Shown piece after piece: positions 1 through 64,000 of a DNA stretch of 64,000 bases. The notes beneath the pieces are model-generated. The model searched no databases, was not told where the DNA came from, and was given only the letters and a program-made list of their open reading frames with translations. Numbering within the stretch: position 1 is the first letter of the stretch; each line of letters opens with the position of its first letter. This stretch comes from Rhodovulum visakhapatnamense. GTDB taxonomy: Bacteria; Pseudomonadota; Alphaproteobacteria; Rhodobacterales; Rhodobacteraceae. Location: positions 1 through 64,000 of the forward strand of contig NZ_SOEB01000022.1 in the NCBI RefSeq assembly GCF_004365965.1, written 5' to 3'. Position numbers and translations under genes: made by a program.

Positions 1-205
1 TGGGCCCACATCCTGCTCACTGGCGAATACAGATGGCCCAAAAGATGATCAAACCGCCTTAGCGTACTATTCTGCCCCCTCCGGCAACAGACCCCCATAC
101 AGGTTTTTACCCTGTCATCGAGCGTTGACAACAGGGGAGCGTAGGGCGAAAACCGCATCGGGACATGCGCGAAGCATCCATCAGCACAGCAATCAGAGGC
201 AGATC

Positions 206-1273
206 GTGGCAAAGCCCGGCAGAAACACCATTATTCTGGGCGGCCTGGCCGTTGTCGCCGTGCTTGGCTGGCTGGCCTGGGACCGGCTGCAACCCGCCGG
301 TCTGCCGGCGGGTTTTGCCAGCGCCAATGGCCGGATCGAGGCGACCGAGGTGGATATCGCGGCGCTCACCGGCGGCCGAATCGCCGAAATCACCGCTGCC
401 GAAGGTGACATGGTCAGCGCAGGCGATGTGCTGGTGCAGATGGACGTGGTGCAGCTGAACGCACAAAAACGTCAGGCCGAAGCGCAGCTTGCCCGCGCCG
501 AAATCGGCGTCGAGACAGCAAGGGCGCTGGTCGCTCAGGCCGAGGCACAAGAGCGCGCGGCCCGGGCCGCGGTTGATCAGGCAGGCTCGGTTGCCGATGC
601 CGCGTCGCGCAGGCTTGAACGCTCTGAGCAGCTTGCAAAGACCAGTGCGATCTCGCAGCAGGTGCTGGATGATGACCGCGCCCGGGACGCCCAGGCCCGC
701 GCCGGTGTGGCCTCGGCCGAAGCCAGCCATGCGGCAGCGCTGGCGGGGGTCAGCAGCGCGCAGGCGCAGGTGGTCGATGCAAGTGCGGCCGTCGAGGCGG
801 CAAAGGCGTCGATTGATGCGATCCAGGCCTCTCTGGACGACGCCACGCTGAAAGCGCCGCGCACGGGCCGGATCCAGTATCGCATCGCACAAGAGGGCGA
901 GATTGTCGGCTCTGGCGGGCGGATCCTCAGCCTTGTCGATCTGGGCGATGTCTATATGACGGTTTTTCTGCCGACATCGCAGGTCGGCCGGGTGCAGGTC
1001 GGATCAGAGGTGCGCCTTGTCATGGATGCGGCGCGGGAATTCGTGATCCCGGCCACGGTTTCCTATGTTGCCGATGTGGCGCAGTTCACGCCAAAGACGG
1101 TCGAGACCGCCGATGAGCGCGAAAAGCTGATGTTCCGCGTCCGTGCCCGCATCGACCCCGAGCTGCTGTCGCGGCATATCGAATATGTCAAAACCGGCCT
1201 GCCGGGCATGGCCTATCTGCGGCTTGATCCGGATGCCGCCTGGCCTGACTTTCTTTCCAATGTCGTGAAATGA
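206..1273 (+). CDS. HlyD-family membrane fusion protein (first efflux operon)
   Basis: Periplasmic adaptor of an ABC export system, expected to link the inner-membrane ABC proteins encoded next to it to an outer-membrane channel. A single membrane anchor lies at about residues 7-24. The first biotinyl-lipoyl half (around [19 protein letters not shown]) follows, then a long Ala/Gln-rich coiled-coil hairpin (about 80-200), then the second lipoyl half ([18 protein letters not shown]) and a beta-barrel. I chose the GTG at 206 (AGAGGC upstream) because it puts the anchor at the N-terminus. An in-frame TTG at 125 would add 27 residues. The stop overlaps the ABC fusion start by four bases, so the genes are probably translationally coupled. 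The 205 bases upstream show no convincing promoter. A paralogue lies at 59041. Confidence 0.9.
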
Positions 1274-4008
1274 CCGGCTCAGTTGCCGGGGTCTCCGGCC
1301 TGACGCTGCGCTATGGCAAGGTCACGGCGCTTGACAATGTGACGCTGGAGATCCCTGAGGGGCGCATGGTCGGGCTGATCGGGCCAGACGGGGTCGGAAA
1401 GTCCAGCCTTCTGTCGCTGCTGGCCGGGGCACGTGTGATCCAGCAGGGCAAGGTCGAGGTTCTGGGCGGCGATATGCGCGATGTGGCGCATCGCAACCGC
1501 GTCTGCCCCCGCACCGCCTATATGCCGCAGGGTCTGGGCAAGAACCTCTACCCGACGCTTTCGGTCGAAGAGAACCTTGATTTCTTCGGCTCGCTTTTCG
1601 GTCATGACAAGGCCGAACGCGAGCGGCGGATCACCGATCTGCTGGCTGCGACCGGCATGACGCCGTTCCGGTCGCGCCCGGCGTCAAAGCTGTCGGGCGG
1701 CATGAAGCAAAAGCTGGGTCTGTGCTGCGCGCTGATCCATGATCCCGATTTCCTGATTCTTGACGAGCCGACCACCGGCGTCGATCCACTGTCGCGCCGC
1801 CAGTTCTGGGATCTGATCGACCGCATCCGCGCGACACGGCCGGGGATGAGCGTGATCACCGCCACCGCCTATATGGAAGAGGCCGCGCGCTTCGACTGGC
1901 TGGTTGCGATGAATGCGGGCCGGGTGCTGGCCACCGGCACCACCAGCGATCTGCTGTCGCGGACCGGGGCCGACACGCTTGATGCAGCCTTCATCGCGCT
2001 TTTGCCCGAAGAAGACCGGGGCGAAGACAGTGCCGTGGTGATCCCGCCGCGGACCACCGATGACAGCGATATCGCCATCGAGGCCGAGGGGCTGACGCAG
2101 CGCTTTGGCGATTTCGTGGCGGTCGACAATGTTTCCTTCCGCATCCCCAGGGGTGAGATTTTCGGCTTTCTGGGTTCGAACGGCTGCGGCAAGACGACGA
2201 CGATGAAGATGCTCACCGGGCTTCTGGAGCCGAGTGAGGGCCGGGCAAAGCTTTTCGGCCATGAGGTCGATGCAAGCGATCTGTCGGTGCGCCGCCGGGT
2301 CGGGTTCATGTCGCAGGCCTTCTCGCTCTATTCCGAGCTGACGGTGCGTCAGAACCTTGATCTGCACGCGCGGCTTTTCGATATGGCGGCCGAGAAGATC
2401 CCCGCCAGGGTTGACGAGATGATCGCCCGGTTCGATCTGGGCGACGTGACCGACAGCCTGCCCGAGGCGTTGCCGCTGGGTATCCGCCAGCGGCTTTCGC
2501 TGGCGGTGGCGATGATCCATGCGCCCGAGATCCTGATCCTTGACGAGCCGACCTCGGGGGTGGACCCGGTGGCGCGCAACGGCTTCTGGCGCATTCTGGC
2601 GGAACTTTCGCGCAAGGATGGCGTGACGATCTTTGTCTCGACCCATTTCATGAACGAGGCGGAATGGTGCGACCGCATCAGCCTGATGCATGCGGGCAAG
2701 GTGCTGGTCTCGGACACCGCCGAGGGGATCACGAAAGCCAAAGGTTGCGCCACGCTGGAAGACGCGTTCATCGCCTATCTTGAAGAGGCGATTGGCGAGA
2801 CGGCACCCGCCCCCGCCGCTGCGCCCGAGGCCGCGCCCGAGGCCCCCGCAGCCGGGGTGACCCATCACGCGCAGCAATCCGGCTTCAGCCTGCGGCGACT
2901 GCTTAGCTATTCGCAGCTGGAAAGCCTGCAATTGCAGCGCGATCCGATCCGGCTGACCATGGCGTTGGTCGGCAGCCTTCTTCTGATGATCGTGGTGGGG
3001 CTGGGCATCAACATGGATGTCGAGGATCTGACCTTCGCCGCCCTTGACCGCGACCAGACCACCACCAGCCGCAATTATATCGCCGATATTGCGGGATCGC
3101 GCTATTTCATCGAACAGCCGGCCCTGACAAGTTACGACGAGATCGACGCAAGAATGCGCTCGGGCGAGCTGGCGCTGGCGATCGAGATCCCGCCCGGCTT
3201 TGCCGCCGATATCGCGGCAGGCAGGGATGTGCAGGTCGGGGCCTGGTTCGACGGCGCCAACCCCAGCCGCGCCAATACGGTGCAGGGCTATGTGCAGGGC
3301 ATGCATGCCGACTGGATCACACGTCAGGCGCGTCAGCTTTACGGTGACAAGGCGAGCGGCGGCAGTTTCGAACTGGTGACCCGATACCGCTACAACCCCG
3401 ACGTGCGCAGCCTGAATGCGATGGTCCCGGCGATCATCCCGCTGCTTTTGCTAATGATCCCGGCGATCCTGACCACGCTTTCGGTCGCGCGTGAACGCGA
3501 ACTGGGCTCGATCATCAATTTCTACGTCACGCCGGTGACGCGGCTGGAATTTCTGCTTGGCAAACAGCTGCCCTATATCGCGCTGGCCATGCTGAATTTC
3601 TTCCTGATGATGGCCATGGCGGTCACATTCTTCGCAGTGCCCTTCAACGGCAGTTTTCTGGGCTTTACCCTTTCGGCGCTGATCTATGTCACCGCGACCA
3701 CGGCGCTTGGTTTTCTGGTGTCGGTCTTCATCGCAAGTCAGGTCGCGGCGCTGTTCGCGACCGCCATGCTGACGATGATCCCGGCGGTCAGCTATTCGGG
3801 TTTGATCGACCCGGTCTCTTCGCTGTCGGGTTTTGGCCGGGTTCTGGGCGAGATCTACCCCTCGACCTGGTTTATCACCGCCGCGCGGGGGGCTTTCTCC
3901 AAGGCCTTCGGAATGGCGGAACTGGCCGGGCCGATGCTGGCCATGGGCATCGCCATTCCGGTGATTATCGGGCTGGCGGCGGCCTTCCTGAAAAAACAGG
4001 CGAAGTGA
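1270..4008 (+). CDS. rbbA: RbbA-type ABC transporter: two ATPase domains fused to ABC-2 permease
   Basis: A 912-residue fusion with the layout of E. coli RbbA/YhiH: NBD1, NBD2, then a membrane domain. NBD1 has Walker A GPDGVGKS (38-45), Q87, signature LSGGM (141-145) and Walker B LILDEP (162-167). In its H-loop the usual histidine is replaced (TATAYMEEA). NBD2 has Walker A GSNGCGKT (302-309), a degenerate signature LPLGI (401-405), Walker B LILDEP (422-427) and an intact [10 protein letters not shown]-loop. An Ala/Pro-rich linker (about 515-535) leads to an ABC-2 membrane region with one N-terminal helix, a periplasmic loop and about five C-terminal helices. This degenerate-site pattern matches RbbA. 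Flanked by HlyD and a second permease, it probably drives drug or solute export; a ribosome-linked role is known only for the E. coli homologue. Confidence 0.9.
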
Positions 4009-4015
4009 GGGGCGG

Positions 4016-5128
4016 ATGAACCTGCGCAACACCTTCAATCTGGGCGTCAAGGAATTGCGCGGGCTCTGGCGCGATCCGGTGATGCTGGTGCTGATCGTCT
4101 ATTCCTTTTCGCTCTCGATCTGGACCTCTGCGAACGCCTCGCCCGAGGCGCTGACGAATGCCGCGATCTCGATCGTGGATGAGGATCAGTCGCATCTCTC
4201 CGCCCGCATCACCTCGGCCTTTTATCCGCCCTATTTTGTCGAGCCGCAGATGACCACGACGGCCGAGATGGATCGGCGGATGGATCAGGGGCTGGATACT
4301 TTTGCGCTGAACATCCCACCGGATTTCGCGCGCGATGTGCTGGCCGGAAAAAACCCGGCGATCCAGCTGAATATCGACGCGACAAGGATGAGCCAGGCCT
4401 TCACCGGCGGCGGCTATATCCAGCAAATCGTGTCCTCCGAGGTTTCGGAATATGTGGCGGGCTACCGGGCCGAGACCGCGCTGCCGGTCGATCTGGCGCT
4501 CCGCGCGCGGTATAATCCCTCGCTGGATCCGAAGTGGTTCGGGGCGATTTCCGCCGTGATTCAGTCGATCACCATGCTGTCGTTGGTGCTGACCGGCGCG
4601 GCGCTGATCCGCGAAAAGGAACATGGCACGGTCGAGCACCTGCTGGTCATGCCCGTCACCACGACCGAGATCATGTTTTCCAAGATCTGGTCGATGGGGC
4701 TGGTGGTGCTGCTGGGGTCGATCTTTTCGCTAAGTGTTGTGGTGCAGGCGCTGATGGCGGTTCCGGTGCAGGGCTCGGTCGTGCTGTTTCTTGCGGGCGC
4801 GGTGCTGATGGTTTTCGCCATGACGGGGCTTGGAATTTTCCTTGCCACCATCGCCGGGTCGATGCCGCAATTCGCGCTTTTGCTGATGATGGCGCTTTTG
4901 CCGCTGCAGGTGCTGTCAGGCGCGATGACGCCGCGGGAATCCATGCCAGAGATCATCCAGACCATCATGCTTGCAGCCCCCAACACGCATTTCATCATCC
5001 TCTCGCAGGGCATCTTGTTCCGAGGTGCGGGGCTTGACGTGGTCTGGCCCCAGTTCGCAGCGCTGGCGGCGATCGGGGTGGCGCTGTTCTGGCTGGCACT
5101 GATACGATTCAAGAAATTCCTGCGGTAA
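4016..5128 (+). CDS. ABC-2 type permease (YhhJ-like)
   Basis: Inner-membrane permease, 370 residues, third gene of the efflux operon. It has one N-terminal membrane helix (about 22-40), a large periplasmic domain (about 45-175) with the family motif SIVDEDQSHLSARI, and about five C-terminal helices including the conserved REKEHGTVEHLLVMP segment between helices. It starts seven bases after the ABC fusion stop, with GAGGGG as ribosome binding site. It most likely pairs with the fused membrane domain of the preceding gene to form the translocation pore. The closest relative in the window is the permease at 62807, in the same relative position of the paralogous operon. The substrate cannot be read from the sequence. 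Confidence 0.9.
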   Translation: MNLRNTFNLGVKELRGLWRDPVMLVLIVYSFSLSIWTSANASPEALTNAAISIVDEDQSHLSARITSAFYPPYFVEPQMTTTAEMDRRMDQGLDTFALNIPPDFARDVLAGKNPAIQLNIDATRMSQAFTGGGYIQQIVSSEVSEYVAGYRAETALPVDLALRARYNPSLDPKWFGAISAVIQSITMLSLVLTGAALIREKEHGTVEHLLVMPVTTTEIMFSKIWSMGLVVLLGSIFSLSVVVQALMAVPVQGSVVLFLAGAVLMVFAMTGLGIFLATIAGSMPQFALLLMMALLPLQVLSGAMTPRESMPEIIQTIMLAAPNTHFIILSQGILFRGAGLDVVWPQFAALAAIGVALFWLALIRFKKFLR

Positions 5129-5133
5129 GGCAT

Positions 5134-6213
5134 ATGTTGGGCCGCCTGCTTCTGATCCTGACGCTTGCGCTTGCAGGCTGCGCTGCGCGTCCGGGGCCGG
5201 AAGTTCTGGCCCCCGATGCCGGTGCCCTGCCCGAGGGCGCCCGCCTTGTCCGGGTGCTGACCATGACCACCCGCGCGCCCGAGGCAAATCTGCCGGGGGC
5301 CTTTGGCGACTCTCGCTCCATCCGGCCAAGCTGGCTGGAATACGAGGTCTCGGTGCCGCCTGGCCATCGGCCGGGAAAGATTGAATGGCCGGATCGCAAT
5401 GGCAGCAGCGCCGACCGGAATTTCGTGATGCGCAGCCGGCAGACGCTTAGCCGTGACGCCTTTGCAAAGCGTCTCTCGCGCGAGGGGGTCGGGCTGTATG
5501 TCCACGGCGTCAACACCCGCTTTCATGAGGCCTTGTTCCGCACCGCGCAGCTTTCGGTCGATGCGCATATCGAGGAAAAGCCCGTCCTTTTTACATGGCC
5601 CTCGGCAGGCTATCCGGGCGCCTATCTGGCTGATCGTGACGCGTCTGACTTTTCCCGCGCGGCGCTTGCCGATCTGCTGCGGCTTTTGACAAAGGGTCGG
5701 TCCGCTTCCGACGCGGTGCCGGTGCTGGCTCACAGCATGGGCGCGCGGCTGACGATGGAGACGCTGGTGCAACTGCGTCTTGCCGGGCGGGACGATGTGC
5801 TGGACCGGATCGAGGTCATCCTTGCCGCCCCGGATATTGATATCGATCTTTTCCGCGCCCAGATGGTCAGCCTTGGGCCGATGAAGCATCCCATCACGGT
5901 GCTCGTCTCCTCGGACGATCTGGCGCTGAAACTGTCGTCGCAGCTTTCGGCACGTCGGATACGGCTTGGGCTTGTCGATGTGCGTGATCCGGCGGTCCAG
6001 CGCCTGGCGGTCGCGACCGGAATACGGATCGTGGATATTACCGATATTCCGACCGATGATCCCGCCCACAGCCGCTATGTCGGCCTGCTTTCCGGCGAGG
6101 CCGGGGCTGTGGTTGAAAACACCCTTTTCGGTGAGGTACGCTTGGCGGGGGCCTTTGTCTTCAATCAGGTCGGTGGTGTCTTCACTGGCATCGGTGATGT
6201 GCTGGCGGATTGA
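5134..6213 (+). CDS. Alpha/beta-hydrolase lipoprotein (DUF900 family)
   Basis: Predicted lipoprotein of 359 residues: a short hydrophobic signal peptide ends in a lipobox (LALAGC, Cys16), so the mature protein is probably lipid-anchored in the envelope. The body matches the DUF900 alpha/beta-hydrolase pattern: a YVHGVNTRF segment (oxyanion strand region), FTWPSAG, and a nucleophile elbow AHSMGAR with the presumed catalytic serine. A later Asp (APDIDID) could complete the triad. It starts five bases after the permease stop and probably belongs to the same transcript. The paralogous operon at 59-64 kb has no equivalent gene, so a direct role in efflux is uncertain; substrate unknown. Confidence 0.75.
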   Translation: MLGRLLLILTLALAGCAARPGPEVLAPDAGALPEGARLVRVLTMTTRAPEANLPGAFGDSRSIRPSWLEYEVSVPPGHRPGKIEWPDRNGSSADRNFVMRSRQTLSRDAFAKRLSREGVGLYVHGVNTRFHEALFRTAQLSVDAHIEEKPVLFTWPSAGYPGAYLADRDASDFSRAALADLLRLLTKGRSASDAVPVLAHSMGARLTMETLVQLRLAGRDDVLDRIEVILAAPDIDIDLFRAQMVSLGPMKHPITVLVSSDDLALKLSSQLSARRIRLGLVDVRDPAVQRLAVATGIRIVDITDIPTDDPAHSRYVGLLSGEAGAVVENTLFGEVRLAGAFVFNQVGGVFTGIGDVLAD

Positions 6214-6466
6214 GGCCGCGGCCTTGGCCCGGCGTTGGTGCCAGCGGCATTGGCCGGGTCATGGCCTCGACGTCGCGCCGTTTTGCCGGTAATCGTCCAT
6301 GATGATCAGGGCAGGGACAGGGGATTCCGTGTCCGCCGCCGGACGCCGATGCTTTGCCTGTTCAGTCCGGGGGCGGCTGTTTCGGCGGTTTGACGGCGCT
6401 TTACGACATGTCGTCGGCATCGGGCCTTGGGCGCAATGCCTATGTTCAAGAAAAATCTTGAACTCT

Positions 6467-6480
6467 TTGATTTCGATCAA
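6467..6480 (+). promoter_or_regulatory. FNR/FnrL-type binding site upstream of phaC
   Basis: TTGAT, four bases (TTCG), ATCAA: an exact FNR-family palindrome in the 318-base gap before phaC. Its centre is about 58 bases before the ATG at 6532. A plausible -10 (CTAACT, 6501-6506) puts transcription start near 6513, so the site would sit near -40, typical of class II activation. The phaC ribosome binding site is GGAG at 6521-6524. The rest of the gap (6214-6460) shows nothing recognisable. Activation of the operon at low oxygen is inference from site and position. Confidence 0.75.
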
Positions 6481-6531
6481 CACTCGTTGATAGTTCTGTG
6501 CTAACTCCCGCCGGTAAATTGGAGACGCGAC

Positions 6532-8289
6532 ATGGCCCTTACTCCCAAATCAGATGGCTCGGGTGCAACCGGCGATGAAAGCCTTGGCATCGAGGCTTTT
6601 CAGGCCGTTGACCGCATACGAGAGGCGCTCTCGGGACAGCTCAGCGGCGGGGTCTCGCCCGGCTCGCTGATGATGGCCTATGTCGACTGGGCCTTTCATC
6701 TGGCGCAGGCACCGGGCAAGCAGATGGAACTGGGCGTCAAGGCGGGCCGCAAATGGCAGCGTCTCATGGCGCATCTGATGGCCTCGGCGATGGATCCGCA
6801 GGCCGCGCCGGTCATCACGCCCTTGCCGGGCGACCGCCGTTTCGCCGGTGAAGCCTGGGCGAAACCGCCCTTCAGCTGGATGTCGCAGGCTTTCCTGCTG
6901 CAGCAGCAATGGCTGCATAACGTCACCCATGAGGTTCCGGGCGTGACGAAGCACCACGAGGATGTGGTGTCTTTTGCCGCGAAACAGATCCTTGATGTCT
7001 GTGCGCCTTCGAACAACCCTTTTACCAATCCCGAGGTTGTGGCACGGACCTGGGCTACCGGAGGCATGAACCTTGTGAAGGGCTGGCAGAACTGGCTGCA
7101 GGACGTCGTCCGCCAGATCCGGCAGGAGCCGCCAGAGGGTGTCGAGGCCTTTACACCGGGTCGCGATGTGGCGGTGACGCCGGGCAAGGTAATCTTCCGC
7201 AACCACCTGATCGAACTGATCCAGTATACGCCCACGACAGAAACCGTGCACCCCGAGCCGGTGCTGATCGTTCCGGCCTGGATCATGAAATACTATATCC
7301 TCGACCTCAGCCCGGAGAATTCACTGATCCGCTGGCTGGTGGCGCAGGGCCACACGGTTTTCGCCATTTCCTGGCGCAATCCGGGTGCAGAGGATCGTGA
7401 TCTGACGCTGGAGGATTATCGCCGGCTGGGCGTGATGGCCGCGTTGGATGAGATCACCCGTCTAATGCCCGATCAGAAAATCCACGCCACCGGCTATTGT
7501 CTGGGTGGCACTTTGCTGTCGATCGCGGCGGCTGCCATGGCGGGGAAGGGGGACGCGCGTCTCGCCTCGCTGACGCTGCTTGCCGCGCAGGTCGATTTCG
7601 CCGAACCGGGCGAGCTTGCGTTGTTCATCGACCCAAGCCAGCTGCATCTTCTTGAAAGCATGATGTGGAACCGCGGCTATCTCTCTGCCGATCAGATGGC
7701 GGGGGCGTTTCAGCTTTTGCGCTCGAATGACCTCATCTGGTCCCGGATGGTGCGCGATTACATGATGGGCGAGCGGACGGCGATGAATGATCTCATGGCC
7801 TGGAATGCCGACAGCACCCGGATGCCCTATCGGATGCATGCCGAATATCTGCGCAGGCTTTATCTGAATAATGAGCTTTCTTCGGGACGCTTCACCGCCG
7901 GGGGCAAGACAGTTCTGTTGCAGAACATCCGGGTGCCGATCTTTGCCGTCGGGACCGAGCGCGATCATGTCGCACCCTGGAAGTCGGTCTACAAAATCCA
8001 CCAGTTCACCGATTGCGAGGTGACTTTCGCGCTGACGTCGGGCGGGCATAATGCGGGGATCGTCTCTCCTCCCGGTCACCCGCGCCGCCGCTACCGGCTG
8101 GCGACCCGCGCCCATGACGACGCGCTTTTGCCGCCCGAGACCTGGGTCGAGGCCAATCCTGCAACCGAGGGTTCGTGGTGGACGCCCTGGCAGGCCTGGC
8201 TTGCCGCGCGTTCGGGTGCCCCCGCCGCGCCGCCCGCAATGGGCAACGCGCTGGCAGATGCGCCCGGCACATATGTTTTCCAGAGGTGA
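6532..8289 (+). CDS. phaC: Poly(3-hydroxyalkanoate) synthase, class I type
   Basis: Polymerises hydroxyacyl-CoA into intracellular polyester granules. The 585-residue length fits class I PhaC. The alpha/beta-hydrolase core carries the modified lipase box GYCLGG (321-326) with nucleophile Cys323. The other expected triad residues are Asp478 (TERDHVAPW) and His506 (SGGHNAG). Other family blocks are PAWIMKYYILDLSPENS and WRNPGAEDRDL. It heads an operon with a MaoC-Pta fusion and acetate kinase, so polymer synthesis may be tied to acetyl-phosphate metabolism when oxygen is short; an FNR box lies upstream. Alphaproteobacteria often carry several PhaC proteins, so this may be a secondary synthase. 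Confidence 0.93.
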   Translation: MALTPKSDGSGATGDESLGIEAFQAVDRIREALSGQLSGGVSPGSLMMAYVDWAFHLAQAPGKQMELGVKAGRKWQRLMAHLMASAMDPQAAPVITPLPGDRRFAGEAWAKPPFSWMSQAFLLQQQWLHNVTHEVPGVTKHHEDVVSFAAKQILDVCAPSNNPFTNPEVVARTWATGGMNLVKGWQNWLQDVVRQIRQEPPEGVEAFTPGRDVAVTPGKVIFRNHLIELIQYTPTTETVHPEPVLIVPAWIMKYYILDLSPENSLIRWLVAQGHTVFAISWRNPGAEDRDLTLEDYRRLGVMAALDEITRLMPDQKIHATGYCLGGTLLSIAAAAMAGKGDARLASLTLLAAQVDFAEPGELALFIDPSQLHLLESMMWNRGYLSADQMAGAFQLLRSNDLIWSRMVRDYMMGERTAMNDLMAWNADSTRMPYRMHAEYLRRLYLNNELSSGRFTAGGKTVLLQNIRVPIFAVGTERDHVAPWKSVYKIHQFTDCEVTFALTSGGHNAGIVSPPGHPRRRYRLATRAHDDALLPPETWVEANPATEGSWWTPWQAWLAARSGAPAAPPAMGNALADAPGTYVFQR

Positions 8290-8293
8290 CAAG

Positions 8294-9688
8294 ATGACCG
8301 GCACTCTGACCAACTATCTGTTTCACCAGATGAAAATCGGCGACCGCGCCAGTCTTGTCCGCCACGTCGGTCCCAAGGATATTGAATTGTTCGCCGCTGT
8401 TTCCGGCGACGCCAACCCCGCGCATCTGGATGCCGGTTTCGCCGCCCATGGGCCGTTTGGCCATGTCGTGGTGCACGGCATGTGGACTGCGGCGCTGATT
8501 TCGGCGGTGCTGGGCACCCGCCTGCCGGGGCCGGGGACGATCTATCTCGACCAGCAGATCCGCTTTAACAAGCCGGTTTCGCCAGGCGATACCATCACCG
8601 CCGAAGTTGAAGTGGCCGAGCTGATCGAGGGCAAGAACCGTGTCCGCCTGACGACCACCGCCCGCAATCAGCGGGGCGAGGTGGTGCTTTCGGGCGAGGC
8701 GCTGGTGCTGGCCCCGGTCGAGCAGGTGACCTGGGTGCCGGGTGACCTTCCCGAGGCGGTGGTCTTGCCGAAGGGGCGCTGGCAGGGCTTTGTCGAAGAG
8801 GCCCGCGCATTGCCCCCGGTGCGGGCGGCGGTGGTGCATCCCTGTTCGAAATCCGCGATCCTTGGCGCGATCGAGGTGCGCGACGAAGGCCTGCTTGACC
8901 CGATCCTGATCGGTCCCGGCGCAAAGATTCGCGCGGCGGCCGCCGAGGCCGGGGTCTCGCTTGACGGCTTCCGGATCGAGGAGACAGAGCACAGCCATGC
9001 AGCGGCGGCGCGGGCGGTGGAACTGGCGGCCTGTGGCAAGGTCCAGGTGCTGGTCAAGGGCAGCCTGCATTCCGATGAACTGCTTGCGGCGGTGGTTTCG
9101 AAAAGCGGCGGCCTGCGCACCGAACGCCGGATCAGCCATGTCTATGCGATGGATGTGCCCGCCTATCGCAAGCCGGTGATCGTCACCGATGCCGCGATCA
9201 ATATCGCACCGACATTAGAGCATAAGCGCGACATCTGCCAGAATGCCGTCGATCTGATGCGGCTTCTGGGGCGCGATCAGCCGAAGGTCGCGGTGCTGGC
9301 GGCGGTCGAGACAGTGAACGCGACGATGCCCGCCACGCTGGATGCCGCCGCGCTGACGGTGATGGCGGCTCGAGGCCAGATCACGGGCGCGCTGGTTGAC
9401 GGGCCGCTGGCCTTCGACAATGCGATCAGCCCCGAGGCGGTGGCGACGAAGGGCATCGTCTCGCAGGTGGCGGGCGAGGCCGATATTCTTCTGGTGCCGG
9501 ATCTCGAGGCCGGGAACATGCTTGCCAAACAGCTGATCTATTTCGCGGGCGCCACGGCCGCGGGGCTGGTTCTGGGCGCACGGGTGCCAATCGTTCTGAC
9601 AAGCCGGGCGGATCCTTTATCGGCCCGCATCGCCTCGGCGGCGCTGGCCAAGCTGGTCGCGGTCCGCAAAGCGGAGGGGAAGGCGTGA
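8294..9688 (+). CDS. Bifunctional MaoC-like hydratase / phosphate acetyltransferase
   Basis: A 464-residue two-domain protein. Residues about 1-140 form a MaoC hot-dog hydratase domain with the (R)-specific hydratase motif SGDANPAHLD (Asp39, His44 as likely acid/base pair). Residues about 160-460 form a PTA_PTB domain (VKGSLHSDELL, DAAINIAPTLEHKRDI, GPLAFDNAIS), which interconverts acyl-CoA and acyl-phosphate. The frame is open upstream inside phaC, but the ATG at 8294, five bases after the phaC stop, gives an intact MaoC N-terminus. It overlaps ackA by four bases. The pair would convert acetyl-CoA to acetate with ATP gain; the MaoC domain could supply (R)-hydroxyacyl-CoA to PhaC, which is inference. 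Confidence 0.88.
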   Translation: MTGTLTNYLFHQMKIGDRASLVRHVGPKDIELFAAVSGDANPAHLDAGFAAHGPFGHVVVHGMWTAALISAVLGTRLPGPGTIYLDQQIRFNKPVSPGDTITAEVEVAELIEGKNRVRLTTTARNQRGEVVLSGEALVLAPVEQVTWVPGDLPEAVVLPKGRWQGFVEEARALPPVRAAVVHPCSKSAILGAIEVRDEGLLDPILIGPGAKIRAAAAEAGVSLDGFRIEETEHSHAAAARAVELAACGKVQVLVKGSLHSDELLAAVVSKSGGLRTERRISHVYAMDVPAYRKPVIVTDAAINIAPTLEHKRDICQNAVDLMRLLGRDQPKVAVLAAVETVNATMPATLDAAALTVMAARGQITGALVDGPLAFDNAISPEAVATKGIVSQVAGEADILLVPDLEAGNMLAKQLIYFAGATAAGLVLGARVPIVLTSRADPLSARIASAALAKLVAVRKAEGKA

Positions 9689-10854
9689 CCCGCGATCTGA
9701 TCCTGACATTCAACACCGGATCCTCGACTATCAAGCTGGGGTTTTACGCACTGGAGGCCGCCGCGCCGCGCCCGCTGGCCTCGGGCGTGATCGATTTCCG
9801 CGATGAGCCTTTCGAAGTGCGCCTGACGCGCGAGGGCAAGACCTTTTCAGGCCCGATCACAGCGGATCCCGGCGATCTGACAGCCGTGCTGAACCAGGCT
9901 TTTGCCTGGCTGGCCGGGCATTTCAATCTTTCGCGCCTTGCGGTGATCGGCCATCGGGTTGTGCATGGCGGCGATGTCTTCACAGGACCAGCCCGGATCA
10001 CCGATCAGGTGATCGCGCAGATCGACGCGCTGGCGCGGCTTGCGCCGCTGCATCAGCCGCAAAGCCTTGCGCTGATCCGGGCGATGCGAGGGCTTTACCC
10101 CGATGTGCCACAGACAGCCTCTTTCGACACGGCGTTTCATGCCACCAACCCGCCCCTGATCCGCCGCTTTGCCCTGCCGCGCGCGCTTTATGATCAGGGG
10201 ATCAAGCGCTATGGCTTTCATGGTCTCTCCTACCGCTATATCGCCGGGCAACTGGGCGATCTGGCCACCGATGCAAAGGTGGTCGCCGCACATCTGGGCA
10301 GCGGCGCAAGCCTTTGTGCGATCCGGGGCGGCAAGAGCATCGACAGCTCGATGGGGTTTTCGACGCTGGACGGCATCCCGATGGCGACGCGTTCGGGTGC
10401 GCTGGACCCCGGCGTGATCCTGCATCTGATGGGCGAAATGGGGCAAAGCCTGAAACAGGTCGAGACCATGCTCTATCGTGAAAGCGGCCTTCTGGGCGTG
10501 TCGGGTTTCGAGGCTGACAGCCGCGAGCTGATGGCCAGCACGCGCCCAGAGGCTGCCGAGGCGATCGACCTCTTTTGCCTGCGCATCGCGGGCGAGGTGG
10601 CACGGTTGGCGACCAGCATGGGCGGGATCGATGCGCTGGTCTTCACGGCAGGAATCGGCGAGCATCAGCCCGGTATCCGCGCCCGTGTCGCCGCGCGGCT
10701 GGCCTGGCTTGGGGCAGAGCTTGACCCCGATGCCAATGAAGCAGGGTCGCGCAGGATCAGCACCGCCGCCAGCCGGGTGCAGCTTCTTGTCATTCCGACC
10801 GATGAGGAAAGCATCATCGCCCAGGAGGCCGTCAGCGAAGAGGCAGCGACATGA
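9685..10854 (+). CDS. ackA: Acetate kinase
   Basis: Transfers phosphate between acetyl-phosphate and ADP, yielding ATP and acetate. At 389 residues it is of normal length, with the acetate/butyrate kinase motifs: N-terminal FNTGSSTIKLG, GHRVVHGG, SFDTAFH, GFHGLSYRYI, AHLGSGASLCAI (phosphate loop region) and TAGIGEH near the C-terminus. It starts with GTG overlapping the Pta stop (GTGA) and ends overlapping the fabI start (ATGA), so all four genes of this cluster are tightly coupled. With the preceding Pta it makes a complete Pta-Ack fermentation route under the FNR site upstream of phaC. Confidence 0.93.
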   Translation: MTRDLILTFNTGSSTIKLGFYALEAAAPRPLASGVIDFRDEPFEVRLTREGKTFSGPITADPGDLTAVLNQAFAWLAGHFNLSRLAVIGHRVVHGGDVFTGPARITDQVIAQIDALARLAPLHQPQSLALIRAMRGLYPDVPQTASFDTAFHATNPPLIRRFALPRALYDQGIKRYGFHGLSYRYIAGQLGDLATDAKVVAAHLGSGASLCAIRGGKSIDSSMGFSTLDGIPMATRSGALDPGVILHLMGEMGQSLKQVETMLYRESGLLGVSGFEADSRELMASTRPEAAEAIDLFCLRIAGEVARLATSMGGIDALVFTAGIGEHQPGIRARVAARLAWLGAELDPDANEAGSRRISTAASRVQLLVIPTDEESIIAQEAVSEEAAT

Positions 10855-11067
10855 TTGATCTGAAAGGCAAACGCGGCCTCGTGGTTGGCGTGGCGAATGA
10901 GGCCAGCATCGCCGCCGGTTGCGCCAGGGCCTTTCGCGCGGCGGGGGCAGAGCTGGCGCTGACCTTTCTTAATGAAAAGGCCCGGCCATGGGTCGAACCC
11001 GTGGCGCAGGAAGTGGGTGCGCCGCTGTTCCTTCCTTGCGATGTGCGTGAACCCGGCCAGTTGGAAG
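10851..11067 (+). pseudogene. fabI: fabI-like enoyl-ACP reductase, truncated after about 72 codons
   Basis: The first about 72 residues match FabI: KGKRGLVVGVANEASIAAGC (short-chain dehydrogenase nucleotide-binding start), the LNEKARPWVEPVAQE segment and LPCDVREPGQLE. The match stops at the start of an insertion sequence end (GGCTCTGTTG, 11068). The open frame runs on for about 40 unrelated codons. The NADH-binding core is incomplete and the catalytic Tyr/Lys region is absent, so no activity is expected. The rest of the gene is not in the window. Enoyl-ACP reductase is usually essential, so another copy or isozyme should exist elsewhere (inference). Confidence 0.85.
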
Positions 11068-11384
11068 GGCTCTGTTGCACAAATCCCTTTTGGGATTCAT
11101 CTCATGAATCCAGCGTGGTAGCTGGAATCCATGAGCAGACCCACACCTCCAACCTACAAGACCAGGAACTGGCCATCCTACAATGAAGCGCTCAAGCGCC
11201 GCGGATCGCTGACGATCTGGTTCGATCCCGAGATGAGCTGGGAGGCCGCACCAACTGGCAGGCGTGGCCGCCAGCAGAGCTACAGCGACGCCGCCATACA
11301 GACGTGCCTCTCGATGAAGGTGCTGTTCGGCATGGCGCTCCGGCAGACGACCGGGTTCGTCGAGAGCTTGTTGCAGCTGGTTCG
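11068..11384 (+). mobile_element. 5' part of an IS5-family (IS903-like) element
   Basis: Begins with the terminal repeat GGCTCTGTTGCACAAA, close to IS903-group ends. From ATG 11131 it encodes the N-terminus of an IS5-family transposase (SRPTPPTYKTRNWPSYNEAL, DPEMSW, GRRGRQQSYSDAAIQ, MALRQTTGFVESLLQLV). The match ends near 11384, directly before the inverted repeat of the next element. The DDE catalytic domain is missing, so the remnant cannot transpose. Confidence 0.75.
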
Positions 11385-11440
11385 CGTAACAGGCCCGAGC
11401 GTGCATATTTGATCGTTTGATGGGACAAAAGGCGTACAAA

Positions 11441-11920
11441 CTATGCGCCTGAACGCTGCAGGTACATGACGACGTTTTCGGCGGGGAACTTGAAGCCTCG
11501 GCCATCGGAGACGCGTTCTGCGCTGATCGGATATTTTGGCCTGTTTGGATTGATGGCGACGATGCGGAAGAGTTCATCCTTCGATCGGAAGGTTCGGCCA
11601 TGATCCTCGGGCTCCAAGCCAAAATGAGGCGCGAGCACCTCGAACAGGGCCTTCTCTGGTGAGTAGATCTCGCCGCTCTCTTGCGGGATGCCGACGCGGA
11701 AGCTGATCTCGAAGCTATGGCGCAGATCGATATCCGAGAGATCCCCGCCTTCGACCGTCAGCCCGTGGGTTTCTGCCACGGCGAGGCAGGCCTTCATCAT
11801 GTCCCGGCGCAGCCGGTCGCAAAGCTCTGGGGTCAGGTTGCGTGGTGGTGGGACCTTGGCCCCTGTTTGCACAGGCGCTTTGGGCGCGGAAGGCTGTCGC
11901 TTGCGTGGGGGCTTTTTCAT
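11441..11920 (-). CDS. Unknown protein carried by the Tn3-like element
   Basis: A 159-residue soluble protein I do not recognise. It has a basic Pro/Lys-rich N-terminus (KKPPRKRQPSAPKAP), then an acidic/mixed domain with LTPELCDRLRRDMMKACLAV, and a C-terminal part rich in Phe and Arg (RTFRSKDELFRIVAI). There are no membrane segments or clear catalytic motifs. Its ATG overlaps the tnpR stop by four bases, so it is probably co-translated with the resolvase and is part of the transposon. A regulatory or DNA-binding role would fit the basic N-terminus, but that is speculation. Confidence 0.6.
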   Translation of the reverse strand: MKKPPRKRQPSAPKAPVQTGAKVPPPRNLTPELCDRLRRDMMKACLAVAETHGLTVEGGDLSDIDLRHSFEISFRVGIPQESGEIYSPEKALFEVLAPHFGLEPEDHGRTFRSKDELFRIVAINPNRPKYPISAERVSDGRGFKFPAENVVMYLQRSGA

Positions 11921-12510
11921 GCAGTCCGCCCCTCAATGATATCATTGCCCGTCAGCATTTCAGCCTTTGCTTTATAGACAGTACCGCGCGAGATCCCCAT
12001 TTCGCGGGCAATTTCCGTTGGAGAGAGGCCTGCACCAAGCTTGGCCTGAATGGTGGCCATGTCGATCGTGGGTGGGCGACCGCGATAGACCCCTTTGCGT
12101 TTCGCGGCCTTGATCCCTTCAGCCTGCCGCTCGCGGCGGAGATTGGTTTCAAATTCCGCAAAGACGCCAAGCATGTCAAAGAACGCTTTGCCCGTCGCCG
12201 TGGAGGTGTCCACGGGCTGCTCGGTGGCCGCCAGATGCGCGCCCTTTTCTTTCAGCCGCGCAACGATGGTCTGAAGATCCTGCATTGAGCGGGCAAGCCG
12301 GTCGATCCGCGTCACCACCAGGGTTTCGCCTGGGTGAATAAAGTCGAGGATGATTTTCAATTCAGGGCGGCCTTCAAGCGTCGCGCCACTGCGCTGTTCT
12401 TGGCGCACCATCCCACATCCTGCGGCTGTCAGCGCCTCAATTTGGGCATCGAGGTTCTGATCGACGGTCGATGTTCGGGCATAGCCGATTTTGGGGCTCG
12501 ATCTGTTCAT
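11917..12510 (-). CDS. tnpR: Serine resolvase/invertase of the Tn3-like element
   Basis: Site-specific serine recombinase, 197 residues, that resolves the cointegrate made by TnpA. The N-terminal catalytic domain has KIGYARTSTVDQNLDAQ (nucleophilic Ser in the TST segment), the conserved VTRIDRLARS arginines and the E-helix region GVFAEFETNLRRERQAEGI. A C-terminal helix-turn-helix (LSPTEIAREMGISRGTVYK) should bind the res site. Length and domain order are those of Tn3/Tn21 resolvases. The gene lies between tnpA and the passenger, with a candidate res region of about 120 bases upstream. Confidence 0.9.
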   Translation of the reverse strand: MNRSSPKIGYARTSTVDQNLDAQIEALTAAGCGMVRQEQRSGATLEGRPELKIILDFIHPGETLVVTRIDRLARSMQDLQTIVARLKEKGAHLAATEQPVDTSTATGKAFFDMLGVFAEFETNLRRERQAEGIKAAKRKGVYRGRPPTIDMATIQAKLGAGLSPTEIAREMGISRGTVYKAKAEMLTGNDIIEGRTA

Positions 12511-12629
12511 TTTGGGTGTGCCTCTGAGATGATGTGTTCATTATCTCGAAACGGACCCAAAGTGAACATAAAAATGAGTGCTTCCGCTGTTCATGCCTTG
12601 CGTTACTTTGGGTATACTCATAGTAACGC
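12511..12629. other. Candidate res site between tnpR and tnpA
   Basis: The 119-base gap holds dyads expected of resolvase sites: TGTTCA (12535-12540) facing TGAACA, and GTTAC at 12602 facing GTAAC about 20 bases on, around a GGGTATACTC core. It lies where res occurs in Tn3-type elements. The exact sub-sites cannot be assigned by eye. Confidence 0.4.
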
Positions 12630-15566
12630 TCAAGCCGCGATACGCTCGTAATCGATCCGGGTCTCCAAATCGATATCGTAGCGGCCATAGGGTGTGATGT
12701 GCGCATAGATCAACGGCGTCAGGCCGCGATAATCCTCTGGAGTCAGTCGATCCTGCCAATTCGGGTCCGACAGGACCGATTGGACCATGCGCGTGTTCAC
12801 ATAAACCATCGATGCCTGGACCAGTTGCAGCGCCAGGGCGGAGATTTCTTGATCGGCGATCCGGTTCGAGGCAATCTCGCCGCCCTTGCCGAAGAAGACG
12901 AAGCCGTTCGCACTGTTCCAGTTCTCGACAACGTTCAGGCCTTCGTGGATTTCCCGGCGAAGGGCTTCTGATCGCAGATAGCGGCACAGGAAGATCGTCT
13001 TGATGGCACGACCCAGTTCAGCCAGCGCCTTGTAGGTCGGGTGCATCACGTCGGTCCGGGCAAACCGGCGCAGGATCGCTTCGGGGTCGGCGGTGCCGTG
13101 CTGCATGGCGGCGGCGTATTTGACCATCTCGTCGTATTGCCGCTCGATCTCGGCCCAATCGACTACGTTCGACAAGATCGGCGCCAGATGCGGCAAGTGC
13201 GTCCGCATGCCCGCGGCGGGAAGGACCAGCTTTTGGCGGGCAATCGCCTTCAGGCGTGGCGCCAATTCGAACCCGAGCAGATGGCAGAAGGCAAAACCGA
13301 CAGCAGTCTGACCATGGCTATCGACGTACTGGCGCTGGATTTCCATGTCGGTGCAGTGCCGGAGCACCCCCTCGATCATCGCCGCCACCTCCGAGGACGA
13401 ACACCTCTTGAGCTGCGAATAGATACAGGTCGCCTGACGCTCGACATGCCAGTAGATCATCACCCCGCGCCCACCGTAGCGCGCGTGCCATTCAGTCATC
13501 AGGTTACGGTCCCAGGCGCCGAACTTGGTGGAATCCGAACCGCAAGCCGTGCCCGCCGCGCCCCAGATCGCGGGATTGCGGACCCTCAGTGTCGCATCAG
13601 CCACGCGCGCCGCGGCGGCACGCAGCGCGTTTGGGTCGATATAGCGGCGGTGGATGTGGAGCAGTTCGTCATAACTAATGTCACCGACACCGGCGGCGAC
13701 GCGTTTGATCCCGGCATTGGTCCCCGCAGCATAGAGCGCCAGCAGTAACCGCCGGTCCCGGTCTGCGTGGGCCAAGGCTTCGCGGCTGGCGGACGTCTCG
13801 AAGCAATCCAGAAACCCCGTGTCCAATGCCGTTTCCTTCAGGACATCGAGCAGGCCGGTCATCGGCCAGACGCGTTCGACCTCGCGCTTGAGAGCTCCCA
13901 GCCCCGGTGGTTCCGGCACCGGGGCAAAGGGCGTTACTCTGATCCGGTTTTCCCCGAATGTTCGCAACCGGACCTGTTCGTTTTCCGGCAGGGTTCGGTT
14001 CAGAAGGTGGAGTTCGCGCGTCAGCACATCGCGCACCTGCGAGACAAACGCTCCGGCATCCTGGGTGAGGCCAAGGCCCTGATAATAAATGTGTCTTTGC
14101 GCCTCGAAATCGGTCGGCAAGTCATTGTCCGGGTTGCGGTAGCGGTCAGCGCCATCGACCCAGATTTCCTTCGCGCGCACCCTCTCACGTAACTGTGCCA
14201 ATACGCAGAGCTCGAAGGTAATCACGTTCAGACGGCCGGATGCATCGATGACGGCCTCGCGCCATTTGGCGGGAATGGAACCCTGAGGAGCCAGATCGAC
14301 AGGCACGACCCGTCGTCCATCCTGTTGCCACCGCTCGATCAAATCGAGTGCATCCAGGATCGGGCGCCAGCTTGCGTTGTTCGATCGAAACTGCAGCGCG
14401 GCAAGAAGCGGCGGAACCATCCGACGGTAGTGGCTGGCGTAGGAGCCGCGCATCGCCGTTTGAATTCGCCGGTCCAGCGTGCCCTTGGCGCCGTCTTCTT
14501 CAATCACGGCCTTCAGCTTGGCCACGCTCGCGACAGGATAAATGACCTCAAGCACCCGGCCCTCGGGTTCATCCACCGCTGCAATAGCCATATCGACCAG
14601 CAGGCGCTCCTTGCCATGGACCCGCTCGATATCCCGCGCAATCGCCCCCACTACCCGGCGGCGCGACCGTGTCTGCATCCGGTGGATGATCTCAAGCAGC
14701 AGGTCGATCAGCGCGTCGATCATTTCGCCACGGCGATGCATGAGATTGAGCGCAAAGAGACCCAGCCGACGCGTGTCGCCATGGCGGCGCATCTCGGCCG
14801 CGGTCTCACCATCGACGCGGCGGGACAGTCTCTGGACCAGGGCGGGGTCGACATCTTCCATGATCTGGAATGGTAAATCGAGCGCATTCACGAATGCCAA
14901 TCGCATTGTCGCCGCCAGGATGTTTTCCGAAGTGGCGGCACCCGCATCCGCTTTCAAACTCAGAAACCCCGTTGCGCATTTGGGGCCGGCCAGGCTGGCC
15001 TCCAGTTTCCGGCGGGCCTCACCGGACAAGCTGTCTGCAATCCTCTTGAGCAGGTGTTCAACGGCATCATGCCGAGCACCGCGGACAAGCCGCTCCATGA
15101 TCTTGTCCGACGGAACGAAGAACCCCTGCGCGCGGCTTTTGCGATACCCAAGCTCGACCTGATCCTCAATCTTCCCGAAGGATCCCCGAAACACGAAAGC
15201 CAGTTCATTCCGCAACGCTTGCCGATCTCGATCAGCGGCACGTCGAATATCCAAATACCTCAAGATTGCTGCCCGGTGCCTGCGCGCCGTCACATGACCG
15301 CACTCGAAATCCCGCGCTTCCGGCGCGGCGATCCCCAGCTGCGCGGCAAGGTAACGCAAGACATCGGCCTGGACATCGCCCGACCGAGACGGAAATCGCG
15401 CCCGCGCTCGGAAGAAGCTCAGCTGAAACGCAAACCAGACCCGGCCGGAACGATTGATCCCCTCGATCAATCCGATGTCATCAAAGGATAGGCTCCAAAC
15501 CTCGACAAAAGACCGTTCCAACCCGTCATCCCCCAAACAACGCCAGAAACAGCCTCCCGTCTTCAA
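12630..15566 (-). CDS. tnpA: Tn3-family transposase TnpA
   Basis: A 978-residue DDE transposase of Tn3 length. The N-terminal DUF4158-like region contains [19 protein letters not shown]. The catalytic core shows the three acidic residues in context: [25 protein letters not shown] and [13 protein letters not shown]. It ends with [10 protein letters not shown]-like residues ([14 protein letters not shown]). The start is unclear: the frame opens with TTG at 15566, while the well-placed ATG at 15593 lies in another frame and meets a stop after ten codons. A small indel at the 5' end may have damaged the true start, and expression may be impaired. Confidence 0.85.
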
Positions 15567-15657
15567 GCTGTCCGGTCAACAGACAGTTCGTTCATGTTAT
15601 ATTCTCTAAAATGTCCATATATGCACGCTCGGGCCTGTTGGGCCAAGCTGGCCGCTG

Positions 15658-15885
15658 GTGTCGGTGCAGATGGCCGAAAAACTGACGGGCGCGCATCGCG
15701 CGACGGTTCAGCGCAACATCGACTTGATGGAGGAGCAGGGCCTCGTCCGGGAGGTCACGGGGCAGGGGCGCTATCGCATGTGGCGGATCGTGGAGACGCG
15801 CACGACAGAGGCCAGGTCGATCCCCGACAGGCATGAGTACCTGTTGGCTGAAGATCTCTACGATGTGCTGGCCGCGCGCCAGTGA
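15658..15885 (+). pseudogene. Fic-family protein, C-terminal winged-helix fragment
   Basis: Seventy-five codons (GTG start taken only as frame marker) match the C-terminal winged helix of Fic/DOC adenylyltransferases: LVSVQMAEKLTGAHRATVQR, then VREVTGQGRYRMWRI. The HPFxDGNGR catalytic core is absent and the homology ends at the transposon border near 15640. Transposition or a deletion removed the 5' part of the gene. Confidence 0.6.
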
Positions 15886-15903
15886 TACCCGAGTACAGCG
15901 CTG

Positions 15904-16368
15904 TCATGCGTCTGCATCCCGCAGCTCCCGTAGTGCAGCGAGGTAGCGGTTCATGCGGCGCATGTCCTTTTCGGTCAGCGCCGACAGTCGCGACGCGTTC
16001 AGGTTGTCGAGGATGTCGGCCGTCTTGACCCGACGTGCAATCTTGTTGCCCTTGGCGCGCCGAACGAAGGCCACGTAGACAGCCTCGCTGTCGCCTTCAT
16101 CCTCGGGCCGCTTCGTGACAAGGCGCAAGGCGTCTAGCACAGGCGGCGAGAACCCTTCTTCCTCAAGGCGCTCGAATGTCCAGCCACGGCCGTCCTCGAC
16201 CACGTCATGCAGGACGCCTACGATCCGTTCATCGTCGGTCTCGAGTGACATCATCACTCGGAGCGGATGGAGCAGATACGGCGCGCCGGCCTTGTCGGTT
16301 TGTTCCCGGTGAGCTTCCGCAGCGATTTCAATGGCGCGTTGAAGGTTCAATGGCTTCTCCTGGTTCAT
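15904..16368 (-). CDS. HD-domain phosphohydrolase (small SpoT/MESH1-like)
   Basis: A stand-alone HD hydrolase of 154 residues. Metal-binding signature residues are visible: His in AAEAHREQTDKAG, YLLHPLRVM, the HD pair in GVLHDVVEDGRGWT, and a late Asp in VKTADILDNLNASRLS. This is the pattern of the RelA/SpoT hydrolase domain and of the small alarmone hydrolases, so (p)ppGpp or another nucleotide is the likely substrate (family inference). There is no synthetase or regulatory domain. It lies next to transposon-truncated DNA with no obvious operon partner. The 150 bases between it and the next gene show nothing clear. Confidence 0.8.
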   Translation of the reverse strand: MNQEKPLNLQRAIEIAAEAHREQTDKAGAPYLLHPLRVMMSLETDDERIVGVLHDVVEDGRGWTFERLEEEGFSPPVLDALRLVTKRPEDEGDSEAVYVAFVRRAKGNKIARRVKTADILDNLNASRLSALTEKDMRRMNRYLAALRELRDADA

Positions 16369-16520
16369 GAATGTGATCGTGACCTTGCGGTCGAAATTTA
16401 GCGTGATGGTATTCGCACGATGTCCATCTGCTCAACGCCAATGCGTTCGATGCCTGAAGGAAATCGTCTCTGGCCTATGACGTGAGCCCGCACAGGCGGT
16501 GTCGCAGGAGCACCGCAGAG

Positions 16521-17363
16521 TCATCGCGAAATCTCACCTGCCATCACAGCCCTCCCATGAACAGCAAGCGTCGCGGTGAATCTTGGACAGCCGAACTGCC
16601 GGATGACGTCGACGACCCGCGCGTCGTAGGCAGCCTGCCCGATGAGCCTACACAGCTCTGACGCGTGAAACTGCCGGTTGCCGCTGGGTGCAGCCTTGAT
16701 CTGAGCGTGCAGTTCACGCTCCCGTGGGTCAGCCGCCTGCTGCGGAGTTGGCGCTTCCGCCGGTCGGCTCACCGAACCGGTTGAGGTTCGCCATCGGCGC
16801 ATGAACCCGAGGAGGTAGCCGGCGGGAACCTTATCGTTCCCGCGCGCTTGGTTGAAAGCCAAGAAGCGGTCCCAGATCACCTGCGTGTCGACGTTCCAGC
16901 AGGGCAGGGCCCTCTTCGCAGCTTTGATCAGGTCCGCCCAACAAGTCTGAAAGACGTTCGATGTTTCAGAAATAGTGATCTGCCCCGAGAAAATAGTTTT
17001 GTTATTTCTTTCTCTAGATAGTGATGTGTCGCCTGTGCCTGACGCAACATCCTGATCGCCGTCCTCGGAATCGAAGGTCGTGAAGCGGAAGAGCCAGGGG
17101 GCGAACTTGCCGTTGGGCTTCTCTCGCTTCAGTTCCAGCTCGGACGCCTCGAGTTCAGCCAGCAGCTCGGTCAGGTACTGGCGCGAGATGCTCATCTTGG
17201 ACGCCAGGTCGGCGAGGGTGAAGGCGGCCGTACCGCGCGGCAGCCCGTTGTAACCCTCCTTCCACGCGATGGCGTCAAGGATGACGGTCGCCAGCTTGTG
17301 GGCGGAAACGGACAGTTCTGTCTGGGTAATCCGTCTCAGGATCAGGCCGGTCGTGGGTTCCAT
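16521..17363 (-). CDS. Unknown protein with N-terminal winged-helix-like domain
   Basis: A 280-residue protein. I chose the ATG at 17363 (METTG-like start MEPTTGLILRR) because AGGAG lies eight bases upstream; the frame also opens at 17405. Residues about 40-100 look like a DNA-binding helix-turn-helix (FTLADLASKMSISRQYLTEL). The middle is Ser/Thr/Asn-rich, and a C-terminal domain (from about WNVDTQVIWDRFLAF) has no motif I know. Such proteins occur on plasmids and integrative elements, where a replication or maintenance role is possible but unproven. The 238 bases upstream, before the next gene, hold only an imperfect repeat of GTTCTTCTAGCG. Confidence 0.6.
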   Translation of the reverse strand: MEPTTGLILRRITQTELSVSAHKLATVILDAIAWKEGYNGLPRGTAAFTLADLASKMSISRQYLTELLAELEASELELKREKPNGKFAPWLFRFTTFDSEDGDQDVASGTGDTSLSRERNNKTIFSGQITISETSNVFQTCWADLIKAAKRALPCWNVDTQVIWDRFLAFNQARGNDKVPAGYLLGFMRRWRTSTGSVSRPAEAPTPQQAADPRERELHAQIKAAPSGNRQFHASELCRLIGQAAYDARVVDVIRQFGCPRFTATLAVHGRAVMAGEISR

Positions 17364-17601
17364 GGTTGGTGTCTCCTGTGAGAGACGACCCCATGCCGAG
17401 AGCAAACAACATTCTTGTCAGCAAAACAACTTTGCTGGTTGCGGCGGTTCGGACAGTGCGCTAGAAGATCCTTGTTCACGGGTTCTTCTAGCGCGGCGTC
17501 AGGCTTTTCGGTCTGGCGTCGTTTCCCTTTCTGGGCTCAGTGCACCGTCACAGGTGCGAGATGATCGGGTGCGGACCTGCACCGGGCAGGCCCGAGCAAG
17601 T

Positions 17602-18258
17602 TCAGTAGCGGACCTCTTCGAAACCGTAGTTCCCCTCATGATCCCGCCAGTCCACGAAGACTGAGCGGTAGCTTACCCAGTTGCAGTGTCCGGTGTCGGG
17701 CAGCTGTGAGGCGGGCGGGACCTGTGCGACACTCGACCGTTTCCATCGATAGTCACCCTGTACACCGTAGGATCCGAGGCGCGTGGCGTCGTAGGTGTTG
17801 CAGTCGCCTTCACTGTTTTCGCGTTGGCTGAACTGGATATGAAAGACACGGATGCTGCGGACGAAGTCGAAGGCGTCGCCCGAAATGTCGATGTCGGCCT
17901 GCTCGTCTGACTGGACTTCGACCAGGGGCAGGGGAGCTTGCGGTACGCTGGCCTGAGGCGCCTCTTGGAAGGTGATGTCGTAGAGCCGTTCCATCGGCGA
18001 GAGGGGGGCAGGGGCGTTGAACGACGCCCCCATCGGGCAACGCCAGATCTGCAAGGGTGGCTCGATCGGCCAGGGTGTGATCCTGCGGATGAAGACCGCA
18101 CGCGCATGGGCACAGGGTGCCGATGTCGGCCAGCCGCCTGCGAGACAGAGCAGAATGGCGCAGTCGACCTGGTAGGCTTGCGCCGGCTCGACCGAACCGA
18201 CGAAGCTCGATACTGTGATGGCCGCAGCTGCTGCGGTCCGGACCTTGTGATTCATGAC
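17602..18258 (-). CDS. Exported protein of unknown function (TrbM-like N-terminus)
   Basis: A 218-residue secreted protein; the ATG at 18258 gives a good signal peptide (NHKVRTAAAAAITVSSF ... AQA). The mature N-terminus YQVDCAILLCLAGGWPTS has the Cys pair and LCLAGG pattern of TrbM/KikA-like conjugation proteins. It is followed by CAHARAVFIRRITPWPIEPP. The C-terminal half is Trp/Tyr-rich with an FRSIRVFHIQFSQ-like stretch (VRSIRVFHIQFSQRE). Six cysteines could form disulfides. Together with the HTH protein downstream it may be a remnant of an integrated conjugative or plasmid region; that is inference. Confidence 0.6.
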   Translation of the reverse strand, partial: VMNHKVRTAAAAAITVSSFVGSVEPAQAYQVDCAILLCLAGGWPTSAPCAHARAVFIRRITPWPIEPPLQIWRCPMGASFNAPAPLSPMERLYDITFQEAPQASVPQAPLPLVEVQSDEQADIDISGDAFDFVRSIRVFHIQFSQRENSEGDCNTYDATRLGSYGVQGDYRWKRSSVAQVPPASQLPDTGHCNWVSYRSVFVDWRDHEGNYGFEEVRY

Positions 18259-18559
18259 GCCGACTCCAGCTATAATGGTGCGGCGATACAAAACAACACT
18301 AACGATAGCAAGCGGATTTGATCGCTGGGTAACGGCGCTCCCTTCGGGTCTGCATAGGAGGAGAGCGACAAGGGATGGAATGAAGCCCAACATCCTTGGA
18401 GATGAGCCTCTGATGCCTCGCCATAGCCTTCGGTAGGCAGCCCCGCTCTTGATTTGGGCCGTGACGGGGTTCGCCGCCCTGAAGCTCGGTCCTCCAGCCG
18501 TTTCCCAGCGGTGCATGAAAGCCGTTGAAGGCCTTGCGGAGACGTCTACTGTCGCCGCC

Positions 18560-19234
18560 ATGATGAACCGGGATCACATGCCCGCCTTCCTGCGGCGCGC
18601 CGTGGCGCTTGTCGCTTTTGTCGCAGTGCTCTGGGCGATCCAGCTCGTCAATTGGATCACCGGCTACGGCCTGAATCCGGAGTTTGGGCTCATCCCACGG
18701 TACCTTGGTGGGTTGGATGGTATCATCGCAATGCCCCTCCTGCACGGAAGCTTCGCGCACCTGATGGCCAATACGCCGCCGCTTCTGGTGATGGGTGGAC
18801 TGCTGGTGGCAACAACCACGCGGGCCTTGCTGCCGGTGAACGCCCTGGTGATCGGCTTCGGGGGAGGCCTCGTCTGGGTGTTCGGCAGCTCCGCCACCCA
18901 TATCGGCGCGTCGGGACTGGTCTTCGGCTGGTTCGGTTTCCTCGTCGTGCGCGGTCTCGTGGATCGCTCGCTGATCACGCTAGGCGCGGCATTAGTGGTC
19001 GGTGTCCTCTATGGCTCCATTCTCTGGGGCGCACTTCCGGGCCAACCCGGCGTGTCGTGGGAAGCGCATCTCTTCGGTGCCATCGCCGGCGCGGCCGCTG
19101 CGTTCCTGGTCCGAACGCATGTCCATGCCCCACGCTTGGGCGACGTCGATCTGGAGTGGAGCAGTACGCCCGACGTGGCCGGCCCATTCCCGCCATTGAC
19201 CCATGCTTGGCTCCGCCGCGGTGCGGCCCGTTAA
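18560..19234 (+). CDS. Rhomboid-family intramembrane serine protease
   Basis: Polytopic membrane protease of about 224 residues. Hallmarks are [18 protein letters not shown] (helix 2 HxxxN-type motif), [13 protein letters not shown] with catalytic Ser in GASG, and [13 protein letters not shown] with the catalytic His, within about six hydrophobic helices. The start is uncertain: I chose the double ATG at 18560/18563, which leaves a short cytoplasmic N-terminus; the frame opens further upstream at 18449. It is divergent from the exported protein at 17602-18258, with an open frame crossing the shared upstream region. The natural substrate is unknown. Confidence 0.85.
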
Positions 19235-19893
19235 ACCTGCCATTCGCTGCGCCTGCGAAATCACGCGGCCCGGCACACCGCACATCGCGGGTATTGCGAA
19301 TACCTGACACAAACCATCAGATGTCGTTGGCCAGCCCTTATTCGCCGTTCGCCCTGGAGCAGCCAGCAGAGTCATCTTCGACCGGGAGGGCGGAAAGTAT
19401 GATTTCGCTGCGATCGCGAGACGGACACACCGGCGATCTGGGAGCCGACATTCCGACTGTCTGGCAACCAGCTCATTTCTGCGCCGCCGCAAGTGGGCTT
19501 CCAAAGACCTTTTCTCGGCGAATAAGTTCGCGCTGGCCGGATAGCGAAAGCCTATCAGCCCCAGCCGAGATTGCGGATGTTGCTCTCTTATTTCGGGTTC
19601 TGTTCGGCCCCCACAAGGCCGCTCTCGTAGTGGCGGAAGATGGCGCGGAAATAGGGAGTTGTCGCCTCGCCATGTAAAGGCGGAAGGCAGGTCCCGCTGG
19701 CCAACGCCTTTCGACCTTCAACGATGCGCGATCACGACGGCATCAAAGCCCCGCATCGCTTCTGAAAGAACCGACAGACCGCCCCCATCGAACGCCACGG
19801 AAAAATCGTGATTGGCACGGTGGTCGACAGTTTCGTGAATATCGTTAAGCTTATGACGGTTATCTGCGGCTATTCCTAGAAGGGAATTTTGGC
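19235..19893. other. 660-base gap, no supported gene
   Basis: No convincing coding region. A minus-strand frame at 19718-19900 reads ANHDFSVAFDGGGLSVLSEA and could be the eroded end of a gene, but it lacks a start signal and overlaps the ribosome binding site (AAGGGA) of the following cytochrome. Nothing resembling a TorR/DorR box pair was recognised before the TorA-type operon. Confidence 0.4.
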
Positions 19894-21564
19894 ATGGCAC
19901 GGTCCGAGGAACGCTCCAGAAGCCTGTTCTTGCGGCTCTTTCTCGGGGTGTGCATACTCGCCGTCCTGGGCTTCTTTGTCCTCACCTCGCCCTGGACTTG
20001 GTCCCTCGTGCATCCTTCACGCGAGGTCGCGTCTATCGAAGGGGCCGACCTGGAGAACGGCGAGTTCATCTTCCTCGCGGGCGACTGCGCGACCTGCCAT
20101 GCAACGCCCGGCCAGGAGGACCCGCTGGTGCTCGGCGGCGGTCGCGAGCTCGACACCGAGTTCGGCCTGTTCCGGATGCCCAACATCTCTCCGCATGACG
20201 AGGACGGCATCGGAGACTGGACGCTGGCCGAGTTCGACCGTGCGGTGCGCGAGGGCGTCGGGCCCGGAGGACTCGACGGGGAGAATTTCTACCCGTCCTT
20301 TCCCTACACCTCCTATCAGAGGATGACCGCCGAGGACGTCCGCGACATGTATGCGTTCATCCAGTCGCTGGAGCCCGTCGCCGGCCGGATCGACGACCAC
20401 GACCTGAAATTTCCCTACAACATTCGCAGGGGCGTCGGACTGTGGCGGCTGGTCTTTCTTGATGGCGAGCGCCTGCCCGAAGGCAATCCCGGGCCGCTTC
20501 CCGTGGCCGAGGACGCGAACGACCCGTTCGCGCCGGTGACCATCGACGCACCCGACGACGTGATCCTGGCGCGCGGCAAGTACCTGGTGGAAGGGCCGGG
20601 CCATTGCGCCGAATGCCACTCGCCCCGGACCATGCTGGGGACCATCCCCGCCGGGATGCGCCACGGCGGTGGGCCGACGCCCGAGGGACACGGCCATTTC
20701 CCCAATATCTCGCCGCATGAAACGGGCATCGGCTTCTGGTCTGCCAACGCCATCGCGAATTACCTCAAGACGGGGGTGAGCCCGATCGGAAAGCGGGCCG
20801 GCGGCGATATGGAAGAGGTCGTCGCCAACACTTCGCAGCTGAGCGATGCCGACCGTCTGGCCATGGCTCGTTATCTCAAGACGGTCGCGCCGGTCGACAA
20901 TCCGGCGCCAGGCCTGCCGGAGCCGAACCGCAGTTCGCAGGTGGTCATGCTGGAGCAATCCGGCGAGAGCGCCCGCGAGTTGCCGACATCGCCGGCCGAA
21001 GAGGTGGGCGTGGCGAGCTCGGCCTTCGTCGTGCATACCAAGTCGTTCTTTCTGGACGCCGGTGGGGCCGAGGAGGATGGCAAGCTCCTGAGCGGGACCG
21101 AGGTCGCCGTGGTCGAGGAAGGCGGCGATCTGCTGCGCGTGCGGCTGGATGGCTGGCAGCTTGTCGGGGCCGAGGCGGTGCTTTACGCCAAGCAGGGCCA
21201 GCGCATCATGCAGGCCGTCCTCGGCGAGCCGGCGATCGCGGCGCTGGAGACGGGCGAGACCGTGACCGACCCCGATACCGGGCAGGACTGGGTATCGGTC
21301 AGCCTGGAGGGTTGGGTCGACAAGACCGGCATGCTGGTCGACGGCGACGCACTCTGGTCCTTCACCGCCCAGATGTTCAATTCGGCTTGCGCCGCCTGCC
21401 ACAGTCCGCCGGAGGCGGACCATTTCCTGGCGAACCAGTGGATCGGCACGCTGGGCTCGATGAAACGTTTCACCTCCCTCGAACCGGACGCGTATCGCCT
21501 GCTGCTCGTCTATCTGCAGAACAATGCCAAGGATTCCGGCGCGAAGGAGCGCGCCGACCTATGA
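19894..21564 (+). CDS. Membrane-anchored triheme c-type cytochrome with TorC-like end
   Basis: Electron donor for the reductase two genes downstream (inference). It has an N-terminal membrane anchor (about 11-31) and three haem c sites: CATCH (65-69), CAECH (238-242) and CAACH (499-503). The first two lie in a diheme region like the cytochrome subunits of membrane alcohol/gluconate-type dehydrogenases (RMPNISPHDEDGIGDWT, FPNISPHETGIGFW). The C-terminal third resembles the TorC end domain (ADHFLANQW, LLLVYLQNNAKD). The 556 residues thus look like a fusion of a diheme donor with the TorC terminal domain, replacing the usual tetra/pentahaem TorC. The stop overlaps torD by four bases. Confidence 0.85.
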   Translation: MARSEERSRSLFLRLFLGVCILAVLGFFVLTSPWTWSLVHPSREVASIEGADLENGEFIFLAGDCATCHATPGQEDPLVLGGGRELDTEFGLFRMPNISPHDEDGIGDWTLAEFDRAVREGVGPGGLDGENFYPSFPYTSYQRMTAEDVRDMYAFIQSLEPVAGRIDDHDLKFPYNIRRGVGLWRLVFLDGERLPEGNPGPLPVAEDANDPFAPVTIDAPDDVILARGKYLVEGPGHCAECHSPRTMLGTIPAGMRHGGGPTPEGHGHFPNISPHETGIGFWSANAIANYLKTGVSPIGKRAGGDMEEVVANTSQLSDADRLAMARYLKTVAPVDNPAPGLPEPNRSSQVVMLEQSGESARELPTSPAEEVGVASSAFVVHTKSFFLDAGGAEEDGKLLSGTEVAVVEEGGDLLRVRLDGWQLVGAEAVLYAKQGQRIMQAVLGEPAIAALETGETVTDPDTGQDWVSVSLEGWVDKTGMLVDGDALWSFTAQMFNSACAACHSPPEADHFLANQWIGTLGSMKRFTSLEPDAYRLLLVYLQNNAKDSGAKERADL

Positions 21565-22214
21565 GCGCAAGCGCCGGCCTCTCCCGCGCCCCGGACCCGG
21601 CGGAGATCGAGGCCTTCGTCGCGGAGTTCCTGGGCCGCGCCTTCCTTGCGCCGCCGGATGACGCGGCGGTGGACAGCATGACCGCGCCCGAGGCGACGCG
21701 GCTGTTGCGCGAGATCGCGGCCAGCCTCTCGGAGCAGGACGCCGCCGAGACCATGTGCGCGGCGCTCACCCGGGGTCCGCCCGGGGCGGTCGCCGCGGAC
21801 CTCGCGCGGCGGCATGTGGCGCTGTTCTCGGGCGTGAGCGGCCCGCGCACGATTCCGATCTATGAAAGCGCCTATACCGGCGGGGCCAGGCATGCGGCCG
21901 AGACCTTTGCCGACTTGCAGGCGATCCTCAGGCATCTCGACCTGCGCGTGGCCGACGACTGCGCCGAGCCGGTCGACCACCTGTCGCTGGAGCTTGCCCT
22001 CTACGCCACGGCCCTGCGCTGCGGCGATGGGGCGGCGACGGAGGCCATGCTGGACCGCCTTGCCGGCTGGGTGCCCGCGTTCTGCGCCAAGGTGGCCGCG
22101 GCCGATCCGGGCGGGGTCTACGGCGCGGCGGCGCGCCTGCTCGCCGCGCTGGTCCGGCACCGCATCCCCGCCCATTACTCCCCCCTCCAGGCAGAAGGAG
22201 CGCGCGCGACATGA
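21561..22214 (+). CDS. torD: TorD-family molybdoenzyme chaperone
   Basis: All-helical cytoplasmic chaperone, 217 residues, which in this family binds the apo-reductase and its Tat signal until cofactor insertion. The family pattern shows in RRHVALFSGVSGPRTIPIYES (E. coli-like YxxLF...P.YES block), PVDHLSLELALYATAL (the D-H-L-x-x-E/L motif) and an Ala-rich C-terminal helix. The frame is open upstream within the cytochrome gene; the ATG at 21561, overlapping the cytochrome stop as ATGA, is the natural start. The torA ATG overlaps its own stop. The order cytochrome-torD-torA differs from the E. coli torCAD order. Confidence 0.85.
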   Translation: MSASAGLSRAPDPAEIEAFVAEFLGRAFLAPPDDAAVDSMTAPEATRLLREIAASLSEQDAAETMCAALTRGPPGAVAADLARRHVALFSGVSGPRTIPIYESAYTGGARHAAETFADLQAILRHLDLRVADDCAEPVDHLSLELALYATALRCGDGAATEAMLDRLAGWVPAFCAKVAAADPGGVYGAAARLLAALVRHRIPAHYSPLQAEGARAT

Positions 22215-24685
22215 CGATATATCCAAAAGAGGCCTTTCCGGCCGTATCCCGCCGCAGCTTCCTTCAGGGCGCCGCGGCGCTGGGTGCGCTCGGCACCGGG
22301 GCCGGGCCGCTCTTGTCCCCGGGCGCCGCGGCCCAGACCGCCAGCGCAGATATCCTCTCGGCCTGCCATTGGGGCGTGTTCCGGGGCCGCGTCACCGACG
22401 GGCGCGTGACCGAAATGATCCCGTGGGAGGAGGATCCCGCGCCCTCGCCGCAGCTCGCCGGCGTGCTGGACTCGATCTATTCGCCCTCGCGGATCAAGTA
22501 CCCGATGGTCCGCCGGGCCTGGCTGGAACAGGGCCCCGGCGCCGACCCCGACGGCCGCGGCACGGGCGATTTCGTCCGCGTAAGCTGGGACGAGGCGCTC
22601 GACCTCGTGGCCAAAGAGCTTGTCCGCGTGCGCGAGGAACACGGCTCCACCAGCATCTTCGGCGGCTCATACGGCTGGAAGAGCCCCGGCAAGATGCACA
22701 ATTGCCAGACGCTGCTGCGCCGGCTGCTGAAGCTGGAGGGCGGCTTCACGAACTCGGCGGGCGATTATTCCACGGGCGCCGCGCAGGTCATCCTGACCCA
22801 TGTCGTGGGCTCGATCGAGGTCTACGAACAGTGCACCACCTGGCCGGTCCTGGCCGAGCATTGCGAGTTGATGGTGTTCTGGGGCGCCAATCCGCTGCGC
22901 ACTTCCGAGATCTGCTGGCAGGTTGCCGATCACGGCTCATTCGCCGGGGTCGACCTGATCCGCGACGCCGGAATCGAGACCATCTGCATCGACCCGATCC
23001 GCACCGAGACGGCCCAGCGCCTGGGCTCGGAATGGATCGCGCCGCGGCCGATGACGGATGTCCCGCTGATGCTGGGGATCGCGCATACGCTCTATACCGA
23101 GGACCTGCACGACCAGGAGTTCCTCGACCGCTACACCAGCGGCTTCGACCGGTTCCTGCCCTATCTTCTGGGCGAGAGCGACGGCCAGCCCAAGACGCCG
23201 GAATGGGCGGCGGAGATCTGCGAGGTTCCGGCCGAACAGATCCGCGACCTCGCCCGGCGCTTCGCCTCGGCGCGCACCATGCTGGCGCTCGGCTATTCCA
23301 CCCAGCGCCAGCACCATGGCGAGCAGGTCCACTGGATGCTGGTCACCCTGGCCTCTATGCTGGGGCACATCGGGTTGCCCGGCGGCGGCTACGGGTTGAG
23401 CTATCACTACGCCTCGGGCGGGGCGCCCACACACAATTCGCCGATCCTGACGGCGGTGTCGGACACTCCGGGCGGCGTGGGCGGCGTGGGCGGGCCGGCC
23501 TGGCTTGCCGGGGGCGGCTCGCTGACGATCCCGGTCTCGCGCCTGGTCGAGACGCTGCTGAACCCCGGCGCGACGATGCAGTTCAACGGCCACGAGATCG
23601 AATTGCCCGAGATCAAGCTGGCCTACTGGGCCGGCGGCAACCCCTTCGCCCATCACCAGGACCGCAACGAGATGCTGCGCGCCTGGCGCAACCTGGAGAC
23701 CTTCATCGTCAACGACTTTCAGTGGACGGCGACCGCGCGGCATGCCGACATCGTGCTGCCGGCCACCACGTCCTACGAGCGCAACGACATCTCGCAGGTG
23801 GGCGACTACGCGCTCAGCCACATCGTCCCGATGAAGAAGCTGATCGACCCGGTCTTCGAGGCGCGGTCGGACTACGAGATCTTCACCGGGATCGCGCAGA
23901 AGCTCGGCCACGGCTATGCCTATACAGAGGGCAAGACCGAGATGGACTGGATCCGCGGGTTCTACGAGACCGCACGGATCGAGGCCCGCGCGAAGGGCAT
24001 GGAGATGCCGACCTTCGAGGCGTTCTGGGACAGCAACGAGCCGCTCGCCTTCCCACTGACCGAGGAGAGCCGCAACTTCGTCCGCTATGCCGATTTCCGC
24101 GCCGACCCGCTGTTGAACGCGCTCGGCACGCCGTCGGGGCGGATCGAGATCTTCTCGCGCAATATCGAGAAGATGAACTACGACGACTGTCCGCCGCACC
24201 CCACCTGGATGGAGCCGATAGAGCGGCTCGGGATGGAGGGACAGAAATACCCGCTTCACGTCGCGTCGAACCATCCCCGCATGCGGCTCCATTCGCAACT
24301 TTGCGGCACCTCGCTCCGCGAGGAATACGCGGTGCAGGATCGCGAGCCGTGCTGGATGAACCCGGCCGATGCCGAGGCGCGCGGGCTCGCGGATGGCGAT
24401 GTGGTGCGAGTGTTCAACGACCGCGGCCAAATCCTTGCCGGCGTCGTCGTCACTGACGAGATCCGCCCCGGCGTGGTGCGCATCGACGAAGGCGGCTGGT
24501 TCGATCCGATGAACCCGCGCGAGATCGGCAGCCTGTGCCGCTATGGCGACGTCAACAACCTGACGACGGGCATCGCGACCTCCAAGCTCGCCCAGGCCAA
24601 TTGCGGCCAGACCGCCCTCGTCGAAATCGAAAAATTCGAAGGAGAGCTTCCCGATGTTCTCGTCTTCTCCGACCCCGTGTCCTGA
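22211..24685 (+). CDS. torA: TorA/DorA-type molybdopterin reductase (TMAO/DMSO reductase family)
   Basis: Periplasmic Mo-bis(MGD) reductase of 824 residues. The Tat signal is SRRSFLQG (13-20) followed by AAALGALGTGAG and an AxA-type end. The Mo ligand serine is Ser187 in SAGDYSTGAAQ, as in TorA/DorA. There is no N-terminal Fe-S cysteine cluster, as expected for type III enzymes. Other near-identical TorA blocks are LAYWAGGNPFAHHQDRN, DFQWTATARHADIVLPATT and SHPRMRLHSQL-like NHPRMRLHSQL. Substrate is most likely TMAO, DMSO or a related S/N-oxide, with electrons from the preceding cytochrome. No TorS/TorR genes are adjacent, so regulation is not visible here. Confidence 0.93.
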   Translation: MTIYPKEAFPAVSRRSFLQGAAALGALGTGAGPLLSPGAAAQTASADILSACHWGVFRGRVTDGRVTEMIPWEEDPAPSPQLAGVLDSIYSPSRIKYPMVRRAWLEQGPGADPDGRGTGDFVRVSWDEALDLVAKELVRVREEHGSTSIFGGSYGWKSPGKMHNCQTLLRRLLKLEGGFTNSAGDYSTGAAQVILTHVVGSIEVYEQCTTWPVLAEHCELMVFWGANPLRTSEICWQVADHGSFAGVDLIRDAGIETICIDPIRTETAQRLGSEWIAPRPMTDVPLMLGIAHTLYTEDLHDQEFLDRYTSGFDRFLPYLLGESDGQPKTPEWAAEICEVPAEQIRDLARRFASARTMLALGYSTQRQHHGEQVHWMLVTLASMLGHIGLPGGGYGLSYHYASGGAPTHNSPILTAVSDTPGGVGGVGGPAWLAGGGSLTIPVSRLVETLLNPGATMQFNGHEIELPEIKLAYWAGGNPFAHHQDRNEMLRAWRNLETFIVNDFQWTATARHADIVLPATTSYERNDISQVGDYALSHIVPMKKLIDPVFEARSDYEIFTGIAQKLGHGYAYTEGKTEMDWIRGFYETARIEARAKGMEMPTFEAFWDSNEPLAFPLTEESRNFVRYADFRADPLLNALGTPSGRIEIFSRNIEKMNYDDCPPHPTWMEPIERLGMEGQKYPLHVASNHPRMRLHSQLCGTSLREEYAVQDREPCWMNPADAEARGLADGDVVRVFNDRGQILAGVVVTDEIRPGVVRIDEGGWFDPMNPREIGSLCRYGDVNNLTTGIATSKLAQANCGQTALVEIEKFEGELPDVLVFSDPVS

Positions 24686-25010
24686 ACGCCCGTCCCGGCA
24701 AAGGGGCTCTGCTCCCCGCGCTGTCTTGGCCCTGGCTGCGGGCTTCCTGGTGCTTCCGGGGCTCGGGACCGGGGCGCTCGGCTTCGAACAGAACGCGGCA
24801 CCGGCGCCCCAGGAAGATTACCTGCCGATACAAAGCCTCGGCGAAGAGCCGCCCGGCCCCGCGGAAGAGCTTCCGCAGTCGCTTCATGCCGCGTGGTGCC
24901 TTGGTCGGTACGACACTTACGATGTCGGGACCAACACCTTCCTCACCGACAATCAGCTGCGCCGCGAATGTGTCTCGCCGTATGGCGCTGGAACAGACGG
25001 AGCGGACTGA
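24654..25010 (+). CDS. BA14K-like small exported protein
   Basis: A 118-residue protein overlapping the torA end by 32 bases. It is supported by its own ribosome binding site (AAGGAG, nine bases before the ATG). The N-terminus is Pro/Ser/Arg-rich, then a hydrophobic segment (VLALAAGFLVLPGLGTGAL) acts as signal or anchor. The C-terminal WCLGRYDTYDVGTNTF followed by RRECVSPY matches the BA14K pattern (W-C-x-x-R-Y-x-S-Y-D ... C) of alphaproteobacterial envelope proteins. Why it follows torA is unknown; it may simply share the transcript. Confidence 0.65.
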   Translation: MFSSSPTPCPERPSRQRGSAPRAVLALAAGFLVLPGLGTGALGFEQNAAPAPQEDYLPIQSLGEEPPGPAEELPQSLHAAWCLGRYDTYDVGTNTFLTDNQLRRECVSPYGAGTDGAD

Positions 25011-25098
25011 TCAGGCCAGTGCTGAGCGGACAACGGAGATGAAAGACTGCCCCCGTCTTGCAGTGCCTCTTGGAGTACGCCCCTGCGGGTGGACACGA

Positions 25099-25165
25099 TC
25101 AGGCGGCGTTTTTGACCATGGCGCAGGCGTGGCGGTCTTCGAACTGGGCGGGGCTGAGATACCCC
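25099..25165 (-). pseudogene. C-terminal remnant of an IS3-family transposase
   Basis: The minus strand reads YLSPAQFEDRHACAMVKNAA before a stop at 25099, the usual C-terminus of an IS3/IS407-group OrfB. Upstream the match is lost after a few codons. It marks an old insertion between the torA operon and the stress island. Confidence 0.55.
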
Positions 25166-25324
25166 CGCCCAGAAACTGAGAATGGCCGCGTAAATTCTAC
25201 GACCAAGTCCCCGCAAAAACGGGGGGATTACCCGATGAAACGGGGGCCGCCGACTGCGACTTCCTCATACGTTTCATACTCCATCAGGTATGCATCCTCC
25301 ACCATCAGCGTCTTCATTGCGCAA

Positions 25325-25510
25325 TCCGACGCATCCGGTCAGCGATTCAGACAACGTCCGGTCACGCGCTAAGGTTATCCGGTCACCGCGCGACGTTGCC
25401 GCTGAGCGTGTTTTGGTGATGTCGCCTTGAGCGGGCCTGGTCAAGCGTTTCGGCCCTGGCTGTTGATTTCCGCTGAGAACTGACCCGGTTTTTCATCGAG
25501 AAGTGACCCG
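25325..25510. repeat. Remnants of IS21-type terminal repeats
   Basis: Three spaced copies of TCCGGTCA (25339-25395) repeat the pattern at the left end of the complete IS21 at 51235. Next come GAGAACTGACCCG and GAGAAGTGACCCG (about 25475-25509), the repeated end motif of a second IS21-like type. No transposase remains. The second end abuts the stop codon of the MscS gene. Confidence 0.5.
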
Positions 25511-26458
25511 TCAGACGGCCCCCGCCGGAGGGTTACCGAATATCCGTGCGACCTCCGTTTCATGATCGACGGGAAGCATGGCTTTCCCGCGGGGACGATT
25601 CATCTCGATCTGCATGCGTGGGGTCGGGACTTTCGCTTTCCGCATCGCGCGGTCGATCAGAGACAGTAGCTCGTCCCGGCAATCGACGTCCCGTTCGAAG
25701 CGCGACAGCCAGAACCGGACCGCATAGGAGTTGCCGTCGCTTCCCAGCTCCTGGACGCGGACATCCGGTGCCGGTTCGGTCTGGATCAGGCGCGCCTCGC
25801 CCACGGCCTTCAGGATCATTTCCTTGGCGGCGTCCACGGGAACCTCATGCGCAAGCTTCAGCGACAGCTGCGCGCGATACTGCGGTTTCGGGGCGGAGTA
25901 GTTGATGATGCGTCGGCGCGCGATCTGGCTGTTCGGCAGGATCATGTAGGTCGAGTCCAGCGTCAGCACCCGTGTCGTGCGCCAGCCGATCTCGATGACC
26001 TTGCCTCGTGCGACCTGCTCGATATCGACCCAGTCCCCGATCCGGTAGGGTGCCTCGACGCCCAGTGGGATGCCGGACAGCGTGTCGGCCACGACGTTCC
26101 GGATCGCGAAACCCAGCACCGCGAGTATCAAACTCGATCCCGCAAGCGCGCCAAGAAGACCTTGTTCCAGCAAGAGCGCGGCAGAGGCAACGATTGCGGC
26201 GAAGAACAGCAGAACCGCCACGAGATCCCGAAACAGGCGCGGGTACGGGCGCTTGTCGCGTCTCCGGCGATCTGCGAACAGGCCGAACAGCCGGCTACCG
26301 AGCCAGGCCGCAGCAAGGCAACCGACGACGCCGCCAGGCAGGCGGAGAGACAGTCCCACCCGCGGCTCGACATCCTGGTCGAAGATTACCAGGCCGGCTG
26401 AGACAAGAAGCAGAACCGAAGGCCAGATCAGCCGACGGAGATGAATGAGAAGTCTCAT
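25511..26458 (-). CDS. MscS-family mechanosensitive channel, possibly 3'-truncated
   Basis: Inner-membrane channel of 315 residues that opens on membrane tension. There are about four hydrophobic helices, then the pore-lining helix and MscS domain (LAVLGFAIRNVVADTLSGI, YRIGDWVDIE, GRTTRVLTL-like WRTTRVLTLDSTYMILPNS). The C-terminal alpha/beta domain ends with HETEVARIFGNPPAG. Its stop codon is supplied by the first bases of an IS21-like end, so the gene was probably cut; many relatives of this type carry a further cyclic-nucleotide-binding domain. Its ATG is one base from the stop of the zinc-ribbon gene, so the two are co-transcribed. Confidence 0.85.
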   Translation of the reverse strand: MRLLIHLRRLIWPSVLLLVSAGLVIFDQDVEPRVGLSLRLPGGVVGCLAAAWLGSRLFGLFADRRRRDKRPYPRLFRDLVAVLLFFAAIVASAALLLEQGLLGALAGSSLILAVLGFAIRNVVADTLSGIPLGVEAPYRIGDWVDIEQVARGKVIEIGWRTTRVLTLDSTYMILPNSQIARRRIINYSAPKPQYRAQLSLKLAHEVPVDAAKEMILKAVGEARLIQTEPAPDVRVQELGSDGNSYAVRFWLSRFERDVDCRDELLSLIDRAMRKAKVPTPRMQIEMNRPRGKAMLPVDHETEVARIFGNPPAGAV

Positions 26459-26459
26459 G

Positions 26460-26687
26460 TCAGCAGCCCTGTTCCTGATGCCGCGATGGTCGTCGAGACC
26501 GGCACTGGAGGCAGGTCACGGCGGCGCCGGCATGTCGCTCGACGGCGGAGCCACAACGACGACAGGAAATTCGGATAATGGGGGTAGCGCCCCCGATAAT
26601 GTGCCGACAGCTGGGACAACGATGAGCGGCTGCGCGGGGAAGCGATGTCTTGCAGGACGGGCAGGCAAGCGGAAGGTGACGATTCAT
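26460..26687 (-). CDS. Small double zinc-ribbon protein
   Basis: A 75-residue protein beginning at ATG 26687 with GAGGG upstream. It has four CxxC pairs: CPSC, CPSC (CPSCRHIIGG), CRRC and CLQC, forming one or two treble zinc ribbons, with basic residues in between and a basic C-terminus. Such proteins bind nucleic acid or act as small regulators; no more can be said. It directly precedes the mechanosensitive channel gene in the same direction. Confidence 0.6.
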   Translation of the reverse strand: MNRHLPLACPSCKTSLPRAAAHRCPSCRHIIGGATPIIRISCRRCGSAVERHAGAAVTCLQCRSRRPSRHQEQGC

Positions 26688-26828
26688 GAGACCCTCTTTC
26701 AACGGGAAGTAAAGACGCCGAAGCGGCGATTGCCGATATCCCGGAAGGAGCGTCGTGGCTTCGTCAGCGCATCGAGCGGCTCCTTCCGGGCAGAGCATGG
26801 GCTTCGGCAGGGCCCAGGGAATGTCTGT

Positions 26829-27272
26829 TCATTGTGCCTCCAGACCTTCGGGGGCATCCTGGGACGCGACGTGGAGCACGGTCAGAACCCGCCGCTTTCC
26901 ATCCCTGGTATCCCAGTGGAGCGATGCGCCCTCTGCCAGTCCGATCAGGGCAACCCCGATCGGTGTCAGGATCGAGATCCGCCCGCGTGCGATGTCGGCG
27001 TCCTCTGGATAGACGGGCGTTACCGTCTTTTCCTGGCCGGTCGACTCATCCCGATAGGTGACCGCGCGACCGATGGCCACGACGTTCTGCGGGAGTTTCG
27101 CCGCCGGAACGATACGGGCCCGGCCGATTTCGCCGAGCAGCCGGTCGGCAAGGTCCGGGTTGCGCTGGATCGCGCCCTCCGCAAGTGCCTCGAGCCTTTC
27201 CAGGCAGTCCGCACCTATGACGATCCTGGGCCGCCGGCCGGTGTCGCGTGACGTAGAGAGTTGTTTGTTCAT
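26829..27272 (-). CDS. rnk: Rnk/GreA-type regulator of nucleoside diphosphate kinase (copy A)
   Basis: A 147-residue protein of the Rnk/GreA-GreB C-terminal family. The N-terminal short coiled coil contains IVIGADCLERLEALAEGAIQ. The FKBP-like domain contains AIGRAVTYRD, YPEDADIARGRISILTPIG and ALIGLAEG, the signature of the fold. The chosen ATG (27272) has AAAGGAAAC upstream. Rnk proteins can bind RNA polymerase near the secondary channel and alter NDP kinase levels in E. coli; the role here is inferred. It follows the degenerate paralogue at 27356 by 83 bases, and the pair is repeated, inverted, at 37869-38809. Confidence 0.85.
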   Translation of the reverse strand: MNKQLSTSRDTGRRPRIVIGADCLERLEALAEGAIQRNPDLADRLLGEIGRARIVPAAKLPQNVVAIGRAVTYRDESTGQEKTVTPVYPEDADIARGRISILTPIGVALIGLAEGASLHWDTRDGKRRVLTVLHVASQDAPEGLEAQ

Positions 27273-27355
27273 CGTAGTTTCCTTTCCACCAACTGGCGGT
27301 GTGAGTGAACTATAGGTGGCCATGGTCCCTGATCCGCCAGGGGTGGATCAGAGCA

Positions 27356-27823
27356 TCAGGCCGCGGCTTGGTCCGGAGACGGATGCACATCCAACACCAC
27401 GACGACTTCGATCTGACCGTCATCCCGCAGAAGCGGAACCTTCTGCAGTTTTCGCATCCCGATCAGGGTCGCCCCAAGCAATGAAGCAACGAGAATATGT
27501 CCCGGGACCGGCACGGGGTTCATGGAAAGCACGCCGCTGCGAGCGCCCTCACCGCTGATCATGTAGGTGACGTGGCATCCGGCCACGACAAGATCAGGCG
27601 AGGCCGGCTCGGGAGTTCCGCGCGAGATCCGCAGCTTGTGGCGCAGCAGCCCGTTTAGCAGAGCGGGATTGGGCGAATTCCTGGTTCCGCGATAGCGAAG
27701 CAGGTGCTCGATGCCGAGCCGGTCTTCGACAGTGAGAAGAAAGCCGCGCCCGACAGCGGAGCGTTCAAAGAGCGATCGAAAGTCACTGCCGGCAGGCTGG
27801 TGGGTGATCCTGGTAATGGTCAT
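27356..27823 (-). CDS. Divergent Rnk/GreA-fold protein (partner A)
   Basis: A 155-residue protein that pairs with the Rnk gene downstream. The N-terminal half is unlike Rnk (LFERSAVGRGFLLTVEDRLG). The C-terminal half keeps the GreA-like fold in degenerate form: VVAGCHVTYMISGEG, then VASLLGATLIGMRKLQKVPLLRDDG and VVVLDVHP. Its paralogue at 37869 shares SSLLGATLLGM and PLLRDDGSI in the same order. The ATG has GGGAG eight bases upstream. A conserved leader element lies 42 bases upstream (27866-27937). Whether it binds RNA polymerase or regulates its partner is unknown. Confidence 0.75.
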   Translation of the reverse strand: MTITRITHQPAGSDFRSLFERSAVGRGFLLTVEDRLGIEHLLRYRGTRNSPNPALLNGLLRHKLRISRGTPEPASPDLVVAGCHVTYMISGEGARSGVLSMNPVPVPGHILVASLLGATLIGMRKLQKVPLLRDDGQIEVVVVLDVHPSPDQAAA

Positions 27824-27865
27824 GATATGTCTCCCGGAGCGGTAAAGCCCGCGTTCTCAGATGCA

Positions 27866-27937
27866 AGGATGTGAGAAAGCCCCGGGTGGTCGAAGACGCG
27901 CTTATGCGCAGACCGCCCGGGGACTCGGGCGGTTCAG
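27866..27937 (-). promoter_or_regulatory. Conserved leader element, copy A
   Basis: Read on the minus strand it starts CTGAACCGCC, five variable bases, CCCCGGGCGGTC, then about 24 bases later CCCGGGGCT and ACATCC. It aligns without gaps over 71 bases with copy C (37758-37829). The first block forms a hairpin (CCGCCCG with CGGGCGG); the later CCCGGGG could pair instead with its CCCCGGG. It ends 42 bases before the start codon at 27823. Confidence 0.6.
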
Positions 27938-28117
27938 AAGCAGAAACCGAAAAAGGTTTTCGTGCGTGACCATGTGGAGACCTTAGTCTTTGGGCGCACC
28001 CTGTCAATCTTCGAGACCGGGCGGGTTTTGGAACGGACAAGGATGCACAGATCCCGCGAAGGTGAAGAAGGCGAATTGATGACGAGGTCCACGAGGCAGA
28101 CTGTCGACGACAGGGGG

Positions 28118-28333
28118 TCACAGACGGCGCACCTCGAAGAATGAGCTACGTCGATCTTCCTGGATTGGCCAGCGGCGTGGCAGCGGGATGATGTTCGCCG
28201 ATATCGTGCGACCACCATCGTCTTCCCAACGCGCCAGGCATCTGGCGCTCGGCGTCGCCGCCGAAGGTTCTATGTCCTTCGGCCCGAAAAGGTCCGGGAA
28301 CAGCTCTTCGAAGTCCGCCTTGCAGATCATCAT
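28118..28333 (-). CDS. Small unknown protein in the stress island
   Basis: A 71-residue protein starting at ATG ATG (28333/28330) behind a strong AAGGAG. The N-terminus MICKADFEELFPDLFGPK is acidic and amphipathic; the C-terminus is basic (RRWPIQEDRR, FFEVRRL). It has one Cys near the start and another in ARCLARWEDDGG. I do not recognise a family. The good ribosome site and position between two other stress-island genes make it likely to be real. Confidence 0.55.
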   Translation of the reverse strand: MMICKADFEELFPDLFGPKDIEPSAATPSARCLARWEDDGGRTISANIIPLPRRWPIQEDRRSSFFEVRRL

Positions 28334-28431
28334 TTCGTCACTCCTTTCCATCATTTCATGGCGAGCCGCTACTCGGCCATTGCCGCGCACCACTGCCGTC
28401 CAGTGCTGTGTATTCTCGAGAATAGGACCGG

Positions 28432-28734
28432 CTATGCCGTTCGGCCGCCGCGCCACCCCGCATCGACATGCACATCCGATGAAACTGGACGCATGCTCAG
28501 TTCGCGATCCGTGAGACCATCGACGACGCGCGGGATATCACTGCGATCAATCCCGATGTCGCGCAGCAGGCGATCGTCCATGCCTCGAAGAGTTTCGATC
28601 ATTTTCCGGCGTTGCCAGCGGCGGAAGGCGGTCCGGAGCCAACGTCGAAATGCTCCGGGCTTGCGGTTGAGCTGACTGGCCCTTCGAGGGGGTGGGAAGT
28701 GAGGGGTATTGGATTTGAAGACGTGGGGGTGCAT
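28432..28734 (-). CDS. DUF1127 small protein
   Basis: A 100-residue protein whose middle matches DUF1127: RRKMIETLRGMDDRLLRDIG followed by IDRSDI. These Arg-rich helices are known in some alphaproteobacteria as RNA- or partner-binding small regulators of stress and carbon use (family knowledge). I chose the ATG at 28734 because GGAG lies seven bases upstream; an alternative ATG at 28746 would add four residues. The N-terminal extension of about 40 residues (HVFKSNTPHFPPPRR) is longer than in typical 40-60-residue members. A leader element like those of the two Rnk-partner genes lies about 117 bases upstream. Confidence 0.75.
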   Translation of the reverse strand: MHPHVFKSNTPHFPPPRRASQLNRKPGAFRRWLRTAFRRWQRRKMIETLRGMDDRLLRDIGIDRSDIPRVVDGLTDRELSMRPVSSDVHVDAGWRGGRTA

Positions 28735-28850
28735 GTCATGCTCCATGACGAAGAAACTGAACCGAGACGCACGCACCACGTCAGCTGGGTGACCCGCACA
28801 GGCGTGATCTTCCGGCCATATTGGCGCGTTTGCCACTTCGACTGATCTGT

Positions 28851-28922
28851 AAGAGATCGAGATGACCCCGAGGCGCGGACCGGCAAGCGGCCTGATCCCG
28901 CCCGGGGCTACCGGCGGTTCAG
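28851..28922 (-). promoter_or_regulatory. Conserved leader element, copy B
   Basis: On the minus strand: CTGAACCGCC, GGTAG, CCCCGGGCGG, then CTCGGGG about 25 bases later and a TCTCGATC stretch. It aligns with copies A and C with a one-base offset in the second half, and points the same way toward its gene (DUF1127). It ends about 116 bases before the start codon. Confidence 0.55.
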
Positions 28923-28969
28923 TGTGTTTCCTGCGTTGATCAGGAACCTCGTATGAAGACTGAACATGG

Positions 28970-29128
28970 TCATGACTGAGATATCGGCAATCCGCGTGTG
29001 TTTATCAAGAGCACGGCGTGGCCTGCGACCTTCTGGCGCCGAATGGACCTGCACCGGTTTCGTTCCGGTCTTTTGGAGCGATAGTCGCCATCAAGGAGAT
29101 CGGATAGCGCCATTCTCTTTTCGGTCAT
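28970..29128 (-). CDS. Possible 52-residue peptide
   Basis: Weak candidate in an otherwise empty stretch (28923-29413). The ATG at 29128 has GGAG six bases upstream. The peptide is basic (TEKRMALSDLLDGDYRSKRP, ending in RGLPISQS) with no known family. The start resembles the first residues of some IS256-type transposases, which may be chance. Nothing else is visible in this gap. Confidence 0.25.
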   Translation of the reverse strand: MTEKRMALSDLLDGDYRSKRPERNRCRSIRRQKVAGHAVLLINTRGLPISQS

Positions 29129-29413
29129 CGTCATCTCCGTTCTCGGTCTCAGGTGTTGCAACCCGAACCTTCTCCGAAGATCGGCGGTGCGGTACCGACC
29201 GCGCACACCACTTCGATCCACCCTTCCCTGAACGCCAACATGTGTCTCCCGCGCGGTGACCACGGAGAGAACCTCAGAGGCCGGCACGCAGGATAAACGG
29301 CAGAGAGATCAGCGCTCGACCAAGGCGATTAGAGAACGCTCAGGGACAGCATCATAATGTCCCAGCCGCTTGTGTGAGGATCGCCGGCATTCGCGAGGTC
29401 TGACCGGGCCGTG

Positions 29414-30160
29414 TCAGAGAGGCGTTGAGTGTTCTTGGAAACCCTGATCGCGTGCGGATGCAAGTATATCGATCATGGCCTCTTGCGATGGGGCTGTCGC
29501 CACGCGTATTTTACGCCAGCCTTTCCGGTCGAGGCCGCTTGCAACCTTTTCCGAAAGGACCGCGGCGGTCATGGTCTGCAGGCAAGCAGATACCCTCGCC
29601 TCCTCGCAAAGCGCGGTGAAGAAATGCGCGGTGCGATAGGACATGAAGACAATGCAGTCGATATCGCCACGGCGGAGCAGTTCCCGTGTCGCATTCGAGA
29701 GAGATCTCGCCGGCGTGGCCCTATATGCAACGACGCGCCGCGCGTCATGGCCATGACGCTCAAGCGCCCGGGCCATGTCCTCGGTGATGTCCCACCCGCT
29801 CAGATAGGTGATCCGGCCCTCGGACGGGTTCCGTTTCTTCAGGATGAGGTCCAACAAGCTTGTCGCATCCCCGGCTGCTTCGTGAACACAGGTGAATCCC
29901 ACCCGACGCAGAGGCGCAGCTGTTCCGGCACCGACAGCGTAAATCGGGACCGTCCTGCATACGGAAGGGTCATTCGCGATCCGCAGCGAGGCATAGACGG
30001 ACGTGACCACGAATGCCTTGGAAGCTTCGAGGGTCTCAGGGCTGAAGTCGACATACGACACATCCAGGATCGGCGCAAGCGAGACCTGTAAACCCATGTT
30101 TTCAAGCGACAGCTTCATGGCCTCGGCTTGCAGGGCGGGACGCGTAAGGAGAATATGCAT
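29414..30160 (-). CDS. hemD: Uroporphyrinogen-III synthase
   Basis: Cyclises hydroxymethylbilane to uroporphyrinogen III, the branch point to haem, sirohaem and haem d1. At 248 residues it is of normal length. HemD proteins are poorly conserved, but the layout fits: ILLTRPALQAEAM at the start, FVVTSVYASLR (VTS motif), PIYAVGAGTA, YLSGWDITEDMARALERHG and VFMSYRTAHFF, with IRVATAPSQEAM near the end. It lies among nitric-oxide-response genes, so it may be an extra copy raising haem supply for respiratory enzymes (inference). Confidence 0.85.
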   Translation of the reverse strand: MHILLTRPALQAEAMKLSLENMGLQVSLAPILDVSYVDFSPETLEASKAFVVTSVYASLRIANDPSVCRTVPIYAVGAGTAAPLRRVGFTCVHEAAGDATSLLDLILKKRNPSEGRITYLSGWDITEDMARALERHGHDARRVVAYRATPARSLSNATRELLRRGDIDCIVFMSYRTAHFFTALCEEARVSACLQTMTAAVLSEKVASGLDRKGWRKIRVATAPSQEAMIDILASARDQGFQEHSTPL

Positions 30161-30333
30161 CGAGGCCGGGCCTTTCTGTTTTCTTCGCCGCTCACTTGGA
30201 GCCCGCCGGTTCAGGGGCCTCGGTTAGGTCTTCCAGATCATCCGGCCCGTGCGCCACTTTCGGATCGTTTTTCCCGTCGATTGTCAAGTTTGCAAACCAG
30301 GCCATTGTGTTTGCGCCAATGGGCCATAACGCT

Positions 30334-30750
30334 TCAGAAATCCGGCCTTGCCGGAAGGGCAATGTCGGCGAGCGTCGAGCGGTCGAGATCGGCGAGGAAG
30401 GCGGCCTCGGCCGAGCGCAGGCGCGCCTTGAGCCGGCAGCAGCGCTCTATCGTGCAATCGCCGCCATCGGGCGCGAAGCATTCCACCAGGGCCTGCCCCT
30501 CTTCCAGCGCGCGGACGATCCTGCCCAGAGTGATCCCATCGGCAGGATGCGCGAGGATGGCCCCTCCGCCCCCGCCGCGTCTTGTCTGCACAAGGTCCGC
30601 CTGCGCCAGCCGCTGCATGATCTTGGCCAGGTGATTGCGGGACAGACCGAATTCCTCGGCGAGTTCCGCGGTCGAGAAGGCACGGTCCGGCGCGCTTGCC
30701 ATGCGCATCAGCATGCGCAGCCCGTAATCGGTGAAAGACGTGAGACGCAT
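30334..30750 (-). CDS. nsrR: Rrf2-family regulator, NsrR type
   Basis: Nitric-oxide-sensing Fe-S repressor of 138 residues. The N-terminal winged helix (LTSFTDYGLRMLMRMA, LSRNHLAKIMQRLAQADLVQ) is typical of Rrf2 proteins. Cys91, Cys99 and Cys105, with an extra Cys104, match the three-cysteine spacing of Bacillus subtilis NsrR (92, 100, 106). It is divergent from a truncated haemoglobin gene; a perfect palindrome in the 83-base gap is a likely operator for both. NO would destroy the cluster and relieve repression. Confidence 0.88.
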   Translation of the reverse strand: MRLTSFTDYGLRMLMRMASAPDRAFSTAELAEEFGLSRNHLAKIMQRLAQADLVQTRRGGGGGAILAHPADGITLGRIVRALEEGQALVECFAPDGGDCTIERCCRLKARLRSAEAAFLADLDRSTLADIALPARPDF

Positions 30751-30771
30751 GTCGGCTGAACACCCCTCCTG

Positions 30772-30794
30772 AATAGGTATTTACAATACCTATT
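30772..30794. promoter_or_regulatory. Perfect palindrome, probable NsrR operator
   Basis: AATAGGTATT, three bases (TAC), AATACCTATT: a 23-bp perfect palindrome between nsrR and the haemoglobin gene, 22 bases from the nsrR start and 40 from the other. Size, A/T content and position fit an Rrf2-family operator. It would let NsrR control itself and the NO-detoxification genes. Confidence 0.75.
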
Positions 30795-30833
30795 ACTGTG
30801 GGTATGGCTAGAGGCAACAGACGGGAGCGCCCG

Positions 30834-31304
30834 ATGGTCGCCAATGCCTCCACCACGGCAATCGCCAGCGCCCGGCCGGAGATGACCGCCGCGCTGATGG
30901 ACGAGACCGGCCTCGATGACGATGTGCTGCGCGAGCTGGTGCACCGCTTCTACGACCGGGTGCGGGCTGATCCGGTACTGGCGCCCATCTTCGCGGCGCG
31001 GATTACCGACTGGGCGCCGCACCTGGATCGGATGGTGGCCTTCTTGTCCTCGGTCACGCTGATGACGGGTCGGTATCATGGGCGCCCGGTGCCGAAACAC
31101 GCGCCACTGCGGCTCGGGTCGGCTCATTTCGACCGATGGCTTGCCCTGTTCCGGACAGCGGCGCGCTATGTCTGCACGCCCGCGGGCGCCGAACACGTGA
31201 TCGCGCGCGCCGAGCGGATCGCCCGGTCGCTGCACATGGCCTGCACCGATGCCTGCATGGCCCCCGGGGACATCCCCGTGCTGCGGAGCGCCGCCGCCGA
31301 GTGA
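30834..31304 (+). CDS. Truncated haemoglobin, group III-like
   Basis: A 156-residue globin, here probably used in NO or oxygen handling since it faces nsrR. It has LVHRFYDRVRADPVLAPIF, the start common to truncated globins, then HLDRMVAFLSSVTLMTGRYHG. The haem-proximal region is SAHFDRWLALFRTA, where His of AHF is the likely proximal ligand. The ATG at 30834 has GGGAG six bases upstream. The N-terminal 20 residues (Ala/Thr-rich) are an extension. It heads the run through the DUF488, cyclo-ligase, NnrS and NnrU genes. Confidence 0.85.
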   Translation: MVANASTTAIASARPEMTAALMDETGLDDDVLRELVHRFYDRVRADPVLAPIFAARITDWAPHLDRMVAFLSSVTLMTGRYHGRPVPKHAPLRLGSAHFDRWLALFRTAARYVCTPAGAEHVIARAERIARSLHMACTDACMAPGDIPVLRSAAAE

Positions 31305-31398
31305 TCCGATGCCCGCCGCACGGAGCGGCGAGGCCAAGGCCGAGCTTTCGGAAGCGAACGCCGGCACCAAACAAGACAAGGCAGCAAAGGAGACAGAC

Positions 31399-31704
31399 AT
31401 GACACGCCAGGTCCTCACCGCATTCGCCGTCTGCGCCCTCGTCTTCACAACGGTACCGGCCAAAGCCCAGGAGAACGAGTCGTCCTGGCTGCCCAGTCTG
31501 CTGACCGACACGCCCGAACAGGGCTTCGACCTTGCGGTGTTGATGGCGCGCCGCGCCGTCAAGACCACCCAGACGGACGTGGACACGTTGCACAAACTGC
31601 GCCCCGCCTATGCAAACGACCCCGACAGCCTGATCCACGTCTCGGGCGTGATCGCCGCCTATTTCGCGACCGTCGCCGAGGCCAACGGCTACTGGCGTGA
31701 CTGA
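31399..31704 (+). CDS. Small periplasmic protein of the NO-response cluster
   Basis: A 101-residue exported protein: signal peptide TRQVLTAFAVCALVF ... AKAQ, cleaved after about residue 24. The mature part is acidic then helical (EQGFDLAVLMARRAVKTTQT, VSGVIAAYFATVAEANGYW). Start ATG at 31399 has AAAGGAGAC upstream. No cofactor motif is visible and I do not recognise the family. It lies 94 bases after the globin gene and 18 before the DUF488 gene, in the same direction, so it is probably part of the NsrR-controlled run. Confidence 0.65.
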   Translation: MTRQVLTAFAVCALVFTTVPAKAQENESSWLPSLLTDTPEQGFDLAVLMARRAVKTTQTDVDTLHKLRPAYANDPDSLIHVSGVIAAYFATVAEANGYWRD

Positions 31705-31722
31705 TCCGGCGCGGCTGACGGA

Positions 31723-32103
31723 ATGACTGCAATTCACGCCATCCGCATCGCACGGGTCTATGACGATCTCGAGGGCATCTCCGGTGCGCGTGTCCTGGTC
31801 GACGGGGTCTGGCCCCGCGGGGTAAGCCGCGAGGGCCTGCAACTCGACGACTTGATCCGCGAGGTCGCGCCATCGACCGCGCTGCGCAAGTGGTTCGGTC
31901 ACGATCCCGCCCGCTGGACGGAATTCCGCGACCGATACCGCGCGGAGCTCGCGGACAATCCCGAAGCGGTCGCGCGGTGTCTGGACTGGTGCCGCGCGGG
32001 CCCGGTGGCTCTTCTCTTCGGGGCGAAGGATCGCGACCACAACCAGGCCGTGGTGTTGCGCGACCATCTGCGCGCGAGCCTGCATGGGGAGATGCCGTCG
32101 TGA
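31723..32103 (+). CDS. DUF488-family protein (YeaO-like)
   Basis: A 126-residue cytoplasmic protein with the DUF488 pattern: IARVYDD, VLVDGVWPRGVSREGLQ (usually DRLWPRG), EVAPSTALRKWFGHDPARW and FRDRYRAELADN, followed by a GPVALLFGAKDRDHNQAVV block. Function in this family is unknown; a cysteine-based or nucleotide-related reaction has been suggested but nothing here proves it. It is often found next to nitrosative-stress genes such as NnrS in alphaproteobacteria, which agrees with this position. Confidence 0.8.
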   Translation: MTAIHAIRIARVYDDLEGISGARVLVDGVWPRGVSREGLQLDDLIREVAPSTALRKWFGHDPARWTEFRDRYRAELADNPEAVARCLDWCRAGPVALLFGAKDRDHNQAVVLRDHLRASLHGEMPS

Positions 32104-32211
32104 GCCAAAGGATGACGCCAGGCCGCCGACCGGTCCGGGCGGTCGGGGACTCCCGCGCATCGGGCCAATCGGCGCAGTCCGCGACGGACCGCCGGCCATG
32201 AAGAGGATGAG

Positions 32212-32910
32212 ATGAACGACCAGGACAAACCGGCAGCCCGCTTCGCCTCGCCTCCCTGCATGGCGGGCGAAATCGCACCCGATTATTTCAACCCGCTCGG
32301 CACGGACTCCACGCAGGCCAGGGATGTGGCCCGATGGCGCCGGGCGGAGCGCGCGCGGCTGCGCGTCGCGCGTGGGAAGATCCCGGTGGCGGAGCACCGC
32401 AGGACAAGCCAGGCGCTGGCCGGGCATTTGCTCGATCTTCTTTCGAACCGTTTCGGCGGCGCGCGGGGCCGTGTCCTGTCCGGCTATTGGCCGATCAAGG
32501 GCGAGCCCGACCTGCGCGCAGCCCTGGCCGACCTGCACGACGCGGGCGTCATGATCGCGCTGCCGATCGTGGAGGAAAAGGCGGCGCCCCTGGTGTTCCG
32601 CCGTTGGGCTCCGACCACCCGGATGGTGCTGGGCGACTGGAACATCCCCGTCCCGCCCGCCAAGGCGGCGCGCGTCACGCCCGCGATCATGCTCGCGCCG
32701 CTGATGGGCTGGGACGGCGCAGGCTATCGCCTTGGCTATGGCGGCGGCTATTTCGACCGCACGCTGGCGGCGCTGTCCCCGCGCCCCGCGACCATCGGGA
32801 TCGGGTTCCAGTCCGCGCAGCTCGCCACGATCCACCCCAAACCGCACGACATCGCGCTCGACGTCATCCTGACCGAGGCGGGTGTCCAAGTCACGCGGGA
32901 GGCCCCATGA
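32212..32910 (+). CDS. 5-formyltetrahydrofolate cyclo-ligase family protein
   Basis: ATP-dependent conversion of 5-formyl-THF to 5,10-methenyl-THF. The 232-residue protein has the family core: RAERARLRVAR (usual RxxxR start), SGYWPIKGEPDLR, VLGDWNIPVPP and GYRLGYGGGYFDRTLA, the conserved Gly-rich nucleotide site. A 40-residue N-terminal extension (PPCMAGEIAPDYFNPLG) precedes the domain and is not typical of housekeeping MTHFS. Its stop overlaps nnrS (ATGA), and such a gene next to nnrS suggests a special role in NO stress (inference). The 108 bases before it hold no gene. Confidence 0.85.
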   Translation: MNDQDKPAARFASPPCMAGEIAPDYFNPLGTDSTQARDVARWRRAERARLRVARGKIPVAEHRRTSQALAGHLLDLLSNRFGGARGRVLSGYWPIKGEPDLRAALADLHDAGVMIALPIVEEKAAPLVFRRWAPTTRMVLGDWNIPVPPAKAARVTPAIMLAPLMGWDGAGYRLGYGGGYFDRTLAALSPRPATIGIGFQSAQLATIHPKPHDIALDVILTEAGVQVTREAP

Positions 32911-34106
32911 GCAGCACGGCCGAGAAGATGCGGGCATGGACCGGGCCGGCGATCCTGAGTTTCGGGTTCCGGCCGTTCTTCCTTGGGGGCGCGCTCTGGG
33001 CGGCGCTCGCCATGGCGCTCTGGATCGGCATGCTCAGCGGACGCCTCGCCTTGCCGACCGCGTTCGACCCGATCTCCTGGCATGCGCACGAGTTCCTGTT
33101 CGGCTATCTCGGCGCGGTCGCCGCGGGCTTTCTGCTGACGGCGGTACCCAACTGGACCGGGCGATTGCCCATCGTCGGCTGGCCACTCGGCGCGCTCTTC
33201 GCCACCTGGTGTCTCGGCCGGATCGCCGTCGCCCTGTCCGCGGAACTGCCGCCCATCTCAGTCGCTATGGCCGATCTGCTGTTCCCGGTCACACTGGCCT
33301 CGGTGCTCGGCCGCGAGATCGTCGCGGGACGCAACTGGCGCAACCTGATCGTGCTGGCCATGCTCTGCCTCTTCATCCTCGGCAACGCCCTGTTCCACTG
33401 GGAGGCTGCGCGGGGGTACCCCGGTGCACAGGGAGTGGGGCTGCGGCTGGGTCTTGGGACCGGGATCATGATGATCGGGGTGATCGGGGGGCGGATCGTG
33501 CCGTCCTTCACCCGCAACTGGCTGGTCCGGCAGAACAGCCCGGTCCTGCCCACCCCGCCGATGCAGCGCTTCGACAAGCTGGCGCTGTTGGCGCTCGGCC
33601 TCGCGCTGTTGCTCTGGGTCATCGCGCCCATGGCGATGGTGACCGGCACGGCCCTGCAGCTCGCGGGCGGCCTGCATCTGATCCGGCTGGCGCGGTGGGC
33701 GGGGCACCGCACCAGCGCCGAGCCGCTGGTGCTGGTCCTGCATGCGGGCTACCTCTTCGTGCCGCTCGGTGCGTTGGCCGTGGGGGCCACGGTGTTCTGG
33801 CCGGACGCGGTCGGCATGGGCTCTGCCCAGCATGTCTGGATGGCCGGTGGACTTGGTCTGATGACGCTGGCGGTGATGACGCGCGCGACGCTCGGCCATA
33901 CAGGACAGACGCTGCGCGCCGATACCGGCACGATCGCGATCTACCTGTTGCTGCTGCTTGCGGTTCTGGCACGCCTGCTTGCAGGCGCATTTCCGGGCCT
34001 TGCATCGCTGTTCCATACCCTCTCCGGCCTGACCTGGATCGGCGCCTTCGGCGGCTTTGCCATGCTATATGGGCGATACGTCCTGAGACACCGTCCGGAG
34101 CACTGA
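32907..34106 (+). CDS. nnrS: NnrS family haem-copper membrane protein
   Basis: Polytopic inner-membrane protein, 399 residues and about 12 hydrophobic helices, reported in this family to bind haem and copper and to ease NO stress. The conserved ISWHAHEFLFGYLGAVAAGF segment near the N-terminus contains likely metal/haem-binding histidines. More family blocks are GIMMIGVIGGRIVPSFT, HAGYLFVPLG and THTGQTL-like LGHTGQTLRAD. The frame is open further upstream, but the ATG overlapping the cyclo-ligase stop is the natural start. Under likely NsrR control through the run that starts at 30834. Confidence 0.9.
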   Translation: MSSTAEKMRAWTGPAILSFGFRPFFLGGALWAALAMALWIGMLSGRLALPTAFDPISWHAHEFLFGYLGAVAAGFLLTAVPNWTGRLPIVGWPLGALFATWCLGRIAVALSAELPPISVAMADLLFPVTLASVLGREIVAGRNWRNLIVLAMLCLFILGNALFHWEAARGYPGAQGVGLRLGLGTGIMMIGVIGGRIVPSFTRNWLVRQNSPVLPTPPMQRFDKLALLALGLALLLWVIAPMAMVTGTALQLAGGLHLIRLARWAGHRTSAEPLVLVLHAGYLFVPLGALAVGATVFWPDAVGMGSAQHVWMAGGLGLMTLAVMTRATLGHTGQTLRADTGTIAIYLLLLLAVLARLLAGAFPGLASLFHTLSGLTWIGAFGGFAMLYGRYVLRHRPEH

Positions 34107-34136
34107 GGGATGGGCTGAGGCGGATTCATCGCTGTC

Positions 34137-34622
34137 TTGTCAGGCTTCTTCATCCTGCATTCCATTCCGGTGCGCCCGCCCGTCCGGTCCTGGCTGGTCA
34201 GGCGGCTGGGGCGTGCGGGCTTCGGCATCGCCTATTCGTTCCAGTCGCTGGCGATGCTTGGCGTTCTCCTGGTGGCCGCCAACCGGGCGCCGTATCTGGC
34301 CCTGTGGCCCGAGCCGCCGGGTGCCCATTGGCTTGTTCTGGTGGCGACGACGGCGGCCATCCTGGTCCTGGTCTTCGGGTTGTTCCGCCCCAACCCCCTG
34401 TCCTTCGGCGGCCTTCGGAATACGGCGTTCGACCCGCGCGACCCGGGCATCCTGCGCTATTGCCGCCACCCGGTACTGCTGGCGCTGTTGCTGTGGTCGG
34501 GGGCGCATCTGATCGCGAACGGCGACCTGGCCCATGGCCTGATGTTCGGCAGTTTCGCCCTGTTTTCCCTGCTGGGCACGTGGGCCATCGACCGGCGGCG
34601 GCAGCGGGACATGGGGGACTAG
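34137..34622 (+). CDS. nnrU: NnrU family protein, with in-frame TGA at codon 3 of the expected start
   Basis: Membrane protein linked to nitric-oxide metabolism (NnrU family, also related to MAPEG-like methyltransferase folds). About five helices; GIAYSFQSLAMLG, DPRDPGILRYCRHPVLLALL and LANGDLAHGLMFGSFALFSL are family blocks. The natural start is probably ATG 34110 (GAGGG upstream), which reads Met-Gly-stop-Gly-Gly-Phe-Ile-Ala in frame with the gene. Homologues have Trp at that place (MGW...), so TGG has become TGA. The gene may be expressed from TTG 34137, which loses the first nine residues, or be broken. Confidence 0.75.
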   Translation: MSGFFILHSIPVRPPVRSWLVRRLGRAGFGIAYSFQSLAMLGVLLVAANRAPYLALWPEPPGAHWLVLVATTAAILVLVFGLFRPNPLSFGGLRNTAFDPRDPGILRYCRHPVLLALLLWSGAHLIANGDLAHGLMFGSFALFSLLGTWAIDRRRQRDMGD

Positions 34623-34646
34623 GTCTGGCGGCGAGCCGTTGCGCAG

Positions 34647-34781
34647 ATGCGGTCGGCGCCCATGCGTTTACCCCAAGGCGCGAGGGCCCGCTTTGCCGGT
34701 GGCCTTGTCGCCATGGCCCTGCTCATGGTGCAGCATCCGTGGCTGGCGGGGGGCGGCATACTGGAACAGTTCACCCCATAG
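34647..34781 (+). CDS. Possible 44-residue membrane peptide
   Basis: A short frame 25 bases after nnrU, with a hydrophobic middle (FAGGLVAMALLMVQ). It lacks a strong ribosome site and has no known family. Reported only as a candidate; the following 300 bases (to 35089) show no gene or repeat. Confidence 0.25.
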   Translation: MRSAPMRLPQGARARFAGGLVAMALLMVQHPWLAGGGILEQFTP

Positions 34782-35089
34782 GCTTATGACACGGCCCCGG
34801 TTCGTTCGGCGCACCGGAGAACATGGCCGCCGACAATGGATGCAGGTGCCGTCCCCTCCGCTGGCGGACCGCCGAGCGCGTCGCTTGCATCACCCACGCA
34901 ACCCGCCACCGATGACATGCCACGGAGTCGAGCCATTTCTCCCAGTGTGCAACCCAGAGTGTTGACGGCGGGAGGATAAGGGTCTACCCGGCAGCCACGG
35001 GATGATGGCGTCATTCCGTTCCCCCAGTATCGTCCTGCACGCCCGGATCTGTTCCAGCACCGCCGCCGCGGTGTCAGAGGAGGTTTTTC

Positions 35090-36037
35090 ATGGCACACCT
35101 GACCGTTGTCCCGTCCGATCTCGCCGGTTTCGAGAAGCGCGCCGGTATCGCCGCGATGTGCATGGCCATGGCGTTGCTGCCTATCGGGGACGCGATCTCG
35201 AAAACCCTGACCGGGTTTACCACACCATTCGAAGTGACCGTCTGGCGCACACTGGTGCAGGCGGCTTTCTTCGTCCCGGTCGCGGTGATCCTTCGGCACC
35301 ATCTCAGCGGGTCACTTCTATCGGCTGCGTCGCTCGTCTCGGCCCTGCTCATTGTCACCGTGAGCCTGTCTCTGGTGACCGCCTTCGCATCGATGCCGAT
35401 CGCCACCGCGATTGCGATCTTCTTCGTGGAGCCACTGCTCCTGACGCTGTTGGCCGGTCCGTTCCTCGGCGAAGTTCCGGGCCCGCGCAGGTATGCCGCG
35501 GTCGGTGTCGGTCTGATCGGCGCCTTGGTCGTGATCCGGCCGAACTTCGTCGAGTTCGGGCCGGTTGTCCTGTTGCCAGTGCTGGCCGCGTTGGCCTATG
35601 CGCTCAACATGATCGTCATGCGGAAAGCGACGCGCGACCGGTCCGCGCTGACCTTCCAGTTCGGCGCCTCTCTGTCGGCCGGAGCCATCGTTCTGGTGGC
35701 GCATCTCTTGGCAAGCGCACTCGGGTTCGAGCGGACCGCCGTCTCCGGATTGCCGGGCTGGGTTCTCTGGATCGTTCTCGCGGCTGGTGCCCTTGCGATG
35801 GTTGCATTTCTCGCGATCACCTTCGCATTCAGCAAGGCGGAGGCAAGCCTGCTTGCGCCGTTCCAGTATCTGGAGATCGTCGGCGCGACCCTTGTGGGGT
35901 ACCTCGTCTTCTGCGAAATCCCGGATGGAATGACGCTGCTGGGCACGGCGATCATCCTGGGCTCCGGCGTCTATGTGTTTTATCGCGAGCGCCAGCGCGA
36001 AGTGGAGGCCGCCACATGCCAGCCGATTGAGCGATAG
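35090..36037 (+). CDS. EamA/DMT-family transporter
   Basis: Inner-membrane exporter or importer of the drug/metabolite transporter superfamily, 315 residues with ten hydrophobic helices in two EamA repeats. Typical features are ALLPIGDAISKTLTG and TPFEVTVWRTL in the first repeat, IATAIAIFFVEPLLLTLLAG at its end, and SKAEASLLAPFQYLEIVGATLVGY in the second. A preceding AGGAGG (35078-35083) supports the start. It converges on the GntR regulator at 36044; substrate unknown. Confidence 0.85.
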   Translation: MAHLTVVPSDLAGFEKRAGIAAMCMAMALLPIGDAISKTLTGFTTPFEVTVWRTLVQAAFFVPVAVILRHHLSGSLLSAASLVSALLIVTVSLSLVTAFASMPIATAIAIFFVEPLLLTLLAGPFLGEVPGPRRYAAVGVGLIGALVVIRPNFVEFGPVVLLPVLAALAYALNMIVMRKATRDRSALTFQFGASLSAGAIVLVAHLLASALGFERTAVSGLPGWVLWIVLAAGALAMVAFLAITFAFSKAEASLLAPFQYLEIVGATLVGYLVFCEIPDGMTLLGTAIILGSGVYVFYRERQREVEAATCQPIER

Positions 36038-36052
36038 GGGGCGTCACCCCCT
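36036..36052. terminator. GC hairpin between converging genes
   Basis: AGGGGG, five bases, CCCCCT at the meeting point of the EamA and GntR genes. It overlaps both stop regions and lacks a T-tract, so a bidirectional terminator is only a suggestion. Confidence 0.35.
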
Positions 36053-36739
36053 GTCGTCCGGCTGCTGCATCGCGCCCATGATGGTTCTCAGGTGGGCCCG
36101 CATTGCGGCTTCGGCGGCCTGCGGATCGCCCCGGCCAATTGCAGCGACGACATCGCCATGCTGATCGCTGTGCAGGCCGGCGAATTCCCTGACGCCGATC
36201 CGGCGGTAGGTCCGATCCCATTCCCTTTGCCAGGCGGCGCGACGCCGCGCGCTCGCAAGGTAGTCGAGAAACCCGCCGAGCAAGGGGTTTCCTGCGACTT
36301 CTGCCACGCCGCGATGGAACCCGGCATCGGCCGTCTCCGCCTCGGCCCGTCCAGAGGCGCCTCTTCCTTGCGCAACGAGGCCCTCGAGATAGGCCACGTC
36401 GGGCGCCGAGGCGCGTCTTGCGGCCTCTGCCGCGATTGGCGGTTCGATCATCAGCCGGGCCTGCATAAGCTGCTCAGGGGCGGTCGCACTCAGCAGGATT
36501 GTCTCCTTGACGGGGTGGCCAAGCGGCGCGGGTCCGCGGAACGTGCCCTTGCCGACCTTCCGCCAGATTTCGCCTTCCCGTTCCATCTCCAGCAATGCCG
36601 CGCGCACGGTCTGGCGACTGCACCCCAGAAGCCCCGCAAGAGCGCGTTCGGTCGGCAGGCGATCGCCGATGAGCGGCGCTTGCTCGTCTAGAAGCGCGCG
36701 CAATCGTTCCAATGCAATGGCTGGACTCGTTCTTGGCAT
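36044..36739 (-). CDS. FadR-subfamily GntR regulator
   Basis: Transcription factor of 231 residues. The N-terminal winged helix has GDRLPTERALAGLLGCSRQTVRAALLEMEREG in the usual order (split: PTERALAGLLGCSRQTV). The C-terminal FCD-like all-helical domain carries Asp and His positions for a metal/ligand site (AGFHRGVAEVAGNPLL, HSDQHGDVVAAI). It is divergent from the TauE-like permease at 36831, the most likely target, with 91 bases between the start codons. The ligand is unknown; sulfonates or C2-C4 acids are common in this group. Confidence 0.85.
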   Translation of the reverse strand: MPRTSPAIALERLRALLDEQAPLIGDRLPTERALAGLLGCSRQTVRAALLEMEREGEIWRKVGKGTFRGPAPLGHPVKETILLSATAPEQLMQARLMIEPPIAAEAARRASAPDVAYLEGLVAQGRGASGRAEAETADAGFHRGVAEVAGNPLLGGFLDYLASARRRAAWQREWDRTYRRIGVREFAGLHSDQHGDVVAAIGRGDPQAAEAAMRAHLRTIMGAMQQPDDRG

Positions 36740-36830
36740 TGGTCATGCGTCCAAGGTGATGCGTACCAATTTGCAGACCATTGCGGTTTCGCGCAAGAGC
36801 GGGTTGATGGTTCCCGGGCCGGAGGTTGCA

Positions 36831-37580
36831 ATGACCGTATACCTTGTCCTGATCCTCACGGGCCTTGCCGCGGGCGCGCTGAACGCCGTGGCCGGAGGAG
36901 GGACCTTTCTGTCCTTTCCGGCCCTTGTCTGGACCGGCGTGCCGCCGATCATGGCCAATGCGACCGCTACCCTTGCGGCCTTGCCCGGCTATCTCTGCAG
37001 CGCCTGGGCGTTCCGTGCGGACGTCCGTCGGGCGCGCAGCCTGCCTGTGCGTCTGGTTCTGCTTGTATCCGCATTGGGCGGAATCCTGGGCGCGGTTCTG
37101 CTGCTGGTGACGCCGAGCGCCGTCTTTTCAGGTGTGGTTCCGTGGCTGCTGGCCTTTGCCACCGCGGCCTTTGCCTTCGGCCCTCCGATCACGCGGCGCA
37201 TCGCCCGCATGGGAAAGGGCACGTTTGGACTGCCGCAGGCGGCTGCCGTGCTCTTGGCGGTCACGATCTATGGCGGCTATTTCAACGGCGGCGTCGGGAT
37301 CCTGCTTCTCGCAGCCTTCGGCCTGATCGGCCTTACCGACCTGAGGGAGATGAACGGGCTGAAGAACCTTGTCTCGTCCGTCCTCTCTGCGGTCTCCGTT
37401 ACGGTTTACATTGCTGCCGACCTGATCGCCTGGAAAGAAGCACTGGTTCTCGGCGCCGCATCGGCCATCGGTGGGTATATCGGCGCGGCGCTCTCGCGGC
37501 GCATCCACAATGTGAGGGCGCTCCGGGCCTTCATTGCACTGGTCGGCGCAAGCATGTCCCTCGTCTTTTTCCTGAGGTAA
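36831..37580 (+). CDS. TauE/SafE-family sulfite/organic anion permease
   Basis: Membrane permease of 249 residues and seven to eight helices. It has the TauE/SafE pattern in both halves: LAAGALNAVAGGGTFLSFPAL (N-terminal GGGTFL-type motif) and YGGYFNGGVGILLLAAFGL in the second. These families export sulfite, sulfoacetate or related anions. The ATG at 36831 with GGAGG five bases upstream is the clear start although the frame stays open upstream. Regulation by the divergent GntR gene is likely. Confidence 0.85.
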   Translation: MTVYLVLILTGLAAGALNAVAGGGTFLSFPALVWTGVPPIMANATATLAALPGYLCSAWAFRADVRRARSLPVRLVLLVSALGGILGAVLLLVTPSAVFSGVVPWLLAFATAAFAFGPPITRRIARMGKGTFGLPQAAAVLLAVTIYGGYFNGGVGILLLAAFGLIGLTDLREMNGLKNLVSSVLSAVSVTVYIAADLIAWKEALVLGAASAIGGYIGAALSRRIHNVRALRAFIALVGASMSLVFFLR

Positions 37581-37757
37581 GTCCTTGTTGCCCAACGGAA
37601 GGCTCGAACACCCCGATGCCGTGCTACGCCGATCGGCAGAAATTGGCCGACTTCCTGCGGTTGCGATCCCGACCGGACGACCCGGATTGACCAATCGCAA
37701 CCGAGCCACTAGCTTGCTGGGATGGTGGTCTGCAATGAGCATAATGTCTTTCGTCTG

Positions 37758-37829
37758 CTGAACCGCCGGTAACCCCGGGCGGTCAGGGTGCATTTTCGCC
37801 AGCGTACCCCCGGGGCTCCTCGACATCCT
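37758..37829 (+). promoter_or_regulatory. Conserved leader element, copy C
   Basis: CTGAACCGCC, GGTAA, CCCCGGGCGGTC, 24 bases, CCCCGGGGCT and ACATCC. The same 71-base spacing as copy A (27866-27937) with identical blocks at positions 1-10, 16-27, 52-60 and 66-71. It ends 39 bases before the ATG at 37869. Confidence 0.6.
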
Positions 37830-37868
37830 AATCCGGAACTGAACGAGTGACTCGTTCGAGGAGAAGCC

Positions 37869-38363
37869 ATGGTCATCGGTCCATTCGAAACCACGCGCAG
37901 AATCTCACAGAGCCCCCGTTGCGGCATGGTTGTACGACCTGCCGTCACGCTGACGCAGGCCGACCGGCATGAGCTTTCCAAGCTTGTTCGGCTTTGCGAC
38001 ACGGACGGAGAGATGCGATCGCTCTTCCTGCAGCATGTTCTGCGTCATAAAATGCAAAGCGCCGCCATTGTCCCCGGTGATGTGCCGAATGATGTGGCCG
38101 CCGCCGGGTCGCATGTCGTCTATTCTCTCGGTGCCGGGGTTTCCAAAACCGGGTTGCTCAGCCATCGGGCACGCGCAGGCGGGAGGTACGGGATCATTCC
38201 GGTGTCCTCGCTTCTTGGCGCGACGCTCCTGGGAATGCGTGCCGGCACCAGTGCGCCCCTCCTTCGGGACGACGGCTCAATCGTCACGCTCTTGCTGCTT
38301 GACGTCCGACATCCGGACGATGCCGCTTCGCCTGACACGCGCAATTTACTCTTTCAAGCTTGA
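37869..38363 (+). CDS. Divergent Rnk/GreA-fold protein (partner C)
   Basis: A 164-residue paralogue of the protein at 27356. The unusual N-terminal half includes TRRISQSPRCGMVV and the helix LTQADRHELSKLVRLCDTDG. The C-terminal half has the degenerate GreA-like fold: AAGSHVVYSLGAGVSKTG, IPVSSLLGATLLGMRAG, PLLRDDGSI and LLLLDVRHPDD. GAGGAG lies five bases before the ATG. It precedes the second Rnk copy by 14 bases and has the conserved leader upstream. The order partner-then-Rnk is the same as in the first module. Confidence 0.75.
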   Translation: MVIGPFETTRRISQSPRCGMVVRPAVTLTQADRHELSKLVRLCDTDGEMRSLFLQHVLRHKMQSAAIVPGDVPNDVAAAGSHVVYSLGAGVSKTGLLSHRARAGGRYGIIPVSSLLGATLLGMRAGTSAPLLRDDGSIVTLLLLDVRHPDDAASPDTRNLLFQA

Positions 38364-38377
38364 GGCAGGTAATCACC

Positions 38378-38809
38378 ATGAATATCCAGACTAAATCGAC
38401 GTCGCGCTCAAAGCTTCGCCCCAAAATCGTCATAAGTGAAAAAGACCTCGACCGGCTCGAAGCGTTGGCCGAGGGTGCGGCGAAGCGCAATCCGCAATTG
38501 TCCGACCGCCTTCTCGAGGAACTTGCGCGGGCGCGCATCATGCCTGCCGCCAAGTTTCCGGCGCATGTCGTGACGATCGGAAATCGCGTCACCTATCGCG
38601 ACGAACTGACCCGAGAGGAGAAAACGATCAGCCTCTCCTTTCCCGAGGACGCGGATATCGGTGCGGGCCGGGTTTCGGTCATGACCCCGCTTGGCGTGGC
38701 CCTGATCGGCCTGTCCGAAGGCGCCGCCTTCCACTGGGAGACGCGGGACGGCCATCGACGGACCCTGACGGTCCTGAAGGTCACATCAAGCGAACCGGAA
38801 AAGGCGTGA
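38378..38809 (+). CDS. rnk: Rnk/GreA-type regulator (copy C)
   Basis: A 143-residue paralogue of copy A. It has the short coiled coil IVISEKDLDRLEALAEGAAK, then the FKBP-like domain: TIGNRVTYRDELTREEKTIS, FPEDADIGAGRVSVMTPLG and ALIGLSEGAAFHWETRDG. The start ATG 38378 follows the partner's stop by 14 bases and is a better choice than the overlapping in-frame start at 38360. Both Rnk copies keep the conserved PEDADI and TP(I/L)GVALIGL, so both are probably functional. Role inferred from E. coli Rnk. Confidence 0.85.
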   Translation: MNIQTKSTSRSKLRPKIVISEKDLDRLEALAEGAAKRNPQLSDRLLEELARARIMPAAKFPAHVVTIGNRVTYRDELTREEKTISLSFPEDADIGAGRVSVMTPLGVALIGLSEGAAFHWETRDGHRRTLTVLKVTSSEPEKA

Positions 38810-39339
38810 TGGACGCATATTGGAGCCCTTAACTCTCCCTGCCCATCCCTGTGAACGGAGTAAGCCACAGAATTAAGTGACGGCATGTCGTCTTCCTCGG
38901 CATCCGTCGCCGGAAAGCTACCCGTGGAAATCTACGCCAGAGCCAAAGCGAGCGTTGCGCTTGAGACAAATGCCTCCAAAATGCGGGTCTGCTGGCGATC
39001 AAGGTATGAGATCGAAAGGCGCGAAGATTCTGCTCAACCGGCCGCGACCAGGGAGTGGAACTTTCGCATGCGGCGAATGGCCGGTCTGGTGAATCGCGCC
39101 GTAGCGCTCGAGGATGTGGCGAGGCTCCGGACTGTGGGCCAACCGGCCTTATGGCTTACTCCGCAGCACCCATTCTGTGACGGTCGCTATCTGCGCATTG
39201 CGCCCGTTCGGGCGCGACGCAGCGTTGGTCGATTGGGGCCCCGCGGTTGGCCGTGCCGCTTCGCCGGCCCCCCGTGCTATCATGGGTCACCAACGTCGGG
39301 TTGGTGTCGTGGTGGGCGTGGCGGATGGGAGGAACTGCC
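38810..39339. other. 530-base stretch without a supported gene
   Basis: Open frames here lack ribosome sites and family similarity. The stretch from about 39050 to 39200 looks like eroded coding DNA, but no family can be named. It separates the stress island from a recombinase gene, suggesting a recombination border. Confidence 0.35.
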
Positions 39340-39972
39340 ATGCCCACTGCCAACCTGCCTGCCATTCGCGCTTGCCGCCCCGCCTGGAACAAGGGCCGCG
39401 TCGTCGGGCAGAAACGTCCGCTGATGCCGAAACACGTCTGGGCCATTCGCGTGCGGCTGGAAATCGCCGAGAACCACCGCGACCTCGCGCTCTTCAACCT
39501 CGCCATAGACAGCAAGCTACGCGGCTGCGACTTGGTGAAACTGAAGGTGGCCGATGTCTACGCAGCCGGCCAGGTCAAGGAGCGCGCCTCGATCATCCAG
39601 AGCAAGACCCAGCGGCCGGTCCGGTTCGAGATCACCGAGGGCACGCGCAGGTCGCTCGCGCGCTGGATGGAGGAGCCCCTGATGGTCGGCTCCGAATACC
39701 TTTGGCCGGGGCGGTTCCACGAACGCCTCCACATTTCGACCCGCCAGTACGCCCGCCTCGTCCGGGAATGGGTTCAATCCATCGGCCTGGACCCGACCTC
39801 CTACGGCACGCATTCGATGCGCCGCACCAAGGTCGCCCAGATCTACCGGAAGACGGGCAACCTGAGAGCCGTGCAGTTGTTGCTCGGGCACACCAAGATG
39901 GACAGTACTGTCCGCTACCTCGGGGTCGAGCTCGAGGACGCGCTCGCGATCTCGGAAAGCGTCGAAATCTGA
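39340..39972 (+). CDS. Small tyrosine recombinase
   Basis: Site-specific recombinase of 210 residues, consisting almost only of the catalytic domain. The active-site pattern is visible: Arg in SKLRGCDLVKLKV, a Lys in QSKTQRPVRFEI, His-x-x-Arg in HSMRRTK, and His with the Tyr nucleophile in LLGHTKMDSTVRYLG. It lacks most of the N-terminal core-binding domain found in integrases. The ATG has GGGAGG upstream. Such short recombinases are scattered on alphaproteobacterial plasmids; its position beside IS-rich DNA fits. No attachment site was found. Confidence 0.85.
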   Translation: MPTANLPAIRACRPAWNKGRVVGQKRPLMPKHVWAIRVRLEIAENHRDLALFNLAIDSKLRGCDLVKLKVADVYAAGQVKERASIIQSKTQRPVRFEITEGTRRSLARWMEEPLMVGSEYLWPGRFHERLHISTRQYARLVREWVQSIGLDPTSYGTHSMRRTKVAQIYRKTGNLRAVQLLLGHTKMDSTVRYLGVELEDALAISESVEI

Positions 39973-40148
39973 AGGTGATGGGCCGCCTGCACAGCGGCCC
40001 AGCCCGGCCGATCATACACCGGCATCCCAAGGGCCGAAGCGCGACATTTCACTTGGTTTCTGATACGAGGTCCGGGGCCATCACTGAGATATCAATACTG
40101 GTCAGAAGCTCCCAATGCAGGTATCGTCAACCAAAACACGGGGCGAGC

Positions 40149-41144
40149 ATGGCACGCGGTGAACTGGTCAAAAAATTGCTTGCGAGCTATGGCCATGAGG
40201 AGGAATTCCGCGCGGTTGTCGAGCAAATTATCTCCGAAGAGGAGAAGAAGAACAACCGCGTGTTGGCGCGCAGTCTTCGAAAAACGGTGGAAAATATCGG
40301 TGCGGCCGCGCGACATGCCGGCGAACTTTCGCGCCTGGTTCCATTTCCGGATGAGGCTAATGACTTCATCCAGCGGGTAGAGCCGGCGCACGGCTCCCAG
40401 GATATTCTGCTCTCTACGGAGAACACTGAGCTCTTTCTCGGGCTGATCCGGGAATTCCGGCAGGCAGACCGGATCAGGCGTCACGGACTTCCCGTACGAT
40501 CCAAACTGCTGTTCTGCGGACCGCCGGGCACCGGTAAAACTCTGTGCGCCGAAGTCTTCGCCAATGAGCTCGGGCTTCCCTTCTTTCACGTCCGGCTCGA
40601 CAGTCTGATTTCCTCCTATCTGGGCGAAACGGCGACCAATATTCGCAAGACATTTGAATTCGCCCGCCGTCAGCCTTGTGTGCTGTTCTTCGATGAGTTC
40701 GATGCCATTGCCCGCTCCCGCGAAGAGGCCGGTGAACACAGCGAGCTCCGCCGTGTGGTCAACAGCCTGCTGATCTTCATCGAACAGATTCAGCCGGGCG
40801 GATTTCTGATCGCGGCGACCAATCTAGACGGGCATCTCGATCCGGCAGTGTGGCGGCGGTTTGATGAAATCGTCTGGTTCGATGCGCCGGATGCGGCGAT
40901 GGTACGCAAATACTTGATTCATGCTTTCCGCAATGTCCGGGCATCCTTCGATCCGGCCGGTTATGCGGATCAGCTTCTGGGGTATTCCTATGCGGACCTT
41001 GAACGGGTCTGCGTCCAGGCAATGAAGCTGTCGGTCCTCGGCGGCAGCAAGGCTGTTTCGGACAAGGATTTCCGTGAAGCGATGCGGGATGCGAGGCGAC
41101 GGTTGACACGCAAACAGAAGCTGGAAGCGCAGGCCGGGGAGTAA
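40149..41144 (+). CDS. AAA+ ATPase of the AAA / S8-protease pair
   Basis: A 331-residue ATPase. An N-terminal helical region is followed by an AAA module: Walker A GPPGTGKT (about 123-130), Walker B VLFFDEFDAIARS (about 177-184), sensor region IAATNLDGHLD and an arginine finger in PAVWRRFDEI. The C-terminal lid has GYSYADLERVCVQAM. Genes of this type usually stand directly before a subtilisin-like S8 peptidase, and the next reading frame here does begin like one. The ATPase probably unfolds or loads substrates for that protease (inference); the protease is now cut off after about 30 codons. Confidence 0.8.
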   Translation: MARGELVKKLLASYGHEEEFRAVVEQIISEEEKKNNRVLARSLRKTVENIGAAARHAGELSRLVPFPDEANDFIQRVEPAHGSQDILLSTENTELFLGLIREFRQADRIRRHGLPVRSKLLFCGPPGTGKTLCAEVFANELGLPFFHVRLDSLISSYLGETATNIRKTFEFARRQPCVLFFDEFDAIARSREEAGEHSELRRVVNSLLIFIEQIQPGGFLIAATNLDGHLDPAVWRRFDEIVWFDAPDAAMVRKYLIHAFRNVRASFDPAGYADQLLGYSYADLERVCVQAMKLSVLGGSKAVSDKDFREAMRDARRRLTRKQKLEAQAGE

Positions 41145-41147
41145 GCC

Positions 41148-41240
41148 GTGCCGCGTCATCAGCATTTGCCGCTCCTGCGGCTGCCCGAGACGATGGAACG
41201 GCGGAAAACCGGCTTTCCCGGCCCTGCGCCAACGCGCGAC
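41148..41240 (+). pseudogene. S8-family peptidase, N-terminal stub
   Basis: The GTG at 41148, three bases after the ATPase stop, starts PRHQHLPLLRLPETMERRK followed by GFPGPAPTRD. This agrees with the N-terminus of S8 peptidases that partner AAA ATPases (HLPLxR ... ERRKxxGFGxPPxRD). The match ends where IS66 tnpB sequence begins, near 41235. The catalytic Asp/His/Ser region is entirely missing and not found elsewhere in the window. Confidence 0.65.
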
Positions 41241-41392
41241 GGCGGCTATCCGCAGCCCAGCTCGGCTATCTCCTGGAGGGGATCGACTGGCGCAATCCGC
41301 GCTGGACGCAACGCCCTGCAAAGGCAGGCTAAATTGGCTTCTCCGGCCTTATTTTTATGGGCTTTCCGATGCCTGCATGGTAGGTCTCGGCC

Positions 41393-43013
41393 ATGCCAGA
41401 TGCCGCTTCCGAGATCGCCAGATTGCGCGCCGCGCTTGCGGCCTCGGAGGCCCGTGCCGAGGCCGCAGAAAGCGAGCTGGCGCAGACCCGGGCGGTGGTC
41501 TCGACCTCGGAAGAGATGATCAAGCATCTCCGGCTCGAGATCGCCAAGCTCCGGCGCGAGCAATATGGCCACAGCTCCGAGCGCCGCGCCCGCCTGATCG
41601 ACCAGATGGAATTGCAGCTTGAGGAACTCGAGGCCGCAGCCACTGAAGACGAGATCGCCGCCGAGAAGGTAGTGAAGACCACGTCCGTCGCGGGGTTCGA
41701 GCGTCGCCGCCCGGCCCGCAAACCCTTCCCGGAGCATCTGCCGCGCGAGCGCGTGGTGATTTCGGCGCCCACGCCCTGTTCCTGCTGTGGCTCGGATCGC
41801 ATCGTGAAGATGGGCGAGGATATCACCGAGACGCTCGAGGTCATTCCCCGGCAGTGGAAGGTGATCCAGACGATCCGCGAGAAGTTCACCTGCCGGGCAT
41901 GCGAGAAGATCAGCCAGCCGCCAGCGCCGTTCCATCCCACACCCCGTGGCTGGGCTGGGCCCAACCTGCTTGATCCTGTTCGAGAAGTTCGGCCAGCATC
42001 AGCCGCTGAATAGGCAAGTCGAGCGCTACGCCAAGGAAGGTGTCGAGGTCAGCCTGTCCACCCTGGCTGACCAGGTCGGCGCCTGCACCGTGGCGCTGGA
42101 GCCGATCCATGCGCTGATCAGGGCCCATGTCCTGGCCGTCGAGCGGCTGCATGGCGACGACACCACGGTGCCGCTCTTGGCCCGGGGCGGTACGAAGACC
42201 GCGCGGCTCTGGACCTATGTCCGCGACGACCGGCCTTTCGCGGGCGGTGCACCGCCGGCCGCGCTGTTCTACTTCTCGCGCGATCGGGAGATGGCTCACC
42301 CGAACCGACATCTCGCCGGGCAGCGGGGCATCCTTCAAGCCGATGCCTATGGCGGTTACAACGACCTCTATCGCGGCGACCGTGATCCCGGTCCGGCCGG
42401 AAGCGCGCTCTGCTGGAGCCATGCCCGGCGGAAGTTCTTCGAGCTTGCCGACATCAAGGGCAATGTCCGCAAGGGCAAGTCCGCCTACGATATATCTCCT
42501 GTCGCACTGGAGGCGGTGGCGAGGATCGACGCGATCTTCGACATCGAACGCCAGATCAACGGCCTTGATGCCACGTTCCGGCTCGAGGCCAGGCACCGGT
42601 TGTCCTGTCCCTTGGTTGAGGCATTGCACGCTTGGCTGTGCGCCGAGCAGGGCACGATGTCGAAGCACAATCCTGTCGCCAAGGCGATCAATTACATGTT
42701 CAAGAAAGACCGATGGGAGGCCTTCACGCGCTTCCTCGAGGATGGGCGGGTCTGCTTGACGAACAACGCGGCCGAGAGAGCACTCCGCGGTGTGGCCCTT
42801 GGCCGAAAGTCATGGCTCTTCGCCGGCTCCGAGCGCGGCGGTGACCGCGCCGCCTTCATGTATTCGCTGATCGTCACCGCGAAGATGAACGATGTCGATC
42901 CTCAGGCCTGGCTCGGTGACGTCCTCGCCCGGCTGCCTGGCACGACAGCCTCCCGGGTGCCGGATCTCCTGCCTTGGAATTGGTCCCCGACACGGCAAAG
43001 GATCGCCGCATGA
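41393..43013 (+). pseudogene. tnpC: IS66 transposase TnpC, frameshifted
   Basis: Two frames together make a full TnpC. The first (41393 to about 41970) has the coiled-coil and zinc part (CSCCGSDRIVKMG, FTCRACEKISQPP). The second (about 41970-43013) has the DDE part (ILFEKFGQHQPLNRQ, HGDDTTVPLLA, LQADAYGGYNDLY, LTNNAAERALR). Between NLL and ILFEK, family members read NLLAMILFEK; here about five bases are missing, which shifts the frame. No slippery sequence is present, so this is a true mutation. Confidence 0.8.
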
Positions 43014-43589
43014 CCCTGATCGCCCGCCTCCGGGTCATCCTGAACGACGTCGAGCCAATGCCGATGCGCCACATCGAGGTGCCGCTGAAGATCAGGCTCG
43101 ACCGGCTGCATGAGGTCATCCAAGCGGCCATGGGCTGGACCGACACCCATCTCTACGAGTTCCAGTTGGGGCATGCCCGACCCGGACGGGTTCTACGACA
43201 GCCCCATGGACGCGAAGAAAATGACCTTGGAAAAGCTGCTCGACCAGACCGCCACCAGGACGATCCAGTATGTCTACGACTTCGGTGATGACTGGGACCA
43301 CAGCATCCGGATCGAGCGGGTGGGCGAGGCCACCCAGGGCGTGACCTATCCGCGGCTTCTGAAGGCCGCAGGGGCCTGTCCACCGGAGGGCGTCGGCGGC
43401 GCCTGGGGCTACGAAGAGTTCCTCGAAGCCCTCGCCGATCCCGATCATGAGCAGCACGAGGACATGGTCCACTGGTCGGGCGGAAACTTCGACGCTGAGG
43501 ATACCGGGGCCGACACCATCATCGAACGCTTCGAGCGGCTTGCGAAAAAATGGGCCCCGCGGCGTCGCAAACCCAAGGCTACGATCTAA
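43010..43589 (+). pseudogene. pRiA4b ORF-3-like passenger, frameshifted
   Basis: The ATG overlaps the TnpC stop (ATGA). The first frame gives RLRVILNDVEPMPMRHIEVP and TDTHLYEFQLG, then the sense frame moves near 43170 to MPDPDGFYDSPMDAKKM, YVYDFGDDWDHSI and GGAWGYEEFLEAL. This is the pattern of plasmid pRiA4b ORF-3 proteins, often found within or beside IS66 elements. Function unknown. A small deletion near 43170 has broken it. Confidence 0.75.
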
Positions 43590-43604
43590 GAGACGCCAGC
43601 GACC

Positions 43605-43934
43605 GTGGCCTACGCCGGATGGTTACCCCTCATCGCGCTCGTCGTCTTGGTGTTTCTCGCCCAGACCGATGCCTCCGTCGGTACTGGCGGCATCGATACG
43701 GCGCGCGCTGCTCCGGGAACTGTTGTGGGCAAGCCCTCCGCACCTGGCACCGCATCGCGCATCGGTCTTGCCTCGCGCGACGTGCGGGTCGTCGACGGGG
43801 ACACGATCCGGGTTCCGGGCGACAGCTGGCGGATTCGCCTCGTCGGCTTCAACACGCCAGAGGTGTTTTCGCCACGTTGCGAGCGCGAGCGGCAGCTCAG
43901 CACGCGTGCCACAGTGCGCCCGAAGGAGATGCTG
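43605..43934 (+). pseudogene. Thermonuclease-like protein, C-terminally truncated
   Basis: An N-terminal hydrophobic anchor (WLPLIALVVLVFLAQTD) and linker lead into the staphylococcal-nuclease fold start: VRVVDGDTIRV, RIRLVGFNTPEVF, then CERERQLSTRATVRPKEML. The match stops near 43934. The later Arg/Glu catalytic residues are missing, so nuclease activity is not expected. The start is a GTG 15 bases after the passenger gene. Confidence 0.65.
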
Positions 43935-44019
43935 AACCAAGCCCGAGCGTATTGAGTTCAAACATCACCTTGACACGTAACGATGCCGTCAGTAAAGGTA
44001 ACCATCCCATCAACAGAGC

Positions 44020-44165
44020 CTGCACCACAGGTAAAAGCTGAACTCGGTGACGCCGATCAACCGCACGGCCTCGGCCACCGACCGCCCTTGCGGATTCAAC
44101 ACGGCCACCTGCCGGAGCTTCGCAACGATCTCCTCGGGATTGTGATTCTTCTGGGGCTTTCCCAC
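44020..44165 (-). pseudogene. IS3-family OrfA fragment
   Basis: From GTG 44165 the minus strand reads VGKPQKNHNPEEIVAKLRQ, then NPQGRSVAEAVRLIGVTEF and FYLW, the start and helix-turn-helix of an IS3-type OrfA (usually GVTEVTYYRW). It stops after 48 codons; OrfB is missing. The flanks 43935-44019 and 44166-44336 hold only short unassigned pieces. Confidence 0.6.
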
Positions 44166-44336
44166 GTCCTCCAACTGGCTCGAAAGCCTGTTTCAGGGAG
44201 GGCCACTTTTCAGGGGGCAGACCACGCGGGATCGCTGTGCCGATGCTCAAACTAAAGCGTCCGGCCAAAAACCTGAATCGCACGGGATTCCCATGACCGC
44301 TGATCTGTGATTCATCCTGTTTGGGAGGATGGATCA

Positions 44337-45139
44337 TGTCAGCACCTTTGCCTGACGCGCTGCGTGCGCGGTTTCAGAAGTTGGTCGAGGAAGGTTTGAG
44401 TGGGCGCGCGGCGGCGTTGCGTCTGAAGCTTACCCTTGCCACCGGGGCGCGTTGGGGCCGTGCGATCCGGCGCACCGGACAGGCTAGAGCCGCGCCTCAG
44501 GGGCGCCCCGGTGGCAAGGGTAAGCTTGATCCGCACCGCACCTTTCTGATCGAACTGATTGACCAGGATGGGGACATGACCATGCCTGAATTGGCCGGTG
44601 CACTGGCGGATGCGACCGGTGTTCAGGCGCACCCGGACGCGATTGGTCGGTTCCTGCGCAAGCTTGGCTTCACGTAGACAAAAGACATTGGTCGCGACCG
44701 AGCGGCGTCGCGCCAAGGTAAGAAAGCAGCGCGACGATTGGTGCAAGCATCGCCTACCTGCCGTCGCAGCCCGGCCTGAACATGTTGTCTTCATTGACGA
44801 AACCTCCGTCGAAACCAACCTGACCCGCCAGCGTGGCTGGTCACAGCGGGGCGAGCGACTGGTGATGGATGCGCCCTTTGGGTCGTGGGGCACGCAGACC
44901 TTCATCGCAGCCCTCAGCGCCGACGCGCTGCTTGCACCTTGGGTCATCAAGGGGGCGATGGATGGTAAAGCCTTTGCGGCCTACATCGAACATGTGCTCA
45001 TCCCGGAACTGGAACCCGGCACTGTCGTCATCCTCGACAGCCTGGCCACGCACAAGAATGCCGCCGCTGCCAAAGCCTTGCGCGCGGCCGGATGCTGGTT
45101 CTTGTTCCTGCCACCTTACAGTCCCGATCTGAACCCCTG
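44337..45139 (+). pseudogene. IS630-family transposase, frameshifted and 3'-truncated
   Basis: First frame from ATG 44337: SAPLPDALRARFQKLVEEGL, GDMTMPELAGALADATGV, FLRKLGFT, stop at 44675. The second frame continues KTLVATERRRAKVRKQRDDW, then HVVFIDETSVETNLTR (first catalytic Asp), TVVILDSLATHKNAAA and LPPYSPDLNP (second Asp). The final Glu region is lost: the match ends at 45139 where IS110-type end sequence starts. The coding part also holds a perfect 25-bp inverted repeat. Confidence 0.75.
44426..44527. repeat. 25-bp perfect inverted repeat inside the IS630 transposase
   Basis: Arms at 44426-44450 and 44503-44527, each starting from its outer side with AAGCTTACCCTTGCCACC; spacer 52 bases. 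There is no mismatch over 25 bases, and none of the adjoining bases pair. The left arm codes for KLTLATGAR, where related proteins read KLSPATGAR. Confidence 0.9.
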
Positions 45140-45385
45140 TATGGATGGCTCCTGCATGGCAAGGGGATTGTGAGCTTCTGACGGCTGGTCGGCTGCGGCC
45201 ATGTATTCGGCGTCTCGTTGCAGCGACTTTGCTGCGCGCCATGATGAATTTCCGCGTCGGCTGAAGGCTCCCACTCAATCGAACGCGCTCGGCGGCGCTT
45301 CGGATTCATCGGGGTGTTCCCGTTCGCCGTTTCCGTCAGTTCGCCATCACCTCACGTTGCGCCTTACCATTCCTTCGATCCGCTC

Positions 45386-46010
45386 TCAGCCGTGCATGAC
45401 CTCGACTCGCGGCTTGTAACTCGTCCCGTCACGCAGAAGCGCGTAGATCGTCCGGGCCATGCGGTTCGCCAAGGCGATCGCGAAGACCCTTGTTTCCTTG
45501 GTCGCGAGCTTCCGCGACAGCCAGTCCGTTCCCGGGTGGCGGCTCCTGCGCCGGACCATGATCTGCGCCATGGCGCCAAGATACAGCAGGCGCCGGATGT
45601 ATCGATTGCCCATCTTTGAGATCCCGCCGCTTCGTGGCTTCCCGCCGGTCGAGTGCTGCTTTGGCGTGAGGCCCAGCCAGGCGGCATAATCCCTCGCCGA
45701 GCCAAAGTTGCTGACATCCGGTGTCGTCGCTGCAATCGCGGTTGCGGTCAGCACGCCGACGCCGGGGATCGATACCAAACGCCGGCTCACCTCGTTCTTC
45801 CGGTGTACCTCCTCGATCTCGTCGGTCAGTTGGTCGATCCGTGCCTGCGTCTCCGCGAGTTGATCGAACAGCGCCTGAAGCGGAAGGCGAGCCGCCTCGG
45901 GCACGTTATGCAACTCCTCCGCCAGGCTCGCGACCCGCTTCGACCCCTTCGCCGTCACGATCCCGAACTCCGCCATGTGCGCGCGGATCGCGTTGCCGAC
46001 CTGCGTGACC
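45386..46010 (-). pseudogene. IS110-family transposase, C-terminal half
   Basis: Minus-strand frame from about 46010 to the stop at 45386: GNAIRAHMAEFGIVTAKG, then the IS116/IS110/IS902 C-terminal domain VSIPGVGVLTATAIAA, SARDYAAWLGLTPKQHSTGG and GISKMGNRYIRRLLYLGA. The N-terminal DEDD catalytic domain is absent, cut by the IS256 fragment on the opposite strand. Non-coding DNA at 45140-45385 looks like the IS110 downstream end. Confidence 0.75.
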
Positions 46011-46012
46011 TG

Positions 46013-46747
46013 CCCGACGAGGACATCGTCCGTCTGATCCTCGACGGCACCGTGATCAAGACCCGGATCGATAAGAAGGCCACGAACATCTCGGTGCTGG
46101 CTGCCATCGGCGTACGCCGCGATGGCCAGAAGGTACTGCTTTCCATCAGAAATATGGGTGGCGAGAGCACGGCCGCCTGGCGCCAGTTCCTGGATGACCT
46201 CGATGCACGCGGCCTGAAGCGGCCCGACTTCGTGATCGTCGACGGCGCCCCGGGACTGGAGGCCGCGCTCGTGGGACTGTGGGGCGAGGACCTGCCGATC
46301 CAGCGCTGCACGGTTCACAAGCACCGCAACCTCCTGGCGCATGCCCCCAAGCACATGCACGACGAGCTGACCGAGGACTACCGCGACATGATCTACGCCG
46401 ACACCGCCGCCGGGATCGAGACGCGCCGAAAGGCTTTCCTGCGCAAGTGGCGGCTCAAGTGTCGCGCGGTTGCTGACAGCCTCGAAGAAGCCCGCGACTG
46501 GCTCTTCACCTTCACTCGCCTCGATCCGTCGCAATGGAAATCAGCCCGGACCACCAACGCCATCGAGCGCCTGAACGGGGAATTCCGCCGCCGGATCAAG
46601 ACCCAGACCGTGCTGCCCTGCGCCGAAACCGTGCCGATGCTGCTCTGGGCGCTGCTGGCCTCCGGCCAGATCCGGATGCGCAAGGTCGACGGCTGGGAGA
46701 CCCTCTCTCAACCCCTCGAGCCGATGCCCCTTGACCTCGCCGCCTGA
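46013..46747 (+). pseudogene. IS256-family (Mutator) transposase, C-terminal two thirds
   Basis: Begins within the transposase at LPDEDIVRLILDGTVIKTRI, then VDGAPGLEAALVGLWGED, RCTVHKHRNLLAHAP and RTTNAIERLNGEFRRRIK, up to a natural stop at 46747. The N-terminal third, with the first catalytic Asp region, is missing at the junction with IS110. GGAATTTCCACAGCATTCGC at 46789-46808 looks like the right terminal repeat, so the element's 3' end is intact. Confidence 0.75.
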
Positions 46748-46855
46748 GAACACGAACCTTCACATGCCCGGAGCATGCCGCCAGGGAATTTCCACAGCAT
46801 TCGCGACACGACCTTCAGGGCTGCCGGATATGTCTCAGGTTAAAGGTCGGACGCT

Positions 46856-47251
46856 TTAGCGGGTGTCTTTTTCCAAGACCTTCATCTCGAGTTTCCAAAG
46901 GCTGAGTGCCTTGAGCACGTTCTCTGCCTGCGTGGCAAACTCACCGGTCAAGAGCGCCTTGGCATCCTCGCTCTCTCCGGAAATGGCAAGCGAGAGCACC
47001 CTGGAGGCTGTCGCGTGAAACGAGGCATGTGCCTCGTCGAGAGCTTTCCACGCGGCTGAGCTCTTGTCATCCTCGCCGAAAGCCGGGCCGTGAAACCATT
47101 TTCCGAACTCGCAGCTCTTGTCGCAAGCGGCTTTCTCGGGTGTGATGTCCGATCGACCCTGCACGATCGCGGATGTCAGGTTCGCTTTCCACTTCAGATG
47201 CTTCATCTGCGCAGTGGCGATCTCGGAGATCCTGTCTGAGTTCTTGGACAT
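46856..47251 (-). CDS. Stand-alone CZB zinc-binding protein (copy 1)
   Basis: A 131-residue protein consisting of a chemoreceptor zinc-binding (CZB) domain. The 3His/1Cys zinc site is His18 (MKHLKWK), Cys47 in CDKSCEFGKW, and His75 and His79 (EAHASFHA). CZB domains usually end chemoreceptors, where they sense zinc or hypochlorite; here the domain is free. It has 129 aligned positions with the copy at 49819, with all four ligands at the same residue numbers. It faces away from the chemoreceptor gene at 48321, separated from it by an IS5-type element. Confidence 0.8.
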   Translation of the reverse strand: MSKNSDRISEIATAQMKHLKWKANLTSAIVQGRSDITPEKAACDKSCEFGKWFHGPAFGEDDKSSAAWKALDEAHASFHATASRVLSLAISGESEDAKALLTGEFATQAENVLKALSLWKLEMKVLEKDTR

Positions 47252-47302
47252 GGGTGACCACTGGTGGTTACTGACCGTCCGGTCGGTACCTGATGGGCGT
47301 TA

Positions 47303-48153
47303 GGCTCAGGACCCATTAATTTTCTTGCGACCACCTTGCCGACGTGATTCACGCTCCCGAACTGATGGGGGCATGATGAGAAATCTTTTCTGGCTGACCG
47401 ACGAGCAGATGGCGCGGCTACGGCCGTTCTTTCCAAAGAGCCATGGCAAGCCGAGGGTCGATGATCGACGGGTCTTGAGCGGGATAATTTTCATCAATCG
47501 CAATGGCTTGCGTTGGTCCGATGCGCCGCCGGAGTATGGCCCACCGAAGACCCTCTACAACCGATGGAAGCGCTGGAGCGACATGGGCGTTTTCGCCCGG
47601 ATGATGGAGGGGCTTGCGTCCGAGGCCGCCGACCGGAAGACGGTGATGATCGACGCCACCTATCTCAAGGCACACCGCACCGCTTCGAGCCTGCGGTTGA
47701 AAAAGGGGGGCGTGGCAGGCTGATCGGGCGGACGAAGGGTGGCATGAACACAAAGTTGCATGCCGTCACGGACGCGAACGGCCGCCCGATCAAGCTCTTC
47801 ATGACAGCCGGCCAGGTCAGCGACTACACAGGTGCGGCGGCCCTCCTGAGCAGCCTGCCCGAGGCCGAATGGCTGTTGGCCGATCGTGGCTATGACGCCG
47901 ACTGGTATCGTGAAGCCTTGCAGGACAAGGGGATCAAGCCCTGCATCCCGGGCCGGAAGTCCCGAGGCAAGCCCGTCAAATACGACAAGCGCCGCTACAA
48001 GCGGCGCAACCGTATCGAGATCATGTTCGGCAAGCTCAAGGACTGGCGCCGTGTTGCAACCCGTTACGACAGGTGCCCGAAGGTCTTTCTGTCCGCCGTA
48101 GCCCTCGCCGCAACTGTCATCTTCTGGCTTTGAAAATTAACGAGTCTCGAGCC
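47303..48153 (+). mobile_element. Complete IS5-family element, IS427 type
   Basis: 851 bp. Ends: GGCTCAGGACCC with ATTAATTTTC on the left, and the reverse complement GGCTCGAGACTC with GTTAATTTTC on the right. The dinucleotide TA flanks both sides (47301-47302 and 48154-48155), as expected for a 2-bp target duplication. Length and two-frame transposase fit the IS427 group. Probably the youngest insertion in this part. Confidence 0.8.
47373..48133 (+). CDS. IS427-type transposase, two frames joined by -1 frameshift
   Basis: First frame from ATG 47373: NLFWLTDEQMARLRPFFPKS, IFINRNGLRWSDAPPEYGP, VMIDATYLKAHRTASSL (first Asp), stop at 47723. The second frame supplies GRTKGGMNTKLHAVTD, LLADRGYDADWYREAL (second Asp) and NRIEIMFGKLKDWRRVATRYDR (Glu). 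The change of frame lies at A5G6 (about 47700-47710), a sequence that permits ribosomal slippage, so a functional fusion protein is likely. Both frames together give a full DDE transposase of about 250 residues. Confidence 0.8.
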
Positions 48154-48320
48154 TAAGCGGCGCTTAACGGCGTCGGTTCGCCTGTGCGACCGCAACCCGC
48201 GCCCGCATAATACCCCGCATCCGTCACATTTCACACTGCCTGCGTGAATAGAATGGTAACTTCTCCACCTCAATGGTCGCACGTGCAGCCGTCACAACTC
48301 GCGCAACGGAAAGGATACCT

Positions 48321-49784
48321 ATGCTCTCGGACAACAGGAATTTTTTTGCCGGGATGCGTCTGCCGCTTTCCGTTGTCATGGCGGGAACGGCCGTTCCTCT
48401 CATGCTTGGCATGCTGTTTTATGCCGACGGTGTCATGTCGGAGGCCGTAAGATACCAGACGGCGTCCCTTGACCCAAGCGTTGCCGCCGAACTGATCGCC
48501 CGCGACCGTGAGATGCTGACTCTGATCGCAGGCACCTTCCTGGCCATTCTGACCCTGATGCTCCTTATCGTTTTCCATCCACTTTCGCGCCTGGCGCGAA
48601 GCGCGGAAAACCTCGCGCGCGGCGTAAACGAACCAACCACGACGTTGAGGCTCGCCAGTGGTGAGATCGCGCGGATCAGGGATTCGCTCAGCATCCTGCG
48701 AACGACCTCCATCGAACGCGAGGAGATGGAAGAGAAGGAACGGCAGTCCGAAATCGACCGATATGACCGCTGGGCCGAACAGCATTTTGTCGTGAACAGC
48801 CTCGCGAGCGGACTCAGAGGCCTTGCCGAAGGCGACCTCAGCCGTACGCTCGATACCCGGTTTCCGGGCGAATTCGAAGACCTGCGCCAAGACTACAATG
48901 CGACCATCGACACGCTGAACGATTTGATCGGCTCGGTCGCGCGTAACGGTGTCGATATTCACAGCCGTGCTGACGAAATCAGCGCCTCGTCCGACGATCT
49001 ATCCCGCCGGACGGAGAACCAGGCCGCAACGCTTGAGGAGACCGCCGCCGCGCTTGATGAAATGACGACAAGCGTGCGTTCGGCTGCCGAAAGCGCCGCA
49101 CAGGTGGAAAGGGTCGTGAAAGAGGCCCGCACCGATGCCGAACACAGCGGTGCGGTGGTAAAGCAGGCCGTGAACGCCATGTCGGAAATCAAGCGGTCTT
49201 CGGGTGGGATCGTACAGATCATCGGTGTGATCGACGATATCGCGTTTCAGACAAACCTCTTGGCACTCAACGCAGGCGTTGAGGCTGCCCGTGCGGGCGA
49301 GGCAGGACGCGGATTCGCAGTTGTCGCGTCCGAGGTCCGCGCACTGGCCCAAAGGTCCGCGGAGGCGGCCAAGGAAATAAAGGATATAATCGACGCCAGC
49401 TCAGCACATGTAGACGGCGGCGTGGATCTCGTCCACCGGACAGGCGAAGCGTTGACCGGTATCGTGGACCGCGTGGGCCAGATCTCGAGCCTCGTAAGCG
49501 AAATCGCCCTCGGTTCGCAGGAGCAATCCATCGGCCTGAACGAAATCAATCTGGGCGTCACCCAGCTCGACCAGGTCACCCAGCAAAACGCTGCGATGGT
49601 CGAGGAGGCAACGGCGGCAGCCGCCACACTTCGTCAGCAAACCGAGCAACTGGAGCAAATGATTGCGCGCTTCACTTTGAGAAACGGGCTGGGCGACAGG
49701 GACAATGTCATCGCCTTCGGTGTCGGTCGCGCCTCCCACATCATCGACAAGATGTGGCGTGAATTTCAGGCCACCGGTTCATGA
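48321..49784 (+). CDS. Methyl-accepting chemotaxis protein
   Basis: Chemoreceptor of 487 residues. Two membrane helices (about 13-33 and 63-85) enclose only about 30 periplasmic residues, so it lacks a normal ligand domain and probably senses inside the cell or via partners. HAMP-like linkers follow ([15 protein letters not shown]; second near [18 protein letters not shown]). The signalling hairpin is [20 protein letters not shown] with [22 protein letters not shown] lies before the ATG at 48321. A free CZB protein starts 34 bases downstream, so the two may form a split receptor. Confidence 0.9.
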
Positions 49785-49818
49785 GCGACAAATGAAGGGC
49801 ATTCGTGGAGTGACATCG

Positions 49819-50208
49819 ATGGACAAGGAACGCGCGATGCTGTCCGAGATCTCGAACGCGCAGCACAAACATCTCAGTTGGAAAGGCCATCTTATGGGGG
49901 CGATTTCCAACGGACAGTCCGATATCACGCCGGAAAAGGCGGCATGCGACAAGAGCTGCGATTTCGGACGTTGGTTCAACGGGGATGCTGTCGGCCCGGA
50001 AGTCAGGGCAACGGAGGCATGGAAGACCATCGACGCGATTCACGCCTCGTTCCATGCGAACGCCGGTCGGGTCCTCACCCTCGCCACCACGGGCCGTTCG
50101 GAAGAGGCAAAGACCTTGCTGGCAGGCGAGTTCGGAGAAAGGGCCGATCACATGCTGAAGGCGCTTAGCTTGTGGAAACTGGAACTCAAGGCCAAATCCG
50201 GCGAATAG
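49819..50208 (+). CDS. Stand-alone CZB zinc-binding protein (copy 2)
   Basis: A 129-residue CZB protein with His18, Cys47, His75 and His79 as zinc ligands, in the same positions as copy 1. Shared blocks include SDITPEKAACDKSC, HASFHA and LKALSLWKLE. I chose ATG 49819 (GGAG eight bases upstream); another ATG at 49792 lacks a ribosome site. It follows the chemoreceptor directly and is probably co-transcribed. In known receptors the CZB domain sits at the receptor C-terminus; here it is a separate chain. Confidence 0.8.
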   Translation: MDKERAMLSEISNAQHKHLSWKGHLMGAISNGQSDITPEKAACDKSCDFGRWFNGDAVGPEVRATEAWKTIDAIHASFHANAGRVLTLATTGRSEEAKTLLAGEFGERADHMLKALSLWKLELKAKSGE

Positions 50209-50236
50209 ACCAATTGTGAGAGCTAAAGGGTCTTCT

Positions 50237-50260
50237 CTCAAGCGCCGGACTTCGCTTGAG
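50237..50260 (+). terminator. Hairpin after the chemoreceptor operon
   Basis: CTCAAGCG, eight bases, CGCTTGAG: a perfect 8-bp stem 28 bases after the CZB stop. There is no T-tract, so termination is possible but not certain. The following 390 bases (to 50654) show nothing recognisable. Confidence 0.4.
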
Positions 50261-50654
50261 GTATACATTCCGCCGTTCCCCGCAGAGTGTCTGCCCTTCG
50301 TGACGATCGGCAAGGTTCCAGGCTGACTCCTTTGCTGGATGTCAGCCTCCCTATTTGTCCGGAAGTGCTCTCGCGCCTTTGGCAAATGAGCGGAGTCCGC
50401 CTGTTCTTCCCGGTCCTCTTGCAACGTCAGCGCAAATCGAATGTGTGCGGCAAACTGCGGGGTCGACTTGCCGCGCCGGCCTTGGCCCGTGATCAGTTTC
50501 CGCAGGCGCAATAGGTGTCTCCTTCGACGGGCCTCGCAGGAGCACCAAAGCGAGAACCGCATGGCTTAGGTGTAGCGGACTGCAAGCATCCGTGGCCCGG
50601 ACTGCAAACATCGGCCGTTTTCCGACCGAATTATTTGCGACTATCGGGGGGTGC

Positions 50655-51234
50655 TCAGATAGGCAGCCCGGCCTGACGCATGAGATCGCTGATTTCAGAG
50701 GTCCGGTCGGTATCGAGCTTGCCCTTGAGGAAGCGCCGGGTTTCGGCCTGGCTGAGGTCGAACTGCTCGGCCAGCGCTTTCGGAGAATAGCCGATCCGGG
50801 CGAGACGGGCGTCGAGATCGTCGAAGCCGGCCGAGATTGTGTCCCGCACGATTTCGGCGGTGACTTGGCCGGCGCCCATGCGGAAGGTGTCGGCAAAGGC
50901 GCGGTTCAGATGCTCGGCGATCTGCAGCGGCGTGTTCAGCTTCTCGGCCAGGAAGGCGCGGGCCTCGGGTGCAATCACGTCATCCACCTTTGTCCCGTCG
51001 GCCAGGCATTGCTTCAGCACCCAGTCGATGAAGGGCGCGGTATCCGTGCCGAGGCCTTCGGTCTCGATCCGGGTGGTGCGGTGGCCGATCTCCTCCATGG
51101 TGGCACGCTTCAGATCGTTCTGCAGACGCGGATGGCCGATCAGCACCACGGACAGGGTGCCGCCCCCGGCATCGGCGAGATCCATCAGCCGTTTCAGGCC
51201 ATTCAGCGTGTTGCCGTGAAGATCGTGGGCTTCG
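50655..51234 (-). pseudogene. ExeA/TniB-like AAA ATPase, N-terminally truncated
   Basis: Minus-strand C-terminal portion of a transposon-type AAA ATPase: EAHDLHGNTLNGLKRLMDLA, VVLIGHPRLQNDLKRATMEE, then a C-terminal helical part with ALAEQFDLSQAETRRFL. Walker A and most of Walker B are missing. The coding sequence ends exactly at 51234, next to the TGCGC end of the IS21 element, which therefore cut it. Confidence 0.65.
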
Positions 51235-51416
51235 TGCGCGTTCCGGGCTCATCCGGTCAGCGATTCCGATAACATCCGGTCAGTAATTCCGATCTGATCC
51301 GGTCACGGATTCCGGGGTATCCGGTCACCCCGGCATCCGGCCGAGAGATGCGCTGCTGGGCGATCGTGCAGCGGGGTAGCCTTGCCGTCTTCGAGGACGA
51401 GCAGGGAAGCCCTAGA

Positions 51417-52949
51417 ATGAGACGATTGCCGATGCGCAAGATTGCAGAAGCCCTTCGCCTGAAGGCCGCCGGGCTGTCGACGCGGAAGATTGCCGTGAGC
51501 CTGAATGTGGGCCAGTCGACGGTCAGCGAGTATCTCAAACGTGCGCAGATGGCCGGGATGTCCTGGCCGCTGCCCGACGGGATCGACGAGGCCGCGCTCG
51601 AGCGCCGGCTGTTTCATCCGTTCGGGGAGGCGACGCGGCGCGGGCTGGCGCAACCGGACTGGCCGGCGGTGCATGTCCAGATGCGGCAGAGAGGGGTCAC
51701 CCTGTCGTTGGTCTGGGAGGAATACCGCGCCGCCCATCCGGACGATGGCTACGGCTACAGCCGGTTTTGCGAGCTTTACCGCCGCTGGGAAGGTCGGCTG
51801 TCGCCCACCATGCGCCAGCACCACGTCGCGGGCGAGCGTGTCTTCGTCGATTATGCCGGTGACACCTTGGAGATTGTCGATGGCGAGACCGGCGAGGTGC
51901 GCGCGGCGCAGATTCTCGTCGGCGTGCTGGGGACGTCGAACTACACCTTTGTCGAGGCGAGCTGGACGCAGAGCCTGCCGGACTGGATCGGCGCCCATGT
52001 CCGGATGCTGGCCTTCTTCGGCGGCGTACCCGACCAGATCGCGTCGGACAATCTCAAGGCCGGCGTAACGAAGGCCTGCTTTCACGAGCCGCAGATCAAT
52101 CGCACCTATGCCGAGATGGCGGCGCATTACGGCACGGCGATCCTGCCCGCGCGCCCGTACAAGCCGCGCGACAAGGCGAAGGTCGAGGTCGGCGTGCTGC
52201 TGGTCCAGCGCTGGATCATCGCGCGGCTGCGCAAGCGGCGGTTCTTCTCGCTATCCGAACTCAATGCCGCGATCCGCGATCTGCTGCCCGGCCTGAACGG
52301 CAAGGTAACCCGCCATCTCGGTGCCAGCCGCCAGGCCCTGTTCGACCAACTGGACAAGCCGGCGCTGAAACCGCTGCCCGACAGCCCCTACGACTATGCC
52401 GACTGGCTCGAACGGCGCGCCGGGCTCGATTACCATGTCGAGGTCGAGAAGCATTACTACTCGGTCCCGCATACGCTTCTGAAGAAGACCCTCTGGGTCC
52501 GGATTGCCGCCCGGACCGTCGAGATTTTTCATGAAGGCCAGCGGGTTGCCTCCCATGTCCGGACCTCGGGCAACCGCAAGCATACCACCGTGGCCGCGCA
52601 TATGCCCGCGAGCCATCGCCGCTATGCCGGCATGACGCCCGCCGAGATCAGCCGCCGGGCCGAACAGATCGGCCCCAACACCGCTGCCCTGGTGGAGCTG
52701 ATCCTGAGAACGAAACCGCATCCCGAACAGGGCTACCGGGCCTGCCTCGGGATCGTCAGCCTCGCCAAGCCCCATGGCCGCGATGCCCTCGAAGCCGCCT
52801 GCCTGCGCGCCCACGAGATCGGCGGGCAGAGCTACAGCTCGGTCAAATCGATCCTGCAGAACAACCTGCATCGCCAACGGCCCGAAACGCCCGCGGAGGG
52901 GCCGGTGATCACCCATCCCAACATCCGCGGCTCCGGATATTTCCAGTGA
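51417..52949 (+). CDS. istA: IS21 transposase IstA
   Basis: DDE transposase of about 510 residues. The N-terminal HTH is GLSTRKIAVSLNVGQSTVSE. The catalytic core shows VFVDYAGDTLEIV (Asp), IASDNLKAGV (Asp) and KAKVEVGVLLVQRWI (Glu). A beta-rich C-terminal domain includes VEVEKHYYSVPHTL. The ATG at 51417 is the likely start; the frame is open to 51348. The stop is 11 bases before istB, as usual for this family. Confidence 0.9.
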   Translation: MRRLPMRKIAEALRLKAAGLSTRKIAVSLNVGQSTVSEYLKRAQMAGMSWPLPDGIDEAALERRLFHPFGEATRRGLAQPDWPAVHVQMRQRGVTLSLVWEEYRAAHPDDGYGYSRFCELYRRWEGRLSPTMRQHHVAGERVFVDYAGDTLEIVDGETGEVRAAQILVGVLGTSNYTFVEASWTQSLPDWIGAHVRMLAFFGGVPDQIASDNLKAGVTKACFHEPQINRTYAEMAAHYGTAILPARPYKPRDKAKVEVGVLLVQRWIIARLRKRRFFSLSELNAAIRDLLPGLNGKVTRHLGASRQALFDQLDKPALKPLPDSPYDYADWLERRAGLDYHVEVEKHYYSVPHTLLKKTLWVRIAARTVEIFHEGQRVASHVRTSGNRKHTTVAAHMPASHRRYAGMTPAEISRRAEQIGPNTAALVELILRTKPHPEQGYRACLGIVSLAKPHGRDALEAACLRAHEIGGQSYSSVKSILQNNLHRQRPETPAEGPVITHPNIRGSGYFQ

Positions 52950-52960
52950 GAGGAGACATC

Positions 52961-53692
52961 ATGCTTGACCATCCAACCCTCGACCGGCTGCGGGCGCTCA
53001 AGCTCGACGGCATGGCCGAGGCATTCATCGAACTGCAGAAGCAGGACGGCGCCGCCGATCTCAGCCATGCCGAATGGCTGGGCCTGCTGATCGACCGCGA
53101 GGCCGCCAATCGCGCCAACAAGCGCTACCAGAGCCGGATGCGCGCCGCGAAGCTGCGCCAGGCCGGGGCCGCCATCGAGGATGTCGACTTCCGCACCCCG
53201 CGCAAGCTCGACCGCGACCTCTTCCGCCAGCTGGCCGAGGGAGACTGGATCGCGCAGCGGCAGAATCTGATCGTCACGGGACCGTGCGGGGTCGGGAAAA
53301 CCTGGCTTTCCTGCGCCCTCGGCCAGAAGGCCGCCCGCGACGGGCGCAGCGTCCTCTATCACCGCTTGCCGCGTCTCTTCGCCGATCTCGAGCTCGCCCA
53401 TGGCGACGGCCGGTTTCCGCGCCTGTTCCGCCAACTCGTCCGCACCGACCTTCTGATCCTGGATGACTGGGGTCCCGACCGGCTGACGGCACAAAACCGG
53501 CGCGACCTGATGGAAATCGTCGAGGACCGCTACAAAAACGGCTCGATTGTCATCACCAGCCAGTTGCCCGTCGAAGCATGGGACGAGGGCGTCGGCGAGC
53601 CGACCTTTGCCGACGCCATCCTCGACCGGCTGGTTCACAACGCCCACCGGCTTCCCCTCGACGGGCCCTCGATGCGGAAGAACGAAACATGA
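52961..53692 (+). CDS. istB: IS21 helper ATPase IstB
   Basis: DnaC-like AAA ATPase of 243 residues that assists IstA. Walker A is GPCGVGKTW, Walker B LLILDDWGPD, with sensor region SIVITSQLPVEAW. The N-terminal helical part LDHPTLDRLRALKLDGMAEA is standard. AGGAG lies six bases before the ATG. The 224 bases after the gene hold the right end of the element. Confidence 0.92.
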   Translation: MLDHPTLDRLRALKLDGMAEAFIELQKQDGAADLSHAEWLGLLIDREAANRANKRYQSRMRAAKLRQAGAAIEDVDFRTPRKLDRDLFRQLAEGDWIAQRQNLIVTGPCGVGKTWLSCALGQKAARDGRSVLYHRLPRLFADLELAHGDGRFPRLFRQLVRTDLLILDDWGPDRLTAQNRRDLMEIVEDRYKNGSIVITSQLPVEAWDEGVGEPTFADAILDRLVHNAHRLPLDGPSMRKNET

Positions 53693-54023
53693 CGCAGGCC
53701 CCGATCACCGCCGCGCGCGCCGCCGCGCCAGCGTCATGGGGCGCGCACGGCGCCGCGCGCGGCTCCCGTATCGCCAGAACCGAAACCCTTGACCGGCCCG
53801 ACCGGAAACGACATCAAAAACCCACGCCCAGCGGCGTCGTCTCGCGGTGACCGGATACCCCGGAACAGCTGACCGGATGTCGTCGGAATGACCGACCGGA
53901 TGCTCCGGAATGCGCAACAGGTCATCGAGGGCGTCACATTCACCGACGGCGTCGCCGCGTTCACACCGAAACACGCGCCGCCTGATCAGGCCGCGTCACC
54001 CATAATCGGGCATAGCTCTGCCG

Positions 54024-55835
54024 TCAGAACGGAAAGACGACGGGTATGATGAAATACGCAATGGTCGCGATGCCGAGCGTCAGCGGCACGCCGACCTTCA
54101 GAAAGTCGGCAAACCTGTAACTGCCCGGACTGACCACCAGAGTCACCACCGGTGACGAGACAGGCGAGGCAAAGCCCGCCGATCCCGCGATCAGCACCGC
54201 GATGGCCATCGGCACCGGCGAGACCCCCATCGACAGCGCGGCGTTTACCGCAATCGGCCCCACCAGCACCAGCGTCGCGGTGTTCGAGAGGATCCAGCTC
54301 AGGGACATCGTCAGGAAGAACAGCGCCATCATGACCGCCCGCGGACTGTCGTCGCCCGCCATCTGCAACAGCGCGGTCACGATCATGTCGGCGCCGCCGG
54401 TCTTGTCCAGCGCCGTGGAAAGCGGCAGCATGCCCGCGATCACCACCAGCGTATCCAGACGGATCGATCGATAGGCTTGGCTGGTAGAGATGGTGCCGCT
54501 CATCACGGCCGCAATCGCCGCCAGGATCACCGCGATCGTGATCGAAAGCCCCCCGATCGAAACCGCGATCATGCCGAACAGGATGATGAGCGCGATCCAC
54601 AGTTTGCTTGAATTCGGCACCGACCGCGCCCGCTCGGCCGGCTCTTCGAGAATGACGAAGTCGCGGGTGGCGGCATTGATCCCGTCCAGCTTTGACCACG
54701 GGCCGGCGACCAGCAGCCGGTCACTTCCGCGCAAGGGGGTCGTCTGGAGGTCGGACACCGGCCTGGCGTCGCGCAGGATATCCAGCACCTCGAGCCCGTA
54801 ACTTTCGCGGAACGCCAGATCGGCCAGGGTTGAACCCCGGATACCGGCCTCGGGGTGGATCATCACCTCCATGACCCCGAGCGTGTCGATCCATCTGTTC
54901 ATGTCGTCGTAGAACGAACCGGCCGGCGCGACACCGGGCGTCTGGGCAAACCGGGCAAGGTCGGCCTCGCTGCCAGTCACGACAACCAGGTCATCACGCT
55001 GCAACTCCATTCCGATCGAGAACAGCGTCACATGCGGGGTACCGCGCGGGCCGCGGCGCCAACGCGACAGGATCCGTGGCGCGGCGACGGTCAGGTCACG
55101 CGCGGCGCTGCCGGCAAAGCTTTTCTCGATCCGCATGACCTCGGCCCGGTCCAGGCCATGAATGCGGAACATTTCGGCAAGGGATCGGTCGCTGCGCCGT
55201 GGCTGGTCGGCACCGTTGGCCGTCAGCGGGCCAAGCATGTGACGGCCGACAAAGACAAAGAACAGCACCGTGAGGGCCAGAATGGTAACACCGATGATGC
55301 TGAAGCTGAAAAAGCCAAGCGGCTGGCCGGTGGCATCGCGCAGCGCGTCGGAAACCGCCAGGTTGCCGGGCGTGCCGATCAGCGTCAGCATGCCGGAAAT
55401 GAGGGCGCCGAACGCCATCGGCAACAGCAGACGGGCGGCGTTGATGCCCGAGTCGCGGGCGATGCGCAGGACGATGGGGATAAAGATCGCCACCACCGCC
55501 GTCGAGGACATCACCGACCCCAACACCGCGGCGCCAACGCAAAGCGGCACCATCAGCCGCACTTCCCGGCCCCGGCCGTATCTCAGGATCTGGTCGCCTA
55601 CCGTGCGGGCGACGCCGGTCCGCTCCAGCATCTCGCCGACGACGAACAATCCTGCAACCATGATGATGATGGTCGCCCCGAACCCCGCAACAGCCTCGGC
55701 CGGACTGAGAATTCCCGAAAGCGCTAGGGTCACAAGCACGAAGAGCGCGATCAGGTCATAGCGCACCCGGTTCGACGCCATCATGATTGCGGCCAGGCCC
55801 ATCAGGTAGAAAACAAGTGTCGAGTCGCTTGGCAC
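54024..55835 (-). CDS. SLC13/DASS-type anion transporter with TrkA-C domains
   Basis: Membrane transporter of 603 residues with 11 or so helices in two halves, separated by a cytoplasmic region (about 210-410) of two TrkA-C-like domains (LQRDDLVVVTGSEADLARF, LRGSDRLLVAGPWS). The membrane halves show the DASS signature segments SSTAVVAIFIPIVLRIAR and LIGTPGNLAVSDALR in the first, and SNTATLVLVGPIA and AGFASPVSSPVVTLVVSPG in the second. Relatives carry sulfate or dicarboxylates with Na+. It stands alone between IS21 debris and a 320-base gap with no recognised gene (55836-56157). Confidence 0.85.
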   Translation of the reverse strand: MPSDSTLVFYLMGLAAIMMASNRVRYDLIALFVLVTLALSGILSPAEAVAGFGATIIIMVAGLFVVGEMLERTGVARTVGDQILRYGRGREVRLMVPLCVGAAVLGSVMSSTAVVAIFIPIVLRIARDSGINAARLLLPMAFGALISGMLTLIGTPGNLAVSDALRDATGQPLGFFSFSIIGVTILALTVLFFVFVGRHMLGPLTANGADQPRRSDRSLAEMFRIHGLDRAEVMRIEKSFAGSAARDLTVAAPRILSRWRRGPRGTPHVTLFSIGMELQRDDLVVVTGSEADLARFAQTPGVAPAGSFYDDMNRWIDTLGVMEVMIHPEAGIRGSTLADLAFRESYGLEVLDILRDARPVSDLQTTPLRGSDRLLVAGPWSKLDGINAATRDFVILEEPAERARSVPNSSKLWIALIILFGMIAVSIGGLSITIAVILAAIAAVMSGTISTSQAYRSIRLDTLVVIAGMLPLSTALDKTGGADMIVTALLQMAGDDSPRAVMMALFFLTMSLSWILSNTATLVLVGPIAVNAALSMGVSPVPMAIAVLIAGSAGFASPVSSPVVTLVVSPGSYRFADFLKVGVPLTLGIATIAYFIIPVVFPF

Positions 55836-56157
55836 GGACGATCTCCGGGTTGTGAGGGTATCACAGCCCTAAATGATCAAAACAAAGGGTTCCATCGATC
55901 AGGTGACCGCGCATTGCGGCCGCTCGGGCATGGTGCAGGATTCGGTGTTCTCGGCCTTGCCGACGTCGGATGCCGCGCGGGATTGCCGCGCACCGTTCGC
56001 GGTCGAGCGGCACGGACGGACTCCCACCTGTTCGGGCCGTGTCCACCTTTGATCGGTCGCCATACCGCGCGGTTCTTCCGCGCCGTTCCGCCACGGGCTT
56101 GCCCGGCTCAACGGGTCGTCCTACGGATAGGGCAGCGGCTCCGAGGGGAGGACACCG

Positions 56158-57498
56158 GTGAAACAGGGGCATGACCTCGGCGGGATCATCGATTTCGCCC
56201 ATCGCGACGAGGCCTGGGCCGAGCGGCTGGCCGGGGTCGTGGACGAGCATTTCCTGCCGGCGCTGGAGGAGTTCGACCTCGACTTCGAAGACCTGGCCGA
56301 CATCCTCGGGGACCAGGCACCCTGGACCCTCTGGGGCTGCGCCTTCGAGGATTTCCTGTCCCGCCGCTGGCACCCCGACGGGCAGAACATCGCCGAAACC
56401 TACCTCAAGCGGCGGGGCTGGACGGAGAAGGTGCTGAACCGCGCCTATATCGAGGGCCTCCGCGACGCCCATGTCAGCCTGCACGAGGTGACCGAGGTGG
56501 TCCCCGGCACCAGCATGGTGCTGCGCGACCTGCTGACCGGGGCGGATCCCGTGACCGTGCGGGAAAAAAGCGCGACGCGGTCGCTGAAGCAATGGGACCG
56601 GGTCGCCGTCCGCGTGGTGCCGGTCCGCGATCACCACCTGGTCTCGGGCGGCCTGTTGCCCTTTTCGGCGGATGCGGTGGAGCTTCTGTTCGACGGGCTG
56701 CAGGATGCGCTGCGGCTGCGCAAGACCGAAACGCCGCGGCTGAGCGTTGAGCAGCTAAGGTCCGCGGCGCCGCTCTTCAGCAGCGCGTGGCTCTTCACCC
56801 ATCTGCCCCGCTTGCTCGACCCGCAGATGCCGCACCTGACGAACACGGATGGCGAGGACCTGGAGTTCCACGAGCTTCGCTTTCCCTTCAAGGCGGGCGT
56901 GGTGCAGGCCCAGGTTGGCGCCGCGCTGGACGGGCTGGCCGACCTGTCGCCCGACGGCCCGAAAGCCTGGAACTGGCTCGCCCCGGCGAAGGGTGTTGCG
57001 AAGGGAAAGGGGCTGGCCCTCGGGACGTTCTCTGACGGCGGCAATGTACACGGTGCACTCCACCTGAAGGGCAAGGCTCTGATCCTGGAGGTGAATTCCG
57101 CGGAGCGCGAGCGCGGGGCGGCCCTGATCACGGCGGCTCTGGGCGATCTGCTGCGGCCTCCGCTGACCACGATCCAGACGGTGGACCAGGCCATGCGCGA
57201 CCACGATGCCCGAGGCGGGCCGCTCGAGGAGCCGGACGAGATCCCGCCCAAGATCACCCGCCAGATCATGCAGGCGCATTTCGACCGGCACTACCGCGAC
57301 ACGCTCGACCAACCGATCCCCGCCCTCGGCGACAAGACCCCGCGCCAGGCTGTCCGAAGCACCGCGGGACGCAAGAAGGTCGTGGAGTGGCTGAAATACA
57401 TCGAAAACCGCAGCGCGAAGGCCGAGGGCACGCCAATGGCCGGGTACGATTTCCGCTGGATGTGGGAGGAACTGGGGGTGCTTGACGAGAGGCGGTAA
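56158..57498 (+). CDS. Unknown 446-residue protein
   Basis: Large soluble protein starting at GTG 56158 with GGGAGG upstream. No membrane helices. Features include FEDFLSRRWHPDGQNIAETY, a central domain (LEFHELRFPFKAGVV), and a C-terminal segment PIPALGDKTPRQAVRSTAGR with KKVVEWLKYIENR. The last resembles the P-x-LGGxTPREA motif near the end of some DUF2384/SEC-C-like proteins. A role cannot be assigned. Its codon use is like its neighbours. The 295 bases after it contain no supported gene. Confidence 0.6.
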   Translation: MKQGHDLGGIIDFAHRDEAWAERLAGVVDEHFLPALEEFDLDFEDLADILGDQAPWTLWGCAFEDFLSRRWHPDGQNIAETYLKRRGWTEKVLNRAYIEGLRDAHVSLHEVTEVVPGTSMVLRDLLTGADPVTVREKSATRSLKQWDRVAVRVVPVRDHHLVSGGLLPFSADAVELLFDGLQDALRLRKTETPRLSVEQLRSAAPLFSSAWLFTHLPRLLDPQMPHLTNTDGEDLEFHELRFPFKAGVVQAQVGAALDGLADLSPDGPKAWNWLAPAKGVAKGKGLALGTFSDGGNVHGALHLKGKALILEVNSAERERGAALITAALGDLLRPPLTTIQTVDQAMRDHDARGGPLEEPDEIPPKITRQIMQAHFDRHYRDTLDQPIPALGDKTPRQAVRSTAGRKKVVEWLKYIENRSAKAEGTPMAGYDFRWMWEELGVLDERR

Positions 57499-57793
57499 GG
57501 GCCGGGGGGGGGTAGGGGGGGAGATCGGCCCTCTCCGGACATTCGAGCTATGTGCAGCAAAGGTCCGGAGCCATCCCAAAGCGATTACAAGGCCATTTCC
57601 AAGCATGAGTCAGCTTCATGCCCCTATTCCGGACGTAGAACTAGCCGACAGGCAAACGCAGGTGGATGGGCGTGAAACCATGCAACCTAGCCAATGTAAT
57701 TCGTGGCGGGAAAAAAGCGTGCCGAAATGAATATTGAAAGAATTTCTGCGCTCTCCCTCATTGAGAGCAGAAGATTGACACGCGGAGTGAAGG

Positions 57794-58783
57794 GTGCCCC
57801 TATCGCCGCATTTAGATCAGGCAGGTTGGGGCATGGTGTTCGGCATTTTCAGGAAGATGTTCGGGGGAGGAAAAGCCGCAGGGCGCGACAAGGATCTCCC
57901 CGCGGTCCGCGAGGCGGCCGGCTCAGGCGACGATGGCGCGGGTGGTGAGCGCCGCAGCCGCTTCGAGAATTTGGAACGGGAAACGAGGGGGCGCCTTGAG
58001 GCACAATCCCATGAGATGCCGGGGCAGGCTTACTTCAGCCAATTACAGGCCCTGCAGGAGGAGGGCGCGGCCTTTCTGCCCTACGCACGCGAGATCCTCG
58101 CGCAGTCAGAGGCCGCTCGCGCCGCGCTTGGCCTGAATGCGGAACGCCCCACGGGCACGCTGCGTTTCGCCGCGCCGAGTAGTTTTGCCCAACTGCACAT
58201 CATGCGGCTTTTGCCCGCCTTTCATGCGGAATACCCCGACATCACGCTGGATCTGCGCCTGTCCGATACCCGGATGGACCTGATCGAAGGCAGCTTTGAC
58301 CTCGCCCTGCGTAGCGCCCCCTTGCAGGACATTAGCCTGCGCGGCCGGAAGCTGGGGGATGACACACGTGTGCTTTGCGCCGCGCCCGAGTACCTCGCGC
58401 GGCGCGGCACGCCGAAAGAGCCGCAGGACCTGGATGGCCACGACCTGCTGTCGTGGCGCAGCGCCGCCCCTCGGGATCTGGTCGCGGGGAGCCGCCGCTT
58501 CACGCTCGACCCGGCGCGCATGACCTGCCGAACAATCCTCGACGACGGAACGGCACAACGCATCGCGACGCTTTCGGGCGGCGGGCTGTCGATCAACTCG
58601 CTATGGAGCATCGCGCATGAGATCCAAGCCGGGCGGCTGGTGCATGTATTGCAGGACTGGCGGCTCGACGATGCTTCGGTTCTGTGGCTGATCTATCCTC
58701 GATCCAACGTATTGACGCCCAAGGTACGGGTCTTCATGGATTTTCTGCTGGCGAGGCTGACACCAGCGCCTTGGCAACTTTGA
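57794..58783 (+). CDS. LysR-type effector domain fused to an unrelated N-terminus
   Basis: From about residue 95 on this is a LysR regulator: EGAAFLPYAREILAQSEAAR (linker helix), TGTLRFAAPSSFAQLHIMRL, RLSDTRMDLIEGSFDLALR and a complete effector-binding fold to the C-terminus. The first 55-60 residues of LysR proteins, the winged helix, are absent. In their place is MVFGIFRKMFGGGKAAGRD and a Gly/Arg-rich stretch of unknown origin. The GTG at 57794 has GGAG upstream; ATG 57833 is also possible. Such a protein cannot bind DNA in the normal way and is probably a fusion product without function. Confidence 0.65.
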   Translation: MPLSPHLDQAGWGMVFGIFRKMFGGGKAAGRDKDLPAVREAAGSGDDGAGGERRSRFENLERETRGRLEAQSHEMPGQAYFSQLQALQEEGAAFLPYAREILAQSEAARAALGLNAERPTGTLRFAAPSSFAQLHIMRLLPAFHAEYPDITLDLRLSDTRMDLIEGSFDLALRSAPLQDISLRGRKLGDDTRVLCAAPEYLARRGTPKEPQDLDGHDLLSWRSAAPRDLVAGSRRFTLDPARMTCRTILDDGTAQRIATLSGGGLSINSLWSIAHEIQAGRLVHVLQDWRLDDASVLWLIYPRSNVLTPKVRVFMDFLLARLTPAPWQL

Positions 58784-59040
58784 CAGGTGCCCGAAACAGG
58801 TAGCCAGTGACGGCACGGTCTGCATCCAGACCTGAATGCGAACCATCAGGATCTCTCATGTGGCCATCGCATGGAGGTAAGCTGTCGAGCACATGCAATG
58901 CGCAATCGGGCAACCAAACGCGGGATTTGACCTGACCTCATAGCGGGTTTTCATCGATGCAGCTTGGATATTTTGCGCAGTGAACTAAACGGTTTACATC
59001 GGGTTCGGTCCGATGCTGGAGCTATCGAAGGAATGTCACG

Positions 59041-60051
59041 ATGCGTCTGCAAATCGGCCTCACCGCTGTTGCCATTTTTCTGGCCGCAGGCGGCTACATC
59101 CTCTGGACACAGTCGCAGGATGACGTGTTGCCGGTCGATATCGCCTACGGCAACGGCCAGATCGAGGCCGTGCAGGTCGATATCTCGTCCATGGTCGCCG
59201 GACGGATCGAGACGGTATCCGTGCGCGAGGGGGACATGGTCACGCCGGGTCAGGTCGTCTCGACGGTCGATGCCAAGATCATCGAGGCCCAACTGGCCCA
59301 GGCCAAGGCGCAGATCGCCGCCGCCGAGGCTGAGCGCGCCGCCGCCCAGGCGCAGATCGGCCAGATGGAGGCACTGCTGGCCCTCGCCCAGGAGGAGGAG
59401 GAGCGCAGCCGTGCCCTTGTCGCACGGGGCACCTCGCCGCAATCGAATCTCGACACGCTCAGCACCAATGTCGCCGTGGCCGAGGCCAATCTTGAGGCCG
59501 CGCGCGCCGCCCTTCTGGCCCATGAGCGCGCGGTTGACGCCGCGCGCGCTGCCGCAGATCAGATCGCGGCCAATCTCGAGGATACCGAGCTGACCGCCCC
59601 CACGGTCGGGCGCATCCTGTATCGTCTGGTCGAGCCGGGCGAGATCATCAGCGCGGGCGCGCGGGTGATGACCATGGTGGATCTGAGCGAAGTCTACCTT
59701 GAATTCTACCTGCCCGCGACGCAGGCGCACCGCCTTGCCATCGGGGATGAGGCGCGCATCAAGCTCGACGTCGTGGATGCCGTGGTGCCGGCCATCGTCA
59801 CCTTTGTCTCGCCCGTATCGCAATTCACGCCGCGCACGGTCGAAACGGCGGACGAGCGTCAGAACCTCGTGTTCCGGGTCCGTGCCCGCGTGCCGCAGGA
59901 ACTGGTCGAGGCCTATATCGACTACGTGCGCACCGGCATTCGCGGCGTGGCCTATGTGCGTCTTGCCCCCGAACCGGGGCAGGCCCCGTCCGACTGGCCC
60001 GCAGAGTTGCAGCTTGCCGATTTGTCCAATCTGCCCCTGCCACTGAACTGA
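59041..60051 (+). CDS. HlyD-family membrane fusion protein (second efflux operon)
   Basis: A 336-residue paralogue of the adaptor at 206-1273. It has one N-terminal membrane helix (about 5-22), a lipoyl half NGQIEAVQVDISSMVAGRIE, an Ala/Gln/Glu-rich coiled coil with an EEEE stretch (about 85-175), and the second half with LTAPTVGRILYRLVEPGEII. The C-terminal [20 protein letters not shown] is almost the same as in the first copy. GAAGGA lies upstream of the ATG. It starts the second RbbA-type operon; the 257 bases upstream show no clear regulatory site. Confidence 0.9.
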   Translation: MRLQIGLTAVAIFLAAGGYILWTQSQDDVLPVDIAYGNGQIEAVQVDISSMVAGRIETVSVREGDMVTPGQVVSTVDAKIIEAQLAQAKAQIAAAEAERAAAQAQIGQMEALLALAQEEEERSRALVARGTSPQSNLDTLSTNVAVAEANLEAARAALLAHERAVDAARAAADQIAANLEDTELTAPTVGRILYRLVEPGEIISAGARVMTMVDLSEVYLEFYLPATQAHRLAIGDEARIKLDVVDAVVPAIVTFVSPVSQFTPRTVETADERQNLVFRVRARVPQELVEAYIDYVRTGIRGVAYVRLAPEPGQAPSDWPAELQLADLSNLPLPLN

Positions 60052-60061
60052 GGGGCGTGCC

Positions 60062-62803
60062 ATGTCGGGCCAACCCATCGTCATCGCGCAGGGGCTGACC
60101 CAAAGCTACGGCGAGACCTTAGCTTTGTCTGACGTGTCGTTGCAGGTTCCGACAGGCCGCATGGTCGGCCTGCTGGGGCCGGACGGGGTGGGGAAATCCA
60201 CGCTGCTTGACCTGATCGCGGGCGCGCGGGTGATGCAGCAAGGGCAATTGCAGGTGCTGGGCGGCGACATGCGCGACGCGCGCCATCGCCGCCTTGCCGG
60301 GCCGCGCATCGCCTACATGCCGCAGGGGTTGGGGAAAAACCTCTATCACGCGCTGTCGGTGGCCGAGAATCTGGCCTTTTTCGGCACGCTGTTCGGGCTG
60401 GATCGCGCGGCGCGGCAGGCGCGCGCGGATCGGCTGACGCGGGCCACCGGGCTGCACCCGTTCATGGATCGCCCTGCCGGAAAACTTTCTGGCGGGATGA
60501 AGCAGAAGCTGGGCCTGTGCTGCTCGCTTCTGCATGATCCCGACCTGTTGATCCTGGACGAGCCGACAACCGGGGTCGATCCGCTGTCGCGGCGGCAGTT
60601 CTGGGATCTGATCGACACCATCCGCGCCGACCGGCCCGGCATGTCGGTGCTGGTCTCGACCGCCTATATGGACGAGGCCGAGCGCTTTGACTGGCTGGTG
60701 GCGATGGATGCCGGCCGCGTTCTGGCCACCGGCAGCCCGGGCGAGTTGAAGGCCAGCACCGGCGCGCCCGATATCGAACGCGCCTTCGTGCAACTGCTGC
60801 CCGAGGACAAGCGCGGCGACGGCACCACCTTGCAGATCCCGCCCCTACGCGATGACGGCGCAGCCCCGGCCATCGCGGCGCGCGGCCTCACCAAGCGGTT
60901 CGGCGATTTCACGGCCGTTTCGGATGTCAGTTTCGACATCCGCCCTGGCGAGATCTTCGGCTTTCTCGGCTCGAACGGCTGCGGCAAGACCACGACGATG
61001 AAGATGCTCACCGGCCTGTTGCCCATTACCGAGGGCGAGGCCGATCTGTTCGGCAAGCCGGTGGATGCCAGCGATCTGTCGGCGCGCAAGCGCGTCGGCT
61101 TCATGAGCCAGGCGTTTTCGCTGTATGGCGAATTGACCGTGCGCCAGAACCTCGACCTGCATGCGCGCCTGTTCGAATTGCCGTCCGATCATGCGGCGGC
61201 CCGCATCGACACGCTGTCGGCGCGGTTCGACCTTGGCCCCTACATGGCGGCGCGGGCGGGCACCTTGCCGCTTGGTCTGCGTCAGCGCTTGTCGCTGGCG
61301 GTCGCGGTGCTGCACGACCCCGAGGTTCTGATCCTCGACGAGCCGACCTCGGGCGTCGACCCGGTGGCGCGCGACGAATTCTGGGATCTGCTGGTCGAAC
61401 TGTCGCGGGGGGACGGCGTGACGATCTTCATCTCGACTCATTTCATGAACGAGGCGATGCGCTGCGACCGCATCTCATTGATGCATGCGGGTCAGGTCAT
61501 GGTCGTCGGAACCCCCGATGAAATCGCGGCCAACAGCCCCTCGGGCACGTTGGAAGAGGCGTTCGTGCAGCAGATCGAGGGCGCCATCGCCGCGGGCAAC
61601 ACCGGCACCGCGCCAGACCTTGCGCCGCCGCCGTCGCCCGCCGCGCCACACGCCGATGCGCCTGTACGCCCGGCGCGGTTCAGCATCACGCGCCTGTCGG
61701 CCATCGCCCTGCGCGAATGGCGCGAATTGATGCGCGACCCGATCCGGCTGGCCTTTGCGTTCTTCGGCTCGGTCTTTCTGACCATCGTCATCGCGCTGGG
61801 GATCTCGATGGATATCGAGGATATCACCATCGCCGCGCTGGATCAGGACCAGACCCCGGCCAGCCGCCAGTATCTACAGGCCTTCTACAGCTCGAACACC
61901 TTTCTCGAACAGCCCGAGATCCTGACCCGAGACGAGATGATCACCCGCATGAGCGCGGGCGATCTGACCGTCGCGATCGAGATCCCGCCGGGCTTTGGCC
62001 GCGACCTGCAACAGGACCACGAGGTCAGCGTCTCGACCTGGCTGGACGGGGCCAACACGACGCGCGCCGGCACGATCGAGGCCTATGTCGAGGCCGCCCA
62101 CTACGCCGCCCTCGAAGATGCCTATCGCCGCGCAGGCTATGACCCCGACGAGCTGGCAACGTTCAACATCGAAAACCGCTATCGCTACAACCCCGCCTTT
62201 GAAAGCATCCGCGCCATCGGCCCGGCGGTGCCCGCGATCCTGCTGATGATGTTCCCCGCGATCCTGATGGCGCTGTCCGTAGCGCGCGAAAAGGAAATCG
62301 GGACCATCACCAATTTCTACGTCACCCCCACCAGCCGGGTCGAGTTTCTGGTGGGCAAGCAACTGCCCTATGTCGCGATCACTTTGGTGAACGGCGTCAC
62401 CCTGCTGCTGGTCGTCAGCCTTGGGCTGGGGGTCGCCTTCGAGGGCAGCCTTGCGGCGCTGGTGGTCGGCTCGCTGCTGTATGGCGGGGCCGTCACGTCC
62501 TACGGGTTGCTGATCTCCAGCGCGACGCGCACGCAGGTCGCCGCTATTTTCGCCGCCGCCATCCTGTCGATGATGCCCACGGTGCAATTCTCGGGGATGA
62601 TCCAGCCGATCTCGACCCTCGACGGGATCGGCCGCTTGATCGGCGAGGTCTGGCCCGCCAGCTATTTCATGCACCTGTCCGTGGGCGCCTACACCAAGGG
62701 GCTGAGCTTCGTGCAACTGCTGCCCGACATGCTGGCGCTGGCCGCGTTCATCCCGGTCTTCCTGATCCCCGCGCTGCTGTTGCTGCGCAAGCAGGAGCGT
62801 TAG
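60062..62803 (+). CDS. rbbA: RbbA-type double-ATPase ABC fusion (second copy)
   Basis: A 913-residue paralogue of the protein at 1270, with the same domain order. NBD1: Walker [10 protein letters not shown], signature LSGGMKQKL, Walker [13 protein letters not shown], and an H-loop without His (VSTAYMDEAERF). NBD2: Walker [10 protein letters not shown], degenerate signature LPLGLRQRL, Walker [13 protein letters not shown]-loop STHFMNEA. After an Ala/Pro linker the ABC-2 membrane part follows (IALDQDQTP-type periplasmic loop AALDQDQTPASRQYL). It starts ten bases after the adaptor stop and is followed after three bases by the permease. Export substrate unknown. Confidence 0.9.
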   Translation: MSGQPIVIAQGLTQSYGETLALSDVSLQVPTGRMVGLLGPDGVGKSTLLDLIAGARVMQQGQLQVLGGDMRDARHRRLAGPRIAYMPQGLGKNLYHALSVAENLAFFGTLFGLDRAARQARADRLTRATGLHPFMDRPAGKLSGGMKQKLGLCCSLLHDPDLLILDEPTTGVDPLSRRQFWDLIDTIRADRPGMSVLVSTAYMDEAERFDWLVAMDAGRVLATGSPGELKASTGAPDIERAFVQLLPEDKRGDGTTLQIPPLRDDGAAPAIAARGLTKRFGDFTAVSDVSFDIRPGEIFGFLGSNGCGKTTTMKMLTGLLPITEGEADLFGKPVDASDLSARKRVGFMSQAFSLYGELTVRQNLDLHARLFELPSDHAAARIDTLSARFDLGPYMAARAGTLPLGLRQRLSLAVAVLHDPEVLILDEPTSGVDPVARDEFWDLLVELSRGDGVTIFISTHFMNEAMRCDRISLMHAGQVMVVGTPDEIAANSPSGTLEEAFVQQIEGAIAAGNTGTAPDLAPPPSPAAPHADAPVRPARFSITRLSAIALREWRELMRDPIRLAFAFFGSVFLTIVIALGISMDIEDITIAALDQDQTPASRQYLQAFYSSNTFLEQPEILTRDEMITRMSAGDLTVAIEIPPGFGRDLQQDHEVSVSTWLDGANTTRAGTIEAYVEAAHYAALEDAYRRAGYDPDELATFNIENRYRYNPAFESIRAIGPAVPAILLMMFPAILMALSVAREKEIGTITNFYVTPTSRVEFLVGKQLPYVAITLVNGVTLLLVVSLGLGVAFEGSLAALVVGSLLYGGAVTSYGLLISSATRTQVAAIFAAAILSMMPTVQFSGMIQPISTLDGIGRLIGEVWPASYFMHLSVGAYTKGLSFVQLLPDMLALAAFIPVFLIPALLLLRKQER

Positions 62804-62806
62804 GCC

Positions 62807-63931
62807 ATGGGCGCGTTGAAACACATCTTCTGGCTGGGCACCAAGGAACTGCGCGCCGTGCTGAGCGATACGATGATGGTGGGGCTGATCCTGTTCACCT
62901 TTACAGGCATGGTCTACATGCAGGCCACCGCCCTGCCGGAAAACGTCAACCACGCCTCGATCGCCATCGTTGACGAAGACAACTCCAGCCTGTCGCGGCA
63001 GATCGCCAACGCCTTCTACCCGCCCTACTTCCAGCCGCCCGAGCAGATCGAGGCGGGCATGGTCGATGCCGCGCTGGATGCCGGTGCCTACCTGTTCGTC
63101 ATCAGCATCCCCAATGGGTTCGAGGCCGATCTGCGCCGAGGTCATCAGCCCGAGATCCAGCTTGATATCGACGCCACGGCGGTGATGCAGGCCGGGCTGG
63201 GCGATGCCTATATCCAGAACATCGTGAATGACGAGGTCACGCGCTACCTGTCGCGCGCCGACGCCGAGACCGATCTGGCCATCGGCAACGAGATTCACCG
63301 CGCCTTCAACCCCAATGGCACGATGAGCTGGTTCAACGCGCTGACCGGCATCCTCGATTTCCTGAACATCATCATCATCATGCTGACCGGTGCGGCGCTG
63401 GTGCGCGAGCGCGAGCATGGCACGATCGAACACCTGATGGTCATGCCCCTGCACGCGGTCGAGATCGCGCTGGCCAAGATCTGGGCCAACGGGCTGATCG
63501 TGCTGGTGGCCTTTGGCCTTTCGATGAGCGTGGTGGTCGAGGGCTGGCTGAACGTGCCGGTGGCCGGGTCCCGCTGGGTGTTGATGCTGGGCGCGACGCT
63601 CTACCTGTTCGCGGCCAGTGCCATCGGCATCCTGCTGGGCACGGTGGCGCGCAGCATGGCGCAATTCGCGCTGCTGGTATTGCTGGTGGTGATCCCGATG
63701 ATGCTGCTGTCCGGCGGCATCAGCCCGGTCGAAAGCCAGCCCGAGATATTGCAACCCTTCACCGCCCTACTGCCGTCGCGCCACTACATGTCCTTTTCGC
63801 AGGCCGTCGTTTTCCGTGGTGCCGGGTTGGACGTGGTCTGGCCCGACCTCTTGCGCATCGCCGGTATGGGCGTGGTGTTCCTGCTTTGCAGCTTGTTGGT
63901 CTTTCGCCGGTCATTGAGCGCCGCAAGCTAA
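62807..63931 (+). CDS. ABC-2 type permease (second copy)
   Basis: A 374-residue paralogue of the permease at 4016. It has an N-terminal helix, periplasmic domain with SIAIVDEDNSSLSRQIANAF, the REREHGTIEHLMVMP segment and five C-terminal helices. Its stop lies 69 bases from the window end; no lipoprotein gene follows within the visible sequence. With the two preceding genes it forms a complete adaptor-ATPase-permease exporter set. Confidence 0.9.
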   Translation: MGALKHIFWLGTKELRAVLSDTMMVGLILFTFTGMVYMQATALPENVNHASIAIVDEDNSSLSRQIANAFYPPYFQPPEQIEAGMVDAALDAGAYLFVISIPNGFEADLRRGHQPEIQLDIDATAVMQAGLGDAYIQNIVNDEVTRYLSRADAETDLAIGNEIHRAFNPNGTMSWFNALTGILDFLNIIIIMLTGAALVREREHGTIEHLMVMPLHAVEIALAKIWANGLIVLVAFGLSMSVVVEGWLNVPVAGSRWVLMLGATLYLFAASAIGILLGTVARSMAQFALLVLLVVIPMMLLSGGISPVESQPEILQPFTALLPSRHYMSFSQAVVFRGAGLDVVWPDLLRIAGMGVVFLLCSLLVFRRSLSAAS

Positions 63932-64000
63932 GCGCCCGCGCCTCGGCAATTCGCTGGCTGGCGCATACGAGTATCTTCGCTCTGTGCTCCGTTCGCTCGC

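Follow-up and report, generated by a model that had tools for sequence, protein, structure and literature searches.

An element repeated before three stress genes

Why does one short sequence stand before three separate stress genes within the window, that is, the whole 64,000-nucleotide stretch of Rhodovulum visakhapatnamense DNA that was analysed, and is it read as DNA, as RNA or by the ribosome? The motif CTGAACCGCC-N5-CCCCGGGCGG is present exactly at 27913-27937 (minus strand, copy A), 28898-28922 (minus strand, copy B) and 37758-37782 (plus strand, copy C), and no other exact copy was found in the organism's own genome (4.43 Mb, 80 contigs), in which the next best site has two mismatches and is followed by no visible second C/G block. 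In the shuffled window 0.01 copies are expected, and three copies arose in 0 of 100 shuffles. A second C/G block follows each copy, at 27880-27886, at 28866-28872 (as CTCGGGG) and at 37809-37815. The downstream ATG lies 42 nt from copy A, 39 nt from copy C and 113 nt (or 125 nt) from copy B, whose DUF1127 gene has two candidate starts. The original prediction of a leader element occurring three times upstream of stress genes, with a second C/G block and with distances of 39-42 and about 116 nt to the genes, agrees with these observations.

Copy A is followed by a gene for a GreA-fold partner of 155 aa (27356..27823, minus strand), which has no Pfam match and was assigned by profile alignment to Rnk, and then by the gene for Rnk, the nucleoside diphosphate kinase regulator, identified by Pfam domain search (26829..27272, minus strand). 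The DUF1127 gene after copy B encodes 101 aa (28432..28737, minus strand; PF06568, E 1.7e-7; translation could instead begin 12 nt further on). Copy C precedes a second GreA-fold partner of 164 aa (37869..38363, plus strand), with a weak match to the Rnk model below the cut-off (E 9e-7), and a second Rnk gene (38378..38809, plus strand, given from codon 2; Pfam domain search). When 66 partner proteins were aligned with 51 Rnk proteins by hhalign, the probability was 99.3 and the E value 9e-21; as judged by this profile comparison, the partner is a GreA-fold/Rnk-like protein.

The element closes a short, conserved reading frame

Each of the three copies lies where a short open reading frame ends. 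The frames begin 36 or 51 nt ahead of CTGAAC, and CTGAACCGCC, translated, gives Leu-Asn-Arg-(Pro/Arg), with which a conserved leader peptide closes. Leader ORF A encodes 23 aa (MVTHENLFRFLLLNRPSPRAVCA; 27902..27973, minus strand) and ends inside the hairpin region described below. ORF B, of type II, encodes 21 aa (MTMFSLHTRFLINAGNTLNRR; 28908..28973, minus strand) and carries an internal hairpin, TTCCTG/CAGGAA; like ORF A, it was recognized by its open frame and codon signature. ORF C, an open frame of 16 aa (MVVCNEHNVFRLLNRR), lies at 37722..37772 on the plus strand.

The synonymous share of codon differences was 0.38 in frame versus 0.11 and 0.09 off frame among 66 type I ORFs, and 0.27 versus 0.14 and 0.12 among 21 type II ORFs, the type II codon count and alignment A5 being without the five third-form rows. 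Conserved peptide stretches read RFLLLNRP and RFLLxAGNxLNRR, and the leader peptides contain no run of a single codon type beyond three Leu codons. The Asn-Arg codons are AAC-CGC in 50 of the 50 leader ORFs counted (frames of fewer than 60 codons), although the search had permitted AAY CGN, which argues that the RNA is constrained besides the peptide; 11 leader rows with longer frames have AAC CGC too. The codon survey also included seven rhizobial rows that lie inside long frames. From the AUG through LNR, codons 3-10 taken together with the rest, type I leaders have 28% C and 21% G. An annotation look-up over 62 chosen sources, a subset of the loci, included two annotated plasmid records with four leader places, and no leader peptide is annotated there in gene tables that are incomplete. 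On this coding signature, each copy holds the 3' terminus of a short upstream ORF that is conserved and predicted to be translated, with a hairpin behind it. The element had been described as "not a protein-coding repeat", a description that the signature does not support.

Relatives carry the leader before the same two gene types

With at most one mismatch, the motif was found in 22 of 248 family genomes, the organism's own included, three of which (G174, G175 and G192) count only through matches judged to be chance; a reversed-motif control gave one match. The covariance model found 82 places in 35 of 395 family genomes, with G065 judged to be chance; marine carriers of the element include Sulfitobacter dubius, Pseudooceanicola and Rhodovulum. 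Class-wide, model R1 matched 2 of 289 genomes (G597 and the window's own). Model R2 matched 4 of 386: the same two, plus G530 and G670, where the matched sites fall within long frames. One of the two genomes examined in the order of G597 has a match. Outside the family, locus L180 carries MMIKAQHWLIASAGRLLNRSPPRGR and a TTGAAA 35 nt before the AUG, and its next frame looks DUF1127-like by eye. Because the first copies were collected with a fixed motif, the apparent conservation of the motif is inflated. Loci judged to be chance (L004, L011, L016, L017 and L024) and three-mismatch sites (L005-L008) were dropped before alignment A2, which also omits the second, third-form copy of L035 and in which identical sequences are collapsed. 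A further chance match, L077, is contained in the mixed alignment A3, and so in the helix counts made on it, and was dropped later.

Among 109 distinct copies, a number that includes L077, 102 lie upstream of and co-oriented with GreA-fold/Rnk genes (78) or DUF1127 genes (24), called by tblastn with E up to 0.01 within 1.3 kb. The seven copies before neither gene type are L077; L083, L107_5347 and L140, which lie at contig ends with less than 400 nt and were left out of the downstream search; L070, with an intact reading frame absent in the partner gene's place; L082_6371, which has no partner match and whose close relatives have one; and L133, where the next large frame looks, by eye, like a mechanosensitive channel. 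Starting from the genes, partner genes found by protein search have a leader at 23 of 24 places, the window's two among them, in a check using model R2, which was built partly from the same genomes; the sole partner-gene place without a leader, with the correct flank read, is G138/L199. The predicted position before Rnk-partner and DUF1127 genes recurs in relatives.

A conserved hairpin lies within reach of the ribosome

Two RNA structures had been proposed as alternatives: a helix of the first with the second C/G block, here S2, and a hairpin of the first block, here S1. S2 pairs CCCCGGG (27922-27916) with CCCGGGG (27886-27880) in copy A (27880..27922, minus strand), extended by GGTC/GACC; CCCCGGG with CTCGGGG in copy B (28866..28907, minus strand; fold and covariation); and CCCCGGG with CCCGGGG in copy C (37773..37815, plus strand), where it adjoins the leader ORF stop. 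On alignment A3, which was fitted to S2, 98.1% of cells are paired and 4 of 7 pairs show two-sided changes (0 of 500 shuffles; at most 2 in slid versions). A type I alignment that was not fitted to S2 gave two-sided changes at 5 of 11 pairs (1 of 500 shuffles; up to 3 in slid versions). The changes include C-G to G-C and C-G to U-A swaps; within 23 type II leaders no compensatory change was found in S2. Over the leaders as a whole, not from the type II rows alone, S2 is a conserved hairpin that a ribosome translating the ORF could reach; in the main subtypes the ORF's stop falls 0, 15 or 21 nt into the CCCCGGGCGG region. The prediction held that an RNA element should show covariation and recurrence in Rhodobacterales, and S2 shows both.

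S1, the other proposed alternative, is unsupported on A3 and weakly supported on type I alignment A4, where slid versions reach an equal number of changes; three A4 sequences keep both S1 and S2, possibly through one event. Type I leaders contain a chain of three strand-sharing helices, namely CGGUUU/GAACCG, ACCGCC/GGCGGU and S2. The first of these showed no compensatory change, and slid versions of the hairpin inside the type II ORF equal its two-sided changes.

The amino acids conserved in RFLLLNRP and RFLLxAGNxLNRR would also be expected if the short ORF yielded a functional small protein, with the hairpin incidental or mRNA-stabilizing. This explanation is unlikely: the Asn-Arg codons are fixed beyond the amino acids, S2 co-varies, and the ORF ends at varying positions relative to S2 and is linked to two gene types.

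Promoter-like boxes point to a probably leaderless reading frame

Promoter-like boxes precede the three ORFs: TTGACA-N16-TAAGGT before ORF A (27980..28007, minus strand; 34 nt from the first T to the AUG, with the spacing kept across copies), TTGATA-N17-GATATC before ORF B (28980..29008, minus strand; 35 nt before the AUG) and TTGACC-N17-TAGCTT before ORF C (37687..37715, plus strand; 35 nt before the AUG). Among 77 type I leaders, 75 have TTGA 34-36 nt ahead of the AUG, and TTG stands at exactly 35 nt in all 28 type II rows, five third-form rows counted in; these counts omit L077 and L082_5003-, a copy from a metagenome that reads ATA instead of ATG, and two copies are untyped. A promoter scan with the E. 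coli consensus found no promoter-like site at any of the three leader places. Because nearly all copies place a -35-like TTG 34-36 nt ahead of the AUG, the ORF quite probably begins at about +1, on a leaderless leader mRNA.

This geometry bears on two further explanations. A GC-rich inverted repeat near a promoter-like box could be a DNA-level operator repeated before co-regulated genes, but, measured from the inferred start, the element begins some 36 nt downstream, and its changes track codons and RNA pairs, the C-G to G-C and U-A swaps included; we consider an operator very improbable. An RNA leader with no translation role, whether riboswitch, protein-binding site or small RNA, was the original proposal and would suit the strong hairpin of copies A and B and the variable stop position. 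It is opposed by the coding signature of the ORF, by the constant distance of the AUG to the promoter-like box and by the lack of an Rfam match: Rfam 15 gave 0 matches for the whole window and for eight loci at gathering score, and for 27700-29100 up to E 5. A pure RNA element was abandoned once the frame was read, and we regard any such leader as improbable. The element very probably serves cis-regulation through a leader peptide. More specifically, each copy, comprising the end of a leader-peptide ORF and a hairpin, is probably a ribosome-read leader (attenuator) that couples leader translation to the stress gene.

The output step

An intrinsic terminator was rejected as the output, there being no U-run behind S2: among the next 8 bases, 76 type I leaders have no more than 4 T, and 5 T or more occur in just 4 of 28 type II rows. 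Terminator scans were blind to S2 because they accepted only loops of 3-8 and the S2 loop is longer. Sequestration of the Shine-Dalgarno sequence by the TCTC/CTCC stretch after S2, striking by eye, was likewise rejected. The post-S2 stretch pairs with the main Shine-Dalgarno sequence at -6.96 kcal/mol versus -5.93 kcal/mol when shuffled (own better in 35 of 59), but stretches swapped between leaders reach -7.16 kcal/mol (own better in 17 of 59), so that the pairing is not leader-specific. The candidate also failed when leaders were folded with the stop masked by a ribosome: mean Shine-Dalgarno accessibility was unchanged (0.273 to 0.280; 11 of 66 leaders up, 5 down). With the ribosome at codon 14, predicted accessibility was more than 0.1 higher in 21 of 66 leaders and lower in 4, a weak hint; the masking folds cover 66 of 77 type I leaders, those with a main start placeable by script. 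Output at the level of transcription and output at the level of translation appear to us evenly balanced.

Proposed mechanism and known leaders

We propose that RNA polymerase would start at or beside the AUG, so that ribosomes would initiate on a 5' AUG that has no leader. In the main subtypes, a ribosome that has reached the final codons or the stop would sit on CCCCGGGCGG, the 5' arm of S2, and S2 could then form only in the ribosome's absence. The three-helix chain of type I leaders would match the layout of a classical ribosome-read attenuator. By analogy with the S. meliloti duf1127_1 uORF, the most likely course is that poor or stalled leader translation would switch the helix and raise the downstream factor, and we give induction through impaired leader translation slightly less than an even chance.

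That uORF attenuator is the closest precedent. Attenuation by sORF26 (29 aa) requires translation of the uORF and is relieved by tetracycline, and chloramphenicol raises the RNA as well; the transcript begins 30 nt ahead of the uORF and includes a Shine-Dalgarno sequence, the C-rich codons 3-10 are the control element, and scrambling codons 17-24 had no effect (PMC12218461). On that account, the two systems have in common a uORF in the leader of a DUF1127 mRNA in an alphaproteobacterium, here in 24 of 109 copies. They differ in that the AUG is predicted at +1 here, in place of the 30-nt leader; that the ORF end and hairpin are conserved here, whereas codons 3-10 matter there; and that most copies here precede GreA-fold/Rnk genes. 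Our literature search found no description of this peptide or element.

The S. meliloti trpL leader works through ribosome-dependent alternative hairpins, Trp codons and an intrinsic terminator. Such hairpins are proposed here too, whereas the present leaders have no terminator-like U-run and no codon run beyond three Leu. In R. sphaeroides, CcaF1 is a DUF1127 RNA-binding protein, and the CcsR RNAs lie downstream of its gene and carry another motif. Both cases join a DUF1127 gene to an associated RNA element, but the element here is upstream of the gene and contains an ORF. The leaderless 5' AUG predicted here is also shared with S. meliloti trpL/rnTrpL (peTrpL), a leaderless leader-peptide mRNA beginning with AUG (PMC10117765).

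It is likely that the element is a ribosome-read switch that some marine Rhodobacter relatives place before transcription- or RNA-related stress genes. As a testable regulatory leader, with one design common to two unrelated gene families, it touches poorly understood stress genes (DUF1127, Rnk and Rnk's partner), would extend uORF attenuation of DUF1127 genes beyond the single tested rhizobial case found, and predicts a class of leaderless leader peptides. More tentatively, and with the balance tilting against it, this family might constitute a shared translation sensor, in which a 5'-AUG mini-ORF and three competing helices set the levels of the GreA-fold/Rnk pair, by analogy perhaps RNA-polymerase-directed, and of DUF1127 proteins in microaerobic/nitrosative-stress islands. 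If this were true, one leader design would link transcription elongation and RNA turnover to ribosome status, perhaps sensed as 70S leaderless initiation or as Leu/Arg starvation under nitric oxide.

A conserved leader ORF

The original prediction had placed the motif CTGAACCGCC-N5-CCCCGGGCGG at three places in the window, and an exact match was found at each (0.01 copies expected per window by dinucleotide shuffle); no further exact copy occurs in the organism's own genome (4.43 Mb, 80 contigs). When the copies were read in frame, CTG AAC CGC CC/CG proved to be the end of a short ORF that starts 36 nt upstream in one class of leaders (type I) and 51 nt upstream in the other (type II). The typical type I peptide is M-x6-FRFLLLNRP, stopping there or extending as xPRAV or xPRAVCA, and the type II pattern approximates MTMFSLHTRFLLxAGNTLNRR. 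A rarer third form, with the C-terminal end LLNR(S/P)LPRAGGRM(R/G) (for example MSVCSSKNRGRAFPGSLLNRSLPRAGGRMG), precedes more distant GreA-fold genes at L069:4431-4502 (-), L096:4347-4418 (-) and L068:12822-12892 (+), with the -35 distance of the other leaders. In a metagenome copy, L082:5003-5075 (-), the leader start codon is ATA, which may be a variant start, decay or a sequence error.

Among 66 distinct type I ORFs, synonymous codon differences amounted to 38% in frame and to 11% and 9% when read out of frame, and third codon positions were the most variable; by these sequence comparisons, the leader ORF has a coding signature. Across 84,980 species, each represented by a single genome, a search for FRFLLLNRP in all spellings except TTR Leu and AGR Arg matched 67 stretches. 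Judged by titles, the leader-like stretches are mainly from Rhodobacterales; seven rhizobial stretches sit within long reading frames. AAC CGC is used by 50/50 counted leader ORFs, the search having permitted AAY and CGN. CGC is almost never used at Arg codon 9: among 63 ORFs, CGG stands there in 49, CGA in 10, AGA in 2 and CGT in 1, and the one remaining ORF (L098) has CGC. The fixed AAC CGC and the near absence of CGC at codon 9 show that the RNA is constrained besides the peptide.

In 75 of 77 type I copies, TTGA stands 34–36 nt upstream of the leader AUG. All 28 type II rows, which include five of the third form, have TTG at a distance of exactly 35 nt, extended to TTGA in 23. With normal -35/-10 geometry, this spacing would have transcription begin at the AUG or right beside it, and the leader ORF is accordingly predicted to be leaderless. 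A scan for the E. coli consensus found no promoter-like site at the window's three leader places. The type II boxes, TTGAAA/TTGATA followed by CATAT/GATATC, resemble RpoH-type promoters. PMC3441632 describes TTG at -36 to -34 as important for RpoH.

Distribution and downstream genes

With up to one mismatch, the motif was found in 22 of 248 family genomes, own genome counted, of which three (G174, G175, G192) rest solely on matches judged to be chance; the reversed pattern gave one match in the same search. A covariance model built from 31 copies (R1, E up to 0.001) matched 82 places in 35 of 395 family genomes, one of them (L077 in G065) judged to be chance. The one clear case beyond the family, L180 in G597, encodes the peptide MMIKAQHWLIASAGRLLNRSPPRGR, with TTGAAA 35 nt upstream of the leader AUG and a downstream frame that is DUF1127-like by eye. 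In a sample of the class, a second model (R2) matched 4/386 genomes: the window's, G597 and two by chance, within long frames. No Rfam family matched in the stretches scanned, and nothing recognised as this element emerged from a literature search. The element also occurs in three records whose titles name actinobacteria, Enemella evansiae (L114 and L153) and Nocardioides marinus (L145); these records are probably mislabelled, the element being alphaproteobacterial.

Among 109 distinct copies, 78 precede a GreA-fold partner or Rnk gene, 24 a DUF1127 gene and 7 neither, as judged by tblastn against the following 1.3 kb with E up to 0.01. Of these 7, three have <400 nt downstream and were left out of the search, and L077 is the chance match. 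Starting instead from the genes, we found partner genes at 24 places, the window's two counted, spread over 16 of 199 genomes; 23 of the 24 have a leader upstream, the exception being L199, and R2 was built partly from the same genomes. No Pfam domain matches the partner protein, whose family aligns with Rnk (probability 99.3). At L070:4943-5017 (+), a duplicate leader has no intact partner gene after it; the copy in L071 of the same genome has one. The next large frame after the leader at L133:3614-3688 (-) is mechanosensitive-channel-like by eye, the usual partner gene perhaps having been lost.

Leaders lie head to head within 400 nt in 15 of 44 fetched stretches (L071, L073, L081, L082, L088, L093, L095, L097, L098, L099, L102, L103, L104, L107 and L110), often type I beside type II, so that a single short region would give rise to a GreA-fold transcript in one direction and a DUF1127 transcript in the other. 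The window differs, its leaders being scattered over 10 kb; an 81-aa frame without a Pfam match, at 28118-28363 (-), is flanked by the DUF1127 gene on one side and leader A on the other. In L085, leaders at 4976-5048 (+) and 7915-7988 (-) face each other ~3 kb apart, each with a GreA-fold gene next downstream. Three leaders are on an Alloyangia pacifica plasmid (NZ_CP154654) and one on a Limimaricola variabilis plasmid (NZ_CP139693); the PLSDB gene table, itself incomplete, has no CDS at these four places.

RNA helices of the leader

Folding of copies A, B and C gave a long hairpin joining the first C/G block to the second (A, -32.3 kcal/mol, z -3.83; B, -38.2 kcal/mol, z -2.54; C, -27.5 kcal/mol, z -0.21); the stability of copy C is therefore not above shuffles. 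With 98.1% of its cells paired across 75 distinct rows, this helix, S2 (CCCCGGG with CCCGGGG), shows two-sided changes in 4/7 pairs, exceeding all 500 shuffles and slid versions (at most 2), in an alignment that had been fitted to S2. In the unfitted type I alignment, 5 of the 11 pairs of S2 and its extension changed on both sides, a number reached by 1/500 shuffles and compared with up to 3 in slid versions; the number of cells was 11 versus up to 10, and the covariation score was 0.119 versus at most 0.075. Among 23 type II leaders, S2 showed no two-sided change. A hairpin within the type II ORF (TTCCTGC with GCRGGAA; 96.9% of cells paired) changed on both sides in 3/7 pairs, a number reached by 23/500 shuffles and also by slid versions; its number of cells was reached by 2/500 shuffles.

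The alternative helix S1 (ACCGCC with GGCGGU) was unsupported on the alignment of both types. On type I, it has 94.0% of cells paired, above all shuffles, with two-sided changes not more numerous than in slid versions. Three sequences retain both S1 and S2: a G-C pair has become C-G in S1, with alignment columns 48, 55 and 94 changing together; these swaps may be one ancestral event. A further type I helix, CGGUUU with GAACCG, is 92.7% paired and shows no compensatory change.

Proposed mechanism

These sequence comparisons give good support to the leader-peptide reading; the mechanism we propose is a hypothesis. By geometry, a ribosome on the last leader codons would, in the main subtypes, sit over the 5' arm of S2 and let this helix form only in its absence; the type I helix chain has the layout of a ribosome-read attenuator. 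For S. meliloti duf1127_1, PMC12218461 describes a uORF-dependent attenuator relieved by tetracycline, and failed leader translation may, by analogy, induce the downstream gene. According to the same paper, duf1127_1 differs in that its uORF follows a 30-nt leader with a Shine-Dalgarno sequence, its control element is codons 3-10 and the second half of the uORF has no role. S. meliloti trpL offers a precedent for a leaderless leader peptide (PMC10117765).

No U-run was found after S2: the next 8 bases hold at most 4 T in each of 76 type I leaders, and only four of the 28 type II rows have 5 or more. Masking by a ribosome at the stop codon barely shifted predicted Shine-Dalgarno accessibility (0.273 to 0.280), and masking at codon 14 raised it slightly (to 0.332; up in 21/66 leaders, down in 4/66). 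Anti-Shine-Dalgarno pairing exceeds shuffles and is not better within a leader than between leaders. Given these results, an output that is Rho-dependent or at RNA stability is as likely as any.

Near the window's leaders are genes for an Rrf2 regulator, a 5-formyltetrahydrofolate cyclo-ligase and a TMAO/DMSO-type reductase; the best named model for this regulator is NsrR, with a score under the model's cut-off. The Alloyangia leaders likewise have Rrf2 regulator and 5-formyltetrahydrofolate cyclo-ligase genes as neighbours, along with genes for a mechanosensitive channel and for cbb3 oxidase. We place the element among the leader-peptide attenuators, an already known kind of regulator, and read its neighbours as pointing to a nitrosative or microaerobic setting.
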